Assembly: GCA_003313425.1 (NCBI GenBank)
Contig: NHZP01000067.1
Coordinates: forward strand, 152,898 to 216,897
DNA from: Pseudopyrenochaeta lycopersici
Taxonomy: Eukaryota > Ascomycota > Dothideomycetes > Pleosporales > Pseudopyrenochaetaceae
Direction: 5' to 3'
DNA: 64,000 bases
Part shown: positions 1 through 64,000 of the stretch, in pieces
How the letters are laid out: every line of letters begins with the position of its first letter
How positions within the stretch are numbered: the first letter of the stretch is position 1
Notes under the pieces: model-generated
The model's database searches: none
Told to the model about the DNA's origin: nothing
Seen by the model: only the letters and a program-made list of their open reading frames with translations
Translations under genes and position numbers: made by a program

Positions 1-917
1 AGCTAGTAGTATAAGTATTCTTTAAGTAGTAAATATAGCCTTTCTATTTACTTATATAGTTTATTCTTCCTTTTCTATAGCTCTATAGTTCTTAGTTTAG
101 TTTATATAAGTTATTATTAATTCTAATATAGTTATTAATTAAGTTATTAAAGTCTTTAATAACGCATCTTATTCTTATAAGTTTCTCTCTAACCTGTTGT
201 TTTAGGCTTTATTGGAATATTTATTTAAGAGCCTTATTATCCTATCTAATAATTATAGAGTACTACTTAAACTTATTAGTATAGTTAGTAATAGAGGTGT
301 ACTATTTAAGTTTCTATATATATTATTCTACTATAACTTTCTTAGTCTATATTCTAAAGATTTACTAGATATATTTCTTAAATTTATCCTAATCCTTAAA
401 TATTTCTATATTATTTACGTTAATAATTTCCTAGTCTATATATTATTCTAATTATAGCGTAACCTAGTCTAGCGCCTTACTTATAAGGTAAGTAATTATA
501 ATAAGTACTTTATTACTTTTAGTAATATCCTTATAAAGATAGAAGTATAAGTTAAGCTAGAGTAACTATCCTTTTAGATATTATCTATTACTACTAAACG
601 TAGTAGGTTTACTAATTAAGTAACCTTTAGTAGTTATAGTTAAAGAGTTAGGGGTAGCTACGTATTTACTAGGACTGCTTATCTTAAAGGTAATTAAAAT
701 ATTAAAGATTTAGTTAAGTAGTTATAATATAAAGTAACTAGTGTTAACTAGTTAATATCTTTAGAGTATTCTGTAGATATACAGCGCTAGGTAAATTAAG
801 GGTAGAAGTATTATATAGTAGGATACTTATAGATTATCTTAAGTTAATTACACTGCGCTATAGGGCTATATTATACGAGTCTATATACATAATTGTCTTA
901 TAGGATTCCTATAAGGC
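1..917. repeat. AT-rich RIP-decayed sequence, unclassified
   Basis: This stretch is dominated by TA-rich sequence with stop codons in all frames. A 79-codon open frame at 212-451 is rich in Leu, Ile, Phe and Tyr, which is what low-GC sequence gives by chance, so I do not call it a gene. It is the left flank into which the Gypsy element at 918 inserted; the last five bases before that element are AAGGC. I cannot assign the original repeat family. Confidence 0.5.
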
Positions 918-1306
918 TGTAAAGAATCTTAAAAGCTATCGGCAAGGATAACTAATAAGATTGCAAGGTTAGTTCTCCGGGATAGAGTAAGGGACTAGAT
1001 AGAAGGGGGTTTAATACTAAGATAGTAAGAGGGTGCTTCTATAAAGAGTACTAAGAGTTAAGAATAATTAGTATTACTATTACTATACTATAGAGTATAA
1101 TATTAAGTTAAATACAATAAGCTATAAGAGTTTATTATAGTAGTCTATATATATAGAAGCTATGCATGTTACTTAGTGTGCTTAGTGTGCTTAGTATTAC
1201 TAATTAAACTAATTAACTAAGCACGTCACGTAACCTTAGTTATTAGTCTAATACCTGTAAGGTCTAGTTGGGGCTACTAGGGCAGGGTTCTAGCAGGATC
1301 GTAATA
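918..1306 (-). repeat. 3' LTR of the Gypsy element (heavily RIPped copy)
   Basis: Direct repeat of 7922-8310, equal in length. Relative to that copy nearly all differences are C-to-T or G-to-A, mostly at CpA/TpG with some at CpG. Because the element reads on the minus strand, this is its downstream LTR. Confidence 0.92.
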
Positions 1307-1559
1307 CTATCCCTCTCCTGTCCTAGCGCTGTCCTTAGTGCTTATTATATAACGCGGGCGTTTCCTACTTCTTACTATATTATATCTCGCTATACCTAAA
1401 TATCTATAAGTATCTAGTACTATTTGTTACTAACGCCTTTATAATTTTATTAACTCTTTTAGAGAAGCTATAGTTTAAAAATGCGCGACGTGCGTAAGAC
1501 ATAATTAGGTGTGTAAGGTCTATGTTTGTTCTAGGAAATATAGCGAGTGTCTGCGTTAA

Positions 1560-1980
1560 GGATAACGTTATAACGTGCGAGTTACAGAGTCTAAATTTAA
1601 ATAATTAGTAGATTAAAAGATAAAGCTTTAAGAGTAAATAAAAGAATCTAGAGATGCGCAAGAGGTTATAATAAAGGCGCATGAAAAAGCTCTAGAAGAG
1701 CTGCGCGTTACTTAGGCTCGCGAAGAGTAGTTACGATAATAAATAGATTTAATTAATTAGCGCGCGGAAGAAGTAATAGCTGTAGAAGAGCGGGATATTA
1801 AGGAGTAAGAAGCGGCAGAGGCCTTGTTACCTAAGAACGCTTCTAATGCCCTTAGTTTTAGTTTATCGCCTAGCACTTAGGGTGTGTTTAAGGGCTTCCC
1901 CTTTAAGTACTAGGAGGCCCTAATTAGCGATAGGCTATTAGTAGTGGACTTAGCGGTTTCCTCTAGCTCCTAACGTTTTT
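1560..1980 (+). pseudogene. Antisense coiled-coil-like ORF remnant inside the Gypsy element
   Basis: On the plus strand, opposite to gag-pol, one frame stays coherent for about 110 codons from near 1639 (motif EVIIKAHEKALEELRVT) to near 1975, interrupted almost only by TAG codons where Gln would fit. The residues are rich in Glu, Ala, Arg and Leu, as in a coiled coil, then turn Ser-rich. Just upstream, the same frame carries spaced Cys codons (CVKDNVITC), suggesting a small zinc-binding start. It lies between pol and the 3' LTR. I do not recognise the family. It could be an extra element-encoded protein or a captured gene; RIP hides the true start and end. Confidence 0.45.
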
Positions 1981-1989
1981 TAAGGTTTA

Positions 1990-4900
1990 TTTATTTTTTC
2001 TTCTTCCTCTCCTCCCTTTCTTAATATTCTCTAATTTTTTCTTAGCAGTTTCTTAGGTTTTCTAGTAGTTCCTACGTGCTTTCTGCGCTTAGGTATCCTT
2101 TCTATTTAACTAGGTAACTAAAGCTTAGTTTAGGGTTGTTAACTTTTCTGTTTTATTAGTACCCCTATATTTTCTTAACCTTAAACTTATTTTCTTCTTT
2201 AGGTTTATACTAGAATATTTTTTATAGTAGCGTTACAGGGTTAGCTAGTCCTAATTTAGAAATATAGAAGCGTAGGTAGATCTTTGCATTTAGTAGTAGC
2301 TCGAGTGTATAGTTTACTAGTCTATTCTGTTCTTTAACTAAAAATAGTCTAACTTTAATATAATTAAGTCCCTTGCTTAGTTATTTGTTGCGTAGGTTTT
2401 TTATAAGTAAGTATGCTTTATCCCCCTTTTTTAGCTAAGGTGCTATTTTTCTTTTCTTGTTTTAGTAGGAAATACTGTTGCGTTGTGCTTTCTTAAGGTT
2501 TTCTTAGAGTTGTTCGTGTATTTTCTTTATTTCTTTAGCTGTTTTTATATCTGCTTTAGCTGTTCTACTAGGATATAACTTTATAAAGAGATTAGGGTGT
2601 CTCCCGTAGTTAGTAAAGAACAGTGTCTTTCTAGTTAATTCTAATCATTTATTATTATAGGCTAGTTGTACTATTAGTAATAGTAAAACCTAATTATTTT
2701 ACTGTTAATTACTATAAATCCTTAGGTAGGTTTTTATTGTTCTATTTATTCTTTCTATTTATCTGTCTGTTTATAGGTAATAGGCTGTTAATAATTTTCT
2801 TTAGTTCCTATCGCGGCTATTAATGTGGACTAGAAGTTAGATATAAAGAGCTTGTCTCTATTACTTATAATAGACTTAGGTATACTATAATATTGTATTA
2901 ATCTGTCTAAGATAATAAACGCTAGCTATTCTGTGTTGTAGTTGTTTCTGAATAGTATTATCTCTGCTACTTTTGTAAACCTGCAGACTATATTAAAGAT
3001 AGCGTTATACTTAATTTCTGTTGCGGGATCTTTAGATAGTAGTAACTCTGTTATAAAGTCTATAGAAATATCTGCCTAAGGTTTGTTAGGTAGCTCTATA
3101 GCTTGTATTTCTTTGTAAGGTGCGTAAGTACTATGTTTGTTCTTATAATAGTCTGCGTATTTTTTAATAAACTGTTTAACCTTAGTCTTTATATTCTTAA
3201 AGCTGTAGTGTCGCTGTATTAGTTCTATTGTTCTCTTAATTCTTAGGTAACTATGTACTAGGTTATTATAGTATTATTAGATAATTACCTCTTATAATTC
3301 TTTAGGTACTTTAGACGTAATTATTATAGTGTTATTTAATAACTTATTAGGTTCTAAGGTTCTATCCTAGTTTACTTAAAGGATAGTATTATTAACTATT
3401 ACTTTTATCTCTGCGATGTCTAATCTTTAGCTAAGAGTATTAGCTCTGCTGTTATCCTTTCCTAGTGTATATACGATCTTGAACTTGTATTATCCTAGTA
3501 TTTTAGCCTATCTAACCTATCTCTAGTTTAAATCTTTAGTAGTAGTAAAATTAACTAGGTTCTTATAATCTATAAATATCTTAAGATCTAAGCAGCTCTT
3601 TACGTAGATCTGCTAGTAGTTAAGGGCGTTAATAATTGCTATAAGCTCTTTATTATGCACGTTGTAGCGTTCCTTAGGGTCTGTGAATTTCCTAGAGTAG
3701 TAGGTAATTAGGTGCTATTTCCTATTACGTTCTTATTTTACTATTACACTTAGTATAAAGTCTAAGGTATCTATTTTAAACTGTAAGAGTTCTCCTGTTT
3801 AGAATGCGATTAACACTAGTAGTATAATATAAGCTTCTTTAAGTATCTAGAATACTCTTCTTTATTTATTTCCTTATTCTTATTTTATCTTTTTCTTTAT
3901 AAGTTTAGTAAGTAGGATAGATTTCTTAGAGAAGTCCTTAATAAACTGTTAGTTAAAGTTAATAAATCTTATAAATAACTATATATCTTTAACTATTTTA
4001 AGTTTAGCCTATTCTTTTACTACTCTTATTTTTTCTTTGCTTATCTTTACTTTATGTGCACCTACTATATATCCTAGGAACTTAACTTCTTCTTTATAGA
4101 ACTTGTATTTCTTAGGTTTAAGCAGCAACCTAAATCTTTCTAAGCAAGTAAGAACTATTTTAACGTACTTAATGTGTTCTTATAGATTATTAGAGTATAT
4201 AAGGATATTATTAAGGGATATGATAATAAATATATCTAGGTATTCTCTTAGTATATTATTAATAAGTGCCTAGTATATAGCTAGTGCGTTAGTAAGACTA
4301 AAAAGTATTACTATATACTTATAGTAGCTATAGCGTGTTCTAAACGTAGTCTTCTATTCTTTACCTTCTTTTATGCGAATAAGGTTATACGCTCCTCTTA
4401 GGTCTAATACTATAAAGACTTTTATAAAGGCTAATTAATCCTATAGTTCTGCTATATTTAGTAAGAGGTATTAATTTTTTATTATAATATTATTAAGCTT
4501 CTAGTAGTTAATATATAATCTTAACTTCTTATACTTTTTTAGTATAAATAGTATAAGGTATCCTGCTAGCGACTGTAATTCCCTAATAAATCCCTTTTTT
4601 AAGTTTATCTTAATATATTCGCGCAGGGTTTTAAGTTCTTTTTCTAATAAACTGTAGATTAGGCTAAAAGTTAGTTGCTTTCCTTCTTATAGGATTATCT
4701 TATAATCCTAGGGTTAATGTTTAGGCAATACTTTTATAGTTATCTCTTCTTAAAAGAGTAACTTATATTCTTTATACTTGTTAGAGATTACTAGAGTTGC
4801 GCTTTGCTCCTTAACTCTAGCTTGTTAGTCTAAGGGCCTCCTGTTAGTACCTGCTAGGTTAGATCCTTGTGTTCTAAGGTCGTCCTTGTTTAAAGTAAGG

Positions 4901-7900
4901 ATCCTAATTATTATCTTCTTATCTACCTAGGCACTTAGCCGCAGCGTAGGCTTGCTCGTAGTTGCGTCTGTTCTATAGTATTTAAACGAGAACTTTTTCT
5001 TTTTCTAATCTATGTTTAGGCTATATTCTTTTAACTATAGGAGTCCTAGTATCACATTGTGTTGTAATAGTCTGAAGACGTCTAGGTTAATCGTTTCCCT
5101 ATAGTTCTAGATAATAAGTTGCACGTTCTGTACTTTGTGTATAATTACAGACTCTAATAGCATTAGTTATCTATTAGCTACTATTAATAGATATAGTACT
5201 AATTTTAATAATAGGACAAGACTAGCTTATTCTATCGCTCGCGCAGAAATATAGCTCTATTATACTCTAGAATCTACTAGTGCCTTTATTTAGCTTCTAT
5301 TAAGCTTAATATTTAGCTTAAGGAGTTCTTATATGCCTGTGTTGCAAACAACGCGCTGTGACCTGGGGTACGGTAGGCTCACGTGCGCGCTGACGTAGGA
5401 GCTTACCCTGGAGAGACACGTCTTTTGTGTGCATTCAAGGGCGCGCTCACGTACGCGCTCACGTGCGCGCTCACGTGCAAGCTCACGCAGGAGACACCTG
5501 AAGGTAGACTCACGTGCGCGCACGCGCACGCGTACACGCTGCTCACGCTCCTACCGTATAATGGCCCCTGTAATAGGCCGTGCTCAGCTCTCCTTTATAT
5601 AGCTGGCTCTCAAAGCCTCCTAGACAAAACAGTGGTCCATCTCATAGATCACCTGGGTAACTGTTGCCAAGCTCTCCCTTTTTCCTCCACAGCCTGTTAC
5701 GTATAGAGTTTGCAATTCTTACCTATTAGTAGGCGCGATTCTAAAAAAGGCTCCTCCTAATACCTGTTTAGTGTCTTAACGTCTTTATGCTTAAGGTAGT
5801 TAGAGTTGAGGCACGTTTGCTATTGTTGCTGATTGCACTCTCTATTAAAGACTAGCTGCATTGCTATAGTAGCTGCAGGGTTATTATTCCCTAGGAAGTA
5901 GAGGATAGTCCTCTTATTCTATAGATAGTTGTTACATTTAACTTTAAGATAATTATACTATTAGTATTTGTATTAGTAAAATAAGTAAGGGAAGTATTCT
6001 TATTCTGTTTTACTTAAATAATAGATTGCGCATAGGTCTGTAGTGTAAAAAGACTAGTAGACGACACTGTGTTGCTTATTGCGTGGATCTATTAAGTAGT
6101 CTAGTACTAGTTTCTGTAGTCCTTTGCGCATAGTATGTAGGGTCTAAGCTGCCTTAGCGTGCTTATATATTTCTTAGGCTTCTTCTTCTGTAAGATACTA
6201 GAGAGGGTTAACATTTTCTTTGTTGTCCTCCTAATATATTTATTATTAAAGCTAAGTATAGATGTCTTGTTTCTTACTGTTTGTAAGCACGATCTTACTA
6301 TAGGAATTAACTTAAAAGTACTCTTATTATACTAGGTCTTTAGTATTTAGTATATAGAAAGCGTCTTCCTATATTAGTAGTAGTATTATTTAGCGTTATA
6401 GTGCGTATTTAGGGGTCTTAACTACTAGCGGTTCTAGTGCCTATATTTGCTTAGCTTATTAAAGTTTTTCTAGTGCGTTTCTAACGCTTGCAGGTTACTA
6501 TACTTCCTTAGCTTTTTCTGCCTATTCTTATATTACTTTTATATAATGTTTAGGGTAATTATAATATTCCTGTAACATGTCTTATATTACTTTTTTAGCT
6601 AGGATAATTATACTTATTCCTTAAGATATAGCTGCTTCCTATTCTACTAGGGTTAACGCGTTAATATATCGTGCTTCGTATATATGTTGTGCGCGTAGTT
6701 AGCGGTTAAGTTTTATAATATCTTTTTCTGCTTCTGTAGGCGTAGATAGCCTTAGTGTTCCTAGTTAATGTTAACTTTAGAAGTTCTCTTCTTTTTACTC
6801 CTTAGTTAGGAGTACTATAGTGTTGCTAAGGTCTTCTGTAGCATCTTTATAGACTAGGGATAGAGAGCTGTTGCTTTCTTCTTTATCTTTGCTATACTAG
6901 GTTCCTAGAATCCCTTTCTTAGTAGGTTCCTAGAGAGGTAGCTGTAACAGTTCTATATCTTAGGCCTCTTCCTCTTAAGTTGCGATAACTTCCTATGTTT
7001 TATTATTATTATCTTCTTCTTTTACGACTATTATATTAATCTAGGGGGTTACTTTATTTTTCTTTCTATAGTCCTTAGCTATATAGCCTTTCTTATTACA
7101 GTTAAAATAGGTAATTTCTTTCTTCTTCCCTCTCTTATCTAATTTTTCTTTGTTAAGGTTATCTAGATATATTGCTTTAGATCCCCTAGACGTATAGTGT
7201 CCTAGAACCCTTTATAGCTAATATTAATAACGCGGGCGACTGCTATTAGATTTGTTGCGATAATCCTTTTGTAGTTTCTTATCTTCCTTTATTTATCTAG
7301 GTTATTATCTTATGAGTCGCACTCGGAGCTTATAGAGCTCTATATCTAGTTAGATAGTCTCGTTAATTAGGTTATCTAGTGTTGTAATCTTTATGCTTGT
7401 GCGTATAAGCTTAGTCTAGACGTCTGCCTTTAGGCCTTGTTTATATATAGTTTTTAGGGTATTGTTATTCTAGTTAGTTTGTCTAGCGTAACCTAGAAAT
7501 TTATTAGTGTAGTTAGCTGCAGACTTAGTTTCCTATATGTTCTAAATCTTGCGCTCTATAATAGTTACTATGTTTAGAAGTCTAAACGCTTAACGCATGC
7601 ATGCTTTAAATCTTTCTATATTTTTAAACATAACAATTAGTTCTTAAGGCTTTTCCTCGTCGCTTATGTACTTAACTAAGTAGGGTTTCACCTATTTGGC
7701 GGCTTCGCCTCTTATATAGCTAGATATAAGTACTGCTTAGTTATTATTGTCTATAGTAGTTGCATTAAACTTAAAGAAGAAGTTAAACTAGAGTAACTAC
7801 TTTTTAAGCTTAAAGCAATCTCTATAGAAGAGGTCTAGTTTAGCGATAGCGTTGCCTGGCTTAGTAGTATAGTAGTTCGTGTTGTCTATCTTAGTATTAC
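1990..7900 (-). pseudogene. Gypsy gag-pol polyprotein, RIP-broken
   Basis: Read on the minus strand from 7900 to 1990. A knuckle peptide resembling YFNCNKKGYIAKD (about 7069-7110) marks the end of gag, with aspartic protease expected near 5000-5300. Around 4060-4150 the peptide LKPKKYKFYKEEVKFLGYIV is the typical C-terminal reverse transcriptase block of Ty3/Gypsy elements. RNase H and integrase should lie at 2000-3900 but are too mutated to delimit. Many in-frame stops, mostly TAG or TAA from CAG or CAA, make it non-functional. The reading frame is split by a solo LTR at 5340-5691. Confidence 0.85.
5340..5691 (-). mobile_element. Solo LTR, family A copy 1 (nested in Gypsy)
   Basis: A 352-bp block with TGT...ACA ends and a perfect 5-bp target duplication GCCTG (5335-5339 and 5692-5696). 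No internal retrotransposon domain accompanies it, so it is a solo LTR or a very small non-autonomous element. On the minus strand it has a TATA-like box (CTATATAAAG) downstream of a run of CACGTG-containing units. It is GC-rich and much less mutated than the Gypsy sequence around it. Two relatives lie at 26254-26645 and 37479-37858. Open frames across it are artefacts of the GC-rich repeats. Confidence 0.88.
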
Positions 7901-7921
7901 TTATCTTAAGAGTGTTTAAAG

Positions 7922-8310
7922 TGTAAAGAATCTTAAAAGCTATTAGTAAGAATAACTAATAAGATTGCAAGGTTAGTTCTCTAGGATAGAGTAAGGGACT
8001 AGATAGAAGGGGGTTTAATACTAAGATAGTAAGAGGGTGCTTCTGTAAAGAGTACTAAGGGTTAAGAATAATTAGTATTACTATTACTATACTATAGAGT
8101 ATAATATTGAGTTAAACATAATAAGTTATAAGAGTTTATTGTGGTGGTCTATATACATAGAAGCTATGCATGTTGCTTAGTGTGCTCGGTGTGCTTAGTA
8201 TTACTAATCAAACTGATTAACTGAGCACGTCACGTGACCTCGGTTGTTGGTCCAATACCTGTGAGGTCCAGTTGGGGCCACTGGGGCAGGGTTCCAGCAG
8301 GATCGTAACA
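7922..8310 (-). repeat. 5' LTR of the Gypsy element (less mutated copy)
   Basis: Partner of 918-1306. Its outer half (about 8135-8310) keeps TGG, CAG and CG positions that are TAG/TA in the other LTR, so mutation fades toward the gene island that begins just after it. It ends CGTAACA, followed by the target duplication AAGGC. Confidence 0.92.
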
Positions 8311-8445
8311 AAGGCCTCCTCTAGGTTTTCTAGGTTTGTCTCTATCCTATAGGATATAGTCCGTCTTGGCGTAGGTTTTATAGGATTACGTAACTCTGGT
8401 GTTATTAGTTAGTTTAGAAGCCCGGCCTCCTTGTTAGTTGTCTGT

Positions 8446-8549
8446 GCCTCCTCCTACATCCTTATAACCGCCGCCCTTCCCACTTCTGTTCGTAACAGCC
8501 TCCTCCTACATCCTCATAACCGCCGCCCTTCCTACTTCTGTTCGTAACA
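8446..8549. repeat. 52-bp tandem duplication
   Basis: Two adjacent 52-bp units (8446-8497 and 8498-8549) beginning GCCTCCTCCTACATCC and ending TTCGTAACA differ by only two C/T transitions. It lies just outside the Gypsy 5' LTR in less mutated DNA. No coding role is evident. Confidence 0.85.
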
Positions 8550-9127
8550 ATAGGGCTGGAGCAGAGTTAAGTATTACTAGATCGTTAAGTAATAATCTAG
8601 TAAAAAAGGCGCGTATATAGGACGATTGAGTAGGGCCTTGACGAGCTGCTTGGCGCTGTAGGAACTGTAGAGACACTGGCTATAACAAAACAACATGTAG
8701 AAAACGTCTAGACGATTCAGAAGAGCTAGAGGCAAGCACTTATTGCACAGTTAGTCTTGTTGATAGTGATAGTTCTAATAATGAATGAGCTGAGTTGGTA
8801 GCGCCAAGCATTTTCGGTGGATTCGGTGGTGCTTAACGTTATAGCTTTAAAGTCGCAGAAAGTTGGGGAAGTGGCCGACTCGCTTATAAAACACGTTATG
8901 CGTATTTGCATGTACATGGGTATTCAATTATGCCGACTGCAGGCGCGTGTATGCGATATTAGCCGAGATCACGTGGAACTCTTCCGAATATCAAAGGTAG
9001 ACGATCAAGCCAAACCCAATGTGACTCACACCATATACTACTCAACATCTCTAAAACCAACCAGTTAAATACGCCAAAAATCCACATATGTATCAACTCA
9101 TTGCCGAAACATACGCACTCTCTCAAA
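8550..9127. other. Intergenic DNA at the edge of the gene island
   Basis: Base composition becomes mixed and the TA-rich bias stops near 8570. No open frame here resembles a known protein; short ones on both strands look like chance frames. The last 100-200 bases would contain the promoter and 5' leader of the GNAT gene, but I see no distinctive motif. Confidence 0.4.
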
Positions 9128-9868
9128 ATGCCGCTCACACTCCACCCCATGACTCCCTCAGACGGCCTGTCCTTTACTCGCATCCGCGCTGCAGCATGGG
9201 CGGGCCCGACCTACGATATGTTGCACACAGGACCGCTCTCCGAATCCTCTATCCGCGGGCTCGCAGAAAATAATAGTAGGGAGGTTGGAACGCCGAACAT
9301 GTGGCACTGGAAGATTGTAGACACAGACATTCCGCCGAGCGAGGACGATCCGAAGGACGGCGGGGGAAGAACGATTGCGGTTGCAGTGTGGAGTTTGTGT
9401 AATGCAGACGAGAAAGAGAGTAATGATGATGTTGCAAAGGATGTTCATTCCCACGCAGGTAATGAAAAAGATCCTAAAAACTCGCAAGAGAAAGAGCCAG
9501 AGCCAGAGAAAAGAGAAGCCCAACTCTTCGTTCCACCCGAACTCCGCCAAGACGTCCGCACCGCACTCATCGCCCCCTTCCAACCCACCCGTCTCTCCGT
9601 AATGGGCACGTCTACCCCCTACCTCATGCTCAACATGCTGGCTACGCATCCATCGCACCAGACGCGCGGCGCGGGGACACTATTGCTGGATTGGGGTTTG
9701 CGGAAAGCGGATCGGGAGGGTTTGAGGATCTATGTCGATTCGAAGAAGATGGCGAGAACGGTGTACGAGAGGAGGGGGTTTAGGCTTGTGAGGGAGATGG
9801 TGTTTGATAGGGGGGCTTGGGGTGGGGAGGGTGTGGATTGGCATGGGTGTATGGTTAGGGAGCGGTGA
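9128..9868 (+). CDS. GNAT-family N-acetyltransferase
   Basis: Single-exon gene of about 246 residues. GNAT proteins transfer an acetyl group from acetyl-CoA to an amine; the substrate cannot be told here. The C-terminal half shows the acetyl-CoA-binding block: a beta strand (YLMLNMLATHPSHQ), then the loop QTRGAGT matching Q/R-x-x-G-x-G/A, then a helix, then VYERRGFRLV, typical of the final GNAT strand. The N-terminus (LTLHPMTPSDGLSFTRI) is also family-like. A charged Glu/Lys-rich insertion (about residues 95-130) separates the halves. I chose the ATG at 9128 because the fold starts there; an in-frame ATG at 9101 would add nine residues. It stands alone between repeats, close to RIPped DNA, yet its frame is intact. 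Confidence 0.85.
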   Translation: MPLTLHPMTPSDGLSFTRIRAAAWAGPTYDMLHTGPLSESSIRGLAENNSREVGTPNMWHWKIVDTDIPPSEDDPKDGGGRTIAVAVWSLCNADEKESNDDVAKDVHSHAGNEKDPKNSQEKEPEPEKREAQLFVPPELRQDVRTALIAPFQPTRLSVMGTSTPYLMLNMLATHPSHQTRGAGTLLLDWGLRKADREGLRIYVDSKKMARTVYERRGFRLVREMVFDRGAWGGEGVDWHGCMVRER

Positions 9869-11149
9869 TGGTGGCAGAGCTAGAGCCAGAGCTTGAGCAA
9901 TAGTGAGTGAAGAGGAAGAGAGCCGAGTGCTCGAAAGAATGCAACTAGATCTACAAGACGGATAATAGCATGTTGAAAAGGCTATGTTTATTCCGTTTGA
10001 AAGCTGAAAAAGACGAAATGTGATAAGATCACTAGCATTAGAGAAGTACCCGGATTCATATAATATAGGAGCACTAACTTTAGCATTTGTTATAAGATCC
10101 TCGGGTTTAATTGCCCAGATATGTTTCCCCAGTGCAATTTTGGCCTCTTAATAGTGTATTACGTACTAAGTAATTTTAAAGCGGCAAGGAGGACGTACGC
10201 GCAACCGAAATGCTAGTGTTTGCGATTGCAAATATCTGATATTAGAGGATTAATGCTAGGTGCAAACGTGGCGCTACAAGGATAACGAGACATACTATCG
10301 CAATTCCAATGCAGTAATCTTCTGCGCCAGTGCTGCGAAGTAGATAAACACGAGTATATAAACGAAGAACAAAAGTAATAAATATAATTACTATAGTTAT
10401 CACCAGGGCGATAGTTAACCAGGTGCTTTAGCTTTCATGTGCTTGATGGTTGGTATCCATGATTTACAGCGACAGCTGCGCACTAAGAATAGGGACGATA
10501 ATCTTGAGGTTGGTACTCTATTAATGGATGCTGATTCATTGTTTTTAAATAGAATGTGCTTTTTGCATGGGTGTGCTGATATTATGACGAGTCAATGCGT
10601 AAAGTTAAGCTTCTACGCCAGCCGATGTTCCCCGCGCTGAGTGAAGCAGGGTCTCCACCTGTGTGCTCCGCGGAACCAGGACAGCGGGATATCGTTGTGC
10701 CAATTAGGAGCCATGCCGCTTGTTTGACTTTTGCCCGACTTATGTAAGGGTTGCCTCGACCCTGAAAATAAGTCTCTGAATAGTTCATGGCCTACCGCGG
10801 CTACTGGCACAAGATTTGGGGATAATTACGAGAGCCTAACCTGGTAAGAGCGATATCCGGGGAGAGGGTTCCGAGACATGATACAAGGGGGACTCATGAA
10901 TGGACTGGCAGTGGGCCAACTTTGCCACCAGCGTTTTTCCCTCATACAAAAGAACTGCTTAGGATCCGTGCAAGAACGACGCTACCAGTCCGTTCATGTG
11001 TCTCCTTGTAAGAAACAAAAAGGGGTAATATGATTGAACAAGAAAGAAATGAGGCAGCTGCTCTTTGATAAGAGTCAACGCGTATATAGAATAGCTAGTT
11101 AGGAACCTCTACAGCTTCAATTATTTTGCTGGTTGCATGGTGTTGCGCG
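9869..11149. other. Non-coding or unclassified stretch after the GNAT gene
   Basis: Mixed-composition DNA with no convincing gene. The open frames at 10437-10640 and 10582-10810 overlap on opposite strands and show no recognisable domain. AT content rises near 11070 as the next repeat block begins. I see no tRNA or clear repeat here. Confidence 0.4.
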
Positions 11150-11269
11150 TGCATTAGGTGGGGACGTGCATCAGGTGGTGGAACACGTTATAGTATTATA
11201 TGTTACTAAATTTTTATTAGACGTAGGAGGAATACAGCAGCACGCAGCTGCGTACGTTACCTTAACTAC

Positions 11270-11960
11270 TTACTAATATAATATAATCTTTAAGAAGACT
11301 TAGTTAGAGAGTATTAAAGGCGTTATTAACATAGAGAAGAAACTTCTATACTTAAACGTATATAAAGTTACTATACGCAGTATAGATAAAGCTATAGTAA
11401 GACTTAAATCTTTACTATAAGCCTAAGAGATATTAAGAAAGTACTATACCTAAAGGTCTAGAAAATACTATAAAAAATATATAATACCCTACTAGCTTAT
11501 ATATAACTTTATCTAAAGATATTCTTACCTAAGAAAGAAAATAAGCTACTCTTATAGTAAGGCTTATAATAAGACTACGTAATAGAGTTAGAAGAGAAGG
11601 ATAGATAGAAGCTAGAGATACTATACAAACCTCTCTACGTAATATTAAGAGATAAACTCTTAGTACTAAGGAAGACGCTATTAGACCTCCTAGATAAAGG
11701 GTTTATCTATGTAAGTAGCTTACTAGCAGCCTTACTTATACTATTTATATATAAGCTAAGAGAAAGACTATAATTCTATGTAGACTATAGAGCTCTTAAC
11801 GCCCTAACTAAGAAGAACTGTTACCTACTACCTTTTATACGTAAGACGTTAAACTAAATTAGATAAGCTATATAGTATACTAAGCTAGATATTACTATAG
11901 TATTCTATAAGATAAAGATAAGTAAAGGATTAGAATAGATAACTAGGTTTTAAATATAAT
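11270..11960 (+). pseudogene. Gypsy reverse transcriptase fragment, 5' part
   Basis: Plus-strand remnant of a second Gypsy family. From about 11480 the frame reads as the start of RT: a segment like YVIELEEKD, then RDKLLVLRK, LLDLLDKGFIYVSS, and the hallmark FYVDYRALNALTKKNCY, followed by KLDIT where family members have KLDI. Stops are mostly TAG/TAA from Gln codons. It is cut at 11960 by the Copia element; the frame resumes after 17226. Upstream (11270-11480) is probably protease or spacer and is not recognisable. Confidence 0.85.
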
Positions 11961-12154
11961 TGTCAGATGAAATGCTAAAATGCGTTTTTCAGAATTGATG
12001 ATTGCGATAAATCGATTGTGTGTTAATCATAATTGTCTTCATTGTTTTTTCTCCTGTGTTCTCTTGCCCTTTATACTTCTAGGACTTCCGTCGTATTAGC
12101 CCTACTATATTACCTACTACTAACATCGCCTAGTAGAGTAGCATGTATCTAACA
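11961..12154 (-). repeat. 3' LTR of Copia element 1
   Basis: 194-bp direct repeat of 17033-17226. It carries extra C-to-T and G-to-A changes in its right half compared with the partner (for example CTTCTAGG for CTTCCGGG). Confidence 0.93.
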
Positions 12155-12159
12155 TACCC

Positions 12160-15100
12160 CCTCAGCTTAAAAACCGTTTTAAGCTAGACAAGAACTGCTT
12201 ATATTGTCTTCTAATAAGCCTAGAGCTCGTATGCAAGAAGCGTTGATTACTGTCTAGCTACGCCTGCTTAATCTCTATCTTCTTAATTTAGCTTTAGATC
12301 TCTTTAAGGTGCGCTGCTGTTAGATCTTTGCTTCCTGTGCGCTCTATAAGGCCTATTTAGCTTTAAAACTGTGCCTATTTATTAGCTAGGAGCGCCTTTA
12401 TAAAGCTATTAGCTAACATATTAGCTAATTAGACATAGATGACCTGAATACTTCTTCTTAACACTTCTTGTCTTAGCTAATAATTGTGAATGTCTACATG
12501 CTAGAGCTTAGTTTGTAATCGTGAGACCTCTTTATTAATTAGCTAGATAGTTTAAGTGTTATTATATTGTATTATAATTATGTCCTTAGGCAGTTTGATT
12601 TGCAGTTCCTTAAGTAGTTATAATATAAATATAGCTTCTTTTATAACTTGTGATAGCGCAAGAAGCTTAGCTTCTGTCGTTAAGGTTGTGACTGTATCTT
12701 ACTTGCTTACTTTCTAAGTAATTAGGCTACTAAACAACTTAATTGTATATCCCTGCGAGCTCTTTCTGTTTAGTATGTTATTAGTGAAAGAGGCGTCGCT
12801 CGCGACTTCTAGTTAACTATCTCCGCTAAGCTTGAGCGCTCGATTTCTGGTGCTCTGCAGGTAGAGGAGAACTTGATTAGCTGTATCATAATGCTCCTGT
12901 CCTGGATTTATTAGAAAGCGTGCTAGTCGTGACGTCGCGAATGCAATGTCTAGATGAGTAGTTATAGCTGCAAACATTAGAGATCTAATCTTTCGCTGGT
13001 ACCTGTTGATTTCTGAAAGAGTAGCTAGGCCTTCCTAAGGCTTAAGTTTAATGGCCGCTATTGGAGTGTCGTGTTAGATGTCCTTTCTGTTAACTAAATG
13101 GCTGATCTTGTCCGCGTATGCTGCTTGTGATAGCTAGATCTTGCGCTGCTCTTAGCTCCTGATGACTTTAACTCTAAGAAACTATTAAAGATTATCTCTG
13201 CTAGTTATTAAGTACTTGTCTCTAAGATGTTAGATTGCCTACTAGGCTTTAGTCTCCTTCTGCTTACTGTATGTAAGAATGATATTGTTAACATAGAAGA
13301 ATATGATAATTCCGTCTTTAATTAGGCAGTATAGCTCGTGAGGGACGCTTTAAAAGCCTAGTTTCTTAAAGGTTGATGTGAATTCCTTCTGCTAGAGGAC
13401 TGGTGATATTTGGAGCCTATATAAAGCTTTGTTAACTTGCAGTACTGTCCTAGGCTTCTGATAGCTATGTGGCATTCTTATATAGATCTCTTGGTCTATT
13501 GCTGTATGAATAAAAGCATTTGTGACGTCGTACTGTTTAAGCTTAAGATTGAAATGAGCAGCAATTGCTATTAGCATTTAAAACGAACGGCTCGCAAGAG
13601 TAGCTGTATAGGTTTCCTAAGAAGTAATATTTCTCTGTTAGTCTCCTTAGACGACTAATTGCGCCTTACAGCTCTTAAAGCGATAGTCTTTGTTAAGCTT
13701 GTAGGTGTACACCTACATGTAGTCTAAGATCTGTTAACCCTTTACTTTTACTTTCTTTGCGGGCACTTTAGACTATAATTTTATGTGCTTATAACTCTTA
13801 AGATGCTCTCTCTAGGCTTCCTTTTAGTAGTCTCTAAGTAGATGTTCTTCTACCTGCCTTTAGGTTGACGGTGGCGGTGGAAGTTAGTTAAGATGAGGCC
13901 TTAGTCCTTGTGCTAGCATTTGTTTTATTTAAGCTTTATCTACTGGCCTGCCTTCGTACGTTCTAATGTTCCTAGCCTGTGTCTTAGCTATAAATGCGGC
14001 CTTCTATAGGATAGTCTTTGATAAGGTATCTGAGTCTTAAGTGTCTTCTTAATAAGCGCCTGCTAGCAGATGCGTAAGCAGCGCTACTGGCGGTGGAGTT
14101 GCTGGTGGCGTAGGATAGGTGTACCCTGTCTTCCTTCCTTAGTAGTATCCTGGGCTATTATATTCTTAGGTTAGCTTAGTATCTTATGTTGCATTATCTT
14201 TAAAGAACGTTTTAGTCTCTAGTTGATCGTGGGTAGGTTCTGGAAGCTTAGCGGACCTTACTTATGTAGCTATCTTGTTTAAGGTGCTGTGCATGAGATT
14301 GTCTATAATGTCTTCTGTCTTCTTGTTAAATATTATGTCTTTGTTAAACACTACGTCTTAAGTGCTGATTACCTTGCCTATAGTTAGAATCTAGATCTTG
14401 TAGATATTAGATAACTAATATCTAACTAGGTATCTAATCTAAGCTCGCGGATTAAGACGTTGGAGTCGTAATTTACCTTAAAGAGTGTTATTAGTTAAGG
14501 TAAAGGCTTTGCAGCTATATGCTTTTAGGTGTACTAGGTTTGGTTTTTAAGGTGTTGTGGCGATACCGTTTTGGAGAGCTGTAAATGTGAAGAAGACTTT
14601 GTACAGTAACTTCTAATAATTTAAGTAGTTTGGCGTTCGATTGTATAGATACACTGCTGCTTATGTAATCTCTAGCTATAGCTTCTATAGTAAGTTTGCG
14701 TCTAGCCTTATCACGCAAGATTTATCTTTAACTACACCCCCTGAGCGTTTAGCACTACTATTTTGTGCTTAGGTATCTAGAGCTAAAGGCTTAAGTTGTA
14801 TTGCTTGCGTGGTATACTATAGTGCTACCTCTGGCTTCGTAGTTGCAATCTCGCCGTTATATTTAATTACTTTAACAGTAATGTTGTACTGCTTCTTTAG
14901 GAACTGGACAATAATATCTAGTAACCTAATAATTAACTTCCTAAGTTAATTGTCCTTAAAGTAAAAGTCCTATATAAAACTAGAGTATTAATTAGTAACA
15001 AGCATTTAACTCTTCTCTTTTGTTAAGCTTCCCTCCTTATAAGAATAGAAGTTAATAGCTAGTCTTTCTCTAGGGCCTTCGTAGTTTGATCGAGACGCGT

Positions 15101-16950
15101 GTTGTATTTAATGCTTAGTTTTAGCTCTTCCGCACGCGTTGCACTTAACTGTTGTAACTCCCTTAATGCGCACTCCCTTAGATTGCTAGACTAGGTGTTC
15201 GATGGCTGCTGGCCCTGGATGTCCTATGCGTTTATGCTAGCGCATCGCATTAGCTTTCTGTGGTGCTTGCTTCGCTTAAGAATTAATTGTTCTTGTGTGA
15301 AAGACTGCCTAGATTTTGTCTTGTTGCTTAAGTATCTATTGTCTATATGCTTCTTTTAGGGATGCGATTGTTGAGTTGTCTTACCTCTTGAGAGTCGTAG
15401 GCTTATTCTTATTGTCCTACTACACGCCTTGTTGCCTAAGCAGCCTAAATAATACTAGATTATATAGGATTTCTGGACACTATGCTACATTATTTAGCAC
15501 GAGCCTTGTTAGTCTATATAGCCCTCTTAGGTTAAGCTACACTATTCTATATCCTTGTATCTAAATTTATATATTCCTAGCTAATATAAAATCTACCTTA
15601 GCAAGAGGACGCAGGTTTTAAAGTTAAGTTTAGTCGTTTATAACGTAGATCGTTAAGCCTAAGTTAAGGATAAAGGATTATCTTAGTAGGTAGTCTAAAT
15701 ACTTAGCTTAGAAAGATATAGTAATAAACGCAGTACTAATTATTATAATCTTCTAACCTTTAAGTTAGTTAGCAGATATCTTAGGCGTAGGAGTGTAAGA
15801 GTTCTTAAAGCTTAGTGTTTGTGTTCGTTATCTTTTTAATGCCCTTACTTATTCCTATATATTAGGATTATATTATAGGCGTAGCTTTACTAGCTCTAAT
15901 ATTAATTCTCTTAGCTTAAACTAGTCTAGGGCATTGTTATTATTAATATAGAGGCAGTTAGTAAGAAGATAGCGTAGTCTATAAGTAGGGTATTTTATGC
16001 CTCTAGCTGCCGCTTTATCTTAATTCTAAGACTGCTTAGATATAGTTAAATAACTAGCTAGGCGTTTTTTTAATGAGGACTTCCTCCTTAACCCCTGTTT
16101 AGGTTAGTTAGATAATGCGCTATTAGGCATAAGAGAGGCGTCCCTGTCTGTGTCCTAGGTAGATTTACTACTGCTAGCGAGATATGAAGCTTTACTTACA
16201 GTAAAAGCGCTCTTCTACTGTCTCCCTTTTAGGTAGTATAAGCTTATGTGATCTTAGAAGCGTTTTATTATTTCTTTTTAATTTATTCCTAGCTTGCGTC
16301 TTTCTTAGTCTTAGAATAATGGCACCTAGTTAGGGCTGACCTTGCTAACTGCGTTTAGGAAATCTTGTATTACATAATTAAGTTTTTAGACTTCTCTAAT
16401 TTGTTTAGTCTCTGTGATAGTTGCTGCGTGATTGTACTTAGTTAGCTAGCTGTCCTAATGCGTTAGTTGTCTTATTGGCTTTAAGGCTGTAATGTATTAA
16501 TCCTGAGCGCGCAGTTACTCTTCCTTATCGTCGATACTAACAGTGCTCTTTAAAGTAGCTACCTATTCTTAGATTAAGAGCTTTAGTCTGCAGCACGTCT
16601 TCTTTAGGTAGATAGAGACTGTTGCTCGAATGTAGACTGACAGCTTGTCTAACCTTGCATCTTTGTCTTTGTAGTTTGTTACTGCAACTTTGTACGAGTT
16701 AAGTCGCGTCTTATAGTAATTAATATTAGTTTTAAATACAGTTTGTCTACTGTTTGTTAAATCAGATGGATTTGCTAGAGGTTAGTCTCTAATCGCCGCG
16801 CGTTTCTCATAAATTTCGATATTTGGCTTGGTTGGAGGGGTTGGCTCTGTCTTCAGCACAGCATCGCTCGTAGGGTTGATGAGGTGCCACACCCTAAGTA
16901 ATAGGCATCTGGCTTCTAGCTGCTCGTACTAAGGCTTCTAGCTTATATAA
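12160..16950 (-). pseudogene. Copia gag-pol, RIP-broken
   Basis: Minus-strand polyprotein remnant. The clearest block is an open frame at 13392-13577 with KQYDVTNAFIHTAIDQEIYI and then MPHSYQ, the Copia RT segment usually written as DVxxAFL...EIYMxQP. Near 14300-14370 the junction between integrase and RT reads like VVFNKDIIFN, also Copia-typical. Domain order on the minus strand is gag, protease, integrase, RT, RNase H, which fits the Copia layout. Stops occur throughout except in short less mutated patches such as 16760-16880. Confidence 0.85.
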
Positions 16951-17032
16951 TCTGTGAGGATAATGTCGGAATCGCGGTTTATTGGTTGTGCTATTGCTTC
17001 TCGCGTAAGGTTGAGGCAGTGAGACTCTTAAT

Positions 17033-17226
17033 TGTCAGATGAAATGCTAAAATGCGTTTTTTAGAATTGATGATTGCGATAAATCGATTGTGTGTTAATT
17101 ATAATTGTCTTTATTGTTTTTTCTCTTGTGTTCTCTTGCCCTTTATACTTCCGGGACTTCCGTCGTATCGGCCCTACTATATTGCCTACTACTGACATCG
17201 CCTAGTAGAGTAGCGTGTATCTGACA
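17033..17226 (-). repeat. 5' LTR of Copia element 1
   Basis: 194-bp partner of 11961-12154. Its outer end is less RIPped and keeps the terminal CTGACA. It is followed directly by the duplicated ATAAT. Confidence 0.93.
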
Positions 17227-17340
17227 ATAATTTAGATTATATAAGTAGCTAGTAACGCTCTTTAGCTTAGTAAATATACTAAGTACTTTCTAGAGGTATA
17301 TTAACTAGGCCCTATAAGACTTCTTAAATAACTTTACCTG
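17227..17340 (+). pseudogene. Gypsy reverse transcriptase fragment, continuation
   Basis: This 114-bp piece continues the RT frame broken at 11960. It reads approximately FRLYKxLVTLFSLVNILSTFQ and then RYINQAL and DFLNNFT, matching the RT block FGLxExLVxPFGLxNAPxTFQxYIN. It ends where Copia element 2 begins at 17341. The expected catalytic YxDD block is not visible after that element's far end at 22538. Confidence 0.85.
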
Positions 17341-17546
17341 TGTCAGATTCAAGGACTATTTAGCTTAATCTTTGATGAATTTTAATGATGAACGTGGTTA
17401 ATTAATTCTGTGTTCTCTCCGTTTTCTGCTTTTGTGTGCCCCTCTGCCAAGTAGTTACACCTAAGAGTTTGTGCTACTATCTAGGATCTCGCAACTTAGA
17501 GATCGACACGTGACATCTAATACCCTATTAGGCTTTACATCTAACA
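17341..17546 (-). repeat. 3' LTR of Copia element 2
   Basis: 206-bp direct repeat of 22333-22538, ending CATCTAACA, a C-to-T/G-to-A mutated form of CATCTGACA. Confidence 0.93.
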
Positions 17547-17549
17547 CAC

Positions 17550-20500
17550 CCCCTTACCTTAAATAACTGTGTAAGCTAGATAACTAGTTATAAGCCCCTT
17601 ATATAATTATAAGGTCCTTAAGTTGTCTCTAGATCTCTTTAAGTAGTGCTTCTTTTATTACCTCGTAGTTTCTTACTTCTACTAGTCTAAGTTATTTTAA
17701 GAAGTTATTCTATTTATTATAGGGCAATGCCTTTGTAAGCCTGTCCGCGATTATTTTAGTTAAATATACATACTCTATTTTTATCTTTCCTAATAAAACC
17801 TCTTATCTAAGCTAATAATTATAGATATTAACATAGCGAAGCTTAGTCTAGAGCTTTAAAACTTCCGCAGTTACTAGCTAGATTGTTTAAGTATTATTGC
17901 ACTAAATTGTTATTGTAGGTAACAGTAGCTTAACTTCTAGTTCTTCTAGCAGTTGCGTTGTAAAGATCGCTTCTTTAGCTACTTATAACAGTGCTAGTAA
18001 TTTAGCTTCAGTCGTTAATGTAGTTACTATATCTTGTTTATTTACTTTCTATGCGATCAGCCTATTAAACAACTTAATTGCATATCCTTAAGAGCTTTTC
18101 CTATCTAAGGTGTTGTTAGCAAATAAGGCGTCGCTTGCGACTTATAGGTGATTGCCTCCTCTAAGTTATAGTGCTCGCGACTTTATCTTATTAAGGTACA
18201 GTAGTACTCTATTAGCGGCATCGTAGTGCTCTTTGCTAGGGTTTAATAGGAATCGTGCTAGTCTTAATGTAGCAAAAGCAATATCAGGCCTCGTTGTGAC
18301 TGCTGCGTATAGTAGTAAACTAACTTTGCGTTAATACTTGTTAACTTCAGATAGTATTACTATTCCTAAGCGCGGCTTTAGTTCAACTGTACTTATTAGT
18401 GTGTCGTGTCAACAATTCTAATTGTTAACTAAACGGCTTATCTTCTCAGCGTATGCAGCTTAAGAGAGATAGATAAGTTGTTAATCTCGCTTTTGGATGA
18501 CCTCAACTCCTAGAAACTACTACAGGTCGTTACCACCTGTCGTTGTGTACTTTCTTATAAGCAGCTTGACCGCTTATTCTACTTCTGTAGTCTTTAACTT
18601 GTAATATGCAAGAATAATATTATCTACGTAGAAGAAGATAATAAGTCTATCTTTAATTATATAGTATAGCTTATATAGTACTTCTATAAATCCTAGGGCT
18701 TTAAGGGCTATTATAAACTCCTTTTACTATAGTAAGGGTAATATTTAGAGCCTGTATAACGCCTTCTAAACTTAGAGGATTGTGCCTTTCCTGTAATATC
18801 CGCGCGGCATCTTTATATATACTTCTTAGTCTATAGTCGCATGTATAAATACGTTTATTACGTTATATTACTTTAGTTTAAGATTATACTTAGCTATAAT
18901 TGCTATTAGTATTTAAAAGGACCTGCTTACTAACGTAGCAGCATATATATCTTACGTTGTAATATGTTACTGTTAGTCTCCTTAGACTACGAGTCGTGCT
19001 TTGCACTTAAGAAATTAATTATGCTTATTTAGCTTATATATGTACACCTACATACAGTTAAGGATTTGTTGTCCTGCGGCCTTAATTAGCTTAAGCGGGA
19101 CCTCTGTCTACGACTTTATTTGTCTATAGCTTTTAAGGTGCACTTATTCTGCCTCCTTAAATAGCTCTCCTATAGGATAGTATTTAAGGTTAGTATACAG
19201 CGTAGGTAGTAGTAGAAGTTAGCTTTAGTGGATTTTTACGCCTTTAGCGAGCATCCTTTTTATCTAAGCCTTATTAATAACTTTCCCTCTATAGTTCCCT
19301 ACGTTGCCTACCTAGGTGCTAGCTATAAAGGCGGCTACCTAAGGAATTAGTTTTAATAAGTATAAGTTTATGTTAGCTGCCTGCGCACCTGCTATTAGAC
19401 TTGTAAGGAGTGCAGCTAGTAGTAGCGTAGATAGAGGAGTTAGGTATGTGTCCCTAATTCTCCTTCTGCGATAGTATCTTAGTAGATCTTCCTCTTTAGA
19501 GTTATTAGTGTCCTTAACTATATTATTTTTATAAAAGGACTTAGTCTCTAGTTAATAGACTAGAGCAGGAAGCTCTATTATCCTTATATAGGTTACAATT
19601 TCTTACAGCGTACTGTGCATAAGGTTATCTATTAGGTCTTCAGTTTTACTATTAAACACTGTTTGCTCGTTAAATATAACATCTCGTGTGCTTATTACTT
19701 TTGCAAGAGATAGGATCTAAATTTAATAGATGTTTAAGGATCGATAGCTAACTAAGTAGCTAACCCAGGCTTTCGGATCCAGCCGTTAAAGTCGTAATTT
19801 ACCTTAGTAAGTATCGTCTGTCATTACGAATGCTTTGCAGCCATAGGCTTTTAAATAAGCGAGATTTAGCTTCTTAGATATCATAACAACTCTATTATTA
19901 AGTGCAACTCTTATAAAGAAGACCTCGTACGGTGTCTTCTAGTTGTTTGCATAATTTAGTGTTTAATTATATAGGTACACCCTAGCTTAAGTAATTTCAG
20001 GCTATAGCTCCTAGGATAGGTTAGCATCGAGGCGCATAGCACGCGATTTCTCCTTATTCACACCCCCTAAGCGTTTAGCACCTCTATTCTAATCTTATGT
20101 ATCTAGGGCAGAAGGCTTAATAGTTATCCCTTGTAATGCTAACTAGCGTTCTACTTCTAGCTTAACTGTCGTAATTTTATTATCTAACTTAATAACTTTA
20201 ATTACGATGTTAAACTAGTTCTTTATAAATAGAATAAAGTTTAAAAGAGTCTTAATTATTAATTTAGCGGGATGATTGTCTGTAAAATAGAAGTCCTATT
20301 ACATACTAAAGAACCTATCTATAATAAGCATTTGACTCTTCTCCTTTATTATGCTTTATGTTTTATATATATAGAAATTAATAGCTAGTCTTTTACTAGG
20401 TCCATCTTTATAGGTTTGTAGTGCTCTTCTAATTTAGCGTCAGGACTTAGATCTCTTATAAGAGTTGCACTCTACTATAGTAATGCCTTTTATCCGCACC

Positions 20501-22320
20501 CCCTAAGCTTGCGAAACGAGGTGCTTAACAGCAACTGGCCCTAGATAGCCTAATTACTTATACTAGAGCAAGGCTAATACCTTTTATGCAGCTCTTTCTA
20601 TTCGTAACGTTGTCTTATGTGTATAGTTAGAAGCCTAGTGTATTAGTTAATACTTAATCACCTATTAGCTATAAATCTTAGTAAGACTTCCTATAATCGT
20701 TCCGTCTACTTTTCTAAGTATAGTTAGTTTAATTTTAGTATCCTACTATATACCTTTCTGCCTTAATAATTAGAATAATACTAGATTACAGTATAGGTTA
20801 GGGCACAGAGCTACGTCGTGTAACGTTAGTCTGTTAATTCCTTGCCGCCCTGTAAGAGTCAGCTTAATTAAGCTATACCCCTTAACCTATATCTTCGTAT
20901 TACCTACCTATATAAAGTCTCTATATATAGGTAGTCTGAAGTTGTAGAGTCTATCAGGGTTGTTCGTCACATAATAGGTTAAACCTAAGTTAAGGATAAA
21001 TAAATGTCTCAATAGGTAATTATTAAAGTTAGTTCTAAATAACGCTAAGACGAAGGCGGCATCTATCCTTATAATACTTTGTCCTTCTAGTTAATTATCT
21101 AGCACCTCTAGAGTAGGAGTATGTAAGTTTTTTATAATTAGTGTGTTTAAACAGGGTTTACTTTGCCCTCGTAAGAGGCCCTAGAACTTAGGATCTTACT
21201 CTTACTTTATCCTTACGTAGTTCTCTAGTATAGGTTTTAGTTTAAACTATTCTAGCGCCTTATTAGGGTGTACATAGTAACACTCCTTAAGTAAATAGCG
21301 CATCTCGCATGCTAGGTACTTAGAGCTTCTAACTTTACTAGATAGCTCCTAGTCTAAGGATAATCTCTTCGTCTCCTTCTAACTACGTTAATCTTAGAGT
21401 CTACCCCGCCTTTGTAGATTTAGAGCACTAGGTTTATAGAGGTTTTCCTTCTTATTTTCCTGTGTGCTTTCTAAATTATCCGCGTAAAACGCTAAGTTAT
21501 CTAACACTGCATATGCGCTTTTATGTCTGCCTGTTTTTTAAGGCTTTATTATAACTATATAGTCTCTAAACTGCTTTATTATCTCGCAGCGTGTAATACT
21601 AGAAGTAAATTAACTAGTATCCTAAAATAAGGTAGCCTATATAGGTGCTACATTCTATACTATAACTACAAAGTCTTTAGTAACTAAGTTTATATCCTTT
21701 ACCTTAGCAACTCTTTTTACCTCTGCTTATATTACAGCTTAATTATAATTAGTAAGCTACAGATCTTAGTTAGCTGTATTTCTTATTAGCTTTAGCAATT
21801 CGAGGTATTAGTCTCGCGCGCGTTCGTGTTTAATTCGCTTATCTATGCTAACTGTGTCTATAAGGTTCTTAATCCATTCACGCGGGTTTTACCTTGTCTT
21901 ACAGCATATTTCCTGTAGGTAAGGTAAGATAGTAGATTATATAAAGATTGTAATCTCTCTAATAGCCTTCTGCTCATCTAAGTATTTCCTTTCTTAATTC
22001 TTATAGTTTTTATTCCTTATCTTAAAGTACTCTATATCTTATTTAAGAGCGGTTATCCTAGACTTAGCGAGGTTAGCTATTAATTAAGGTCTAATGTTAG
22101 CCCTTTAAGGCGTGTAATTAGCGACGTTTGGAGCCTCTAGAGGTTTAGGTTCTTTAAGGAATACGAGAATAGATTCTAGATTAACTTTATGCTATATTCT
22201 GTACGCGTCGCACCTTGCTAATAGCTGTGCCTTCTATTTTATAAAATTAAGTTGGCTGGTAAGGACTACAGTAGGATCGCGTTAGGTTAGGTAGGCTATT
22301 ATTATATTAATTAAGGCAGT
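17550..22320 (-). pseudogene. Copia gag-pol, RIP-broken
   Basis: Minus-strand polyprotein remnant with the same organisation as in Copia element 1. The integrase-RT linker around 19640-19700 reads like VISTRDVIFNEQTVFN, and the RT segment around 18780-18900 aligns by position and words with that of element 1. Frequent stops and TA enrichment show that it is inactive. Confidence 0.8.
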
Positions 22321-22332
22321 AAGACTCTTAAT

Positions 22333-22538
22333 TATCAGATTTAAGGACTATTTAGCTTAATCTTTAATGAATTTTGATGATAAACGTGGTTGATTAATTC
22401 TGTGTTCTCTCTGTTTTCTGCTTTTGTGTGCCCCTCTGCTAAGTAGTTACACCTAAGAGTTTGTGCTACCATCTAGGATCTCGCAACTTGGAGATCGACA
22501 CGTGACATCTAACACCCTATCGGGCTTTACATCTGACA
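22333..22538 (-). repeat. 5' LTR of Copia element 2
   Basis: 206-bp partner of 17341-17546. Its first bases are TATCAG rather than TGTCAG, a G-to-A change. It is followed by the duplicated ACCTG. Confidence 0.93.
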
Positions 22539-22543
22539 ACCTG

Positions 22544-25500
22544 CTTATTTAAACAGAGCTCTATATAGGTAGCTATTTAGATCCTTCTATTTATTTAATT
22601 CTTTTAGAAGTTAATTATAATATAATTATTCTTTCTACTCTTATTTTAGAAGTACAGCTGTAGTAATTACTGCGTACAGCGTTTTATACTCCTTACTTCC
22701 TACTTTATAAGCAGCGTTTATAGTTAGGAAGTTTATTTAGAGGATCTCTCGCTTTCTTTAATTATCTAAACTATATAGTAAGCTATCTCTATTAATTACT
22801 GTAAGCTGTACTCTCTTCCTTGCACCTCTTACCTAATCTAGTTTATTAGGATCCCTTAGGTCCTGTTTCTTAAGCCTGCGGCTCGCGCGGCTCGCTTCTC
22901 CCTAGATTTTGCGATTGTACGCTCGCTTTAAAGGTGCCTAATCTACGTTGTGTAGAGCCTAAGAATAAGGGCTCCTACTCTAAGAGGCAGGAGCTGTTTG
23001 TTTAGCTCGTTAGTCTTCACGACCTTATAATTTGCCTAGCTTACCTCCTTCTCTAGTTAAGTGCACTTCCTATAGGTTACTAGTATAATTACCTTCTCCT
23101 TATTTCCTTAGAGGCTTATTCTCCTTTGTCTCTTTCTGGCTCTCTAGCTCTAGGGTTAGCTTAGGAGATAGGAGACCTATTTACTTATTTAGTCCTGCGT
23201 AGATCTCTAGAGGATTGCTAGCCTAGCTTTCCTCTTGCGCAGTTAGTATTAGTCTAACGTCCTAATCTTTTAGTTAGCTAACTATCTAATTATTTCTTTA
23301 AACTATAGCACCCCTAAGCTCTTACTTAGAGGACTAATAAGTTTCTTAGCCTTCTTACTTAATTATTTATTTAGGTAAGAGCTCTAGGATCTCTCTAGCG
23401 TGTAGTACTTTATCTAGCTTATAGAGAATATAAATAATCTTTATAGCTTCTTCTATTATAATTATAGTAATCTCCTTTTTATCTTTAAAGAATAGTTCTT
23501 TATTAAAGGTAACGTTTCTTGTAGTAATTACCTAATTAAGCTTTAGGACCTATATATAGTATATATTAGATACTTTGTATCTAACTAGGTAACCTATATA
23601 GCCCCTTAGGGTTACTTTAAACCCTTGCTTATTACGTCTAGCTACTCTTTCCTTATTTAAAAGGTAAGCTTAGCAGCTATACGCGTGTATCCTGCTCTAA
23701 TTAGGTCTTAGATTAGCTGTAATGTAACGTACTTGCGCAGGGCTGTACTAATAGAGGTACTGTGTAAACTATGCGTTAAGCACCTTATTTAGTAAGCTTA
23801 GATTATGCGCTTATAAAGGGCTTATATTATATAGCTAAGCTGCTGCTTCTATTACTTCTAGCTAGAGCTTTACTAAGAGCCTTACTCTACTTCTTATTTT
23901 AATTAACTTAGTAATAATCTCTTAACCTACTCTTTCTAGGCCTCTATTTAGCTCGTGGGTATAGGCTAGAGAGGGCTCTATTTCTATCCCTTGCTCCTTC
24001 GCCTATAGCTTGTAGGTTAAGGTACCTCTCTATAGAAGTGTAGCTATGTCTCTGTCTTACTATAGTTTATAGATCTTAAGCTAATACTAAGTCTTTACCC
24101 TACTCTAGAAGTTTATAAGGATCCTTATAATCTCTATAAGCGTTTTCCTTTATAGAAGGTATATAGTAATCTTTCTACTATAGTTATATTTAAGTAGGAT
24201 AAACTATTATTCCTTAAGCTTTCCTGTTAGTATATTAAATAGATCTTATACTACTCTCTAGAATAGCTAAGGTAATTATTCCTAAGGTCTTTATAAGATT
24301 ACTTACTTTGTATATGTTACAGCGTAGTGCTTATACTTTACACGCGTTATCCCTTTAATTTTTACGTTTTACGCCTTTATTACTAACGCTTAAAGAGTAG
24401 TAAGTCCTAAGTAACCTACTCTTAAGTGCTATAGCTCCTTAGAATTACTCTTTAGATAAGTTCTCTATAACCTTAGTTATAAGCGCTCTAAGATTACTAC
24501 GTTAATTAAGATATAAGAGTAAGGCTTATACTTTAATTTAATAAAAGTAAGGTTATAAGCTCTCTTAAGCTTCGCGAGAACTATATTCTGTTCTAGTATT
24601 CCTATGCGCAGTATATAATCTAATCTAAGATACTAGAGCTTTTTATTATTAAGATAAGCTTCTAATACTATATTTATATAGAAACTTTCTATAACTACTA
24701 CTTCTTATAAAGTAAGATTCTCTATATTCTTACCTCTTACTCTATATAGAGCTCCTTTAAGTACTCTAGTACCTATGCCTTAAATAGGAAACGCTTAAGT
24801 TTCTGCTTTAACTATTTATATACCCTGCGCCTTCTTAAAGCTTCCTAGTATAAGTAGATCCTTTGTGTTAATAAGGTGCGTAGTAGCTCTAATATTAAGG
24901 ATAGTGCTTATTAAGAGGGGATAAGCAGCGAAGTCTATTATTACGTAAACGCCTAATAAAGAGCTTAGTAAAAATAGCTATAAGTTAATTACTACAGCTT
25001 AAATACTTCTAAAGTAGGTAATTATTAAGAGCTCTATCTTAGGGATTACTTAGCCTTTCTTTATTAGGTAGTCTTAGAGCTCTTTATATTCTTTACTTAA
25101 GAGCTACTTTATAATCTCTTCTTACTTACTAGCTATTATAAGCGTTAATAATCTTATTATAACTACTTTTAAGGTACAGCACTCCTTTAGTACCTAATAG
25201 TAGTTAGAAGCTTTATTTAGCTTATAGAGGCACTTATTTTACTTTTTCAGGGATTAGTGCTTATCTAAGCGTCCTCCGAACGTTGTAAATACTCCTACTC
25301 GCCTCCCTTTTGCGTGCACGGCGTGCTCGTAGGTTATAACTAAGAAGATTTAGCCTAGCTTATCTAGTAAGATTGTTAGTTCTCTAAGCGCTGTGTTCTA
25401 CAGGATTTAATTATACATGGTCCGTGCTTACTCAGAGGCGAGCTTTAGAGCTAGTGCCTCTAGGAAGTCTTGCGCTATAAGCTCTTCTTTTACTTTATAG

Positions 25501-26240
25501 AGATTATATATTTTTACTTTTATATATAGGGTGTTCTACTTCTAGTACTACGCTTCTAGCGTTATGTTCCTCTGCTTTGCGATCTCTAGGTAGTATTAGT
25601 ATTCTACTCTAAGGTAGTTAATCATACTAGCTTCTACGGGAGTAAGCTTAACCTTAAAGGCTTAAATTAGAGCCTATATAGTGTACTTTTTCTAAGATAT
25701 AAGCAGCATTATAATTAGCGCTATAATCTCTATTAAGATAGTAGCTTAAACCTAATCTCTAACTTACTTTACGCGCTTATCCTTAATAGCTCTAGTGCGT
25801 ATTAATAATATATATTTCTTTAGCTTCTGCTAATAGAGCGCCTAGATTATCTCGTTGCTTAGGTTATCTCTGCTAGCCTAAGCTCTCTTCTAAGAGAGCT
25901 GCCTCCTTACTCTTTCTTTAGTTATAGCCCCTTTAATTATAGGGAGCTGCGGGATAGCATTATAAGGATCTAGAGTATCTGCTCCTAATAGATTAATTAA
26001 GTGCTAGACTTACTTCGCGTGTGCGTAATATTAAAGCTGCATGTACTATTCTAGCTAGCTTATTTAATCCTTAAGCAGGATCTGCGGGATAGGCGTAGGC
26101 TTAGTAATTTTATCGTCTATTTCGTGAGCGTTAATAACTTCTTAGACCTGTACATAGGGGTTATTTAGGTTAGAGCGGCAAAGTAACTGTTTACCGGCTC
26201 TTTAAGTTTGTAGAGAGAATCGACTTGCGTCCTTAAAGCG
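22544..26240 (-). pseudogene. Third Copia element, truncated and RIP-broken
   Basis: Minus-strand Copia-type coding remnant. Around 23440-23600 the translation gives YxGYLVRYKVSNIYY followed by TRNVTFNKELFF, the same integrase-RT linker as in the other two Copia elements. The gag-to-integrase part lies at higher coordinates (about 23600-26240). Reverse transcriptase and RNase H should lie below 23400 but there is too little room before 22544, so the 3' half seems to be missing. I found no LTR pair. A solo LTR follows at 26254. Confidence 0.7.
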
Positions 26241-26253
26241 CCGGGCTCATAAC

Positions 26254-26645
26254 TGTAGAGGAAAAAAGGGAGAGCTTGGTAACAGTTACCCAGGTAATCT
26301 ATGAGATAGACTACTATTTTATCTAGGAGGCTTTAGGAGAGCCAGCTATATAAAGGAGAGCTGAGCACGGCCTATTACAGGGGCTATTATACGGTAGGAG
26401 CGTGAGCAGCGTGTACGCGTGCGTGAGCGCGTACGTGCTCGCGCACGTGATCGCGCACGTGAGTCTACCTTCAGGTGTCTCCTGCGTGAGCTTGCCCATC
26501 AGCTTGCACGTGAGCGTGCACGTGAGCGCGCACGTGAGCGCGCCCTTGAATGCACACAGAAGTACGTGTTTCTCCAGGGTAAGCTCCTACGTCAGCGCGC
26601 ACGTGAGCCTACCGTACCCCAGGTCACAGCGCGTTGTTTGCAACA
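26254..26645 (+). mobile_element. Solo LTR, family A copy 2
   Basis: A 392-bp relative of 5340-5691 in the opposite orientation, from TGTAGAGG to TTTGCAACA. It has the same TATA-like CTATATAAAG followed by a longer array of CACGTG-containing units. The 5-bp flanks do not match (ATAAC and GCTTA), but nine flanking bases on each side nearly do (GCTCATAAC and GCTTATAAC), which is unusual for an LTR. It is GC-rich and barely mutated. Confidence 0.82.
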
Positions 26646-29600
26646 GCTTATAACTACTCTTAATTTTTCTTATAGCTTAAAGGTTATATACTAATACCTA
26701 GATCCTCCTAATATAATAAATCTTAGTAAGAGCTTTAACTACCTTTCTAAAATTAGGTCTGCTATCTATAGTAAGTATCCTTATTATACTCTAGTAATAT
26801 AAGATTTTGTTATATAAAACCTTAGTAATAGTAGATAACTTACTATTAGCTATTACTTATGCCTCTAGCTATCTACTAAGGTATTCTTATATAATTATAA
26901 TAAATTTCTTTCTTTAATAATATAGTATATAAATAACGTCTATAGTAACTTATTCTTATAATGCATAATAGTAGGTATTTATTAGCATCTCTTACTTATA
27001 ACTTAATAATCTTTACTAGCACTATTTATATAATATAATTATACGTTACACCTACTTATATATTCTTTCCTACTAGTATTATTAAGTAAGTATTAAATAG
27101 ATACCATTTACTTCTCTATAACTAATCTATCAATATACTTTCTATATAGCTATAGTCTTAAAATTATAATTATCTATAACTTAATAAATAGCTATAATCT
27201 TTATAGACTTTTAGAATAGATAGCTTTCTTATATAAAGAAATTTATTACTCTCTTTTTTTACGCTTAAAGTTATACCTTTATAAGGCCTTTAGGCTTCTT
27301 AAATTATATTAAAAACTAAGTAGTTACTTTTAACTTATCTAAGTATTACTTATTTAGCACTCTACTTATCTTAGTAGGTAAAGTAAACTTAAGGTTAGTA
27401 ATTAGGTTTTCTATAAAATCTTTAAGGTTATCTTTAGTCTTATCTAGCTATTCTTATTCTTCTAGCTTTAGATAACGTAATAATATATTAGTAATAATAT
27501 TCTTCTTTCTAAGAATATACTTAATATTAAAGTCTTAAGTAAAGATAGCTATAAGCTACCTATTTTAGACTTACCTAAGGACGTTAAGTAATAATCTATT
27601 AAGTTAATAAATAAGCGTTTAAGCGTCTATTTTAATAGTAAAATATTATCTATATAGCTAGGTTCTAAATTTCTTTAGCGCCTCTAATACTACCTTACAC
27701 TCTAGCTTTATTAAGTACTAAAGACTGTTAGCTTTTAACTATATTATACTTTTAAATTAATATAGATATCTGTTTCTATCTACTCTAATCTGTTTAAGAG
27801 ACGCACTTGCGCCTTTCTTACTTACGTCTACTATAAAAAGTATACCTCTATTCTTATAATTAGGACTTACTAATACTAAGGCTAAAGTAATATATTACTT
27901 TAAGGTACTTATAGCCTCTTATTAAGCCTCCTACTAGATCTACTTAACGCTAGTCCTTATTAACTAAAATAGAGAGTTTACGCGAATAGTAAAGCTAGGC
28001 ACTTATATCCTATAGTAGATATAGATACTTATAAACGCTCTTACGTCTTTTATATTTCTTTATTCTAGCTAATCTAGAATCTTAGCTACTTTCTATTAAT
28101 TTAGATATCTCTCTTATATAGTAACTTTATATCTAACTACTCTTAATCTTAAGACTCTCTAATAATACTTCTTACTTAAAATTATAGCTCTAGCTCTTTC
28201 TATATTAGCTAGAGCTCTATCTAGCTATTAAATATATTCTAAAATATATTTTCTTACTCTAGGAAATACTTCTTCTCTTCTATGGTTAGTTTTAAGACTA
28301 CTAGTAGTAATATTATTTATAAAAGGAATAGTATATAGCTAATAATCCTTTATAATCTTTATAACTACTTACTAAAAGACTATAACTAAGTTAGTCACGC
28401 CTTAAACTATTATATAGTAATAAAGTAAACTAACTAGCGTATAAAAAGTAGTTATATCTCTACTATCTAGATAAAGTATAATCTAGTTATATCCTAAGAA
28501 TAGATCTATAAGAGATAGAATATAATATCTACTAAAACGCTTTAAGAATTTATCTGCTATTAGAGGTAGATTAGCATCTCTAAGAGATACTGCGTTTATC
28601 TTAATTAACCTAAGTATTATCTAGTAACTCTTATCCTTCTTTTTAACTAGAAACTATAAGTTTTTATACTAACTAGCGTATCTTTTTAGTACCCTTTAAT
28701 TAAGTCTATTATTAAATATTATAACTACTTCTTCCTTAATAGCTTATACTACTAGGAATAATTTTTTTAACTAAGCTTTATATTTAATAATCTATATCTT
28801 ATATAGAGGATATATATCCTTAATAATTTATCCTATCTTAGAGAAAGTAAAAGTAATTACGCCTTCTCTATTTATTAATATTTTAATAAATAGCTAAACT
28901 TCTAATTTTATTAACTTAGATCTAAATTTTTATAAGGCTAGCCTTTCTAGTATTAATCTTATACCTTATAAGAATACTATATATCTGCACTTAAAAAGGT
29001 AATTAAAAGGCCCTATATTAGGAGGTCTTAGACTTTTTCTTAAGAGTTATAGTTTAATAGTATATTACTTCTAATCCTTACGCTTAAACTCCTTAATCTC
29101 TAATACTATAGGAATATCTACAGGTTGCACCTTATTAGCTACCCTCTTATATAAAGTATTAACCTAACTATCTATATACTTCCTTCTCTTTTCCTATTAC
29201 GCCTAACAGTTAAGTTTATATATAACTAAAAAGAACTCTAATTCTTATATAGCTAAAAGATTCTTAGAGGCTCTAACTATATAGTCTATTACTTACTTTA
29301 CTTATTCTTTAAATTACTACTTATTATTAGTTATAAAAATAGGTAAAAATTTACTAAATTTAATAGAAGCTTTTATAAACTTAGCCTCTTAAATATATTT
29401 AACCTAAGTATAAGATAAATAAGATTCTAAACTAAAATATTTTCTTAAGTATCTTCTACTTAAATCTAGACACTCCTCCCTAGAAAGAGTATCTACTACG
29501 TGTTTTCTTTATCTTTAGAAGTTAGTATATAGTCTCTTAGATATAGTAGAGTAGGATTAGAAGCTATAAAGCTAGCGTTTCTATCTTTATTCTTAGAAAT

Positions 29601-30240
29601 AATCCTATATATAATCCTTCTATATACGTTATACTAAATTAATAACTTTACTAAAGCGTACTAAGGTCTACCTAAAATTACTTATCTTATTAAGTTTTAA
29701 ATACTCCTAAAGTAACTAATAATAGTTACCTCTTTTACTTTAACTAAGATACTTTATATAGTTCTTATAAAAGGATTAGTACTTCTATTTATAGTAACTA
29801 CTCTATCTTAATATAAGCTACTTTACTTATAGTTTTTATATATAAGCTTTAATACCTTAGCTGTACTATATCTTAAAAAGTTTATCTATACGCTAGTATT
29901 AATAAGATACTTTACTATATACTTATTAAATAAGGCCTAGTAGGTTAAAAGCTTATACTATATACAAGCTATACCTATCTTCTTTTAAATTATTATAGCT
30001 TCTTTTTTAGTAGGATTAACTATAGCTTTATACTAAGAGTTATATATTCCTAGGGCTTTATACCTAGTTTAGGTATTAAAAGTCTTAAATTATATTAAGT
30101 TAAGCTCTAAATTTAGTTCTTTTTTAAGACTAATAGTCTCTAATAAATTTAATTTACCCTTTTCTTTATTAGAAAAATGCCCCTAAATATTCATAGTAAC
30201 TTAAGTAGACATAGAGTTATATAGGGTAAGGTACTGTAGT
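26646..30240 (-). pseudogene. Gypsy element of a second lineage, RIP-broken
   Basis: Minus-strand pol remnant. Around 28450-28680 it reads as RT: a block like FLVKKKDKSYQIIL, then NAVSLRDANLPLIADKF, then YYILSLIDLFLGYNQI, with SRDITTF after it. This matches a Gypsy lineage with the words AVTIRDA and DLFxGFD. RNase H and integrase would lie at 26700-28000 and gag beyond 29000. Frames are broken by TAG/TAA stops and the LTR ends were not found, so the limits are approximate. Confidence 0.75.
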
Positions 30241-31060
30241 ATTAACTAATTAAGTGTTAGTAGGTCTTACTTAGCTAACCTAGTCATTACTAATTAGCTA
30301 GCTAGCTTAATACTTAACACTATAGCGTTTCCGCTAGCTAATAATATAGTAGGCTTATTAATTACTTTTAATATATTTCTAACTTATTTTTAAAGCTAAT
30401 ATTAGCTTATAAGGTCCCTAAAACTTATACTACGCACCTCCTAATATAGTATAGTAGTAGTAATATAGTTTAGATATAGGCTTAGTAAATAATAGAGCTC
30501 TATATTAGTAAGCTTATTACTCTAGTTCTTCTTTTTCTTATTTTAACTAATCTTATATATAAACAGCTTTTCTTTTCTTTTCTCCTACCCTGCTGCACCC
30601 CTTTAAATTACTATCGTTACCTCCGTCACCTCCGTCTCTACATTATTCTGCCCTCAGATTCTAAAAATCTCCTCTATATACCTTGCTGTCGCCCTATAAA
30701 GTTAGCACTTTTTGTCTATATAGTTAGTTATACACCCTGTACAGAATATATTTCTGCTATTTCCCTGTACGTAGCACAGACTTTTTAGACTATTTAAAAT
30801 ATTATAGTCCTGTTACTACCCCTTTTACGTCTCGTTACTATCCTTTTTATAGCCTTTATAGCCTGTTATTGCTGTTTACCTTCTTAACTATCTTAACTGC
30901 CTAACTTCTCTCTTACTATTAGTAAGCCCTTATCTGCAATATACTATACAGCCTATATAACCTACTGTCTGCTTACTAATTTTCGTGTAAACTGTCTTAG
31001 CGCCCTATATTAGCTATATTTATATTACGCTTCTATTAATTTATACTTTACTGTCTTATT
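30241..31060. repeat. AT-rich tract before the Helitron, unclassified
   Basis: TA-rich up to about 30540, then a less mutated pyrimidine-rich part (30560-30700). No frame is recognisable. It may contain the 5' end of the Helitron, but I could not identify a TC terminus. Confidence 0.35.
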
Positions 31061-31069
31061 TACAGGTGT

Positions 31070-34000
31070 TAACTTGTTATAGGTCTCTTGCGCGTCTTGC
31101 TGCAGGCGCCGTCTTTCCTCTATATTAGATCCTCTACTACTGCAGAGGCCTTATTAAACTAAGCCGCAAACTTAACCTTAACTGCAGCTGTAACCACAAC
31201 TACTATCCTTATCGCAGCCTAACTTATTATTACCCTCTCTATATAATAGTCTTACGGATAAAGACTTACTTATAGTAGAGCTAGGCAGTTCTATTTCTAA
31301 TAATAAGGTAGAGGACAAAGACTTTATTACTACTGTAAATATAATAGCTTTACTAGTTCTAATAGTACTGTAGTCTGTTCCTCTACTATAATAGCTGCTA
31401 GATAGTACTTACGATAATCTTAGTAGTATGTAGACTTCTTACCTATTCTGCAGCGCCTTTTACTAGCTAGTAGAGCAGAAACTAGACTTAAGCGCTTCTA
31501 ATCTATAGTTTATGTCCTGCTGCTTAGCTAGAGAGGTAGAGCTCCCTTATTTTAAGCTGCTACTAACTTTCCTTTATAGCCTCCTTTGTAATTCTACTAC
31601 TATAGCCTGTTATTTCTATAGAGAGCTCTATACTTATAACTTAGCTTTTATATTGTCAGGGTTCAATCCTTTCAGGTTACTAGACGCAGGTGAAAGGGTT
31701 CAATCCTTCCAAGTTACTAGACGCAGGTGAAAGGTAACGATCCTGCCAAGTTACTAGACGCAGGTGAAAGGTAACTGTTACCTCTTACCTTTCACCAAGC
31801 TAGGTAACTGGATCGGGACTAGCCTGCTCTAGCTCATGTATATAGGCAGCACCTCTCCCCGAAGGTGAGAGGTATCTACTATTTTGTCCATTTCCTTTTA
31901 AATTGAGTTTCTTCAACTAAGACCGTCCCAACTGTGCGTGTTGACTGCCTTACATATATTTACTTTACTAGACTATACGCCTACTAACTACAGCGCACGT
32001 AGGGCTAGTGTATAGGTTTTCTAGATATATAGGGCGCTCTACTACTAGAATAGTTTGCTATAGGAGTTACCTAGAACACTACTATAGTACGCTTAGCTAT
32101 ATTTCTATAATCTGTAGTATACTGCAGACGTCTGTTACTAGCGAAATTTACAGCTCTAGCTACCTATATTACGCAGCTTTACAGATATATTATATATAAT
32201 CTAGAATCTATATATCTCTATATACTATACAGCCTGTAAGCAGCTGTAATAGTCTACTTTAGATACCTGTATTATTCTTACTAGCAGTCTTACTTTAGCC
32301 CTAGAAATAGGTGCTAATCGCTACTATAAGAATATCCCTACTAGCAACGAAGTTACTCTTATTATTTTAGATACTGCAGCAGCTAAGTTAGTCTGTCTAC
32401 TCGTGCTAGCTGCCTGTAATTTATCTTTGTTTTATTATATAAGCGCCGCTTATACGTCTTATATACTATTATACTACGTTCTTATATTTCTATACAGAGA
32501 CTGTAGCTAGACCCTAGGCCTAATACTTCTTAACTATAAGAACACTTATAAGAGGACGTCTCTTTTGTAGCAGACTTATTATTAGTATTACTTACACCTG
32601 CGCCCTAGCTAAACTACTATCCTATTTTAGTATTATAAGCTATTTTAGTAGTATATTATTAATGTCTAGGTAATCTGTAATTAGGCCTAGCTTAAGTAGG
32701 TCTAAAATAACTAGACACAGCTCTGCGCGGAGGTATATAGTAGTGTTACAGATACTATTCTGTAGAACGACAGTTCTATAGTAGTAGTTAGGCGCTATAC
32801 TATATTACTCTCTTCTTACTTAGGAAGCTTATAGTTTATAAGTTAGTACTACTAAGACTCTATAGTAATTATTCGCCGTTTTAAGCGCCCTATACTATTT
32901 ATTACTTTTACTACTAGCTCTTACTAGCTAGAAGTTATTTATAAGCTCTATATAGGTGAAATAGGCCTAAATTAGCCTAATCTAGTCTGCCGTGCGTTTT
33001 ATTTAAAGGTTAAGCGGCTGCTTACACTTATAAAAAGCTGTGCTACGTTTAGTACTTATCTTAGTTATATTTACACGATTAAGTACTAGAAACGCAGGCT
33101 TCTACATATCTACCTTCTGCTCTTTCTTACGCTACAGGACCGCGAGGCTTTTACTAACTCTATTACGATTAATACTACTATCTATATAAAGATCCTACTA
33201 CTATAAGATAATCCTAACAGGTTACTTACTAAGGTTATTTAGTTATTTATACTTTGTAGGCCTTATAGTAAGTATAATCCTAGGGCGCTATATATAGTAC
33301 TTTAGTTACATAGTCTTCTGCTGCAGTGCTTAAAGAACTTTCCTAAGAGGTACTACCCTACTACTATTATCTATAAAGATAGCTATCTAGAATATTAGCG
33401 CTATAATAATAGCGGTACGCTAACTATAAGGTGTAAGGGGCGCCTTATTACTCTTAATAACTGCTAGGTTATTTTGTACTATCTACTATTCCTTTATTAC
33501 TTTTAGGCTTATATTAATATAGAGGTCTATAGTATAATATATATAATTAAGTATATATATAAGTATATTTATAAGGGTACTAACTGCGTAGTACCCTCTA
33601 TTATAGATAAAGATAAGGTATAGTAGCACTTAAATAGCTAGTATATAAGTCTGTCTAAGGCTATTTAGTAGTTATTTAAGTTCTCTATTTATATAGAGCG
33701 TCTTTCTGTTATCTTGCTAGCTATTTATTTACCTAATTAGCAGCTACTTTACTTTCTAGAAACAGCTTCTATAGCAGACCTTACACGCTATCTAGAGCTA
33801 TCTATAACTACGCTTACAGCCTTCTTTTAGTATAACTAGGCGTATAGTAATAGCTGTACTATCCTATACTAGGACTTTCTATCCCGCTTTATATAGTACT
33901 AGCTAACGCGCACTTAGCGTCCTTAGTAGCGAGGTTTTATAATTAGCTGTATATACTTTTATAGTCCGCTGCAGGGTAAGCAGTACTATCTACAGCTTCT

Positions 34001-35890
34001 CCTTACTATTATTCGCGGGCTAACTTCTTATACTAACCTTCGCACATTTAATAGTATTATTTATGCAACCTTTTAGGCTGCTGCTGCTGCTCGCAGCCTA
34101 CTATAGCATAATAGGGACTAGGTTACCTATTTCTAGAGTGCTATTCTATTTACTACTAGCTTAGTTTTACAGTTCTTTTTTATTACTACTCTTCTTACTA
34201 GACCTATTACTAACCCTCTTGCTATCTAGACTACCTTCTATATAGATATATGCAACTATCTTCCTCCTGTTATAGTAGTACTTACTATCTCCGCTAATAT
34301 AGACGCCTACCTTAATTATAGTCTTTACCTTATTACTAGTCTTCTTACTAACTCTAGAAAGCACCTTTCTAACTTCTCTTTACTATTATAGTAGTATAAC
34401 TAGGGCTTATAGTCTAGTAATTAGCTTCTAGCTGCAGAGCTAGCTTATAATATTAAAGTAGAGGATACTATCTTTTAGGATACGTTTAACGGCCTAAATC
34501 CCAATTAGTCTGCTATATTTAACGCTATTATAACTGCTATTTATAATATACCTACTACTACATACTTTTTTATCTAGGGTCTAGCAGGTACTAGAAAGAC
34601 CTACCTCTAGTACTACCTCTACGCCTACTACTATCCTCTTAGAAAGGCTATTTTATACGTTACGTCTTCTAGAATTACTGCTATCCTTCTTCCTAGTAGC
34701 TATACTACCTACTCTTATTTCTAGATCCTGCTAGATATCTATAAGGATACAATCTGCCCTGTCTCTCTAGCTTCTAATCTTAGTTATTTACTATATATAG
34801 CTATGCTTATTATCTAGGATAAGGTGCCTATATAGCACTACTACTACTTTAAGGCAGTTTATTAGATACTCTAGGACGTCTGTAATTTAACTGCGTTATT
34901 TAGCGGCCTGCCTATAGTCTTTAGCAGCGACTTTACTTAAATTCTGCTAGTTGTTCGTTATAGTTAGCAGCCCGCTATTATATCTGCCTGCCTTTAGTAG
35001 TCCTCCCTTATCTAGCTAGAATTAACTGTCCTCTATTTACGCTAGAACATGCAGGTGCTTTCTAGCGTAGAGAACACCTATTTTATAGCCTAGGCGCGCA
35101 CGCTAGCTACGCCGCAAATAAACAGATCTATTATTCTTCCCTCTTAGTTAACAGTCTTCTATAGTCTAATAGACTTTCTTACTTACATTTACCTACTAGA
35201 TTGTTTCTAGCGTACTGTTATAGACTAGCAGGCGTTTAGTAATCGCGCTATACTTACTATACGTAATAATAGTATAGCTATAATTAATTATAAGCTATTA
35301 CAGGTGTTTCCTAGTAGAGCTATAGAGTTACTATCTATTAATACAGCTAAGGTTAAAGATACTGCTAATTAGGATGTCCCGCCTGCAGAGCTTTTGCAGT
35401 TATTTAAACTGCCTAGCCTCCTGCTATCGCAGTTACTGCTAAAGGTTAGCGCCCTAGTAATTCTCTTGCGGAACTTATACCTAAAGTAAGGCCTGTGTAA
35501 CAGAACTTGTTTAGTTATTACTTAGATCTCTCCTTATTACCTTAAAGCGCAGATCTTATCTAGTAAATTTGCGGGCTAGTTACGTCTTTTTTCCTGTATA
35601 AAGCTTACGTCTACTAATAAGGAGTTACCTTTTATAGTTACTCGTATTTAGTTTCCTATCTGTTTGTCCTTTATAATTACTGTAAATAAGTTACAGGGCT
35701 AGTTACTATCTACTGTTAGGGTTAACCTTTAACACGTAGTCTTTACGCATAGCTAGCTTTACGTTGCGATGTCTTGTGTTACTACTACAGTAGGCCTGTC
35801 TCTTCTTCTACCTCCTATAAGTACAGTACCTCTATCCTCTACTACAGACCTATAAGCCTCCTATACTATTTTAAATATTATATATCTAGA
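31070..35890 (+). mobile_element. Helitron with Rep and PIF1-like helicase, RIP-inactivated
   Basis: One plus-strand frame stays readable for nearly 5 kb, broken almost only by TAG codons at likely Gln positions. The Rep (Helitron_like_N) part at about 32640-33150 gives QYYQDSIVIIRRF, then LFITFTT, then YTIKYQKRRLLHIYLLLFL, where the HUH pair HxH has become HIY. At about 33360-33720 are PTTI, NIEVYSII, KYIYKYIYKGT and YISLSKAIQ, all Helitron-typical. The helicase part (34450-35880) has a Walker A-like GLAGTRKT at 34578-34601, then IIQDKVPIQHYYYF, and ends with FTHSQLYVAMSRVTT. Such elements move by rolling-circle replication. A solo LTR interrupts it at 31654-31954. The CTRR 3' end was not located. 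Confidence 0.88.
31654..31954. mobile_element. Solo LTR, family B (inside the Helitron)
   Basis: A 301-bp block from TGTCAGGG to CTTACA with a perfect target duplication TATAT (31649-31653 and 31955-31959). It interrupts the Helitron frame. It contains three consecutive about 37-bp units ending AGACGCAGGTGAAAGG and then an inverted segment (GGTGAAAGGTAAC paired with TTACCTTTCACC), so it could form a hairpin. A TATA-like ATGTATATAGG lies at about 31835-31850. It is almost free of RIP. No relative is seen elsewhere in the window. Confidence 0.85.
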
Positions 35891-37010
35891 GGTTCTTTTA
35901 TAGTATCTTTCCTTTTACTATAAATAGTCCTGCTTACTCTTACTTTACTACCTTACTTTCTTCTTATTTCTACCTATAATTTATCTTTACTACTTCTACT
36001 ACTACTACTACTACCTACTCTAAAGGGGTATAAAAGGCTTCCCCCCCTCTATTTTTACTCTGTTTCTTTCTTTATACTAGCTAAATATAGCTTCCCCTGC
36101 AGTCTCTCTAGTTAGTTCGCCCGCCTTCTCGCGTGTGCCCTTGCCTTAGCCCTCGCCTCTGCCCTCGCCTGGTACTATCGCCGCCGCCGCCGCCGCCGCT
36201 GCTGCTGCTACTGCTGCTACTGCTACTACTACCGCTGCTCGCCCTACCTCCTAGCGTAAGTTATTTACTGTTTTCGCAGTATTTGCAGTTGTTAACAGTA
36301 CTGTAGCCCCCTCTCTATCTGCCTGCGCCTACGCCTACCCTGCTGCTACTACTACCGCCCGCGCTCTTACCGCCCTCCCCCGCCTCTACTGCGTAGATTT
36401 ACGGCCTAGTTAGTTAGTTAACTTTACTAGTTAGTATTATAGTACGCAGCTAGTTTACTATATTATTAACTACTTTTTAGGCCGCACTTTAAATTATAAG
36501 GCTGTCCTAGCCCACGTTGCTAGTGTCCCTGCCCCCGCCCTCTGCTTGTCTTGCGCCCGCAGAGGCGGACTGTTTACGTCCTGCTAGGTTATAAACAGTT
36601 TCCTCTGCAGTAGTTGTGCGGGCTGCTATTATAGTAGTAAGGGTGCTTGTTGCTCCTTGCGCCGTATGTCTAGAAATCTACGTTTACTGCTGTATCTAAC
36701 TGTGTTTACAGCCTCCCCTGCTACTACTACTACTACCACTGCCGCCGCCGCCCCTGTGCCTTAGTCCTGCTGCGTTGCCTCCTGCCGTGCCGCCGCCGCT
36801 GCCGCTGCCGCTGCCTCCTCTCCTAGTGCTACTGCTACTACTACCGCTCCTGTTTCTTACTATCGCAGTACGTTTTCCTTCTTTTTACTACCTTAATACT
36901 ATATTAATAGTTTTAGCTCTACGCCGCGTTATCTACTTACTCTATAATTTAGTATATAATTTAGAGGTGTTAGTAGAGGAGGAGGATAATAAGCTCTAGG
37001 TTTTTTTTTT
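35891..37010. repeat. Low-complexity GC-rich tail with trinucleotide repeats
   Basis: Downstream of the Helitron frame lie GCC/GCT/CTA trinucleotide runs (about 36178-36240 and 36715-36850) and a CT-rich leader (36050-36170). The open frame at 36775-36999 (poly-Pro then poly-Leu) comes from these repeats and is not a credible protein. A small Cys-rich reading frame lies between the two repeat tracts and is listed separately. The stretch ends in a T-run and a duplicated GGGTGTATAATATAAT at about 37010-37040. Confidence 0.6.
36470..36700 (+). pseudogene. Cys-rich zinc-knuckle-like ORF remnant
   Basis: A plus-strand frame encodes LGRTLNYKAVLAHVASV, then LCLSCARRGGLFTSC, then FLCSSCAGCYYSSKGACCSL. 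The spacing C-x2-C...C...C-x2-C-x2-C...CC suggests metal binding. It is rich in Cys and Ser, with a few TAG stops upstream that look RIP-derived. The start and end are unclear because of flanking trinucleotide repeats. It lies 3' of the Helitron helicase on the same strand, so it may be a passenger gene, but it could also belong to another repeat. Confidence 0.4.
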
Positions 37011-37478
37011 GGGTGTATAATATAATTACGGGTGTATAATATAATATTTAGGAGTTCTTTTTATGCCTTTACGCTCTATAACTGTAATATCTATGATTTA
37101 TAGTGCTATGTTTAGCTTATTAACACGCTAAGGGAATATACCACTAAGCTTGGCCTGCTGGCCTATTTACAGGTATAAATTTAAGCTTAGCTTTTAAATT
37201 TTAAAAGTTTCTATTATTCTCTAGAGGCTATATTAGAAATAATAGCTAATTATAGGCTTAACTAGTAAATAGAATTAGCTCTACTTATTTAAACTTCTTA
37301 ATATTTATTAGTTTAAATATAGTATTACCTCTTATAGTAAGTATATAATAGTTTTTAACTATAACTTACTTTAGTTACTTAAAATAAGGAGGTTTAGTAG
37401 GAGCTTACTTCTAAACTTTACTTTACCTAACTTTCTTAAGAACTAGATCTTTCTTAATATTCTAATATATTTAAGAGC
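37011..37478. repeat. AT-rich repeat sequence, unclassified
   Basis: RIP-decayed sequence with no readable frame. It flanks the solo LTR at 37479. Confidence 0.4.
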
Positions 37479-37858
37479 TGTAGAGGAAAAAGGGAGAGCT
37501 TAGCAACAGTTACCCAGGTAATCTATAAGATAGACTACTGTTTTATCTAGGAGGCTTTTAGGAGAGCCAGCTATATAAAGGAGAGCTGAGCACGGCCTAT
37601 TACAGGGGCCATTATACAGTAGAAGCGTGAGCAGCGTGTACGCGTGCGTGAGCGCGTACGTGCTCGCGCACGTGATCGCGCACGTAAGTCTACCTTCAGG
37701 TGTCTCCTGCGTAAGCTTGCCCATCAGCTTACACGTGAGCGTGCACGTGAGCGCGCCCTTAAATACACACAAAAGTACGTGTCTCTCCAGGGTAAGCTCC
37801 TACGTCAGCGCGCACGTAAGCCTACCGTACCCCAGGTCACAGCGCGTTGTTTGCAACA
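37479..37858 (+). mobile_element. Solo LTR, family A copy 3
   Basis: A 380-bp relative of 5340-5691 and 26254-26645, from TGTAGAGG to TTGCAACA, with a perfect target duplication AGAGC (37474-37478 and 37859-37863). It has the same TATA-like box and CACGTG-rich array, though a few CACGTG units are already CACGTA, a G-to-A change. Relative to copy 2 it lacks one short repeat unit. Confidence 0.88.
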
Positions 37859-37863
37859 AGAGC

Positions 37864-39780
37864 GTATTACTATATAAGTTAAGCTAGTATTTACTACTTT
37901 TTTCTTAAAAGTACTAAAATTAATATCTTAAGATATAACCTTATTAAGGGTAAAATACGCTTTAGTTAAGCTTTTTGGTAATATTCTAATATTTTAAAAG
38001 TTTAGAAGATCCATAGCTAGGCTTATAGCTACCCTACTATATCTATCTTCTATAATTATATTTATATTAGGACTAACTACCTTTTATTACTACGTAGCTA
38101 GTAGCTTAAGCTTTTAATATTAAGTAAGCCTTAAGTCTACTTTATTAAACTTCTCTAGATATACTACTAATACTAGCTAATCTAGAATATTATTAGTAAC
38201 TTTATAATACTCTTAAATTTTCTATTTTAGCTAATAAAGCTGTAGTATTTAAGGTATAGTTCTTTAGATTTATCCTAACCTCTTATGTAAAGGACTAAAA
38301 TAGTAAATCTTATATCTAACTTCCTTATTCTACTTAAAGCTAATCTAACTAAGATATAAAAGTAGCTAATATAGCTTATATTCTCTAGTAATATAACTAA
38401 GGAGGTTATATATATTATAAGTAATATTTATAGCCTTAGATAGTAATTACGCCTTACTAAAGATTTAAGTTATAAGGAGCTATTATTAGATAAGAGCTAT
38501 TATTCTTTTCTAATAGTAGCTACTTAGTATTATTTCTTAAGATAACTTAGCTAATAAAGTACGTATACGTAGCTAGATTCTTTAGAATCTAACTAAGCTT
38601 AAGATAAACTATTATTTTATTAACCTTAGCTAGACTAATTATCTAGTTACTAAGAGCTAAAATAAGGTCTTAAACCTCTAGATCTATACTAGGTAGAAGA
38701 GTAGGCCTAGCTTTCTCTTAAACCTTACTTTTCTTATACTTATTAACTACGTCTTTTAGCTACTTTACTATTAATATTTTCTTTTCTTAATTAAGGATTT
38801 AGTATATAAGCTTAGCCTCTCTTTCTATATAGCTAAAGGATATCTATTTTATTCTCTCTCCTTAGTAGTATACGCGCTTAAGATATATATAAATCTTCTT
38901 AATATTAAAACTCTCTAACTTATCTAGAATTAGCTCTTTATATATATAGATAAAGATTATATCTTAGTCTTCTCTTAGAAAGCCTCTAGTAAAGAAGAAG
39001 CTAGCCTCTATCTTATATAGCTAGCCTATCTTAATATAAGCGTTACTATATACTATAAAGTTAGTTAAATACTTAGATAGTTTTAAGAATTTTCTTAATA
39101 TCTTAGAAATATAGGTCTCTAGGAACGCTCGCGTTCTTATACGTTAAGCTATATCTTAATTATACTAATACTCTTTTATTACTTTTTAAAGCTTCTTCTA
39201 GTCTAGTACTCTATATAGCCTTATTTTTTTAATAAAGCTTTTATATATAGTATTATAGAAATCTAAAAGAATTCTTATCTTTTAATAGTTAATATAGCTA
39301 CTATTATCTACCTAGTAATTAAAGTTATCTAGGAACTTAGTAATATCCTTTTTTATAAATAGAAAGTCTCTCTTAGCTAGCCTTATAGGCATAAGTACTT
39401 TACTAGTATCTATAGTATATTTCTTAATAACTTTAATAGTAGGCGTAAGATCTAATCTAAATAATAGTAAATCTAGTATTAATTTAGCTATAAGGATAAC
39501 TAAAGGCTAAATCCTAAATAGGCTGCTACAGCCCTTTAGTATAACTAAATAAGGAGACTATAACTACTAGGTAGTTCCTTACTAACACTACTAATTAACT
39601 AAAATCTAATACTATACTACTTCTAAATTATTTCTTAATTATTTGTAGCTATTTTTATTTTTATTTTCTAATATCTTATTCTTATTCTTATTATTTTTCT
39701 ACTACTAAGTTAACTTCTACTTATCTTATAGGAAGTCTTAATTTATTATAGTAAGGTAATAAGGATATAGCCTTAATAGA
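37864..39780. repeat. AT-rich RIP-decayed repeat, possibly coding on the minus strand
   Basis: TA-rich with few GC dinucleotides. A minus-strand frame at about 38700-39130 is coherent for some 100 codons with TAG-type stops (it contains FFFTRGFLRED), which suggests a dead transposon protein, but I cannot assign a family. No LTR pair or inverted terminal repeat was recognised. Confidence 0.4.
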
Positions 39781-39824
39781 GCTAGTCCTTATTAACTCTT
39801 AGCTCTAAAAATATAAAGGAGGTA

Positions 39825-39985
39825 GCTATAACAGAGATATCCCTCTTAAAGGTTCTAAAGGCTAGCTATAATAGTACCATCCCTCTTAAAGGCTCTAAAG
39901 GCTAGCTATAACAGCGCTATTCTTCTTAAAAGTTCTAAAGGCTAGCTATAATAGCGCTATCCCTCTTAAAGGTTTATTAGGGTTA
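39825..39985. repeat. Tandem repeat of about 40 bp, four units
   Basis: Units of the form GGCTAGCTATAACAG-x-CCCTCTTAAAGG-TTCTAAA recur four times from about 39830 to 39980, varying mainly by C/T changes (AACAG or AATAG, CCCTC or TTCTT). This is a minisatellite now degraded by RIP-type mutation. No gene is associated. Confidence 0.75.
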
Positions 39986-41446
39986 AACAGACACCTAGCT
40001 CTTTCTAAGTAATTCTATAATCTCTATATTATAATATAGTGCTCTTATTTTTATATTTTTAATATTAATAATTTAATACTATATAGGCTCTTTCTACTCT
40101 TAGTAGCTATAGCCTAACTAGAATAGACTATTATACCTCTTAGGCTTTACTATAATTTATAAAGTTATTAAGGTAGTTTAGTATAATCTTATAGTTCTAG
40201 TATTATAAATAAGAGGTAATACTAGAATTAAATGTGCGTAAATAATAGGAGCAGCCCTACCTATATAGTCTGCTAGAAACAAAGGTAAGTATAGAGCCTA
40301 ATTAAAAGTAATATGAAAAATAGTCTAAAATCTTATTAGATTAATATAGCTAATACACTAGCTACTTTGTAAAATCTTAGTTTTAAAGTAAATTATTATA
40401 GTATGTAGTGTATAATGTTAAGATCTCTCGCATCTCTAAGGAAACCTATTATCACCTAATTGCTTAGGTACCCTGTGCAACGGCACACTAGTAAAGCTAC
40501 ATAAAAGATAATAACTATTTCTAATATAGTTAAGAAAAAGTATTACTAAAAGATAAGTAATAAGTTATTATAGTTTCTTATCATAGTTATAAGCTTATTA
40601 TTTAGAGTAGTAGTAATTTAAGAGATTAAAAAATACTTAAAGTTTGCTAATCTACTTATTTATAAATTTCTATTCTCTTACTTTATTTATAAAATACTTT
40701 AAGAGTTTTATATAAAACTATACTTCTAAAGTAGTATAATTAAGGCTTTTTAAAAGTTAGTTAAGTTATTTCTAGTTAGTTATTTTAAAAGTAACTATTA
40801 CTTTAATATTTTTATATTATATATACTAATTTTTAGTAGACTATATAATAAATATAATCTATATAAAGAGAGTTACTATTTAGTATAAGAATTTTATATT
40901 AGTAAAGTAATACTATAATAAGTTTCTACTAAATCCCTTTTAATAAGTAGTAGTTTTCTTTAAGTAGTAGTCTTCTTTAAGTAGTAAATTTATTTAGTAG
41001 TAGCTTTCTCTAAGTAGTTATAATATATAAATTATAAACTATAATAGTTCTTAACTAATATAGTAACTATTAAACTATAATAATTAGCCATAGTAAATAT
41101 ATAACCCTAATTAGTTAGTAGTAACTTTAATATAAAAAATATAATTACTTAGACTTAAGCTAACCTTACCCTAATAACTCTAGCCCTAACCTTAACCTAT
41201 TTATAGTAACCTTAACTTATACCTATTACTAGCGTATAAAAATAGGTATAGAGCTGGGTTAGGTACGGGTCTTATGTAATTAAACCTAACCTAACCCTAA
41301 CCGATACCTATTTGCTACCCTATCTACTTCTATTAAGAAAGCCTATATTTTGTTTAGCTTTTATTATACTCTAATAAATATAGTAAAGGATAAATATACT
41401 TCTCTTATAGCTGCGTATATATTATTTATTCCTCTATCTACTTTAA
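39986..41446. repeat. AT-rich tract with a telomere-like patch
   Basis: RIP-decayed sequence with no readable frame. A less mutated patch lies at 40425-40500. At about 41160-41310 there are irregular runs of CCTAAC/CCCTAA-type words (for example AACCTAACCTAACCCTAACC), resembling degenerate fungal telomere repeats. They are not regular enough to be called a telomere. Confidence 0.4.
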
Positions 41447-41569
41447 TGTTGGCGGGCAGCAGGCAGGAGGAACTAGGTTGATTCCTATCAAATGAGACAC
41501 AAGGGAACTATATACCCTGTGGATGCTTATATAACAGAGCACGTGAGGAGCTAACCATGTTAGCTAACA
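41447..41569. mobile_element. Short solo LTR or TRIM-like element, 123 bp
   Basis: A small GC-richer block from TGTTGGCGGG to TTAGCTAACA with a perfect 5-bp duplication TTTAA (41442-41446 and 41570-41574). TG...CA ends and a 5-bp duplication fit an LTR; 123 bp is very short, so a TRIM-type element or a truncated LTR is possible. It contains a short palindrome (GCTAACCATGTTAGC). It is unmutated while its flanks are RIPped. Confidence 0.7.
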
Positions 41570-41863
41570 TTTAATATAATACTTTATTTTTCTAAGTATA
41601 CTTACTTTCTTACGTATATTAAATTAAGCTGTTTAGTATAAAGGTAGTGCCTAATGTAAAGAAAGGCCTTATAAAGTATAATTAATCTATAGATTTAAGG
41701 TAAGTACAAATACTTTACTAGTACTTTAATACTATAGTATATAGAATATAAGTCTTAATAGACTTAAAACTGTCTTAATTTTTAAGTAATCTTACTCTCT
41801 TTCTTTAGAGCGTAGCCTAGTCTTTATATCTACGGACTTAACTTTAGCTCTTTAGACTAGCTA

Positions 41864-43213
41864 CAGTGCCCTTCCAAAAGTTTTCGCCGCGCTAGTGCGA
41901 CGCGCTCTATCACAACAACACTACCTTAACTTTGCAGTATTATAATTATGCTACTATAACGCTAAATTCTTTAAGAAATAGACTAAAATACGCGCAGACG
42001 TCCTAATTTAATAGTCTAGCAGCAGAATTAAATTATTAGTATGCTGCATAGTAGTGCTTCAGTTACTAAAGTTACTAACGCGTTTAGCCGCAGTAAACGC
42101 AGTATACGCGATATTAGGAAAAGATATTAATAAACTAGCAAAATAATAGATAAACCTTATAGTAGTAGACTACCTATACTATTACTTTATTAGAAGAATA
42201 TTATCTATTATAAAGCACGCGCATAGCTAAAAATTACGTATAAAGAGCTAGCTAAAGAGGCAGTAGTTATAAATCTAGATAGCACTACTTTAAAGCTACC
42301 TAGCTATTCTATATTATAGTAGTATCTTAAAAGACAAGGCCTTACTAAATCTCCTTATAAAAAGCGTCTAAAGCTTAACAAATTACGTGCGTTATAGTGG
42401 CTTAAGTTCTATAGAGAGTACTCTTCTTTCCTATAGTATTAACGCACTATACACTTCTTAGATAAGTACTCCTTTTAAAAGGGCTTAGGGTAAATATAAG
42501 AGTAGGTATTTTATAATTTATAAGAGAAATAAAAGATAATAATACTTTAAACTTATAGCTATAGTAAGAAGGTAGTATAGATAGTATAAGGTTTAATATA
42601 GCTAGATAAACGTAAGCGTGCGCAGAGGAGCCCTCTAGTTATAATAGAGCGCGATCTTAATACTCTAAACTATAGATACTCTACTAAAAGTTATATTAAG
42701 GCTTTAAAGAAAGGCCTCTTATAATTATAGCATTATTTACAGCTTTTTATATAAGATAACGCGCGCGTATATACAGCTACAGCTATAAGGAGATTTCTAG
42801 CTAAGCACTATATTAGTATAGTTAACTAGCTACCCTACTTACCTAATCTTAACCTAATTAAGTACCTCTAGTAGTATCTTAAAAAGCTTATATATAAATA
42901 CTATCCTTAGTATAATAATTATAGTTAAGCTATAGAGGAGTAAGATAGCTTTTACGCTACATTAAAAAGTTGCTAGTATTATATACTAGCCAGCCTAATT
43001 CAGCGCCTCATCATAAGCATGCCACAACGAATTAATACATGCAAGAAAGCGCGAGGGTGGCAAACGAAATATTAAACCTGTGCGTAACTGCTGCTTTAAA
43101 AAAATTTAAATTATATTATATATTAGCTGAGATTTATAGTGTTGAAGTTTTGTGCCCATGTGCTGGTGAGGGTGGCTCGTGCGTGCGCGGCGAGAACTTT
43201 TGGAAGGGCACTG
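41864..43213 (+). mobile_element. Tc1/mariner transposon copy 1
   Basis: A 1350-bp element with inverted terminal repeats (CAGTGCCCTTCCAAAAGTTT at the left, its near-complement at the right ending GGAAGGGCACTG) flanked by TA on both sides (41862-41863 and 43214-43215), the mariner target duplication. Inside is a plus-strand transposase broken by RIP. The last 200 bp are less mutated, close to the gene island. Copies 2 and 3 of the same family lie at 59720-61071 and 61941-62721. Confidence 0.93.
41990..43110 (+). pseudogene. Tc1/mariner transposase, RIP-broken
   Basis: The plus-strand frame shows family features through the stops. An FLDKYSFxKGLG block near 42455-42490 corresponds to the first catalytic Asp (D-E normally, D-K here). 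Near 42810-42890, VNQLPYLPNLNLIKYLQQYLKK corresponds to the YSPDLNPIEHLWxxLKK block holding the last acidic residue. The enzyme would cut and paste DNA at TA sites. Stops and the Glu-to-Lys change make it inactive. The frame at 43039-43254 belongs to its 3' end plus the terminal repeat and is not a separate gene. Confidence 0.85.
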
Positions 43214-43215
43214 TA

Positions 43216-43416
43216 ACAGTTAATTGGATATTCTTAGTCTTACCGAAGGTCTAGAATATCAGTCTCTTCTAGTCAGATATTACCGTAATTACTAGGCCAG
43301 TTAACAAATAAGTGGAAGCCCGCTCACCTATCTATCCCTCTATGTCACTTGTCTCTATTTCCGTCTCCATTCCCTCTATCGCGCGGCGCTACATTGCGAC
43401 GTCAACAGAAAATCTG
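43216..43416. other. Intergenic, 3' side of the carboxylesterase
   Basis: Non-repetitive mixed-composition DNA between the mariner end and the carboxylesterase stop codon. It would contain the transcript 3' end. No motif is clear. Confidence 0.4.
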
Positions 43417-45421
<2,005 letters not shown>

Positions 45422-46059
45422 GATCCTGTCAAGCAAGAAGGACTGGGACGAACGCTTGGAAGCTGTATGAACGAGTTGCACCGGCTGGCTTTTTATGTCG
45501 TTCCTGAGGACCTTCAGCCCCCCAGTCCTTCAGCAGCTACAGCAGACGGAGAAACTCAGATAGCAATCAGGTCTAAGCAAGCACTATGAACGCCATATCT
45601 CGGGAGTTCTTTTCAGTCACAACACTGGCCCAATTATGTGACCTGAATACATCTCGCCGAATACCTTGCGGTCCGAAAGCTCGGAGCGTTGCTAGCAGGA
45701 CGCCCTGAATACAAGATCTATCCTGCTGTTGTGCGGAGATTTCGTGAAACCACCTGATTAGGCAAGACAACGGACGGTGCCTGGACGACCTGCCCCAGAC
45801 ACCCATGGATTATTTTGTCACTGCGGGGCAAACTTCGCCAAATCGCTTGATTAGGCAAGTCGGCTACAGTGTCCGTGCGCGCAACGCCCGGAGTCGCGTA
45901 ACACCCGGAGTCGCGTAACACCCGGAGTCGCGCAACGCCCGCGAACCACCCTAACAGGTCACTTAAAAATGAGGCTGTAGAGTCATACATAATTGCTATT
46001 ATTATAAGATTTTGTGGTGGCGTACTATAGTGATGCTTGTGATCAATTTGGCCTATTTA
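45422..46059. other. Upstream region of the carboxylesterase
   Basis: Contains the presumed promoter of the carboxylesterase and, farther out, a GC-rich 17-bp tandem repeat listed separately. Two near-copies of CTGATTAGGCAAG/TTGATTAGGCAAG occur at about 45755 and 45848. Overlapping open frames here have no recognisable domain and I do not call genes. Confidence 0.4.
45879..45942. repeat. 17-bp GC-rich tandem repeat, 3.8 units
   Basis: Units GCGCAACGCCCGGAGTC, GCGTAACACCCGGAGTC (twice) and a partial fourth unit lie head to tail. The differences are C/T transitions at CpG or CpA. They are located about 460 bp upstream of the carboxylesterase start. Confidence 0.9.
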
Positions 46060-46735
46060 AATATTTCTGGGAGGTTGGCGCTGCGGCTGCGGCGGGCGGT
46101 GACGGCTGGTGTGGGAGGCATCACCTCTGCGTATCAACCATACGCTTCTGTCGCTTCTTCTGCTGTGTGAGCGGCCGTGAGACCCCCCCCCCCCCCTAAC
46201 CCTTTTGGGGTAATTGTATAGCTTTGGCTGCCTCTCGCGCCACACGCCTCTCCTCCTTTATCTTCTCCTTGTACAGCTTATTAGATGCCTTCAACTCCTT
46301 TAAATTTGTTTTTTTAGTTACTCCTCCTTCTCCTCACGCTCCATCACCTTCTGACGAAACTCAGCCTCACGCCTCTTACTCGGTGACCAGAAAACAGCTC
46401 CACCATGGTACTCCTCGCGCTGTTGGAGAGGCAAGACCTGTTGCTTCTTCTTGTGCTTCTTCTTAGTAAGTAGCGCCTCCTTCACGCCTTGAAGCTCTTA
46501 GTGGAGGAGCTCGTTTTGAACTGAGAGGTGGTGGAGTGAGCGGCCAAGCTTCCGTGCCTCCTTACTGCGCTCATCCTTCACTGCAGAGCGAATAAACGAC
46601 CGTATTTCAAGCTAATCTTCTCCGCTGTAGCATGACGTAGAGGACTCTTGCAACTGTGAGGCGTCTGAGATGTCGTTGGTGAATCTATCGAGGATTTTGC
46701 TGGATATGAACGGCATCAACACCAACCCACTCGAA
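46060..46735 (-). pseudogene. pogo/Fot-type DDE transposase, C-terminal fragment
   Basis: Minus-strand fragment. The translation gives LDRFTNDISDASQLQES, then SAVKDERSKEARKLGRSLHH, then LQQREEYHGGAVFWSPSKRR, then EFRQKVMEREEKEE. The YHGGAVFWSP word followed by a charged tail is typical of C-termini of fungal pogo/Fot1 transposases and matches the better-preserved copy at 63086-64000. It begins directly at the end of the GH16 fragment without a visible terminal repeat, and the catalytic domain is absent. A C13 run at about 46185-46197 lies inside. It is broken by stops and frameshifts. Confidence 0.8.
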
Positions 46736-47295
46736 GTCAATCTCGTCCTTGACATCGGACATGAGGATGAAAGCTGTTACAACACCCTTGCCCTGAGCGG
46801 TTGTGGCTTTGGCACAGATCTTGCCGTACCAGACGTAGTGAGTGGAAGCCAGCAGTGTTCCAACTGTGCCCCTGTGCCATTGTTAAGAGAGTCGACTTCT
46901 TGCCGCTGCCGGGATCGGTATACATGGCGGGCATGCCCTGCGACTGCCAGTCGACCTTGGAGGCGTCGCCGAGGCCCTTATCGATGCTCTGGACGTTGCT
47001 GAGCGAATCGAGCAAGTATGTGCTGGACTTGCACACAGGGCTTGGTACGCAGGAATCGAAAGAGTGCGACATGAGCGCGTCACAACCGCCGAGACAGAAA
47101 GTGCCGACACCGCAGTCACTGTATACTGCGAGGTTGTCAGCAGCGCTACATGGTAGGCGAGGGGTGGGGTGACGCACGCGAGCAGCATGGTGTCTCTGAT
47201 GGTCAGTGGCTGTCCGCTGAGCATTTGGCGCCGGCATACGCAGTACCAGCGAGGGTTGCTGCAGCGAAGGCAGCGGAGAGGGCTCCGCGAACTAT
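46736..47295 (-). pseudogene. GH16 CRH-type (Crf1/Utr2-like) cell-wall transglycosylase, truncated
   Basis: Minus-strand remnant of a chitin-beta-glucan cross-linking enzyme. From 47295 it reads IVRGALSAAFAAATLAGTAY (signal peptide), then KCSADSH-stop-PSETPCCS, an apparent intron (GTGCGT...CTCGCAG), then CGVGTFCLGGCD, CVPSPVC, LGDASKVDWQSQGMPAMYTD, LLTMAQG. A one-base insertion in GGGG then shifts frame; the other frame continues GTVGTLLASTHYVWYGKICA and ends at DVKDEIDFEWVGVD, just short of the rest of the catalytic GH16 domain. The start ATG is lost (ATA or ATC), there is one nonsense codon, one frameshift and a truncated 3' end. It must be dead. It joins a pogo fragment at about 46735. Confidence 0.85.
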
Positions 47296-47728
47296 GATCG
47301 CGGGTGGCTTCGAAAACGGGGATGTCGTGTAAGGATACTAAGAGCAGCTCGTGCAGCCGTGCGGCCGTGCAGCTGCCAAAAACTGGTGTGGCGATCGCTC
47401 CAACGGCAAGGCAATGGTGCAAAGGCGATATGTCGAACGTGCCTTCCCAAGGATGTTTTGGTGAACAGACAGGCGTGAAGGGATCCGGGGGTGAGTCCAA
47501 GCGGACGGGGTAAATGTGCGGTGGTGGGTGGCAAGTAATATAGATAGTGGTTAGAGGGGGATGTCAGGGTATGTTATATGGCTAATACTCTCTTATCTTT
47601 ATCTCCCTCGTATATAGCCTCCCAGAAGATAATGCTTGGGTATGGATTTAAGGGTTAAGCAGAACTATGTTGTTCTACCTAATAACAAATCTATGTAAGT
47701 TGAAATACAAATCAACTATATTAATGTG
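47296..47728. other. Intergenic, between GH16 remnant and P450
   Basis: No supported gene. Open frames on both strands at 47304-47534 overlap and show no domain. AT content rises between 47540 and 47720, probably the 3' flank of the P450 gene. Confidence 0.4.
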
Positions 47729-49662
47729 CTAAGCTACAGACAAATTAGACGTGCTTTCTGTTACCTTGACAAACATGTTAGACTCCAGGAAGACGGCATA
47801 GCTTTCGACGTCGCACGGTTTGATTGGACTAATCAGCTGGAGGTCAAAGGTACAGAACACCTTGTAAGAAACGAAAGAGTTAGCCCGAACGACACAGTAG
47901 GACCAAAACAGCACACCAAAAACCCCGAGACCACGTAAATTTTTAATGAACAGCGGGGATAGAGCCTGGCAGGAGGGTAAGGGAGCTCACCTCAAAGACA
48001 GTCTTGCTTAGCTTCATGAACGCGATTCTCCTCCCAACGCACTGCCACTGGCCCGAGCCAAAGGCGAACTCGACGTTCCGCTCCATGTCGCGACGGCGCG
48101 GCGGGTCCTCCAGCTCGGTGAATCGCTCCGGTCGGAACATGTCGGCGTCTGATCCGAACAAGGAGCGTGATCGCAGCAGCGCCCCCGTGTTCGAGCAGAT
48201 GTTAGTCCCGCCCGGCACCCACTGTCCACCCAGCGTGTCGCCACCCACGGGGACGACTTTGGGGAGCAGGCCGAGTACTGGAGGCCGCACTGCGGAGACC
48301 AACAGTCAGTAGGAGTTATTTTCTTTTCTGTCTTTTCTGTCTGAGATCTGAATTGGTGAAGGAAAATAGGGAACACATCTTAGTCCAGAATACTACTATA
48401 TGAAAGAATAAAACATAATGACTCTCAATGTTACTCACTGCGGAGGCCCTCGTAGACCACGGCTTGCAAGTACGGTAGCTTCAGCGCCTGATCCATCTGA
48501 ATAGGGCTGGTGACCGTGTTCTTATCCAGAGCCGCCTTGATCTCGGCCTTGAGCTTGACGTACACTCGCGGCGTGGTCATAGTGTGCACTAAAATAGAGC
48601 GGATTGCCGATGCGGTGCTCTCGGCCCCGGCGACGATCATGAAAAGGCCCTCCACCTCACACTCCTGCTGGTTCAGGCCGTGGTGGATGAAGGAGCCCTA
48701 AATGCGCAGTCAACGTGTGTGTGTTGGGGCGCAGTTTGACAGAGCTCTGATCGTAACAGTGAGTGGTACTTACTAGCATATCCATCACCTGCTCTGCATC
48801 GGGACTAAATCGCTTACTGACATGGTGCTCCGCTACACTGAAGAGCATTTGGTAAGCCTTCTGCTCAGGCAGCACAGAGATTGAGCCAACTCAGGAAACA
48901 GACAGAAACGCGGAAGCGTGGGCCTACTCACCCCATCAGTGCGCCAAAACCAGTCTTGTCCCGGGGACTGGGCCCAAGTAACTGGAGGAACAGCTTGGAG
49001 AACAGTATCTTACGCGTCCAAGAAACGTCGGCCACCGCAGACATACTCGGCCACAGAACCCGGAGGCTTCCCAAGAAGCCATAGAGATCGGTCTCCTGAA
49101 CCAAGTAGCCGAACGCTTCTCCGAACGCGAGGCGCGTGATAACATCCATGGTGAAGAAGGCCGTCATCTCGGCGAGCTCTAGATGCCGACCAGACCGGGC
49201 GTACCTGTCCCTCATGACGCTGAGCAACGTACTAAGTTGCTCGTCTATGCCGATCTCCATGTCGAGAATCTCGCGCCCGGTGTAGCCGTGGGCGACACGG
49301 GACTTGTACTTGGCGTGAGCTGTAGGCTGTTGAAGTGAGAACATGTTGTCATAGTACGGATTGATGCGACCACCCGTGTACCAAGTGCCGCGGTTGTAGC
49401 CGCTGCGCTCCTTGTTAATCCTGCGGATTATCTCCGGGTCACCCGTGATAAGCTCGTTGGGCCCGATCCGAACCAGCTTGTGCTTGTGATGAAGCTCGCG
49501 ATGCACCCAGTACTGGCGCCCACTGTATGTAGTCTTGGCTAGCCATAGATACGAGAAGTTGGCCAGCCAGGATGCTGCGGGAAACTTGCGAAGCTTCCAC
49601 CATGCGGCAACACTACTAAATAAATACCAAATGGCCAGACAGATGAGAGCCACCAAGAGCAT
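47729..49662 (-). CDS. Cytochrome P450 monooxygenase (pisatin-demethylase-like group)
   Basis: Five exons: 49662-48932, 48837-48774, 48697-48439, 48289-47991, 47860-47729, with GT-AG introns of 76-149 bp, giving 494 residues. The start at 49662 puts the membrane anchor (MLLVALICLAIWYLFSSVAA) at the N-terminus, as in microsomal P450s; an in-frame ATG at 49749 would add 29 residues. Landmarks: I-helix AGAEST at 288-293, ExxR as EGLR at 348-351, PERF at 405-408, heme loop FGSGQWQCVG at 428-437 with Cys435 as thiolate ligand. It should hydroxylate a small lipophilic molecule at the ER using NADPH from the P450 reductase. It is transcribed away from the ABA3-like gene, sharing about 860 bp, which suggests co-regulation and a terpenoid substrate. 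The subfamily (for example ABA1 or ABA2) cannot be settled by eye. Confidence 0.9.
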
Positions 49663-50524
49663 GTTGATCTTGATTTCTAGCAAACTGGTGCTGATACTGC
49701 GTAGTGATGCAACCTTGAGAAACCGACGATTGGAGCTTGCTTTATCCAAGGTAGATAGGACAGCTAGTGAGAAGAGGAATGGTTTAATGAAGCTTGCTTG
49801 ATTGTTTAAGCCTGTGCGGAAGACTACATATAACAGCCGAGGTCACGTGTCCTTAGCAGTGATTGCATCTCCGACAGTTACACAGGGAACCAAAAAACCG
49901 AATTTGAACTTGGTGAACATTTCCATAAGACTTCATGCCAATGCAAGATACCCCGCCACGTAGTAGGCGCCATAGTGCAACACGTTGCCCAGGGCGAACC
50001 TCCGTGGGGTGATCTGATAGACGCCCTGTTGCGCTATGGCGTGGCAGCGCTGGCAGCCCTAGTGTCATGCCGACATAGCGCCGACGTAGTGCCGGCGTCA
50101 GCCCGTAGTTTGGCTGGAAGTCTTCTGTATCTATCCTAAATTCAACACGCTGTATGCGCAGTGTTATACATATAGTAGATGTAGTGCGCTGCAGAGCTAT
50201 TTTTAGTCTTGGTTTTTGCCGAGAAAAATAATTCTGACCCAAAAGGCGCTATGTGCCGCCGTAACTATTGTCTTGTTCAGGTTCCTCCGTACAATCACCC
50301 CTGTCGAGATCATGCACGCGTCGTATAATCCACACAGGCAAGACATCCTGCGAGCCAGACGGATGATGGGCCAACGCTGGTTGCTGAAAGACCAACTGTG
50401 GTTCTCACTCATCTAGCAGCTTTCTTCTTAAATTCCAGTTCACTCCTCTCACTCGTATCAACCCCTTTTCCTGTACAGAGCAACACAAAACTGGCCTTGT
50501 CTAAGCCCACCTGCCCTAGAAACC
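49663..50524. promoter_or_regulatory. Shared divergent intergenic region, P450 and ABA3-like
   Basis: The two genes point away from each other, so both promoters must lie in this 862-bp gap. It is unusually GC-rich at about 49950-50110, where GGCGCCATAGTGCAAC is partly complementary to GTTGCGCTATGGCG about 60 bp on. No single regulatory motif can be named. The open frames at 49853-50416 are unsupported. Confidence 0.45.
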
Positions 50525-51769
50525 ATGTCTATGGCCCCCAAGTCCCGCGATGCGTGGTACTACCCGCCTGATGTCGCTCACGACCTCGATGATGAGACTT
50601 GTCTTTCTGAAGAGTCAAAGCAGGAAGTACTTGCCTGCGCGTATGAGTATACCCGCTGCGTGATCCCCCACTACACCAATTGGAAGCGATATATTGGCTT
50701 CTGTCGCTGCATGATCATAGGTATCATTGCCGAGTTCAGGGGTGACCTGGTAGACGAAAATGGAGGGGACACGATCGCTGGCTACTCGCTGGACGGTGTG
50801 CTGGCGGAGCTCTTTGAAGGCACCCCGGGCCACGCCTTGATGGCACGGGAGTACAAGTCGTTTCTGATTCCTGCTGCGGACAAGTCTAGCGAGCGGCGGC
50901 ACGGCGAGTTATTCCGGCGTTACGTCAATGCGCTGGCCTCGTCGCCTCGCACGTGGTTCCGCATGCGCGACTGCGACGCCCTTTCGCGCTTCACTATTTT
51001 TTCGGCCCTGGCGTGTAACAATATCGACACTGTGCCGACGGATGATGAGTGTGAGCTGCTAAGCGAGATTGGTATTTATCTTTACGACGCTGTGGCCTTC
51101 TATAAGCACCGTGGCGAGGGCGAGACAAACAATACCTTTGCCTACGTGCCGTGGGATATGCGTATCGACAGCTTCCGCATTGCCCGCGAGATGTTATGGG
51201 CTTTGGACGCATATTATGTTCGGCGCCCCGAGGGGTCAATCTTGATCAACTTCGTCCGTATCGTCGGCGGGCCTGTTCATATGATGATGCGTCGCTACCG
51301 TTTCGTGGAGGAGGAGTGTACCATCGGCAGGATTGAGACGGACGATATCATCGAGCTGGCCCGCCGCAAGGTCAAGCTCTGGAACCGTGTTGACGTGGCA
51401 AACAATCCCCAGGAGAATGAGAAAATTGGTCCTCTCGAGGCGCCAGGGGTTGAGCGCTATCAGGCTTTGCTGAAGCGCCACGAGGAGTGGATGTTCCCAG
51501 GGCTTCCAGAATACTTCGAGGACAGCGGGCAATGTGAAAGTTGTGTCTATCGCCTCTCATACGGGTCTGAAGTCAGACATACTTTCGGCGGCGTCCAATT
51601 ATGCCAGGGATGTATTGAGACGTTTCGCGCATAGTAAGTAAGTCCAGGAATTAATTTTGTATGGGGAATTACTAAGTCTTGCTGCAGTGTTGAAAAGCTG
51701 CCTGAGAGGGTTCGAGCCGTTTGGCCTAACATCGTCCTTAAAACGCCATCGCCGCAGACAATTGTTTAA
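50525..51769 (+). CDS. ABA3: ABA3-type sesquiterpene synthase (alpha-ionylideneethane synthase family)
   Basis: Two exons, 50525-51633 and 51688-51769, with a 54-bp GT-AG intron, giving 396 residues. The protein shows the words of the Botrytis ABA3 family in order: WYYPPD (11-16), EYTRCVIPHYTNW, GIIAEFRGD, LFEGTPGH, ERRHGELFRRYVNALA, WFRMRDCDALSRF, FYKHRGEGETN, GGPVHMMMRRYRFVEE. Two CxxC pairs follow (337/340 and 360/363), possibly a metal site. BcABA3 converts farnesyl diphosphate to an ionylideneethane, the first step of fungal abscisic acid synthesis, and lacks the classical DDxxD motif; none is seen here. The second exon (RAYVEKLPERVRAVWPNI) restores a C-terminal helix like that of the family; without splicing the frame stops at 51634. 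The divergent P450 fits a pathway partner. Whether the product is ABA or a related ionylidene compound is unknown. Confidence 0.87.
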
Positions 51770-52324
51770 AACGCTACTTAAACTAATAGGAATGTCTCTG
51801 AACTTGAGGCATATCTTATCAATTGTCTAGACTCACGTTTACAGCTGCGGAGGCAGGAAGATTAGCAAACATACGAGGTTAAAATCAGGATCACCATCGT
51901 TATTCGTTTACTAGAATTATGCAGAATGGGGCTATTCATCAATGTTTTCTGGAGACTGCTGTAAGCGATGTGCTTATCCTCTAGGATAGACCTAACTCTG
52001 TGACTCTGGGATTCAGACATAATGCAGTTTCTATTTTGAAGGTTTTGACTAGCTTCAAGAATACAATTTAAGACCTTTGGCCAGTTTTGAGAGCGTCGGC
52101 CATCTCAAAAAGTATCCAATTAGGCCAGCTGGCGACTCAATCACTTGCCGCTACACAGAGATGCTGGTTTATAATTTCCAGCATAAAACTATGGCCGAGG
52201 TAACTGGGAGCAATGAGTCTTTGATAATTATTTGTGCACCTGATGAAGCCCTTTCTGCGACAGGTCTTCCACTGTTTAAGCAGCACATCCATGATCTGCT
52301 TCATTTGTTAGAGCACTTAGCTGG
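51770..52324. other. Intergenic, between ABA3-like gene and patatin remnant
   Basis: No recognised gene. A plus-strand 100-codon frame (52077-52379) has no family words I know and runs into the patatin remnant on the other strand; it could be the tail of an older decayed gene. Composition is intermediate, with AT-rich patches. Confidence 0.35.
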
Positions 52325-53560
52325 TTATGTTCTCTCTAACATATCTTGTTCCCTGATACGCTCGCCAACACCGTTGTAGTTCGTGAAAATGCGGCAGGAT
52401 AGCTTCTCGCCAACAGTGGCTATGGGTAAACCGGCACGAGTACCCGTAGTAGTTGCGTGCGAATAATCTAGAACACCTTGGTTGGCTCCAAATACTTGTT
52501 TCAACACCCCTTTGATGTTTTCGGGCGGGTAAAGGCCATCTGCAAGATACGATATCAGGAGCTCTAAAATACGTGGAACGAAGGGAAGGTTTAAGACTTC
52601 TGACACTACAATGCTAGCTTTGCGAGCTTTTTAAACATGTCTGTAGAGTCGTCAATAGACCAACCGTTAATAAACATAGCCAGGACGATCAACCCTCCTA
52701 CAATTATTAGCGAGTATATTTAAAGCCTATAAAAGTAACTTGCCTGAACTAATGCTAAAAGCAACCTTAAAGAAATTTGAAATTGAATCAATATACTAAT
52801 CTAACCTTGAATTCTTTTCATCAGCTACACTAGTACTAAACTTCGGGCTCCTCCGCCATCAATGCAGAGAACTCCCACACCAGCGGTTGGAGGATAAACC
52901 TTTACAGTTAGCTCTTCAGGCATATTTACTCCACAAAGAAGGCAATGGCGCAATTTGAATATCCAAGGACCATCTACGCAGTATTCTAGAACACAGCTCT
53001 CGCAGAATTCTAGAACACAGCTCTCGCAGATAGTATGTCCGCAAGGCAAGGCATACTGGGGTCGCCAGCGTAAGCCGCAAAGGCATACACTGCCACTCTT
53101 AATGCCACGCCAGCTAGTCCTAGCTTAACGAAGATTCTTCTCGTGAGTCTTTAACGCCGACATGCAGTCCTAGGTAAGTTCCTCCAGATATAGATGGAGG
53201 CGTTTCTCGATCAGGTTGATGAATCCACTTCGCAGCATCACATCTTTAGAATCTTTAAAAGCGATTACACTATCCTTGCTCTTATAAGAATGGCTTTATA
53301 AAAACTTCGAAAACCTTTCTAGGAGGGAATACGACGTTGTGATTATTTTCTCTATATTTAGGAGTAGGGCAGACTTACGATGAGCATCGGGTAGATAATT
53401 ACTTAAAAGAAGGCTAGATGCAATAATAGGAACTATAAATTCAGTCAGCTTAACCGGGGCCTTTACGAGTTTGATGAAATTGGACAAATGCTCCTCGAGA
53501 TCAAGCGCCACAGGGTTCACGACTAATTTCTAAAAGGAGGCTACTGTGCGAAGCACCTTA
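52325..53560 (-). pseudogene. Patatin-like phospholipase with RING-like N-terminus, broken
   Basis: Minus-strand remnant of a fungal patatin-domain lipid acyl hydrolase. In order it has an N-terminal helical part (53520-53296, LEEHLSNFIKLVKAPVKLTE), a zinc-ring-like Cys cluster (about 53050-52940: LPCGHTICESC, with LRHCLLCG), then the patatin oxyanion loop GVLCIDGGGARSLV, then FFKVAFSISSG, and after an apparent intron GGLIVLAMFINGWSIDD. The GxSxG serine thus survives as SISSG with its leading Gly replaced. It continues with SHATTTGTRAGLPIATVGEK and SCRIFTNYNGVGER and then stops. Several TAG/TAA stops, frameshifts, a 24-bp tandem duplication inside the ring (52981-53035), and a missing C-terminal half including the catalytic Asp show loss of function. 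Confidence 0.8.
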
Positions 53561-53729
53561 GGCTTTTCGGTTCTGCGCGACTTGGTAGTACTGCTCGAGA
53601 AGACTTCAGAGGTCGAGTTCAGGCCCGGCTTGGAAAAGAGACAAGTGCCTCTGTCCAAAGTTAAAGGAGTCTCAAGACGACGACGAGACGTCCAGCACAT
53701 ATGACAAGAGGCACATATACAACTGCTGC

Positions 53730-54190
53730 GAGAAGAATTGTTATAACAAATACGGCTTTGCTAAACTGTGCTTTAAATGCAATGAGTAGATCTTTTCAGA
53801 GAAGGAATAGAGCGTTCACTATTACTTCCTAATTTCCTTCAACCCCCTTGTTTATAGTAAAGTCCTCGCAACTCTAGGATGCTGTCCCTGCTGTCTTAGA
53901 GACGAGGGATTACTACCTAAGAAGTAGATGTATTAGTATTTAAACTAAACTCAATAGCTAGTTTACTTCTAGAAACACATTAAAGAGCTAGAGAACTGTA
54001 AGAGAAGAGGCAAACGCATGGTAACATGCCCTTACCCTAGACCGCGTTGTTTAAAATGTTTCTACTCTATTCTATATTTACAGTTCTATCTAGAAGATAT
54101 CTACAGTATTTCTATAAGGAAGGAGTTAAAGGCGAAGAAGAGGGTAAGTATATAAATTCTACTAAGCAAGAAACAACACGCAGTTAATAA
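53730..54190 (+). pseudogene. Zinc-finger fragment like the tail of fungal FluG/DUF3435-type proteins
   Basis: A plus-strand frame with TAG stops at likely Trp or Gln positions reads YGFAKLCFKCNE, then LGCCPCCLRDEGLLPKK, then FxKHIKELENCKRRGKRMVT, CPYPRPRC, and LQFYLEDIYSI. Paired Cys followed by His-containing helices (CPxC...H...CPxPxC...LxxHLxDxH) is what I know from the C-termini of FluG/DUF3435 proteins and related fungal C2H2 proteins, but the match is from memory and partial. DUF3435 domains are also found in Starship tyrosine recombinases; no recombinase domain is visible here. It is a fragment. Confidence 0.4.
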
Positions 54191-55509
54191 AGAGCGCTTA
54201 GAATCTTACTACTATATTAATAATACAGCAAAAACAGTAAAGGCTAGTTCGTGGAGTATATTTAAAAACATTGTCTAGCGGTACAACGCCTTCTTGCCCC
54301 TTAAAAAAGTAGTACCTAGAGTAAGAAAGAAGAGTCTAGTTCTAAAACGCGGCTGTTATCCAGTTCTAGTGATGCTAAAGATGATCTAGCATCTAACCTC
54401 AACGTGCTTGTATCTTAACAAGTTCGTTTGTATCCAGTGGTCGAGACGCGCACTGTGTAAGGCAGGATCTGGACCGACCTCCTTGTCTATAAACGTCTTA
54501 GAGCTGCGCAATTAGTAAGTTTTAGCTATTTTTTTGCAATTGCAAAGTCCCTTTTTAGCGCTTAGTATAGCCGCCCTACATTCTCTTCGTTCCTTATCTT
54601 CTTAACGGCAACGAAGCTGGTCTATTTGCTTGTGATGTGATGGTTGACCTCAAAGTCTGTGAAGATGGCAAAGAATTGACAGGCGATGGAACTGTGGGAT
54701 TTGACGCGAGATTACAAGCAGGTAAGTCCTCTTTTGGCTACTGTCAATATGGGCATGCACTGGCGAAAACGTGAAACCCCCCTGTAACGGATGTCCTTCA
54801 TGGACATGGGATTCAACGGAGTCGGAGGTGTATTGGCCGCCCAAACCTTCAACTCAACCTCTTTGTCAAGTCGAAAGTGCTGATGTGACAAAAGACAGCC
54901 TAGACCCGTTCGGAACTTAAAGAGTCCCCAGCTCCTCTTCACCGGTTCTACCGTGTCCTACTCTTAATCCCATGCGCCCAAAGTTTACAAATTTTTCGGA
55001 GGATAGGTGTGGCAAGGACAAATTGGGATTTAAGCCCAGGCCATTTTGGTGGCTTTTCGATACATGCTTCTACAATTGTCTAAAATTTAGGATCTACGTT
55101 GCCGAGGGTACAAGCCCACAATCTAGCGCTTGTTCCTAGAGTATAGCTAAAAGTGTTATAAACTTTGGTAGTAGAGAAATCTAAAAATCCCAAGCTTTAC
55201 TTCTACAGGGAAGATGTTTCGAAGCAGGTCCAATGGACTGGTATTAAGATCCCTTTTGCTATACTTGCTTTTCAGCCATCCCAATGAATAGGGGCCCTAA
55301 CGTGACAAAATAATAGAGAATCTGAGTTAGCGTGAACCACAAGTGGGAATGCACAAGAATAACTGAACACCATAACTAGCTGTTATAGCATAGAGTAACT
55401 TGAATTAATCTTCTACTCTCGTGTATCCACTATTATAAATAGCAATTGTGTCCAGTAATTTAAGCGGTACTAATTATTATTATTACTTAACTTGAAATGA
55501 CTCAATGTC
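54191..55509. other. Decayed mixed-composition region, no assigned gene
   Basis: Patches of moderate GC (54560-54960) alternate with AT-rich DNA. Minus-strand frames at 54650-54844 and 54712-54942 and plus-strand words such as GDGTVGFDARLQA look like remains of a gene, but I cannot name it. The remainder up to 55509 is the 3' flank of the HET gene. Confidence 0.35.
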
Positions 55510-57321
55510 TCAATAAAATGTAACAGGCGTCCACCTGGAGTTCGACATATTAACGCCTTCGCCACCCATTAACCCATGGATATACGCTTCGCCTATAAAA
55601 GTGTATTTTCCGTATCTCTCACGGATAACGTATGGTGTACGTCCCCCCTTCAAGATGCAAATCTCATCACCTCTTAGAGCATTGCCAGGAACCACACCCA
55701 CAAACCCACTCTCAGTTACAATAAAGCATCTTCCAAGAAGTGCGGACACAAAAGCAGCCTGGTACTGCGTTGCCCGAAGCACATCAGGTTCACATTGCGG
55801 TGGCCAATTGCGGGTGATCTGGAAATCGAGTAAGTTGCACCACTGTATGAAGTAGTCTTCATAGTTTGCGCGTGCCGATTTCCTTTCATGAGTGATGTTG
55901 GCGATCAAGATTCTCCAAAACGCGTTGTTTACTGATCTGCTGTTACCATACATGCCGCCGTTGAACATCCTTAGATACCAATTTGAAATAATGTTGTTCC
56001 AAGGCAAACTACCATCTTCATTATCCGGGATCTCTGTGACCGTTTCTGAGCGCCACTTGATCGTATCAAGACCTTTGCCTTCAAAAGTGATTGACTCAAG
56101 ATTCCAAGAGGGGCTGACAGTAGCATTGGTGGGTCCGCTTGCAGAATACGGATTGCTATCAGTATACTTGATATCGAATAGGAAACCTGTAAGAGGTCGT
56201 CCTGTGACTGGGGTCCAGTCTGGCACCCATGACGGAAGGTTTTTCATTTTTTTGTTTGGCTTGACGTTGCTGAGGATGTCTAAGCTTCGGTGGAACGTCA
56301 TAATTCGAACTGCAGCCTTAATGAATGCTGATCGGGCATCTGTCGTGTATGGACCTAGGTTGAGTTGCTGCCAGTCGCTGGCAACTGCTTGAAGTGAGAA
56401 CACTTTGTCTTGTAGCTGTCCACACTCAAATCGCATACACCATTCCAGAAGATCCAAAAGTGTTTTCTCCTTGTTGAACATTAAAATATCTCGTCGGAGA
56501 TGATTGAGAGCAGCTAAGTTTGTCTGTCCATTCATGCCTCTAGATATATCAGAGTAACCGGAATTGTTGAGTACGTTGAATTCATTTTCTGAAAGCATAG
56601 CTTGAGGATGGATAAGGTGGGGTGTCTTACTGAAATGAATCAAGTTTGGAAGCTTATTCCATGATATGTTCCTTCGCCCACAGTACATTGTCATCTTTTC
56701 GTTCAGGAGTGACTCTTGTACAATCCAAGTCCTACTTGACCATTCACGTCGAAGAAGGCTATGAAGACCTTTCCAAGCTGGATCTCTTTCGTTAGGAAAG
56801 CCAAGGGTATGCAATGCATTTCTTTCCATCAGGTCCCACATATCGGGTCTGCGTGGATTGTCTTTATGTCTACGAGCGTATTCCAAGAGCTGGTCCAGCA
56901 ATGCACAAGCTGCATCGGTATTCTCATCTTTTTCTCCAATGTATGACACTACCATGCTGGCTTGGGTGTATATTTGTCCAAATAAAGCTATTTGCTTGTC
57001 CTTCTCAGCGGTGTCCTTTTGATTCACGCAAAGCGCATCTGCCCACAGCTGCTTTTTCCTTTGCGGGTGTCTGAGAGATTGGAGGGCGTTATATAAAGTA
57101 GTTGTTATGATTGCGTACGAGGTATCGTCAATGGTTATCCTTTGGCTAGGCGGGTCTGGCCCCCAAGCATAAGACAATGCCTCATAGTCAGGCCGTTGAT
57201 CAAGACAAGCATGATCAAGCCGACATGATAGAGGAGATCCATATGCGCCCGGATGAATATTGATGATGCGAATCTCATCCGGCCTTGTGAGACCGTTATA
57301 TTGGTAAAGAGGCATGTTCAC
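55510..57321 (-). CDS. HET-domain (heterokaryon incompatibility) protein
   Basis: Single-exon gene of 603 residues. The HET domain (PF06985) spans roughly residues 46-205: YEALSYAWG at 46-54, LWADALCVNQKD at about 92-103, then QIYTQASMVVSYIGE, and RTWIVQE near 196-202. These are the three conserved HET blocks. The C-terminal 400 residues, with SWVPDWT and a final GEAYIHGLM, have the usual layout of the large fungal HET family, where they may act in self/non-self recognition or regulated cell death. There is no NACHT, WD or ankyrin region. The first ATG is followed at once by the N-terminal region common in the family (EIRIINIHPG). It is intact despite repeats close on both sides. Confidence 0.92.
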   Translation of the reverse strand: MNMPLYQYNGLTRPDEIRIINIHPGAYGSPLSCRLDHACLDQRPDYEALSYAWGPDPPSQRITIDDTSYAIITTTLYNALQSLRHPQRKKQLWADALCVNQKDTAEKDKQIALFGQIYTQASMVVSYIGEKDENTDAACALLDQLLEYARRHKDNPRRPDMWDLMERNALHTLGFPNERDPAWKGLHSLLRREWSSRTWIVQESLLNEKMTMYCGRRNISWNKLPNLIHFSKTPHLIHPQAMLSENEFNVLNNSGYSDISRGMNGQTNLAALNHLRRDILMFNKEKTLLDLLEWCMRFECGQLQDKVFSLQAVASDWQQLNLGPYTTDARSAFIKAAVRIMTFHRSLDILSNVKPNKKMKNLPSWVPDWTPVTGRPLTGFLFDIKYTDSNPYSASGPTNATVSPSWNLESITFEGKGLDTIKWRSETVTEIPDNEDGSLPWNNIISNWYLRMFNGGMYGNSRSVNNAFWRILIANITHERKSARANYEDYFIQWCNLLDFQITRNWPPQCEPDVLRATQYQAAFVSALLGRCFIVTESGFVGVVPGNALRGDEICILKGGRTPYVIRERYGKYTFIGEAYIHGLMGGEGVNMSNSRWTPVTFY

Positions 57322-58028
57322 AAAATGATTGTGGCTGTTCGAGAAGTATAAAGTTGGAGATTTTCAAATAATATGATTAATGCGTTCCCCTAAGATAAGG
57401 GCTATATAGACGTGGCAACAACACCCTACAAGGGAGCTCGTATTTTTTGAACGCTAGGGTCCCCGTAAATATTGGTGGTAGCCCAGGGCTCAAACAAAAC
57501 AAGCTTCTTTGTACACAAGGGGCCGTTGACATGCACATTTTAGTGCTAGCGCCATTATGTGCTGAGAAAAGCTGAATGCCTGAGCTGAATGCCTGAGCTG
57601 AATGCCTGAGCTGAATGCCTGAGCTGAATGCCTGAGCTGAATGCCTGAGCTGAATGCCTGAGCTGAATGCCTGACGTGCACCAATCATAATATCTATCAA
57701 TTTTAAGTCTAGCATGATTGGTTTAAGGTACGTTGGCATACAATATAGAGTTTCTCTGAAAACCACTAGCCAGCTTCGAGCTGCTTACAAACCAAGGCTG
57801 TGTATTAACAAGACTACGTCGTGACTGCAACAGCTAAAGATAAGTCAATTCGTGTAGATTGCTAGGAAGCAGTAAGTAGGCTGCCTTGATCTACTATAGT
57901 ACAGGGCTAAAGTAGTGGGCATAGTCAGAGCGTACAGGGTTTTACAGCTTGGAAATTGCAGTTAGCTAAGCTGAGTTAACATACGCACGATTCTTTTTTT
58001 TTTAAAAATAAATTTAATATATTGTATA
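57322..58028. other. Upstream flank of the HET gene
   Basis: Mixed-composition DNA holding the presumed HET promoter and a minisatellite (listed separately). Open frames at 57377-57766 come from the 13-bp repeat read in several frames. AT-rich repeat DNA begins near 57990. Confidence 0.4.
57571..57674. repeat. 13-bp minisatellite, 8 perfect copies
   Basis: GCTGAATGCCTGA is repeated eight times without any difference (57571-57674). It lies about 250 bp upstream of the HET start codon. Perfect identity suggests recent or ongoing expansion. Confidence 0.97.
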
Positions 58029-58410
58029 ACGTGTCTCACAAGCGAGCGCCGCAGTCTAAAATACACCAAAAATCTTAAAAGTTCGTCTCCTAGATCTTAA
58101 CATTAGTAATACTTAATAATCTAAAAACTTAAAGATAGCTTTTTATACTTATATATAGATTATTTCTTAAGTTATAACAGTATATATTAAGTAATTCTTA
58201 AGATATGTTAAAATTATTAGAAGGTAAGCATAAAAATACTATATCTATAGAACGTTTTAGTATAAGAAGTTAGCAAATACTTTAAAATTAGTATAAGAAG
58301 CTATCTTTAAGTTTGTAGAGTATTTAATATTGCTAACGTTAAGATATAGGAGACAATCTTTTAAGATTTTTGGTATATTTTGGACTGCGGCGCTCGCTTG
58401 TGAGACACGT
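58029..58410. mobile_element. Foldback MITE, 382 bp
   Basis: The two ends are inverted copies: ACGTGTCTCACAAGCGAGCG at the left pairs with CGCTCGCTTGTGAGACACGT at the right, and complementarity continues through AAAATCTTAAAA-type sequence and AAAGATAGCTT toward the middle, so most of the element forms a hairpin. TA flanks both ends (58027-58028 and 58411-58412), as for Tc1/mariner and pogo-type elements. There is no coding capacity. The outer about 30 bp of each arm are spared from RIP while the inner part is AT-rich. Confidence 0.88.
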
Positions 58411-58412
58411 TA

Positions 58413-59717
58413 GCTATAAGATTCAACAACTTATAATATTACACGTAAACCTACCTAGAATATTAAAAAGCCGCTCTTACCTATAAATATAGCTAGGCTA
58501 GTTAGGTAGGTCTTCTTAGGTTAGGTCGGGTACTTCCTGGGTTAGCCCCTAAAAGTATTATTTTAAGTTAACATTTAAAATATAATTAGACAGAATATAG
58601 ATCTATGAAAAGTTATATATAAACTAAACTTAAAAAGGAAAGACTAATGCTATTAAAGAGTAACCTAATCTCTAGTAGAGGGAAAAAATTACGTTACCTC
58701 CCTAGCTAATTAAACAGCGCATTAAGTATACGAAGTCTAACCTACGAAGCGCTTTAATTAGCTAGAATTCTATAAATCTTAACTAGCTGCAAAATTCTAA
58801 CCTACGGAGCTGTAATTTTATCTTAAGTAATATTATTACTTAGTAGAGATATCTAGTTAAGAGAGAATCTAATACTTAGGCTAAAAATAATAATATTCTT
58901 ATAAGAACTTTCTTTAATTTAAAACAAATTAGAAGAATAAGAAGAATAGTTTATAGCTTACTAGTTTACTACGCTTCTTTAATAGATATACTATTAAATG
59001 TCTTATTAGTACTAGATTATAGATAAACTTACTAAGATAAAGTACTACTAAAGCATTAAGTATTATAAATAAAGTAATAGAATATCACTCTAGTTAAGAA
59101 GATAGAATAATAGTGTAATAAGAGGTACAGATCTTTTTATAAGCACTATATATAATATCCTAACTAATATAATAAGAATATTTTAGTCTAAACATTACTA
59201 AAATAATGTTGCAGACAACGCGCCGTAACCTAATAAAAAAGTGAAATAGAGTCAAATTTTTAAAGTTTTTAACGTGTCCTATAAATGAGCGCAGCGTACA
59301 ATCGAGCTCTGCACTCTACTAAGTTAGAGCGCCTCTACTAGCGTACAGCTTAACTATAAATCTAAGTAATCTATATATATTTGTATATAAGTTATGTTTA
59401 GTCTCTCTACACCTTTAATAGCGTAATAAAGCCTAACAGCTAAAGCTTAATTCCTCTCTACTTTAACGCATTTTATACTTAATTTATTAATTAGCCTCTT
59501 GTTAAGCAGCTAAATCTTCTTTAACTATTTTTATTAAGGCTTCTTTCTTCTAAACCTACTTTCTGTTACACTAATTTACTACATTGCTACTTTATTACAT
59601 TTTTTAACGCTACTAATTCTAATTTCTATTACCTTAGCTGTACATATTTTTATTATAACCTCTTCTATAAACTAATTAAGCGCCTTAGTAATTGAAGCTG
59701 GTATTAATCTCTTATAC
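58413..59717. repeat. AT-rich RIP-decayed repeats
   Basis: No readable frame. Two short words stand out: 59209-59230 (TTGCAGACAACGCGCCGTAACC) resembles the terminal part of solo LTR family A, and 59267-59290 (AACGTGTCCTATAAATGAGCG) resembles a mutated end of the MITE at 58029. Both may be fragments of those families. Confidence 0.4.
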
Positions 59718-59719
59718 TA

Positions 59720-61071
59720 CAGTGACCCCGCAAAAGTTTCCGCCGCGCATGCACGAGCCACCCTCTCAAGCACATGTACACCAAACTTCAACACCATATA
59801 TCTTAGCCAAAATATTATATAATTAATTATTTTTTTGGGTTAAGAGTTGCATAGATGTTTAATATTTTGTTTGCCATCCTCGTGCCTTTTTACATGCAGT
59901 AATTCGTTGTCGCATACTCAAGATAAGGCGCTTAATGAGCTTAGCTAGTATGCGCCGCCAGCACTCTTTCAATGCGCTGCAAAAGCCATCCCACTCTTCT
60001 ATAGCTTAGCTATAATTATTATATTATAGATAGAATTTGTACATGCGCTTCTTCAGGTACTACCAGAGGTGCTTAATTGGGTTAAGATCAGGTGAGTATA
60101 CTAGCTATTTGATGGTGGTGATGTGGTGCTCGCGCAGAAACTCACGCGTCGCTGTAGCTGTGTGTATGCGCGCGTTATCCTGCATAAAAAGCTGAGAACA
60201 ACGCTAAGATGGTAGAAGCCCTTTAGTTAAGGCCTTAATATAACTTTTAGCGGAGTACCTATACTTTAGAGCATCGAAATTACGCTCCATTATAACTAGA
60301 GGACTTCTCCAGGCACACCTACGTTCATCCAACCATATTAAACCCCATACTATTTATAACACCTTTTTACCGCAGCTATAGGTTTAGAGTATTATTATCT
60401 TCCATTTCTCTTATAAATTTTAAAAAACCTACTCTTAGTTTTGCCCTGAGCCCTTCTAAACTAAGCATTCGTTAGAGAACTTAAGCGTGCGACAATACCA
60501 CGGGAATTAAGAGTACTCCTTGCAGAACTTAAGGCGCCTTAACGCATCCCCGCGATAGAGCTTAGGACGCTTTTTATAAGGAGATTTAGTAAGGCCTTAT
60601 CTTTTAAGGTATTAGGATAGTGTGCTAGAGCTAGGCGGCTTTGAAGAGGTGCCATCTGGATTCACAACCACTGCCACTTCAGCTAGCTCTTTGTACTTAA
60701 TTTTTAGCTGCGCACGTGCTTTGCGATAGATAATCTTCTTTTAATAAAGCGATAGTATAGGTGGCCGGCCGCTGCGAGGTTTATCTGCAGTTGTGCCTGT
60801 TTAGTGATATTTCTTCCTAAGGTCGCGTATAGCGCGTTCACTCCGGCCATACGCGTCAGCAACTTAAGCAACTGTAGAACTACTATGCAGCATCCTAATA
60901 ATTTGATCTCGCTGCTAGACTGTTAAATTAGGGCCTCTGCGCGTATTTTAGTCTATTTCTTGTAAAATTTAGCGACGTGGTGGCATAGTTATGATACTTG
61001 AAGGTTGAGAAGGAGATGTTGTGAGGGAACGCGTCGCGACTAGTGTAGCGGAAACTTTTGCGGGGTCACTG
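59720..61071 (-). mobile_element. Tc1/mariner transposon copy 2
   Basis: A 1352-bp element with inverted ends CAGTGACCCCGCAAAAGTTT and its near-complement (GGAAACTTTTGCGGGGTCACTG), with TA on both sides (59718-59719 and 61072-61073). It is similar along its length to 41864-43213 but in opposite orientation and less mutated, with more GC-containing codons retained. Confidence 0.93.
59870..60990 (-). pseudogene. Tc1/mariner transposase, lightly RIPped
   Basis: Minus-strand frame. Near 60070-60130 it reads VYSPDLNPIKHLWxYLKKRM, the conserved YSPDLNPIEHLW block, with Glu changed to Lys and Trp to stop (TGG to TAG). It continues WDGFCSALKECWRRI and ends with ACKKARGWQTKY, typical of fungal mariner C-termini. 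Fewer stops than in copy 1, but several TAG codons remain, so the enzyme is inactive. Confidence 0.85.
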
Positions 61072-61073
61072 TA

Positions 61074-61940
61074 TTAAACGTATTTACTTTTTCTTTTTAT
61101 AGCAGCTTTATACGCTCTAATAGTAACTAAGTATTTTCTATTAGCTTAGGAGCCTAAGATTATAAGATATAAGAAGTGTAATAAAATAGATAAAGATAAA
61201 TAAGTAAACATAAACTAAATAATTAAAACTTTAGTAAACTAAGATCTAAGAGTATAATAGAAGTTATACTTAGTCAATTTAGTAACTTCTAAAAAGCCCT
61301 TTTTTTTCTCCTTCATACTTAGATTTTATTGTCTAAGCTAATTTAAGCCTAACTAACCTACCTATCGTAGCTATGCTATTAAGTACGTTAACATAATAGT
61401 AGTTAGATTTATATAAAAATAAGTGCAATTTAACTTAGTACACCTTATTCTACTAGACTATAAAGTTGTAGTAGTATTAGGGGTTATCTTACTTTTATTT
61501 TACTAACAACTAAATATACTAGAATAAGAGGTTAATAAGGTCTTTTTCTATCGCCTATTAAAGATAGAGTTAGAGATTAAGTAATATTTATAGACTTATA
61601 TATTTAAAATAAGCTGTATAGGCACTCTTTTGTTTCCTAATATAAGGGATTTCGAAGATTTTAATAGAGCCTCTATACTATTTAACAGGGTTAGTAGAGC
61701 TTCTAATAAAGTTATTATTAAGTAGAAGTGCTAAATATTATAGTAACTAAAACAGTAAATGTAACAGAAGCCGTGGGTGTATATATAAGAGTGAGGCACT
61801 ACGCTTGTAGAAACAATAACAATGAACACAATTACTTGCTTTAACAGGACGTTAATGTGTAAAAGTGTCTCGCTACCCTGTGTGTATTACAACGCCGTCT
61901 GTAACCTTGCACAGATTTCAAGTTATTTAAAGTCAAAGTA
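61074..61940. repeat. AT-rich repeats with a less mutated patch
   Basis: RIP-decayed to about 61745. From 61760 to about 61920 the sequence is less mutated, has a TATA-like GTATATATAAGAG, and starts TGTAACAGAAGCC with a partly inverted counterpart GCCGTCTGTAAC near its end. It may be an LTR or terminal-repeat remnant, but no target duplication was found. Confidence 0.35.
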
Positions 61941-62721
61941 CAGTACTAGTAACAAAGTTTCTTCCGCGTTAGCGCGATACGTCCTCCCCTAATATTAACA
62001 CCTTAACTTTACAGTATTATAACTATACTACTGTTGTGCCGATGCACTTGGTGACCTGGTCACCTGGCTACTAAGGGCATCTCAGCTAGTTAGATGCAGC
62101 TAGTTAGATGCAGCAGTTCAGATGCAGCAGCTCAGGCCACAGCAGCTTAGGCCACAACAGCTCAGACTTCAAGGCAATTAAGCGAGATTAGCAGAAAAAT
62201 AAGGATATAAGGAGGCAGGCAGGCGGAGAACATCAAAGGAACGATCGAGGAATCCAAGCATCTACTATCGAAGGAACAATCTAGGAAACCAAGTATCTAC
62301 TATCCAGGGGAATATCTAAGGAACATCCAGAAGTAATTAAGACAGTACAGACAGACAGACAGATACGGCTACTACAGTTACTATTACCCCCCCCCCCCTA
62401 TTATTGTTCATTCTTGTTTACCTACCTCCTACCTCTCATCTCATCCTTGATGAGATGACTACCTAGCTGTGTTCAGTGAGCTCAAGGCTACCATCGACAG
62501 GGAGAAGTTGGCTGAGGCCTCTGTTCCTGCACACTATAATACTAAGTTCTTTAAGAAATAGACTAGAAGAATATATAGAGGGCCTAATTTAATAGTCTAG
62601 TTGTAGAATTAGATTATTAGAAGGTTATATACTAGTATTATAGTTACTAAAGTTACTAATATATATAGCTATAATAAACGCTATATATAGCTTTAAAAAA
62701 AACTATTACTAAACTAGTATA
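61941..62721 (+). mobile_element. Tc1/mariner copy 3, 5' fragment, interrupted
   Basis: It begins with a mutated terminal repeat after TA (CAGTACTAGTAACAAAGTTT) and follows copy 1 to 62030. The copy 1-like sequence resumes at about 62534 (ACTATAATACTAAGTTCTTT) and runs to 62721. Between the two parts is a 500-bp foreign insertion. The right end is cut by the pogo element that begins at 62722. Only the first third of the transposase region remains, heavily RIPped. Confidence 0.85.
62031..62533. mobile_element. About 500-bp GC-rich insertion inside mariner copy 3
   Basis: Comparison with copy 1 shows extra DNA from CTGTTGTGCCGATGCAC to GTTCCTGCACA, with a short duplication at the join (CTA or ACTA). 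It contains clustered short repeats (AGTTAGATGCAGC twice, then CAGATGCAGCAGCTCAGGCC-like units), a CAGACAGACAGA run, and a C-run at about 62388-62398. It is unmutated, so it is younger than the RIP of its host. The ends resemble TG...CA, so a solo LTR or TRIM is possible, but the duplication is too short to be sure. Confidence 0.6.
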
Positions 62722-64000
62722 ACGTGAGCGGTAAGCGAAACGCCTAGGTAAGCGAAATGCCTACCTCACTAAGCTTTACAACTTTATATATTAACAACTT
62801 AATCTTATAAAAAGCTACTATAGCTTATAGTAGCTTAAATTAATCCTCTACTTCTACTATATCTTTCTTACACGTGCGCTTATTATATCCTACCTCTCTA
62901 TAAGTTTTATAGCGTTAGATACCTCTTATACTAGCACCTGTTTAAGCCTTCTTTATACGCCTCTCTACCTTAAGTTAGGTATTAACGTGCCACCCCACCT
63001 GAGGAACGCCACCACCTGAGGAACGCCAAAGCCTATGTACACAGTTAACTTTTTGAGGCTATAGAGCCACCAACAATAGCTATTATCACGAGATTTTTTG
63101 TTGGTGAGCTTTAATAGGTATATAGAGTAATTGCGCAGCATCAGATTACACAATAAGCCTTTGTGGCGGCCTGATTGGCCGACCTCGTCGAGATTGAGCA
63201 TGCAGAGCTTCTTGAGCAACAACAGGCTCCTCGTCCACCACAACAGATTTTTGAGACTTAGCAGGCTTGAGGCTTTGCCTCTTACCTAATCTAGATAATT
63301 TCATATCGCTTTAGAGTTGTTTTTAAAGCTCGCGAGCCTCCTTTTACTCTTTGCGAGGTGCAGCTTTCTAAGCTCTCTCTACCTCCCTTATCTCTCTAGT
63401 TGCTAGCCTCATCCTTACCCTCTCTTTAAGCTGTAAAACCTTAAGCTGCTTTTGCTAATTACGAAGCTTAATTACTTTACTTTTTTAGTGTTGTAGCTCC
63501 TCCTCCTTACGCTCTTTTCTCTCCTTTTAAGCTTAAGCTGCCTAGACCTTAGTAGGTGACTAGAACTAAGCTCTACTATAGTATTCTTAAGGTTTCTTAA
63601 GGATTAAGGCCTTGCCTCGCTTCCTAGGCTTCTTCTTATTGCTGAGGGCCTCCTTAAGCTAAGTATTTTTATGTTAAAGTAGCTAGTTTTAAGCTAAGAT
63701 AGTGTGGATTGTTTAGCTAAGCTTTTTTAAGTAATTATTATATATATTATCTACAGCCTGCTTAAGGAGGCGCTCTATCTTCCTCTAATTGCTTGCGCTT
63801 AGTACTGAGGAGGAGCTATCACGCGAGGAGGGTTTATCTCTTAAGATTGACGTTGTAGTAAAGCGGCAGAGGATGACGTTAGGATTAAAAGGCTCAATGC
63901 CTGTTGTTGCAAAGGCCTTACAGATCGTTGTTTCTTTCATAGATATGCTCTAGGCTTGATAGAAGAGGCGAAAGAAATCCCTTTTAGTGATGCAGGTTAG
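62722..64000 (-). mobile_element. pogo-type DNA transposon, 3' part (continues past the window)
   Basis: The left end begins right after TA in mariner copy 3 with ACGTGAGCGGTAAGCGAAAC, followed by a second GTAAGCGAAATGCC unit, so the terminal repeat seems to contain internal direct repeats. A minus-strand transposase follows (63086 onward) and runs off the right edge. The other terminus is outside the window, so the length is unknown. Confidence 0.75.
63086..64000 (-). pseudogene. pogo/Fot-type DDE transposase, C-terminal part, 5' end outside window
   Basis: The minus-strand frame enters from the right edge: LTCITKRDFFRLFYQA, then ETTICKAFATTGIEPFNPNV, the typical end of the DDE_1 domain in fungal pogo elements. 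A long charged, probably coiled-coil tail follows (LLKQAVDNIYNNYLKKLS, QLKVLQLKERVRMRLATREI), with EYY-SRA-F-SPTKV where other copies have EYHGGAVFWSPTK. The frame ends ALHAQSRRGRPIRPPQRLIV...HQQKIS and a TGA at 63086-63088. Several TAG/TAA codons interrupt it, mostly at Gln or Trp positions. The catalytic core lies beyond the window. The open frame at 62965-63243 is another frame of the same region. Confidence 0.82.

Follow-up and report, generated by a model that had tools for sequence, protein, structure and literature searches.

A divergently transcribed ABA1-ABA3-type gene pair of probable Sordariomycete origin in the pleosporalean-like genome of Pseudopyrenochaeta lycopersici

The window, by which we mean the whole stretch of 64 kb of Pseudopyrenochaeta lycopersici DNA that was analysed, lies at the right-hand end of contig C67 (216,897 bp); the genome comprises 62.7 Mb in 188 contigs. 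It contains a divergent pair of genes, one for an ABA1-type cytochrome P450 and one for an ABA3-family synthase. We consider it likely that this pair would produce ionylideneethane and then ionylideneacetic acid, and that both genes share an origin in Sordariomycetes.

The synthase and P450 genes

The ABA3-family ionylideneethane synthase gene (50525..51769, plus strand) consists of the exons 50525-51633 and 51688-51769, which are separated by a GT-AG intron of 54 bp. The reading frame is intact and encodes 396 residues. In a protein search, the product was 58% identical to BcABA3 (E 5.5e-144, 97% of the query). The chains of solved ABA3 enzymes match it with an E value of 2e-148, and a PDB profile built from the ABA3 family retrieved the entry 8zac with an E value of 4.2e-217; judged by these matches, the protein is predicted to adopt the fold of the solved ABA3 enzymes. 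Structures have been solved for BcABA3 (8zac), RuABA3 (8zad/8zae) and SkABA3 (8zaf/8zag), whereas the window protein is known from its sequence alone. All 56 near-invariant positions of the family are kept, including the C-terminal CxxC...CxxC cluster, and a Pfam scan assigned the protein to no family. The preliminary description had regarded the plus-strand gene as ABA3-like. The search results and the trees bear this out: the 396-residue protein clusters inside the ABA3 family and not outside it, and by homology it is a member of that family.

Two DDxxE strings occur in the protein, at residues 173 and 273. At these columns, DDxxD/E is present in 16 and 8 of 120 relatives, respectively (best 120 of 367 matches), and the ABA3 family therefore lacks a conserved DDxxD motif. 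A literature search yielded neither a publication that names the solved ABA3 entries or a BcABA3 crystal structure, nor a published catalytic mechanism for a comparison of residues.

The ABA1-type P450 gene (47729..49662, minus strand) was modelled with five exons (49662-48932, 48837-48774, 48697-48439, 48289-47991 and 47860-47729) and encodes 494 residues. All introns are of the GT-AG type and the frame is intact. PF00067 matches with an E value of 2e-41, and the landmarks AGAEST, EGLR, FRPERF and FGSGQWQCVG are present, in agreement with the earlier claim of a complete P450 with all landmark residues. The reference sequence P0131 was identified as BcABA1 because its first seven and last five residues equal the translated bcaba1 primers and its length equals the 509 residues reported for BcABA1 (available text of PMC4227169). 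The window P450 is 62% identical to P0131, and a tree of 72 rows places it with BcABA1 in a set of 46 rows (SH-aLRT 97), that is, in the ABA1 clade and not in an unrelated one. Its top five relatives are from Diaporthe, with 82-91% identity (best 120 of 392 matches). The nearest other P450 places of the same genome, among the matches listed, are 41-44% identical. By its tree position, the protein is specifically an ABA1-type P450.

Arrangement, gene content and repeats of the island

The two genes are separated by an intergenic region of 862 bp (49663..50524), which presumably holds both promoters, probably shared. The DNA of the pair (4.1 kb) is single-copy in the genome; the sole other DNA match, with 66% identity, is to a paralogue on contig C3. 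A P450 HMM applied to the 1161 ORFs of the window detected only the ABA1-type P450. The preliminary statement that only one P450 is present thus holds for the 64-kb window, within which ABA2, the second P450, is absent beside ABA1 and ABA3. A crude SDR regular expression applied to the same 1161 ORFs matched solely the ABA3 ORF itself, and Pfam scans of 19 further window ORFs (17 of them inside the island) gave no short-chain dehydrogenase. The ends of bcaba2 or the start of bcaba4, as predicted from published primers, occurred in none of 360 proteins examined. A genome-wide search for class I terpene synthases (PF19086) gave five match places, all of them on contigs other than that of the window.

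In Botrytis cinerea (bcaba1-4), a five-exon gene for an ABA1-type P450 likewise adjoins that for an ABA3-type synthase (PMC4227169). However, the Botrytis cluster also holds ABA2 and ABA4 (PMC4227169, PMC6876084), neither of which was found in the 64-kb window, and bcaba3 of strain TB-3-H8 is described in the available text of PMC4227169 as having no intron, whereas the window ABA3 gene has one. The closest named relative with ABA1 and ABA3 on one contig is Diaporthe australafricana, with 82% (ABA3) and 88% (P450) identity among the matches listed; it belongs to a different class from the host. Leptosphaeria maculans (Plenodomus lingam) is pleosporalean like the window host and carries ABA1 and ABA3 under the neighbouring tags LEMA_P087750/087760, but its genes are only 51% (ABA1) and 54% (ABA3) identical to those of the window and fall into separate clades. 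The genome of this species, too, has AT-rich compartments. The ABA-BOT cluster of Colletotrichum tofieldiae comprises ABA1-3 and BOT genes (PMC10482981), whereas the locus described here consists of two genes only.

Among the matches listed, ABA3 and ABA1 show the same longest-contig value in at least 13 species. Gaeumannomyces hyphopodioides, whose ABA1 and ABA3 locus tags are consecutive, is one species beyond these 13, and neighbouring tags are found in five species altogether (again among the matches listed). Species with differing contig values (e.g. Neoarthrinium, Apiospora arundinis and Botrytis), which possibly stem from different strains, were left out of the linked count. It is common, not unusual, for ABA1 and ABA3 to occur as a pair on one contig. 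What may be distinctive here is the lack of an adjacent ABA2 (and apparently of ABA4) together with the origin of the pair.

The preliminary description had placed the pair in a repeat-bounded island, and this island is real. A dispersed, RIPped repeat family ends at position 43215 (left copy, 41862..43215, delimited by matches to its last 716 bp and by homology to the right copy), and an inverted copy begins at 59718 (59718..61073). The two copies are 76% identical over 1361 aligned columns. For the 716 bp up to 43215, at least 39 long matches with 84-95% identity were found (39 of 398 candidates scored); the search list omitted the window itself, so that it demonstrates the repeat but is no proof that the remainder of the island occurs only once. 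The first ~180 bp of the right copy recur at 95-99% identity on other contigs. The RIP index is 1.61 over positions 38000-43000 (1.2-1.7 across three stretches on the left), 0.95 in the right flank and 0.20 in 51770-55400. It is negative in both genes of the pair, the intergenic region, the esterase gene and the HET ORF.

The esterase and the HET protein named earlier as neighbours are genuine. The carboxylesterase gene (43417..45421, minus strand, with ends as given in the preliminary description) matches PF00135 on two exon ORFs, and there is no evidence that links it to the ABA pathway. The HET-domain ORF (55513..57363, minus strand) encodes 617 residues with a PF06985 match. It has 99 match places genome-wide including itself, the next best being 32% identical, and among the matches listed no relative exceeds 45% identity. 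This HET protein is one of many in the genome and is not thought to be part of the pathway. Pfam scans of island ORFs gave, apart from these two families, a RING fragment below Pfam's cut-off. The ORF 46740-47291 looks protein-like by eye and has no Pfam match.

Two further ABA3 copies exist in the genome, one of them decayed. The paralogue on contig C3 keeps all 56 near-invariant positions and groups with Pyrenochaeta (100/100 in a tree of 73 rows; the taxonomy of Pyrenochaeta was looked up). The copy on contig C5 lacks D188, H195, E198 and R213 (window numbering), further invariant residues and the C-terminal cysteine cluster, and is therefore regarded as decayed. It is adjoined in divergent orientation by a P450 of another group. 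This P450 matches PF00067 but is only 22-24% identical to the ABA1 group and was for this reason dropped as a seed for ABA2. The P450 on contig C9 was likewise rejected as ABA2; it is a member of a family that is widespread among fungi and that UniRef often names after ABA1, and no row listed for it (best 120 of 1179 matches) is named ABA2. The P450s on contigs C25, C14 and C42, also considered as ABA2, are copies of one family (C42 partial). In the 72-row tree, from which the near-copies C14 and C42 were left out, the P450s of C25 and of C3:749677 lie outside the ABA1 clade.

Origin of the pair

The most notable addition to the preliminary description is a likely joint transfer of two genes into a pleosporalean genome that already owned ABA3. 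The host genome looks pleosporalean by two genes only, the contig C9 P450 and the contig C3 ABA3. The first 16 matches of the contig C9 P450 (74-85% identity; best 120 of 1179) all belong to Pleosporales, an assignment that we take from their genus names (Paraphoma was looked up); the 17th, Pleurostoma, presumably a Sordariomycete, ties at 74%. In the 72-row tree, this P450 groups with six pleosporalean rows (SH-aLRT 100), apart from six others.

Quick trees were calculated from 71 of the best 120 ABA3 matches (367 in total) and, for the P450 (72 rows), from 56 of the best 120 of 392 matches plus 12 of the best 120 of 1179 contig C9 matches. The careful ABA3 tree contains 73 rows and omits the contig C5 copy as a long branch. 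For the careful P450 tree of 39 rows, the 72-row tree was pruned of long-branch, near-duplicate, nameless and further rows. Window ABA3 lies in a set of 26 rows (SH-aLRT 100) that comprises 14 named rows, all Sordariomycetes, 11 nameless ones and the window protein; the class labels of most tree rows were taken from genus names, and four taxa were looked up. In the 73-row tree it belongs to a set of nine rows (100/100) with two named members, both Sordariomycetes, and six nameless ones. In the enclosing set of 11 rows (100/97), the named members again number two and are Sordariomycetes. By tree path, the three closest ABA3 rows are nameless and could themselves be non-Sordariomycete. The window P450 groups with four Diaporthe rows (100/100, 39-row tree), and the other 13 members of a surrounding 14-row set (100/99) are all Sordariomycetes. 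Both gene trees thus agree with each other but conflict with the placement of the host, which comes from two genes.

AU tests rejected the forced grouping of the window sequences with pleosporalean ABA rows both for ABA3 (lnL lower by 277, p 1.8e-49) and for the P450 (lnL lower by 215, p 1.9e-113). Forcing window ABA3 together with contig C3 ABA3 gave a p value of 0.0017. These p values are optimistic, since the groups were picked after the quick trees; the ABA3 group excludes the Pyrenophora rows P0085 and P0092, and the P450 group includes P0170, which is labelled other Dothideomycetes. GC3 is 0.655 for window ABA3 and 0.723 for the window P450, compared to a mean of 0.540 (sd 0.066) for 67 long ORFs elsewhere, a background drawn from other, overlapping loci with some ORFs counted twice. 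The ABA3 value is only 1.7 sd high, and 3 of the 67 background ORFs reach at least 0.655. Contamination is an unlikely source of the pair, because a right-flank repeat is found again at 95-99% identity across many contigs, including contigs C3, C9 and C25 at 98-99%.

A transfer would be unnecessary if the pair had been inherited vertically and lost from other Pleosporales, or if the host had been misjudged. The patchy distribution of ABA3 across fungal classes and the placement of the host by only two genes are compatible with this explanation, but we consider it very improbable: both gene trees reject a grouping with pleosporalean ABA genes, while the contig C3 paralogue has pleosporalean affinity. 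Moreover, the pair is about as similar to Sordariomycete sequences (82-91%) as the contig C9 P450 is to its nearest pleosporalean relatives (84-85%), and the identity to Plenodomus is far lower (54% for ABA3, 51% for ABA1). The tree positions therefore argue that the pair probably entered the pleosporalean genome jointly from a Sordariomycete source. ABA genes have been inferred to move horizontally among plant-associated fungi, those of C. tofieldiae included (PMC10482981), and in the light of this proposal the present pair would add another case, in which the unit is smaller. Diaporthe and Neoarthrinium, which belong to different subclasses (both looked up), share 81% identity in ABA3, which hints at several transfers of this gene among fungi. 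Perhaps the inverted repeat copies acted as movers of the cargo.

Predicted chemistry and bacterial parallel

In Botrytis, BcABA3 converts FPP to alpha-ionylideneethane, which BcABA1 oxidises to alpha-ionylideneacetic acid, and the 1',4'-diol is the product of BcABA2 (PMC6876084, citing Takino); the available text of the same paper describes bcaba1-3 as essential and bcaba4 as not. Because of the orthology to these enzymes, the pair should yield ionylideneacetic acid. The ABA3-type enzyme, whose helical fold resembles that of the class I terpene synthases, would bind farnesyl diphosphate and form the C15 ionylideneethane skeleton, whose side chain the ABA1-type P450 would then oxidise. The Botrytis orthologues are the basis on which both reactions, the double-bond isomer and the site of oxidation are inferred. 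The onward step to abscisic acid would depend on ABA2 and ABA4 functions. The pair itself now occurs only once, in an island surrounded by RIPped repeats.

It is quite possible, if somewhat short of an even chance, that genes for these functions lie in other parts of the genome and that the fungus makes abscisic acid. Colletotrichum has ABA4 apart from ABA1-3 (PMC10482981), ABA4 is dispensable in Botrytis (PMC6876084), and the genome offers at least 94 P450 and at least 19 SDR match places, with exon pieces counted separately. On the other hand, the four closest P450 places outside the window, among the matches listed, seem, to the extent that they were tested, to belong to other families, in line with the wide distribution of the contig C9 family and the positions of the C25 and C3:749677 P450s. 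Rather unlikely is a product other than ABA, namely an ionylidene sesquiterpenoid with another double-bond isomer or oxidation site. The window proteins differ from BcABA3 and BcABA1 in 42% and 38% of their residues, the ABA3 clade of the window stands apart from the branches of Botrytis and Plenodomus, and a gamma-ionylidene route has been described for other fungi (PMC12001456). Furthermore, according to the available text of PMC10482981, neither ABA nor its precursors were detected in the tested cultures of C. tofieldiae, which possesses ABA1-3, and the authors allow for another metabolite; this weakens any firm product prediction. Against such a deviating product stand the 56 near-invariant ABA3 positions, all kept, and the place of the window P450 within the ABA1 clade. 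Improbable, finally, is a silent relic, i.e. intact but unexpressed genes in heterochromatin-like AT-rich DNA: RIP indices of 0.95 to 1.68 in the flanks and the decayed contig C5 copy would fit, but both frames are open with canonical introns and kept invariant residues, and the RIP index is negative in both genes.

The removal of ABA genes alters root colonisation and plant growth in C. tofieldiae (PMC10482981), and L. maculans and Zymoseptoria tritici express their ABA clusters in the course of infection (PMC7986464, PMC8939313). A two-gene unit that is mobile from class to class would show how hormone-like chemistry can be acquired by a fungus in a single step, and it opens to testing the question of which portion of the pathway forms the core that can be transferred.

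A first scan of bacterial genome contigs found no ABA3. A second scan with a bacterial alignment identified four ABA3 loci in three bacterial genomes; in the other sampled genomes of the bacterial phylum, none of 395 (396 including the query's own) contained ABA3. SkABA3 is a bacterial ABA3 with structures already solved. At three loci, from Umezawaea, Actinoplanes and Amorphoplanes, a P450 gene lies directly upstream and its stop codon overlaps a possible ABA3 start. These bacterial P450s share 68-71% identity among themselves; with the window P450 or Botrytis ABA1 they share 26-32% over only ~170-225 residues. By analogy, such pairs point to a synthase that may require just one oxidising partner for a useful product. 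A bolder and rather doubtful extension would regard the window pair as a self-sufficient synthase-P450 module that makes a signal of the ionylideneacetic acid type, not ABA, and moved from one class of fungi to another, perhaps within a segment flanked by inverted transposon copies, with the actinobacterial pairs and their non-orthologous P450 as a parallel. The fourth bacterial locus, the second in the genome of Umezawaea, has the ORF of a class I terpene synthase upstream of ABA3.

Further ABA3 copies in the P. lycopersici genome

A second ABA3 gene is located on the minus strand of contig C3 (1445150-1446526, corresponding to 4450-5826 of the extracted locus L007). It retains 56 of the 56 conserved family positions and clusters with Pyrenochaeta; no P450 was detected in the surrounding 30 kb. 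The third copy, on contig C5 (4475-5451 of locus L010), is divergently oriented to an adjoining P450 (L010:2607-4133) of another group. This ABA3 copy lacks some invariant residues and the C-terminal cysteines and, judged by its sequence, appears to be decayed.

One P450 gene is present in three copies in the same genome (C25:286382-290506, C14:822346-826494 and C42:235786-239529), the last of which is partial. Since the copies on C25 and C14 have neighbouring ORFs in common, a segmental duplication is suggested for these two.

Bacterial ABA3 loci

P450-ABA3 pairs were found at three bacterial loci (L043:6664-9107, L044:5162-7542 and L045:6610-9107), whose hosts are, going by their genus names, presumably actinobacterial. 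In each pair, the stop codon of the P450 overlaps a possible start codon of ABA3. These P450s are not orthologous to ABA1. Upstream of the second ABA3 of Umezawaea (L046:6737-9125) lies an ORF for a class I terpene synthase (PF19086).

Repeats bounding the island

The island lies between inverted copies of a single dispersed, RIPped repeat (window positions 41862-43215 and 59718-61073). The copies face each other and have the terminus CAGTG; this repeat could be the end of a DNA transposon. Within the right edge of the island, a perfect 13-bp tandem repeat (57570-57673; eight copies of AGCTGAATGCCTG) adjoins the HET ORF. An inverted repeat at 58027-58412 has arms of 126 nt with 90% complementarity, and related copies occur on many contigs. 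In the AT-rich left part of the window, a small G+C-richer patch contains an ORF for a GNAT acetyltransferase (8963-9865).
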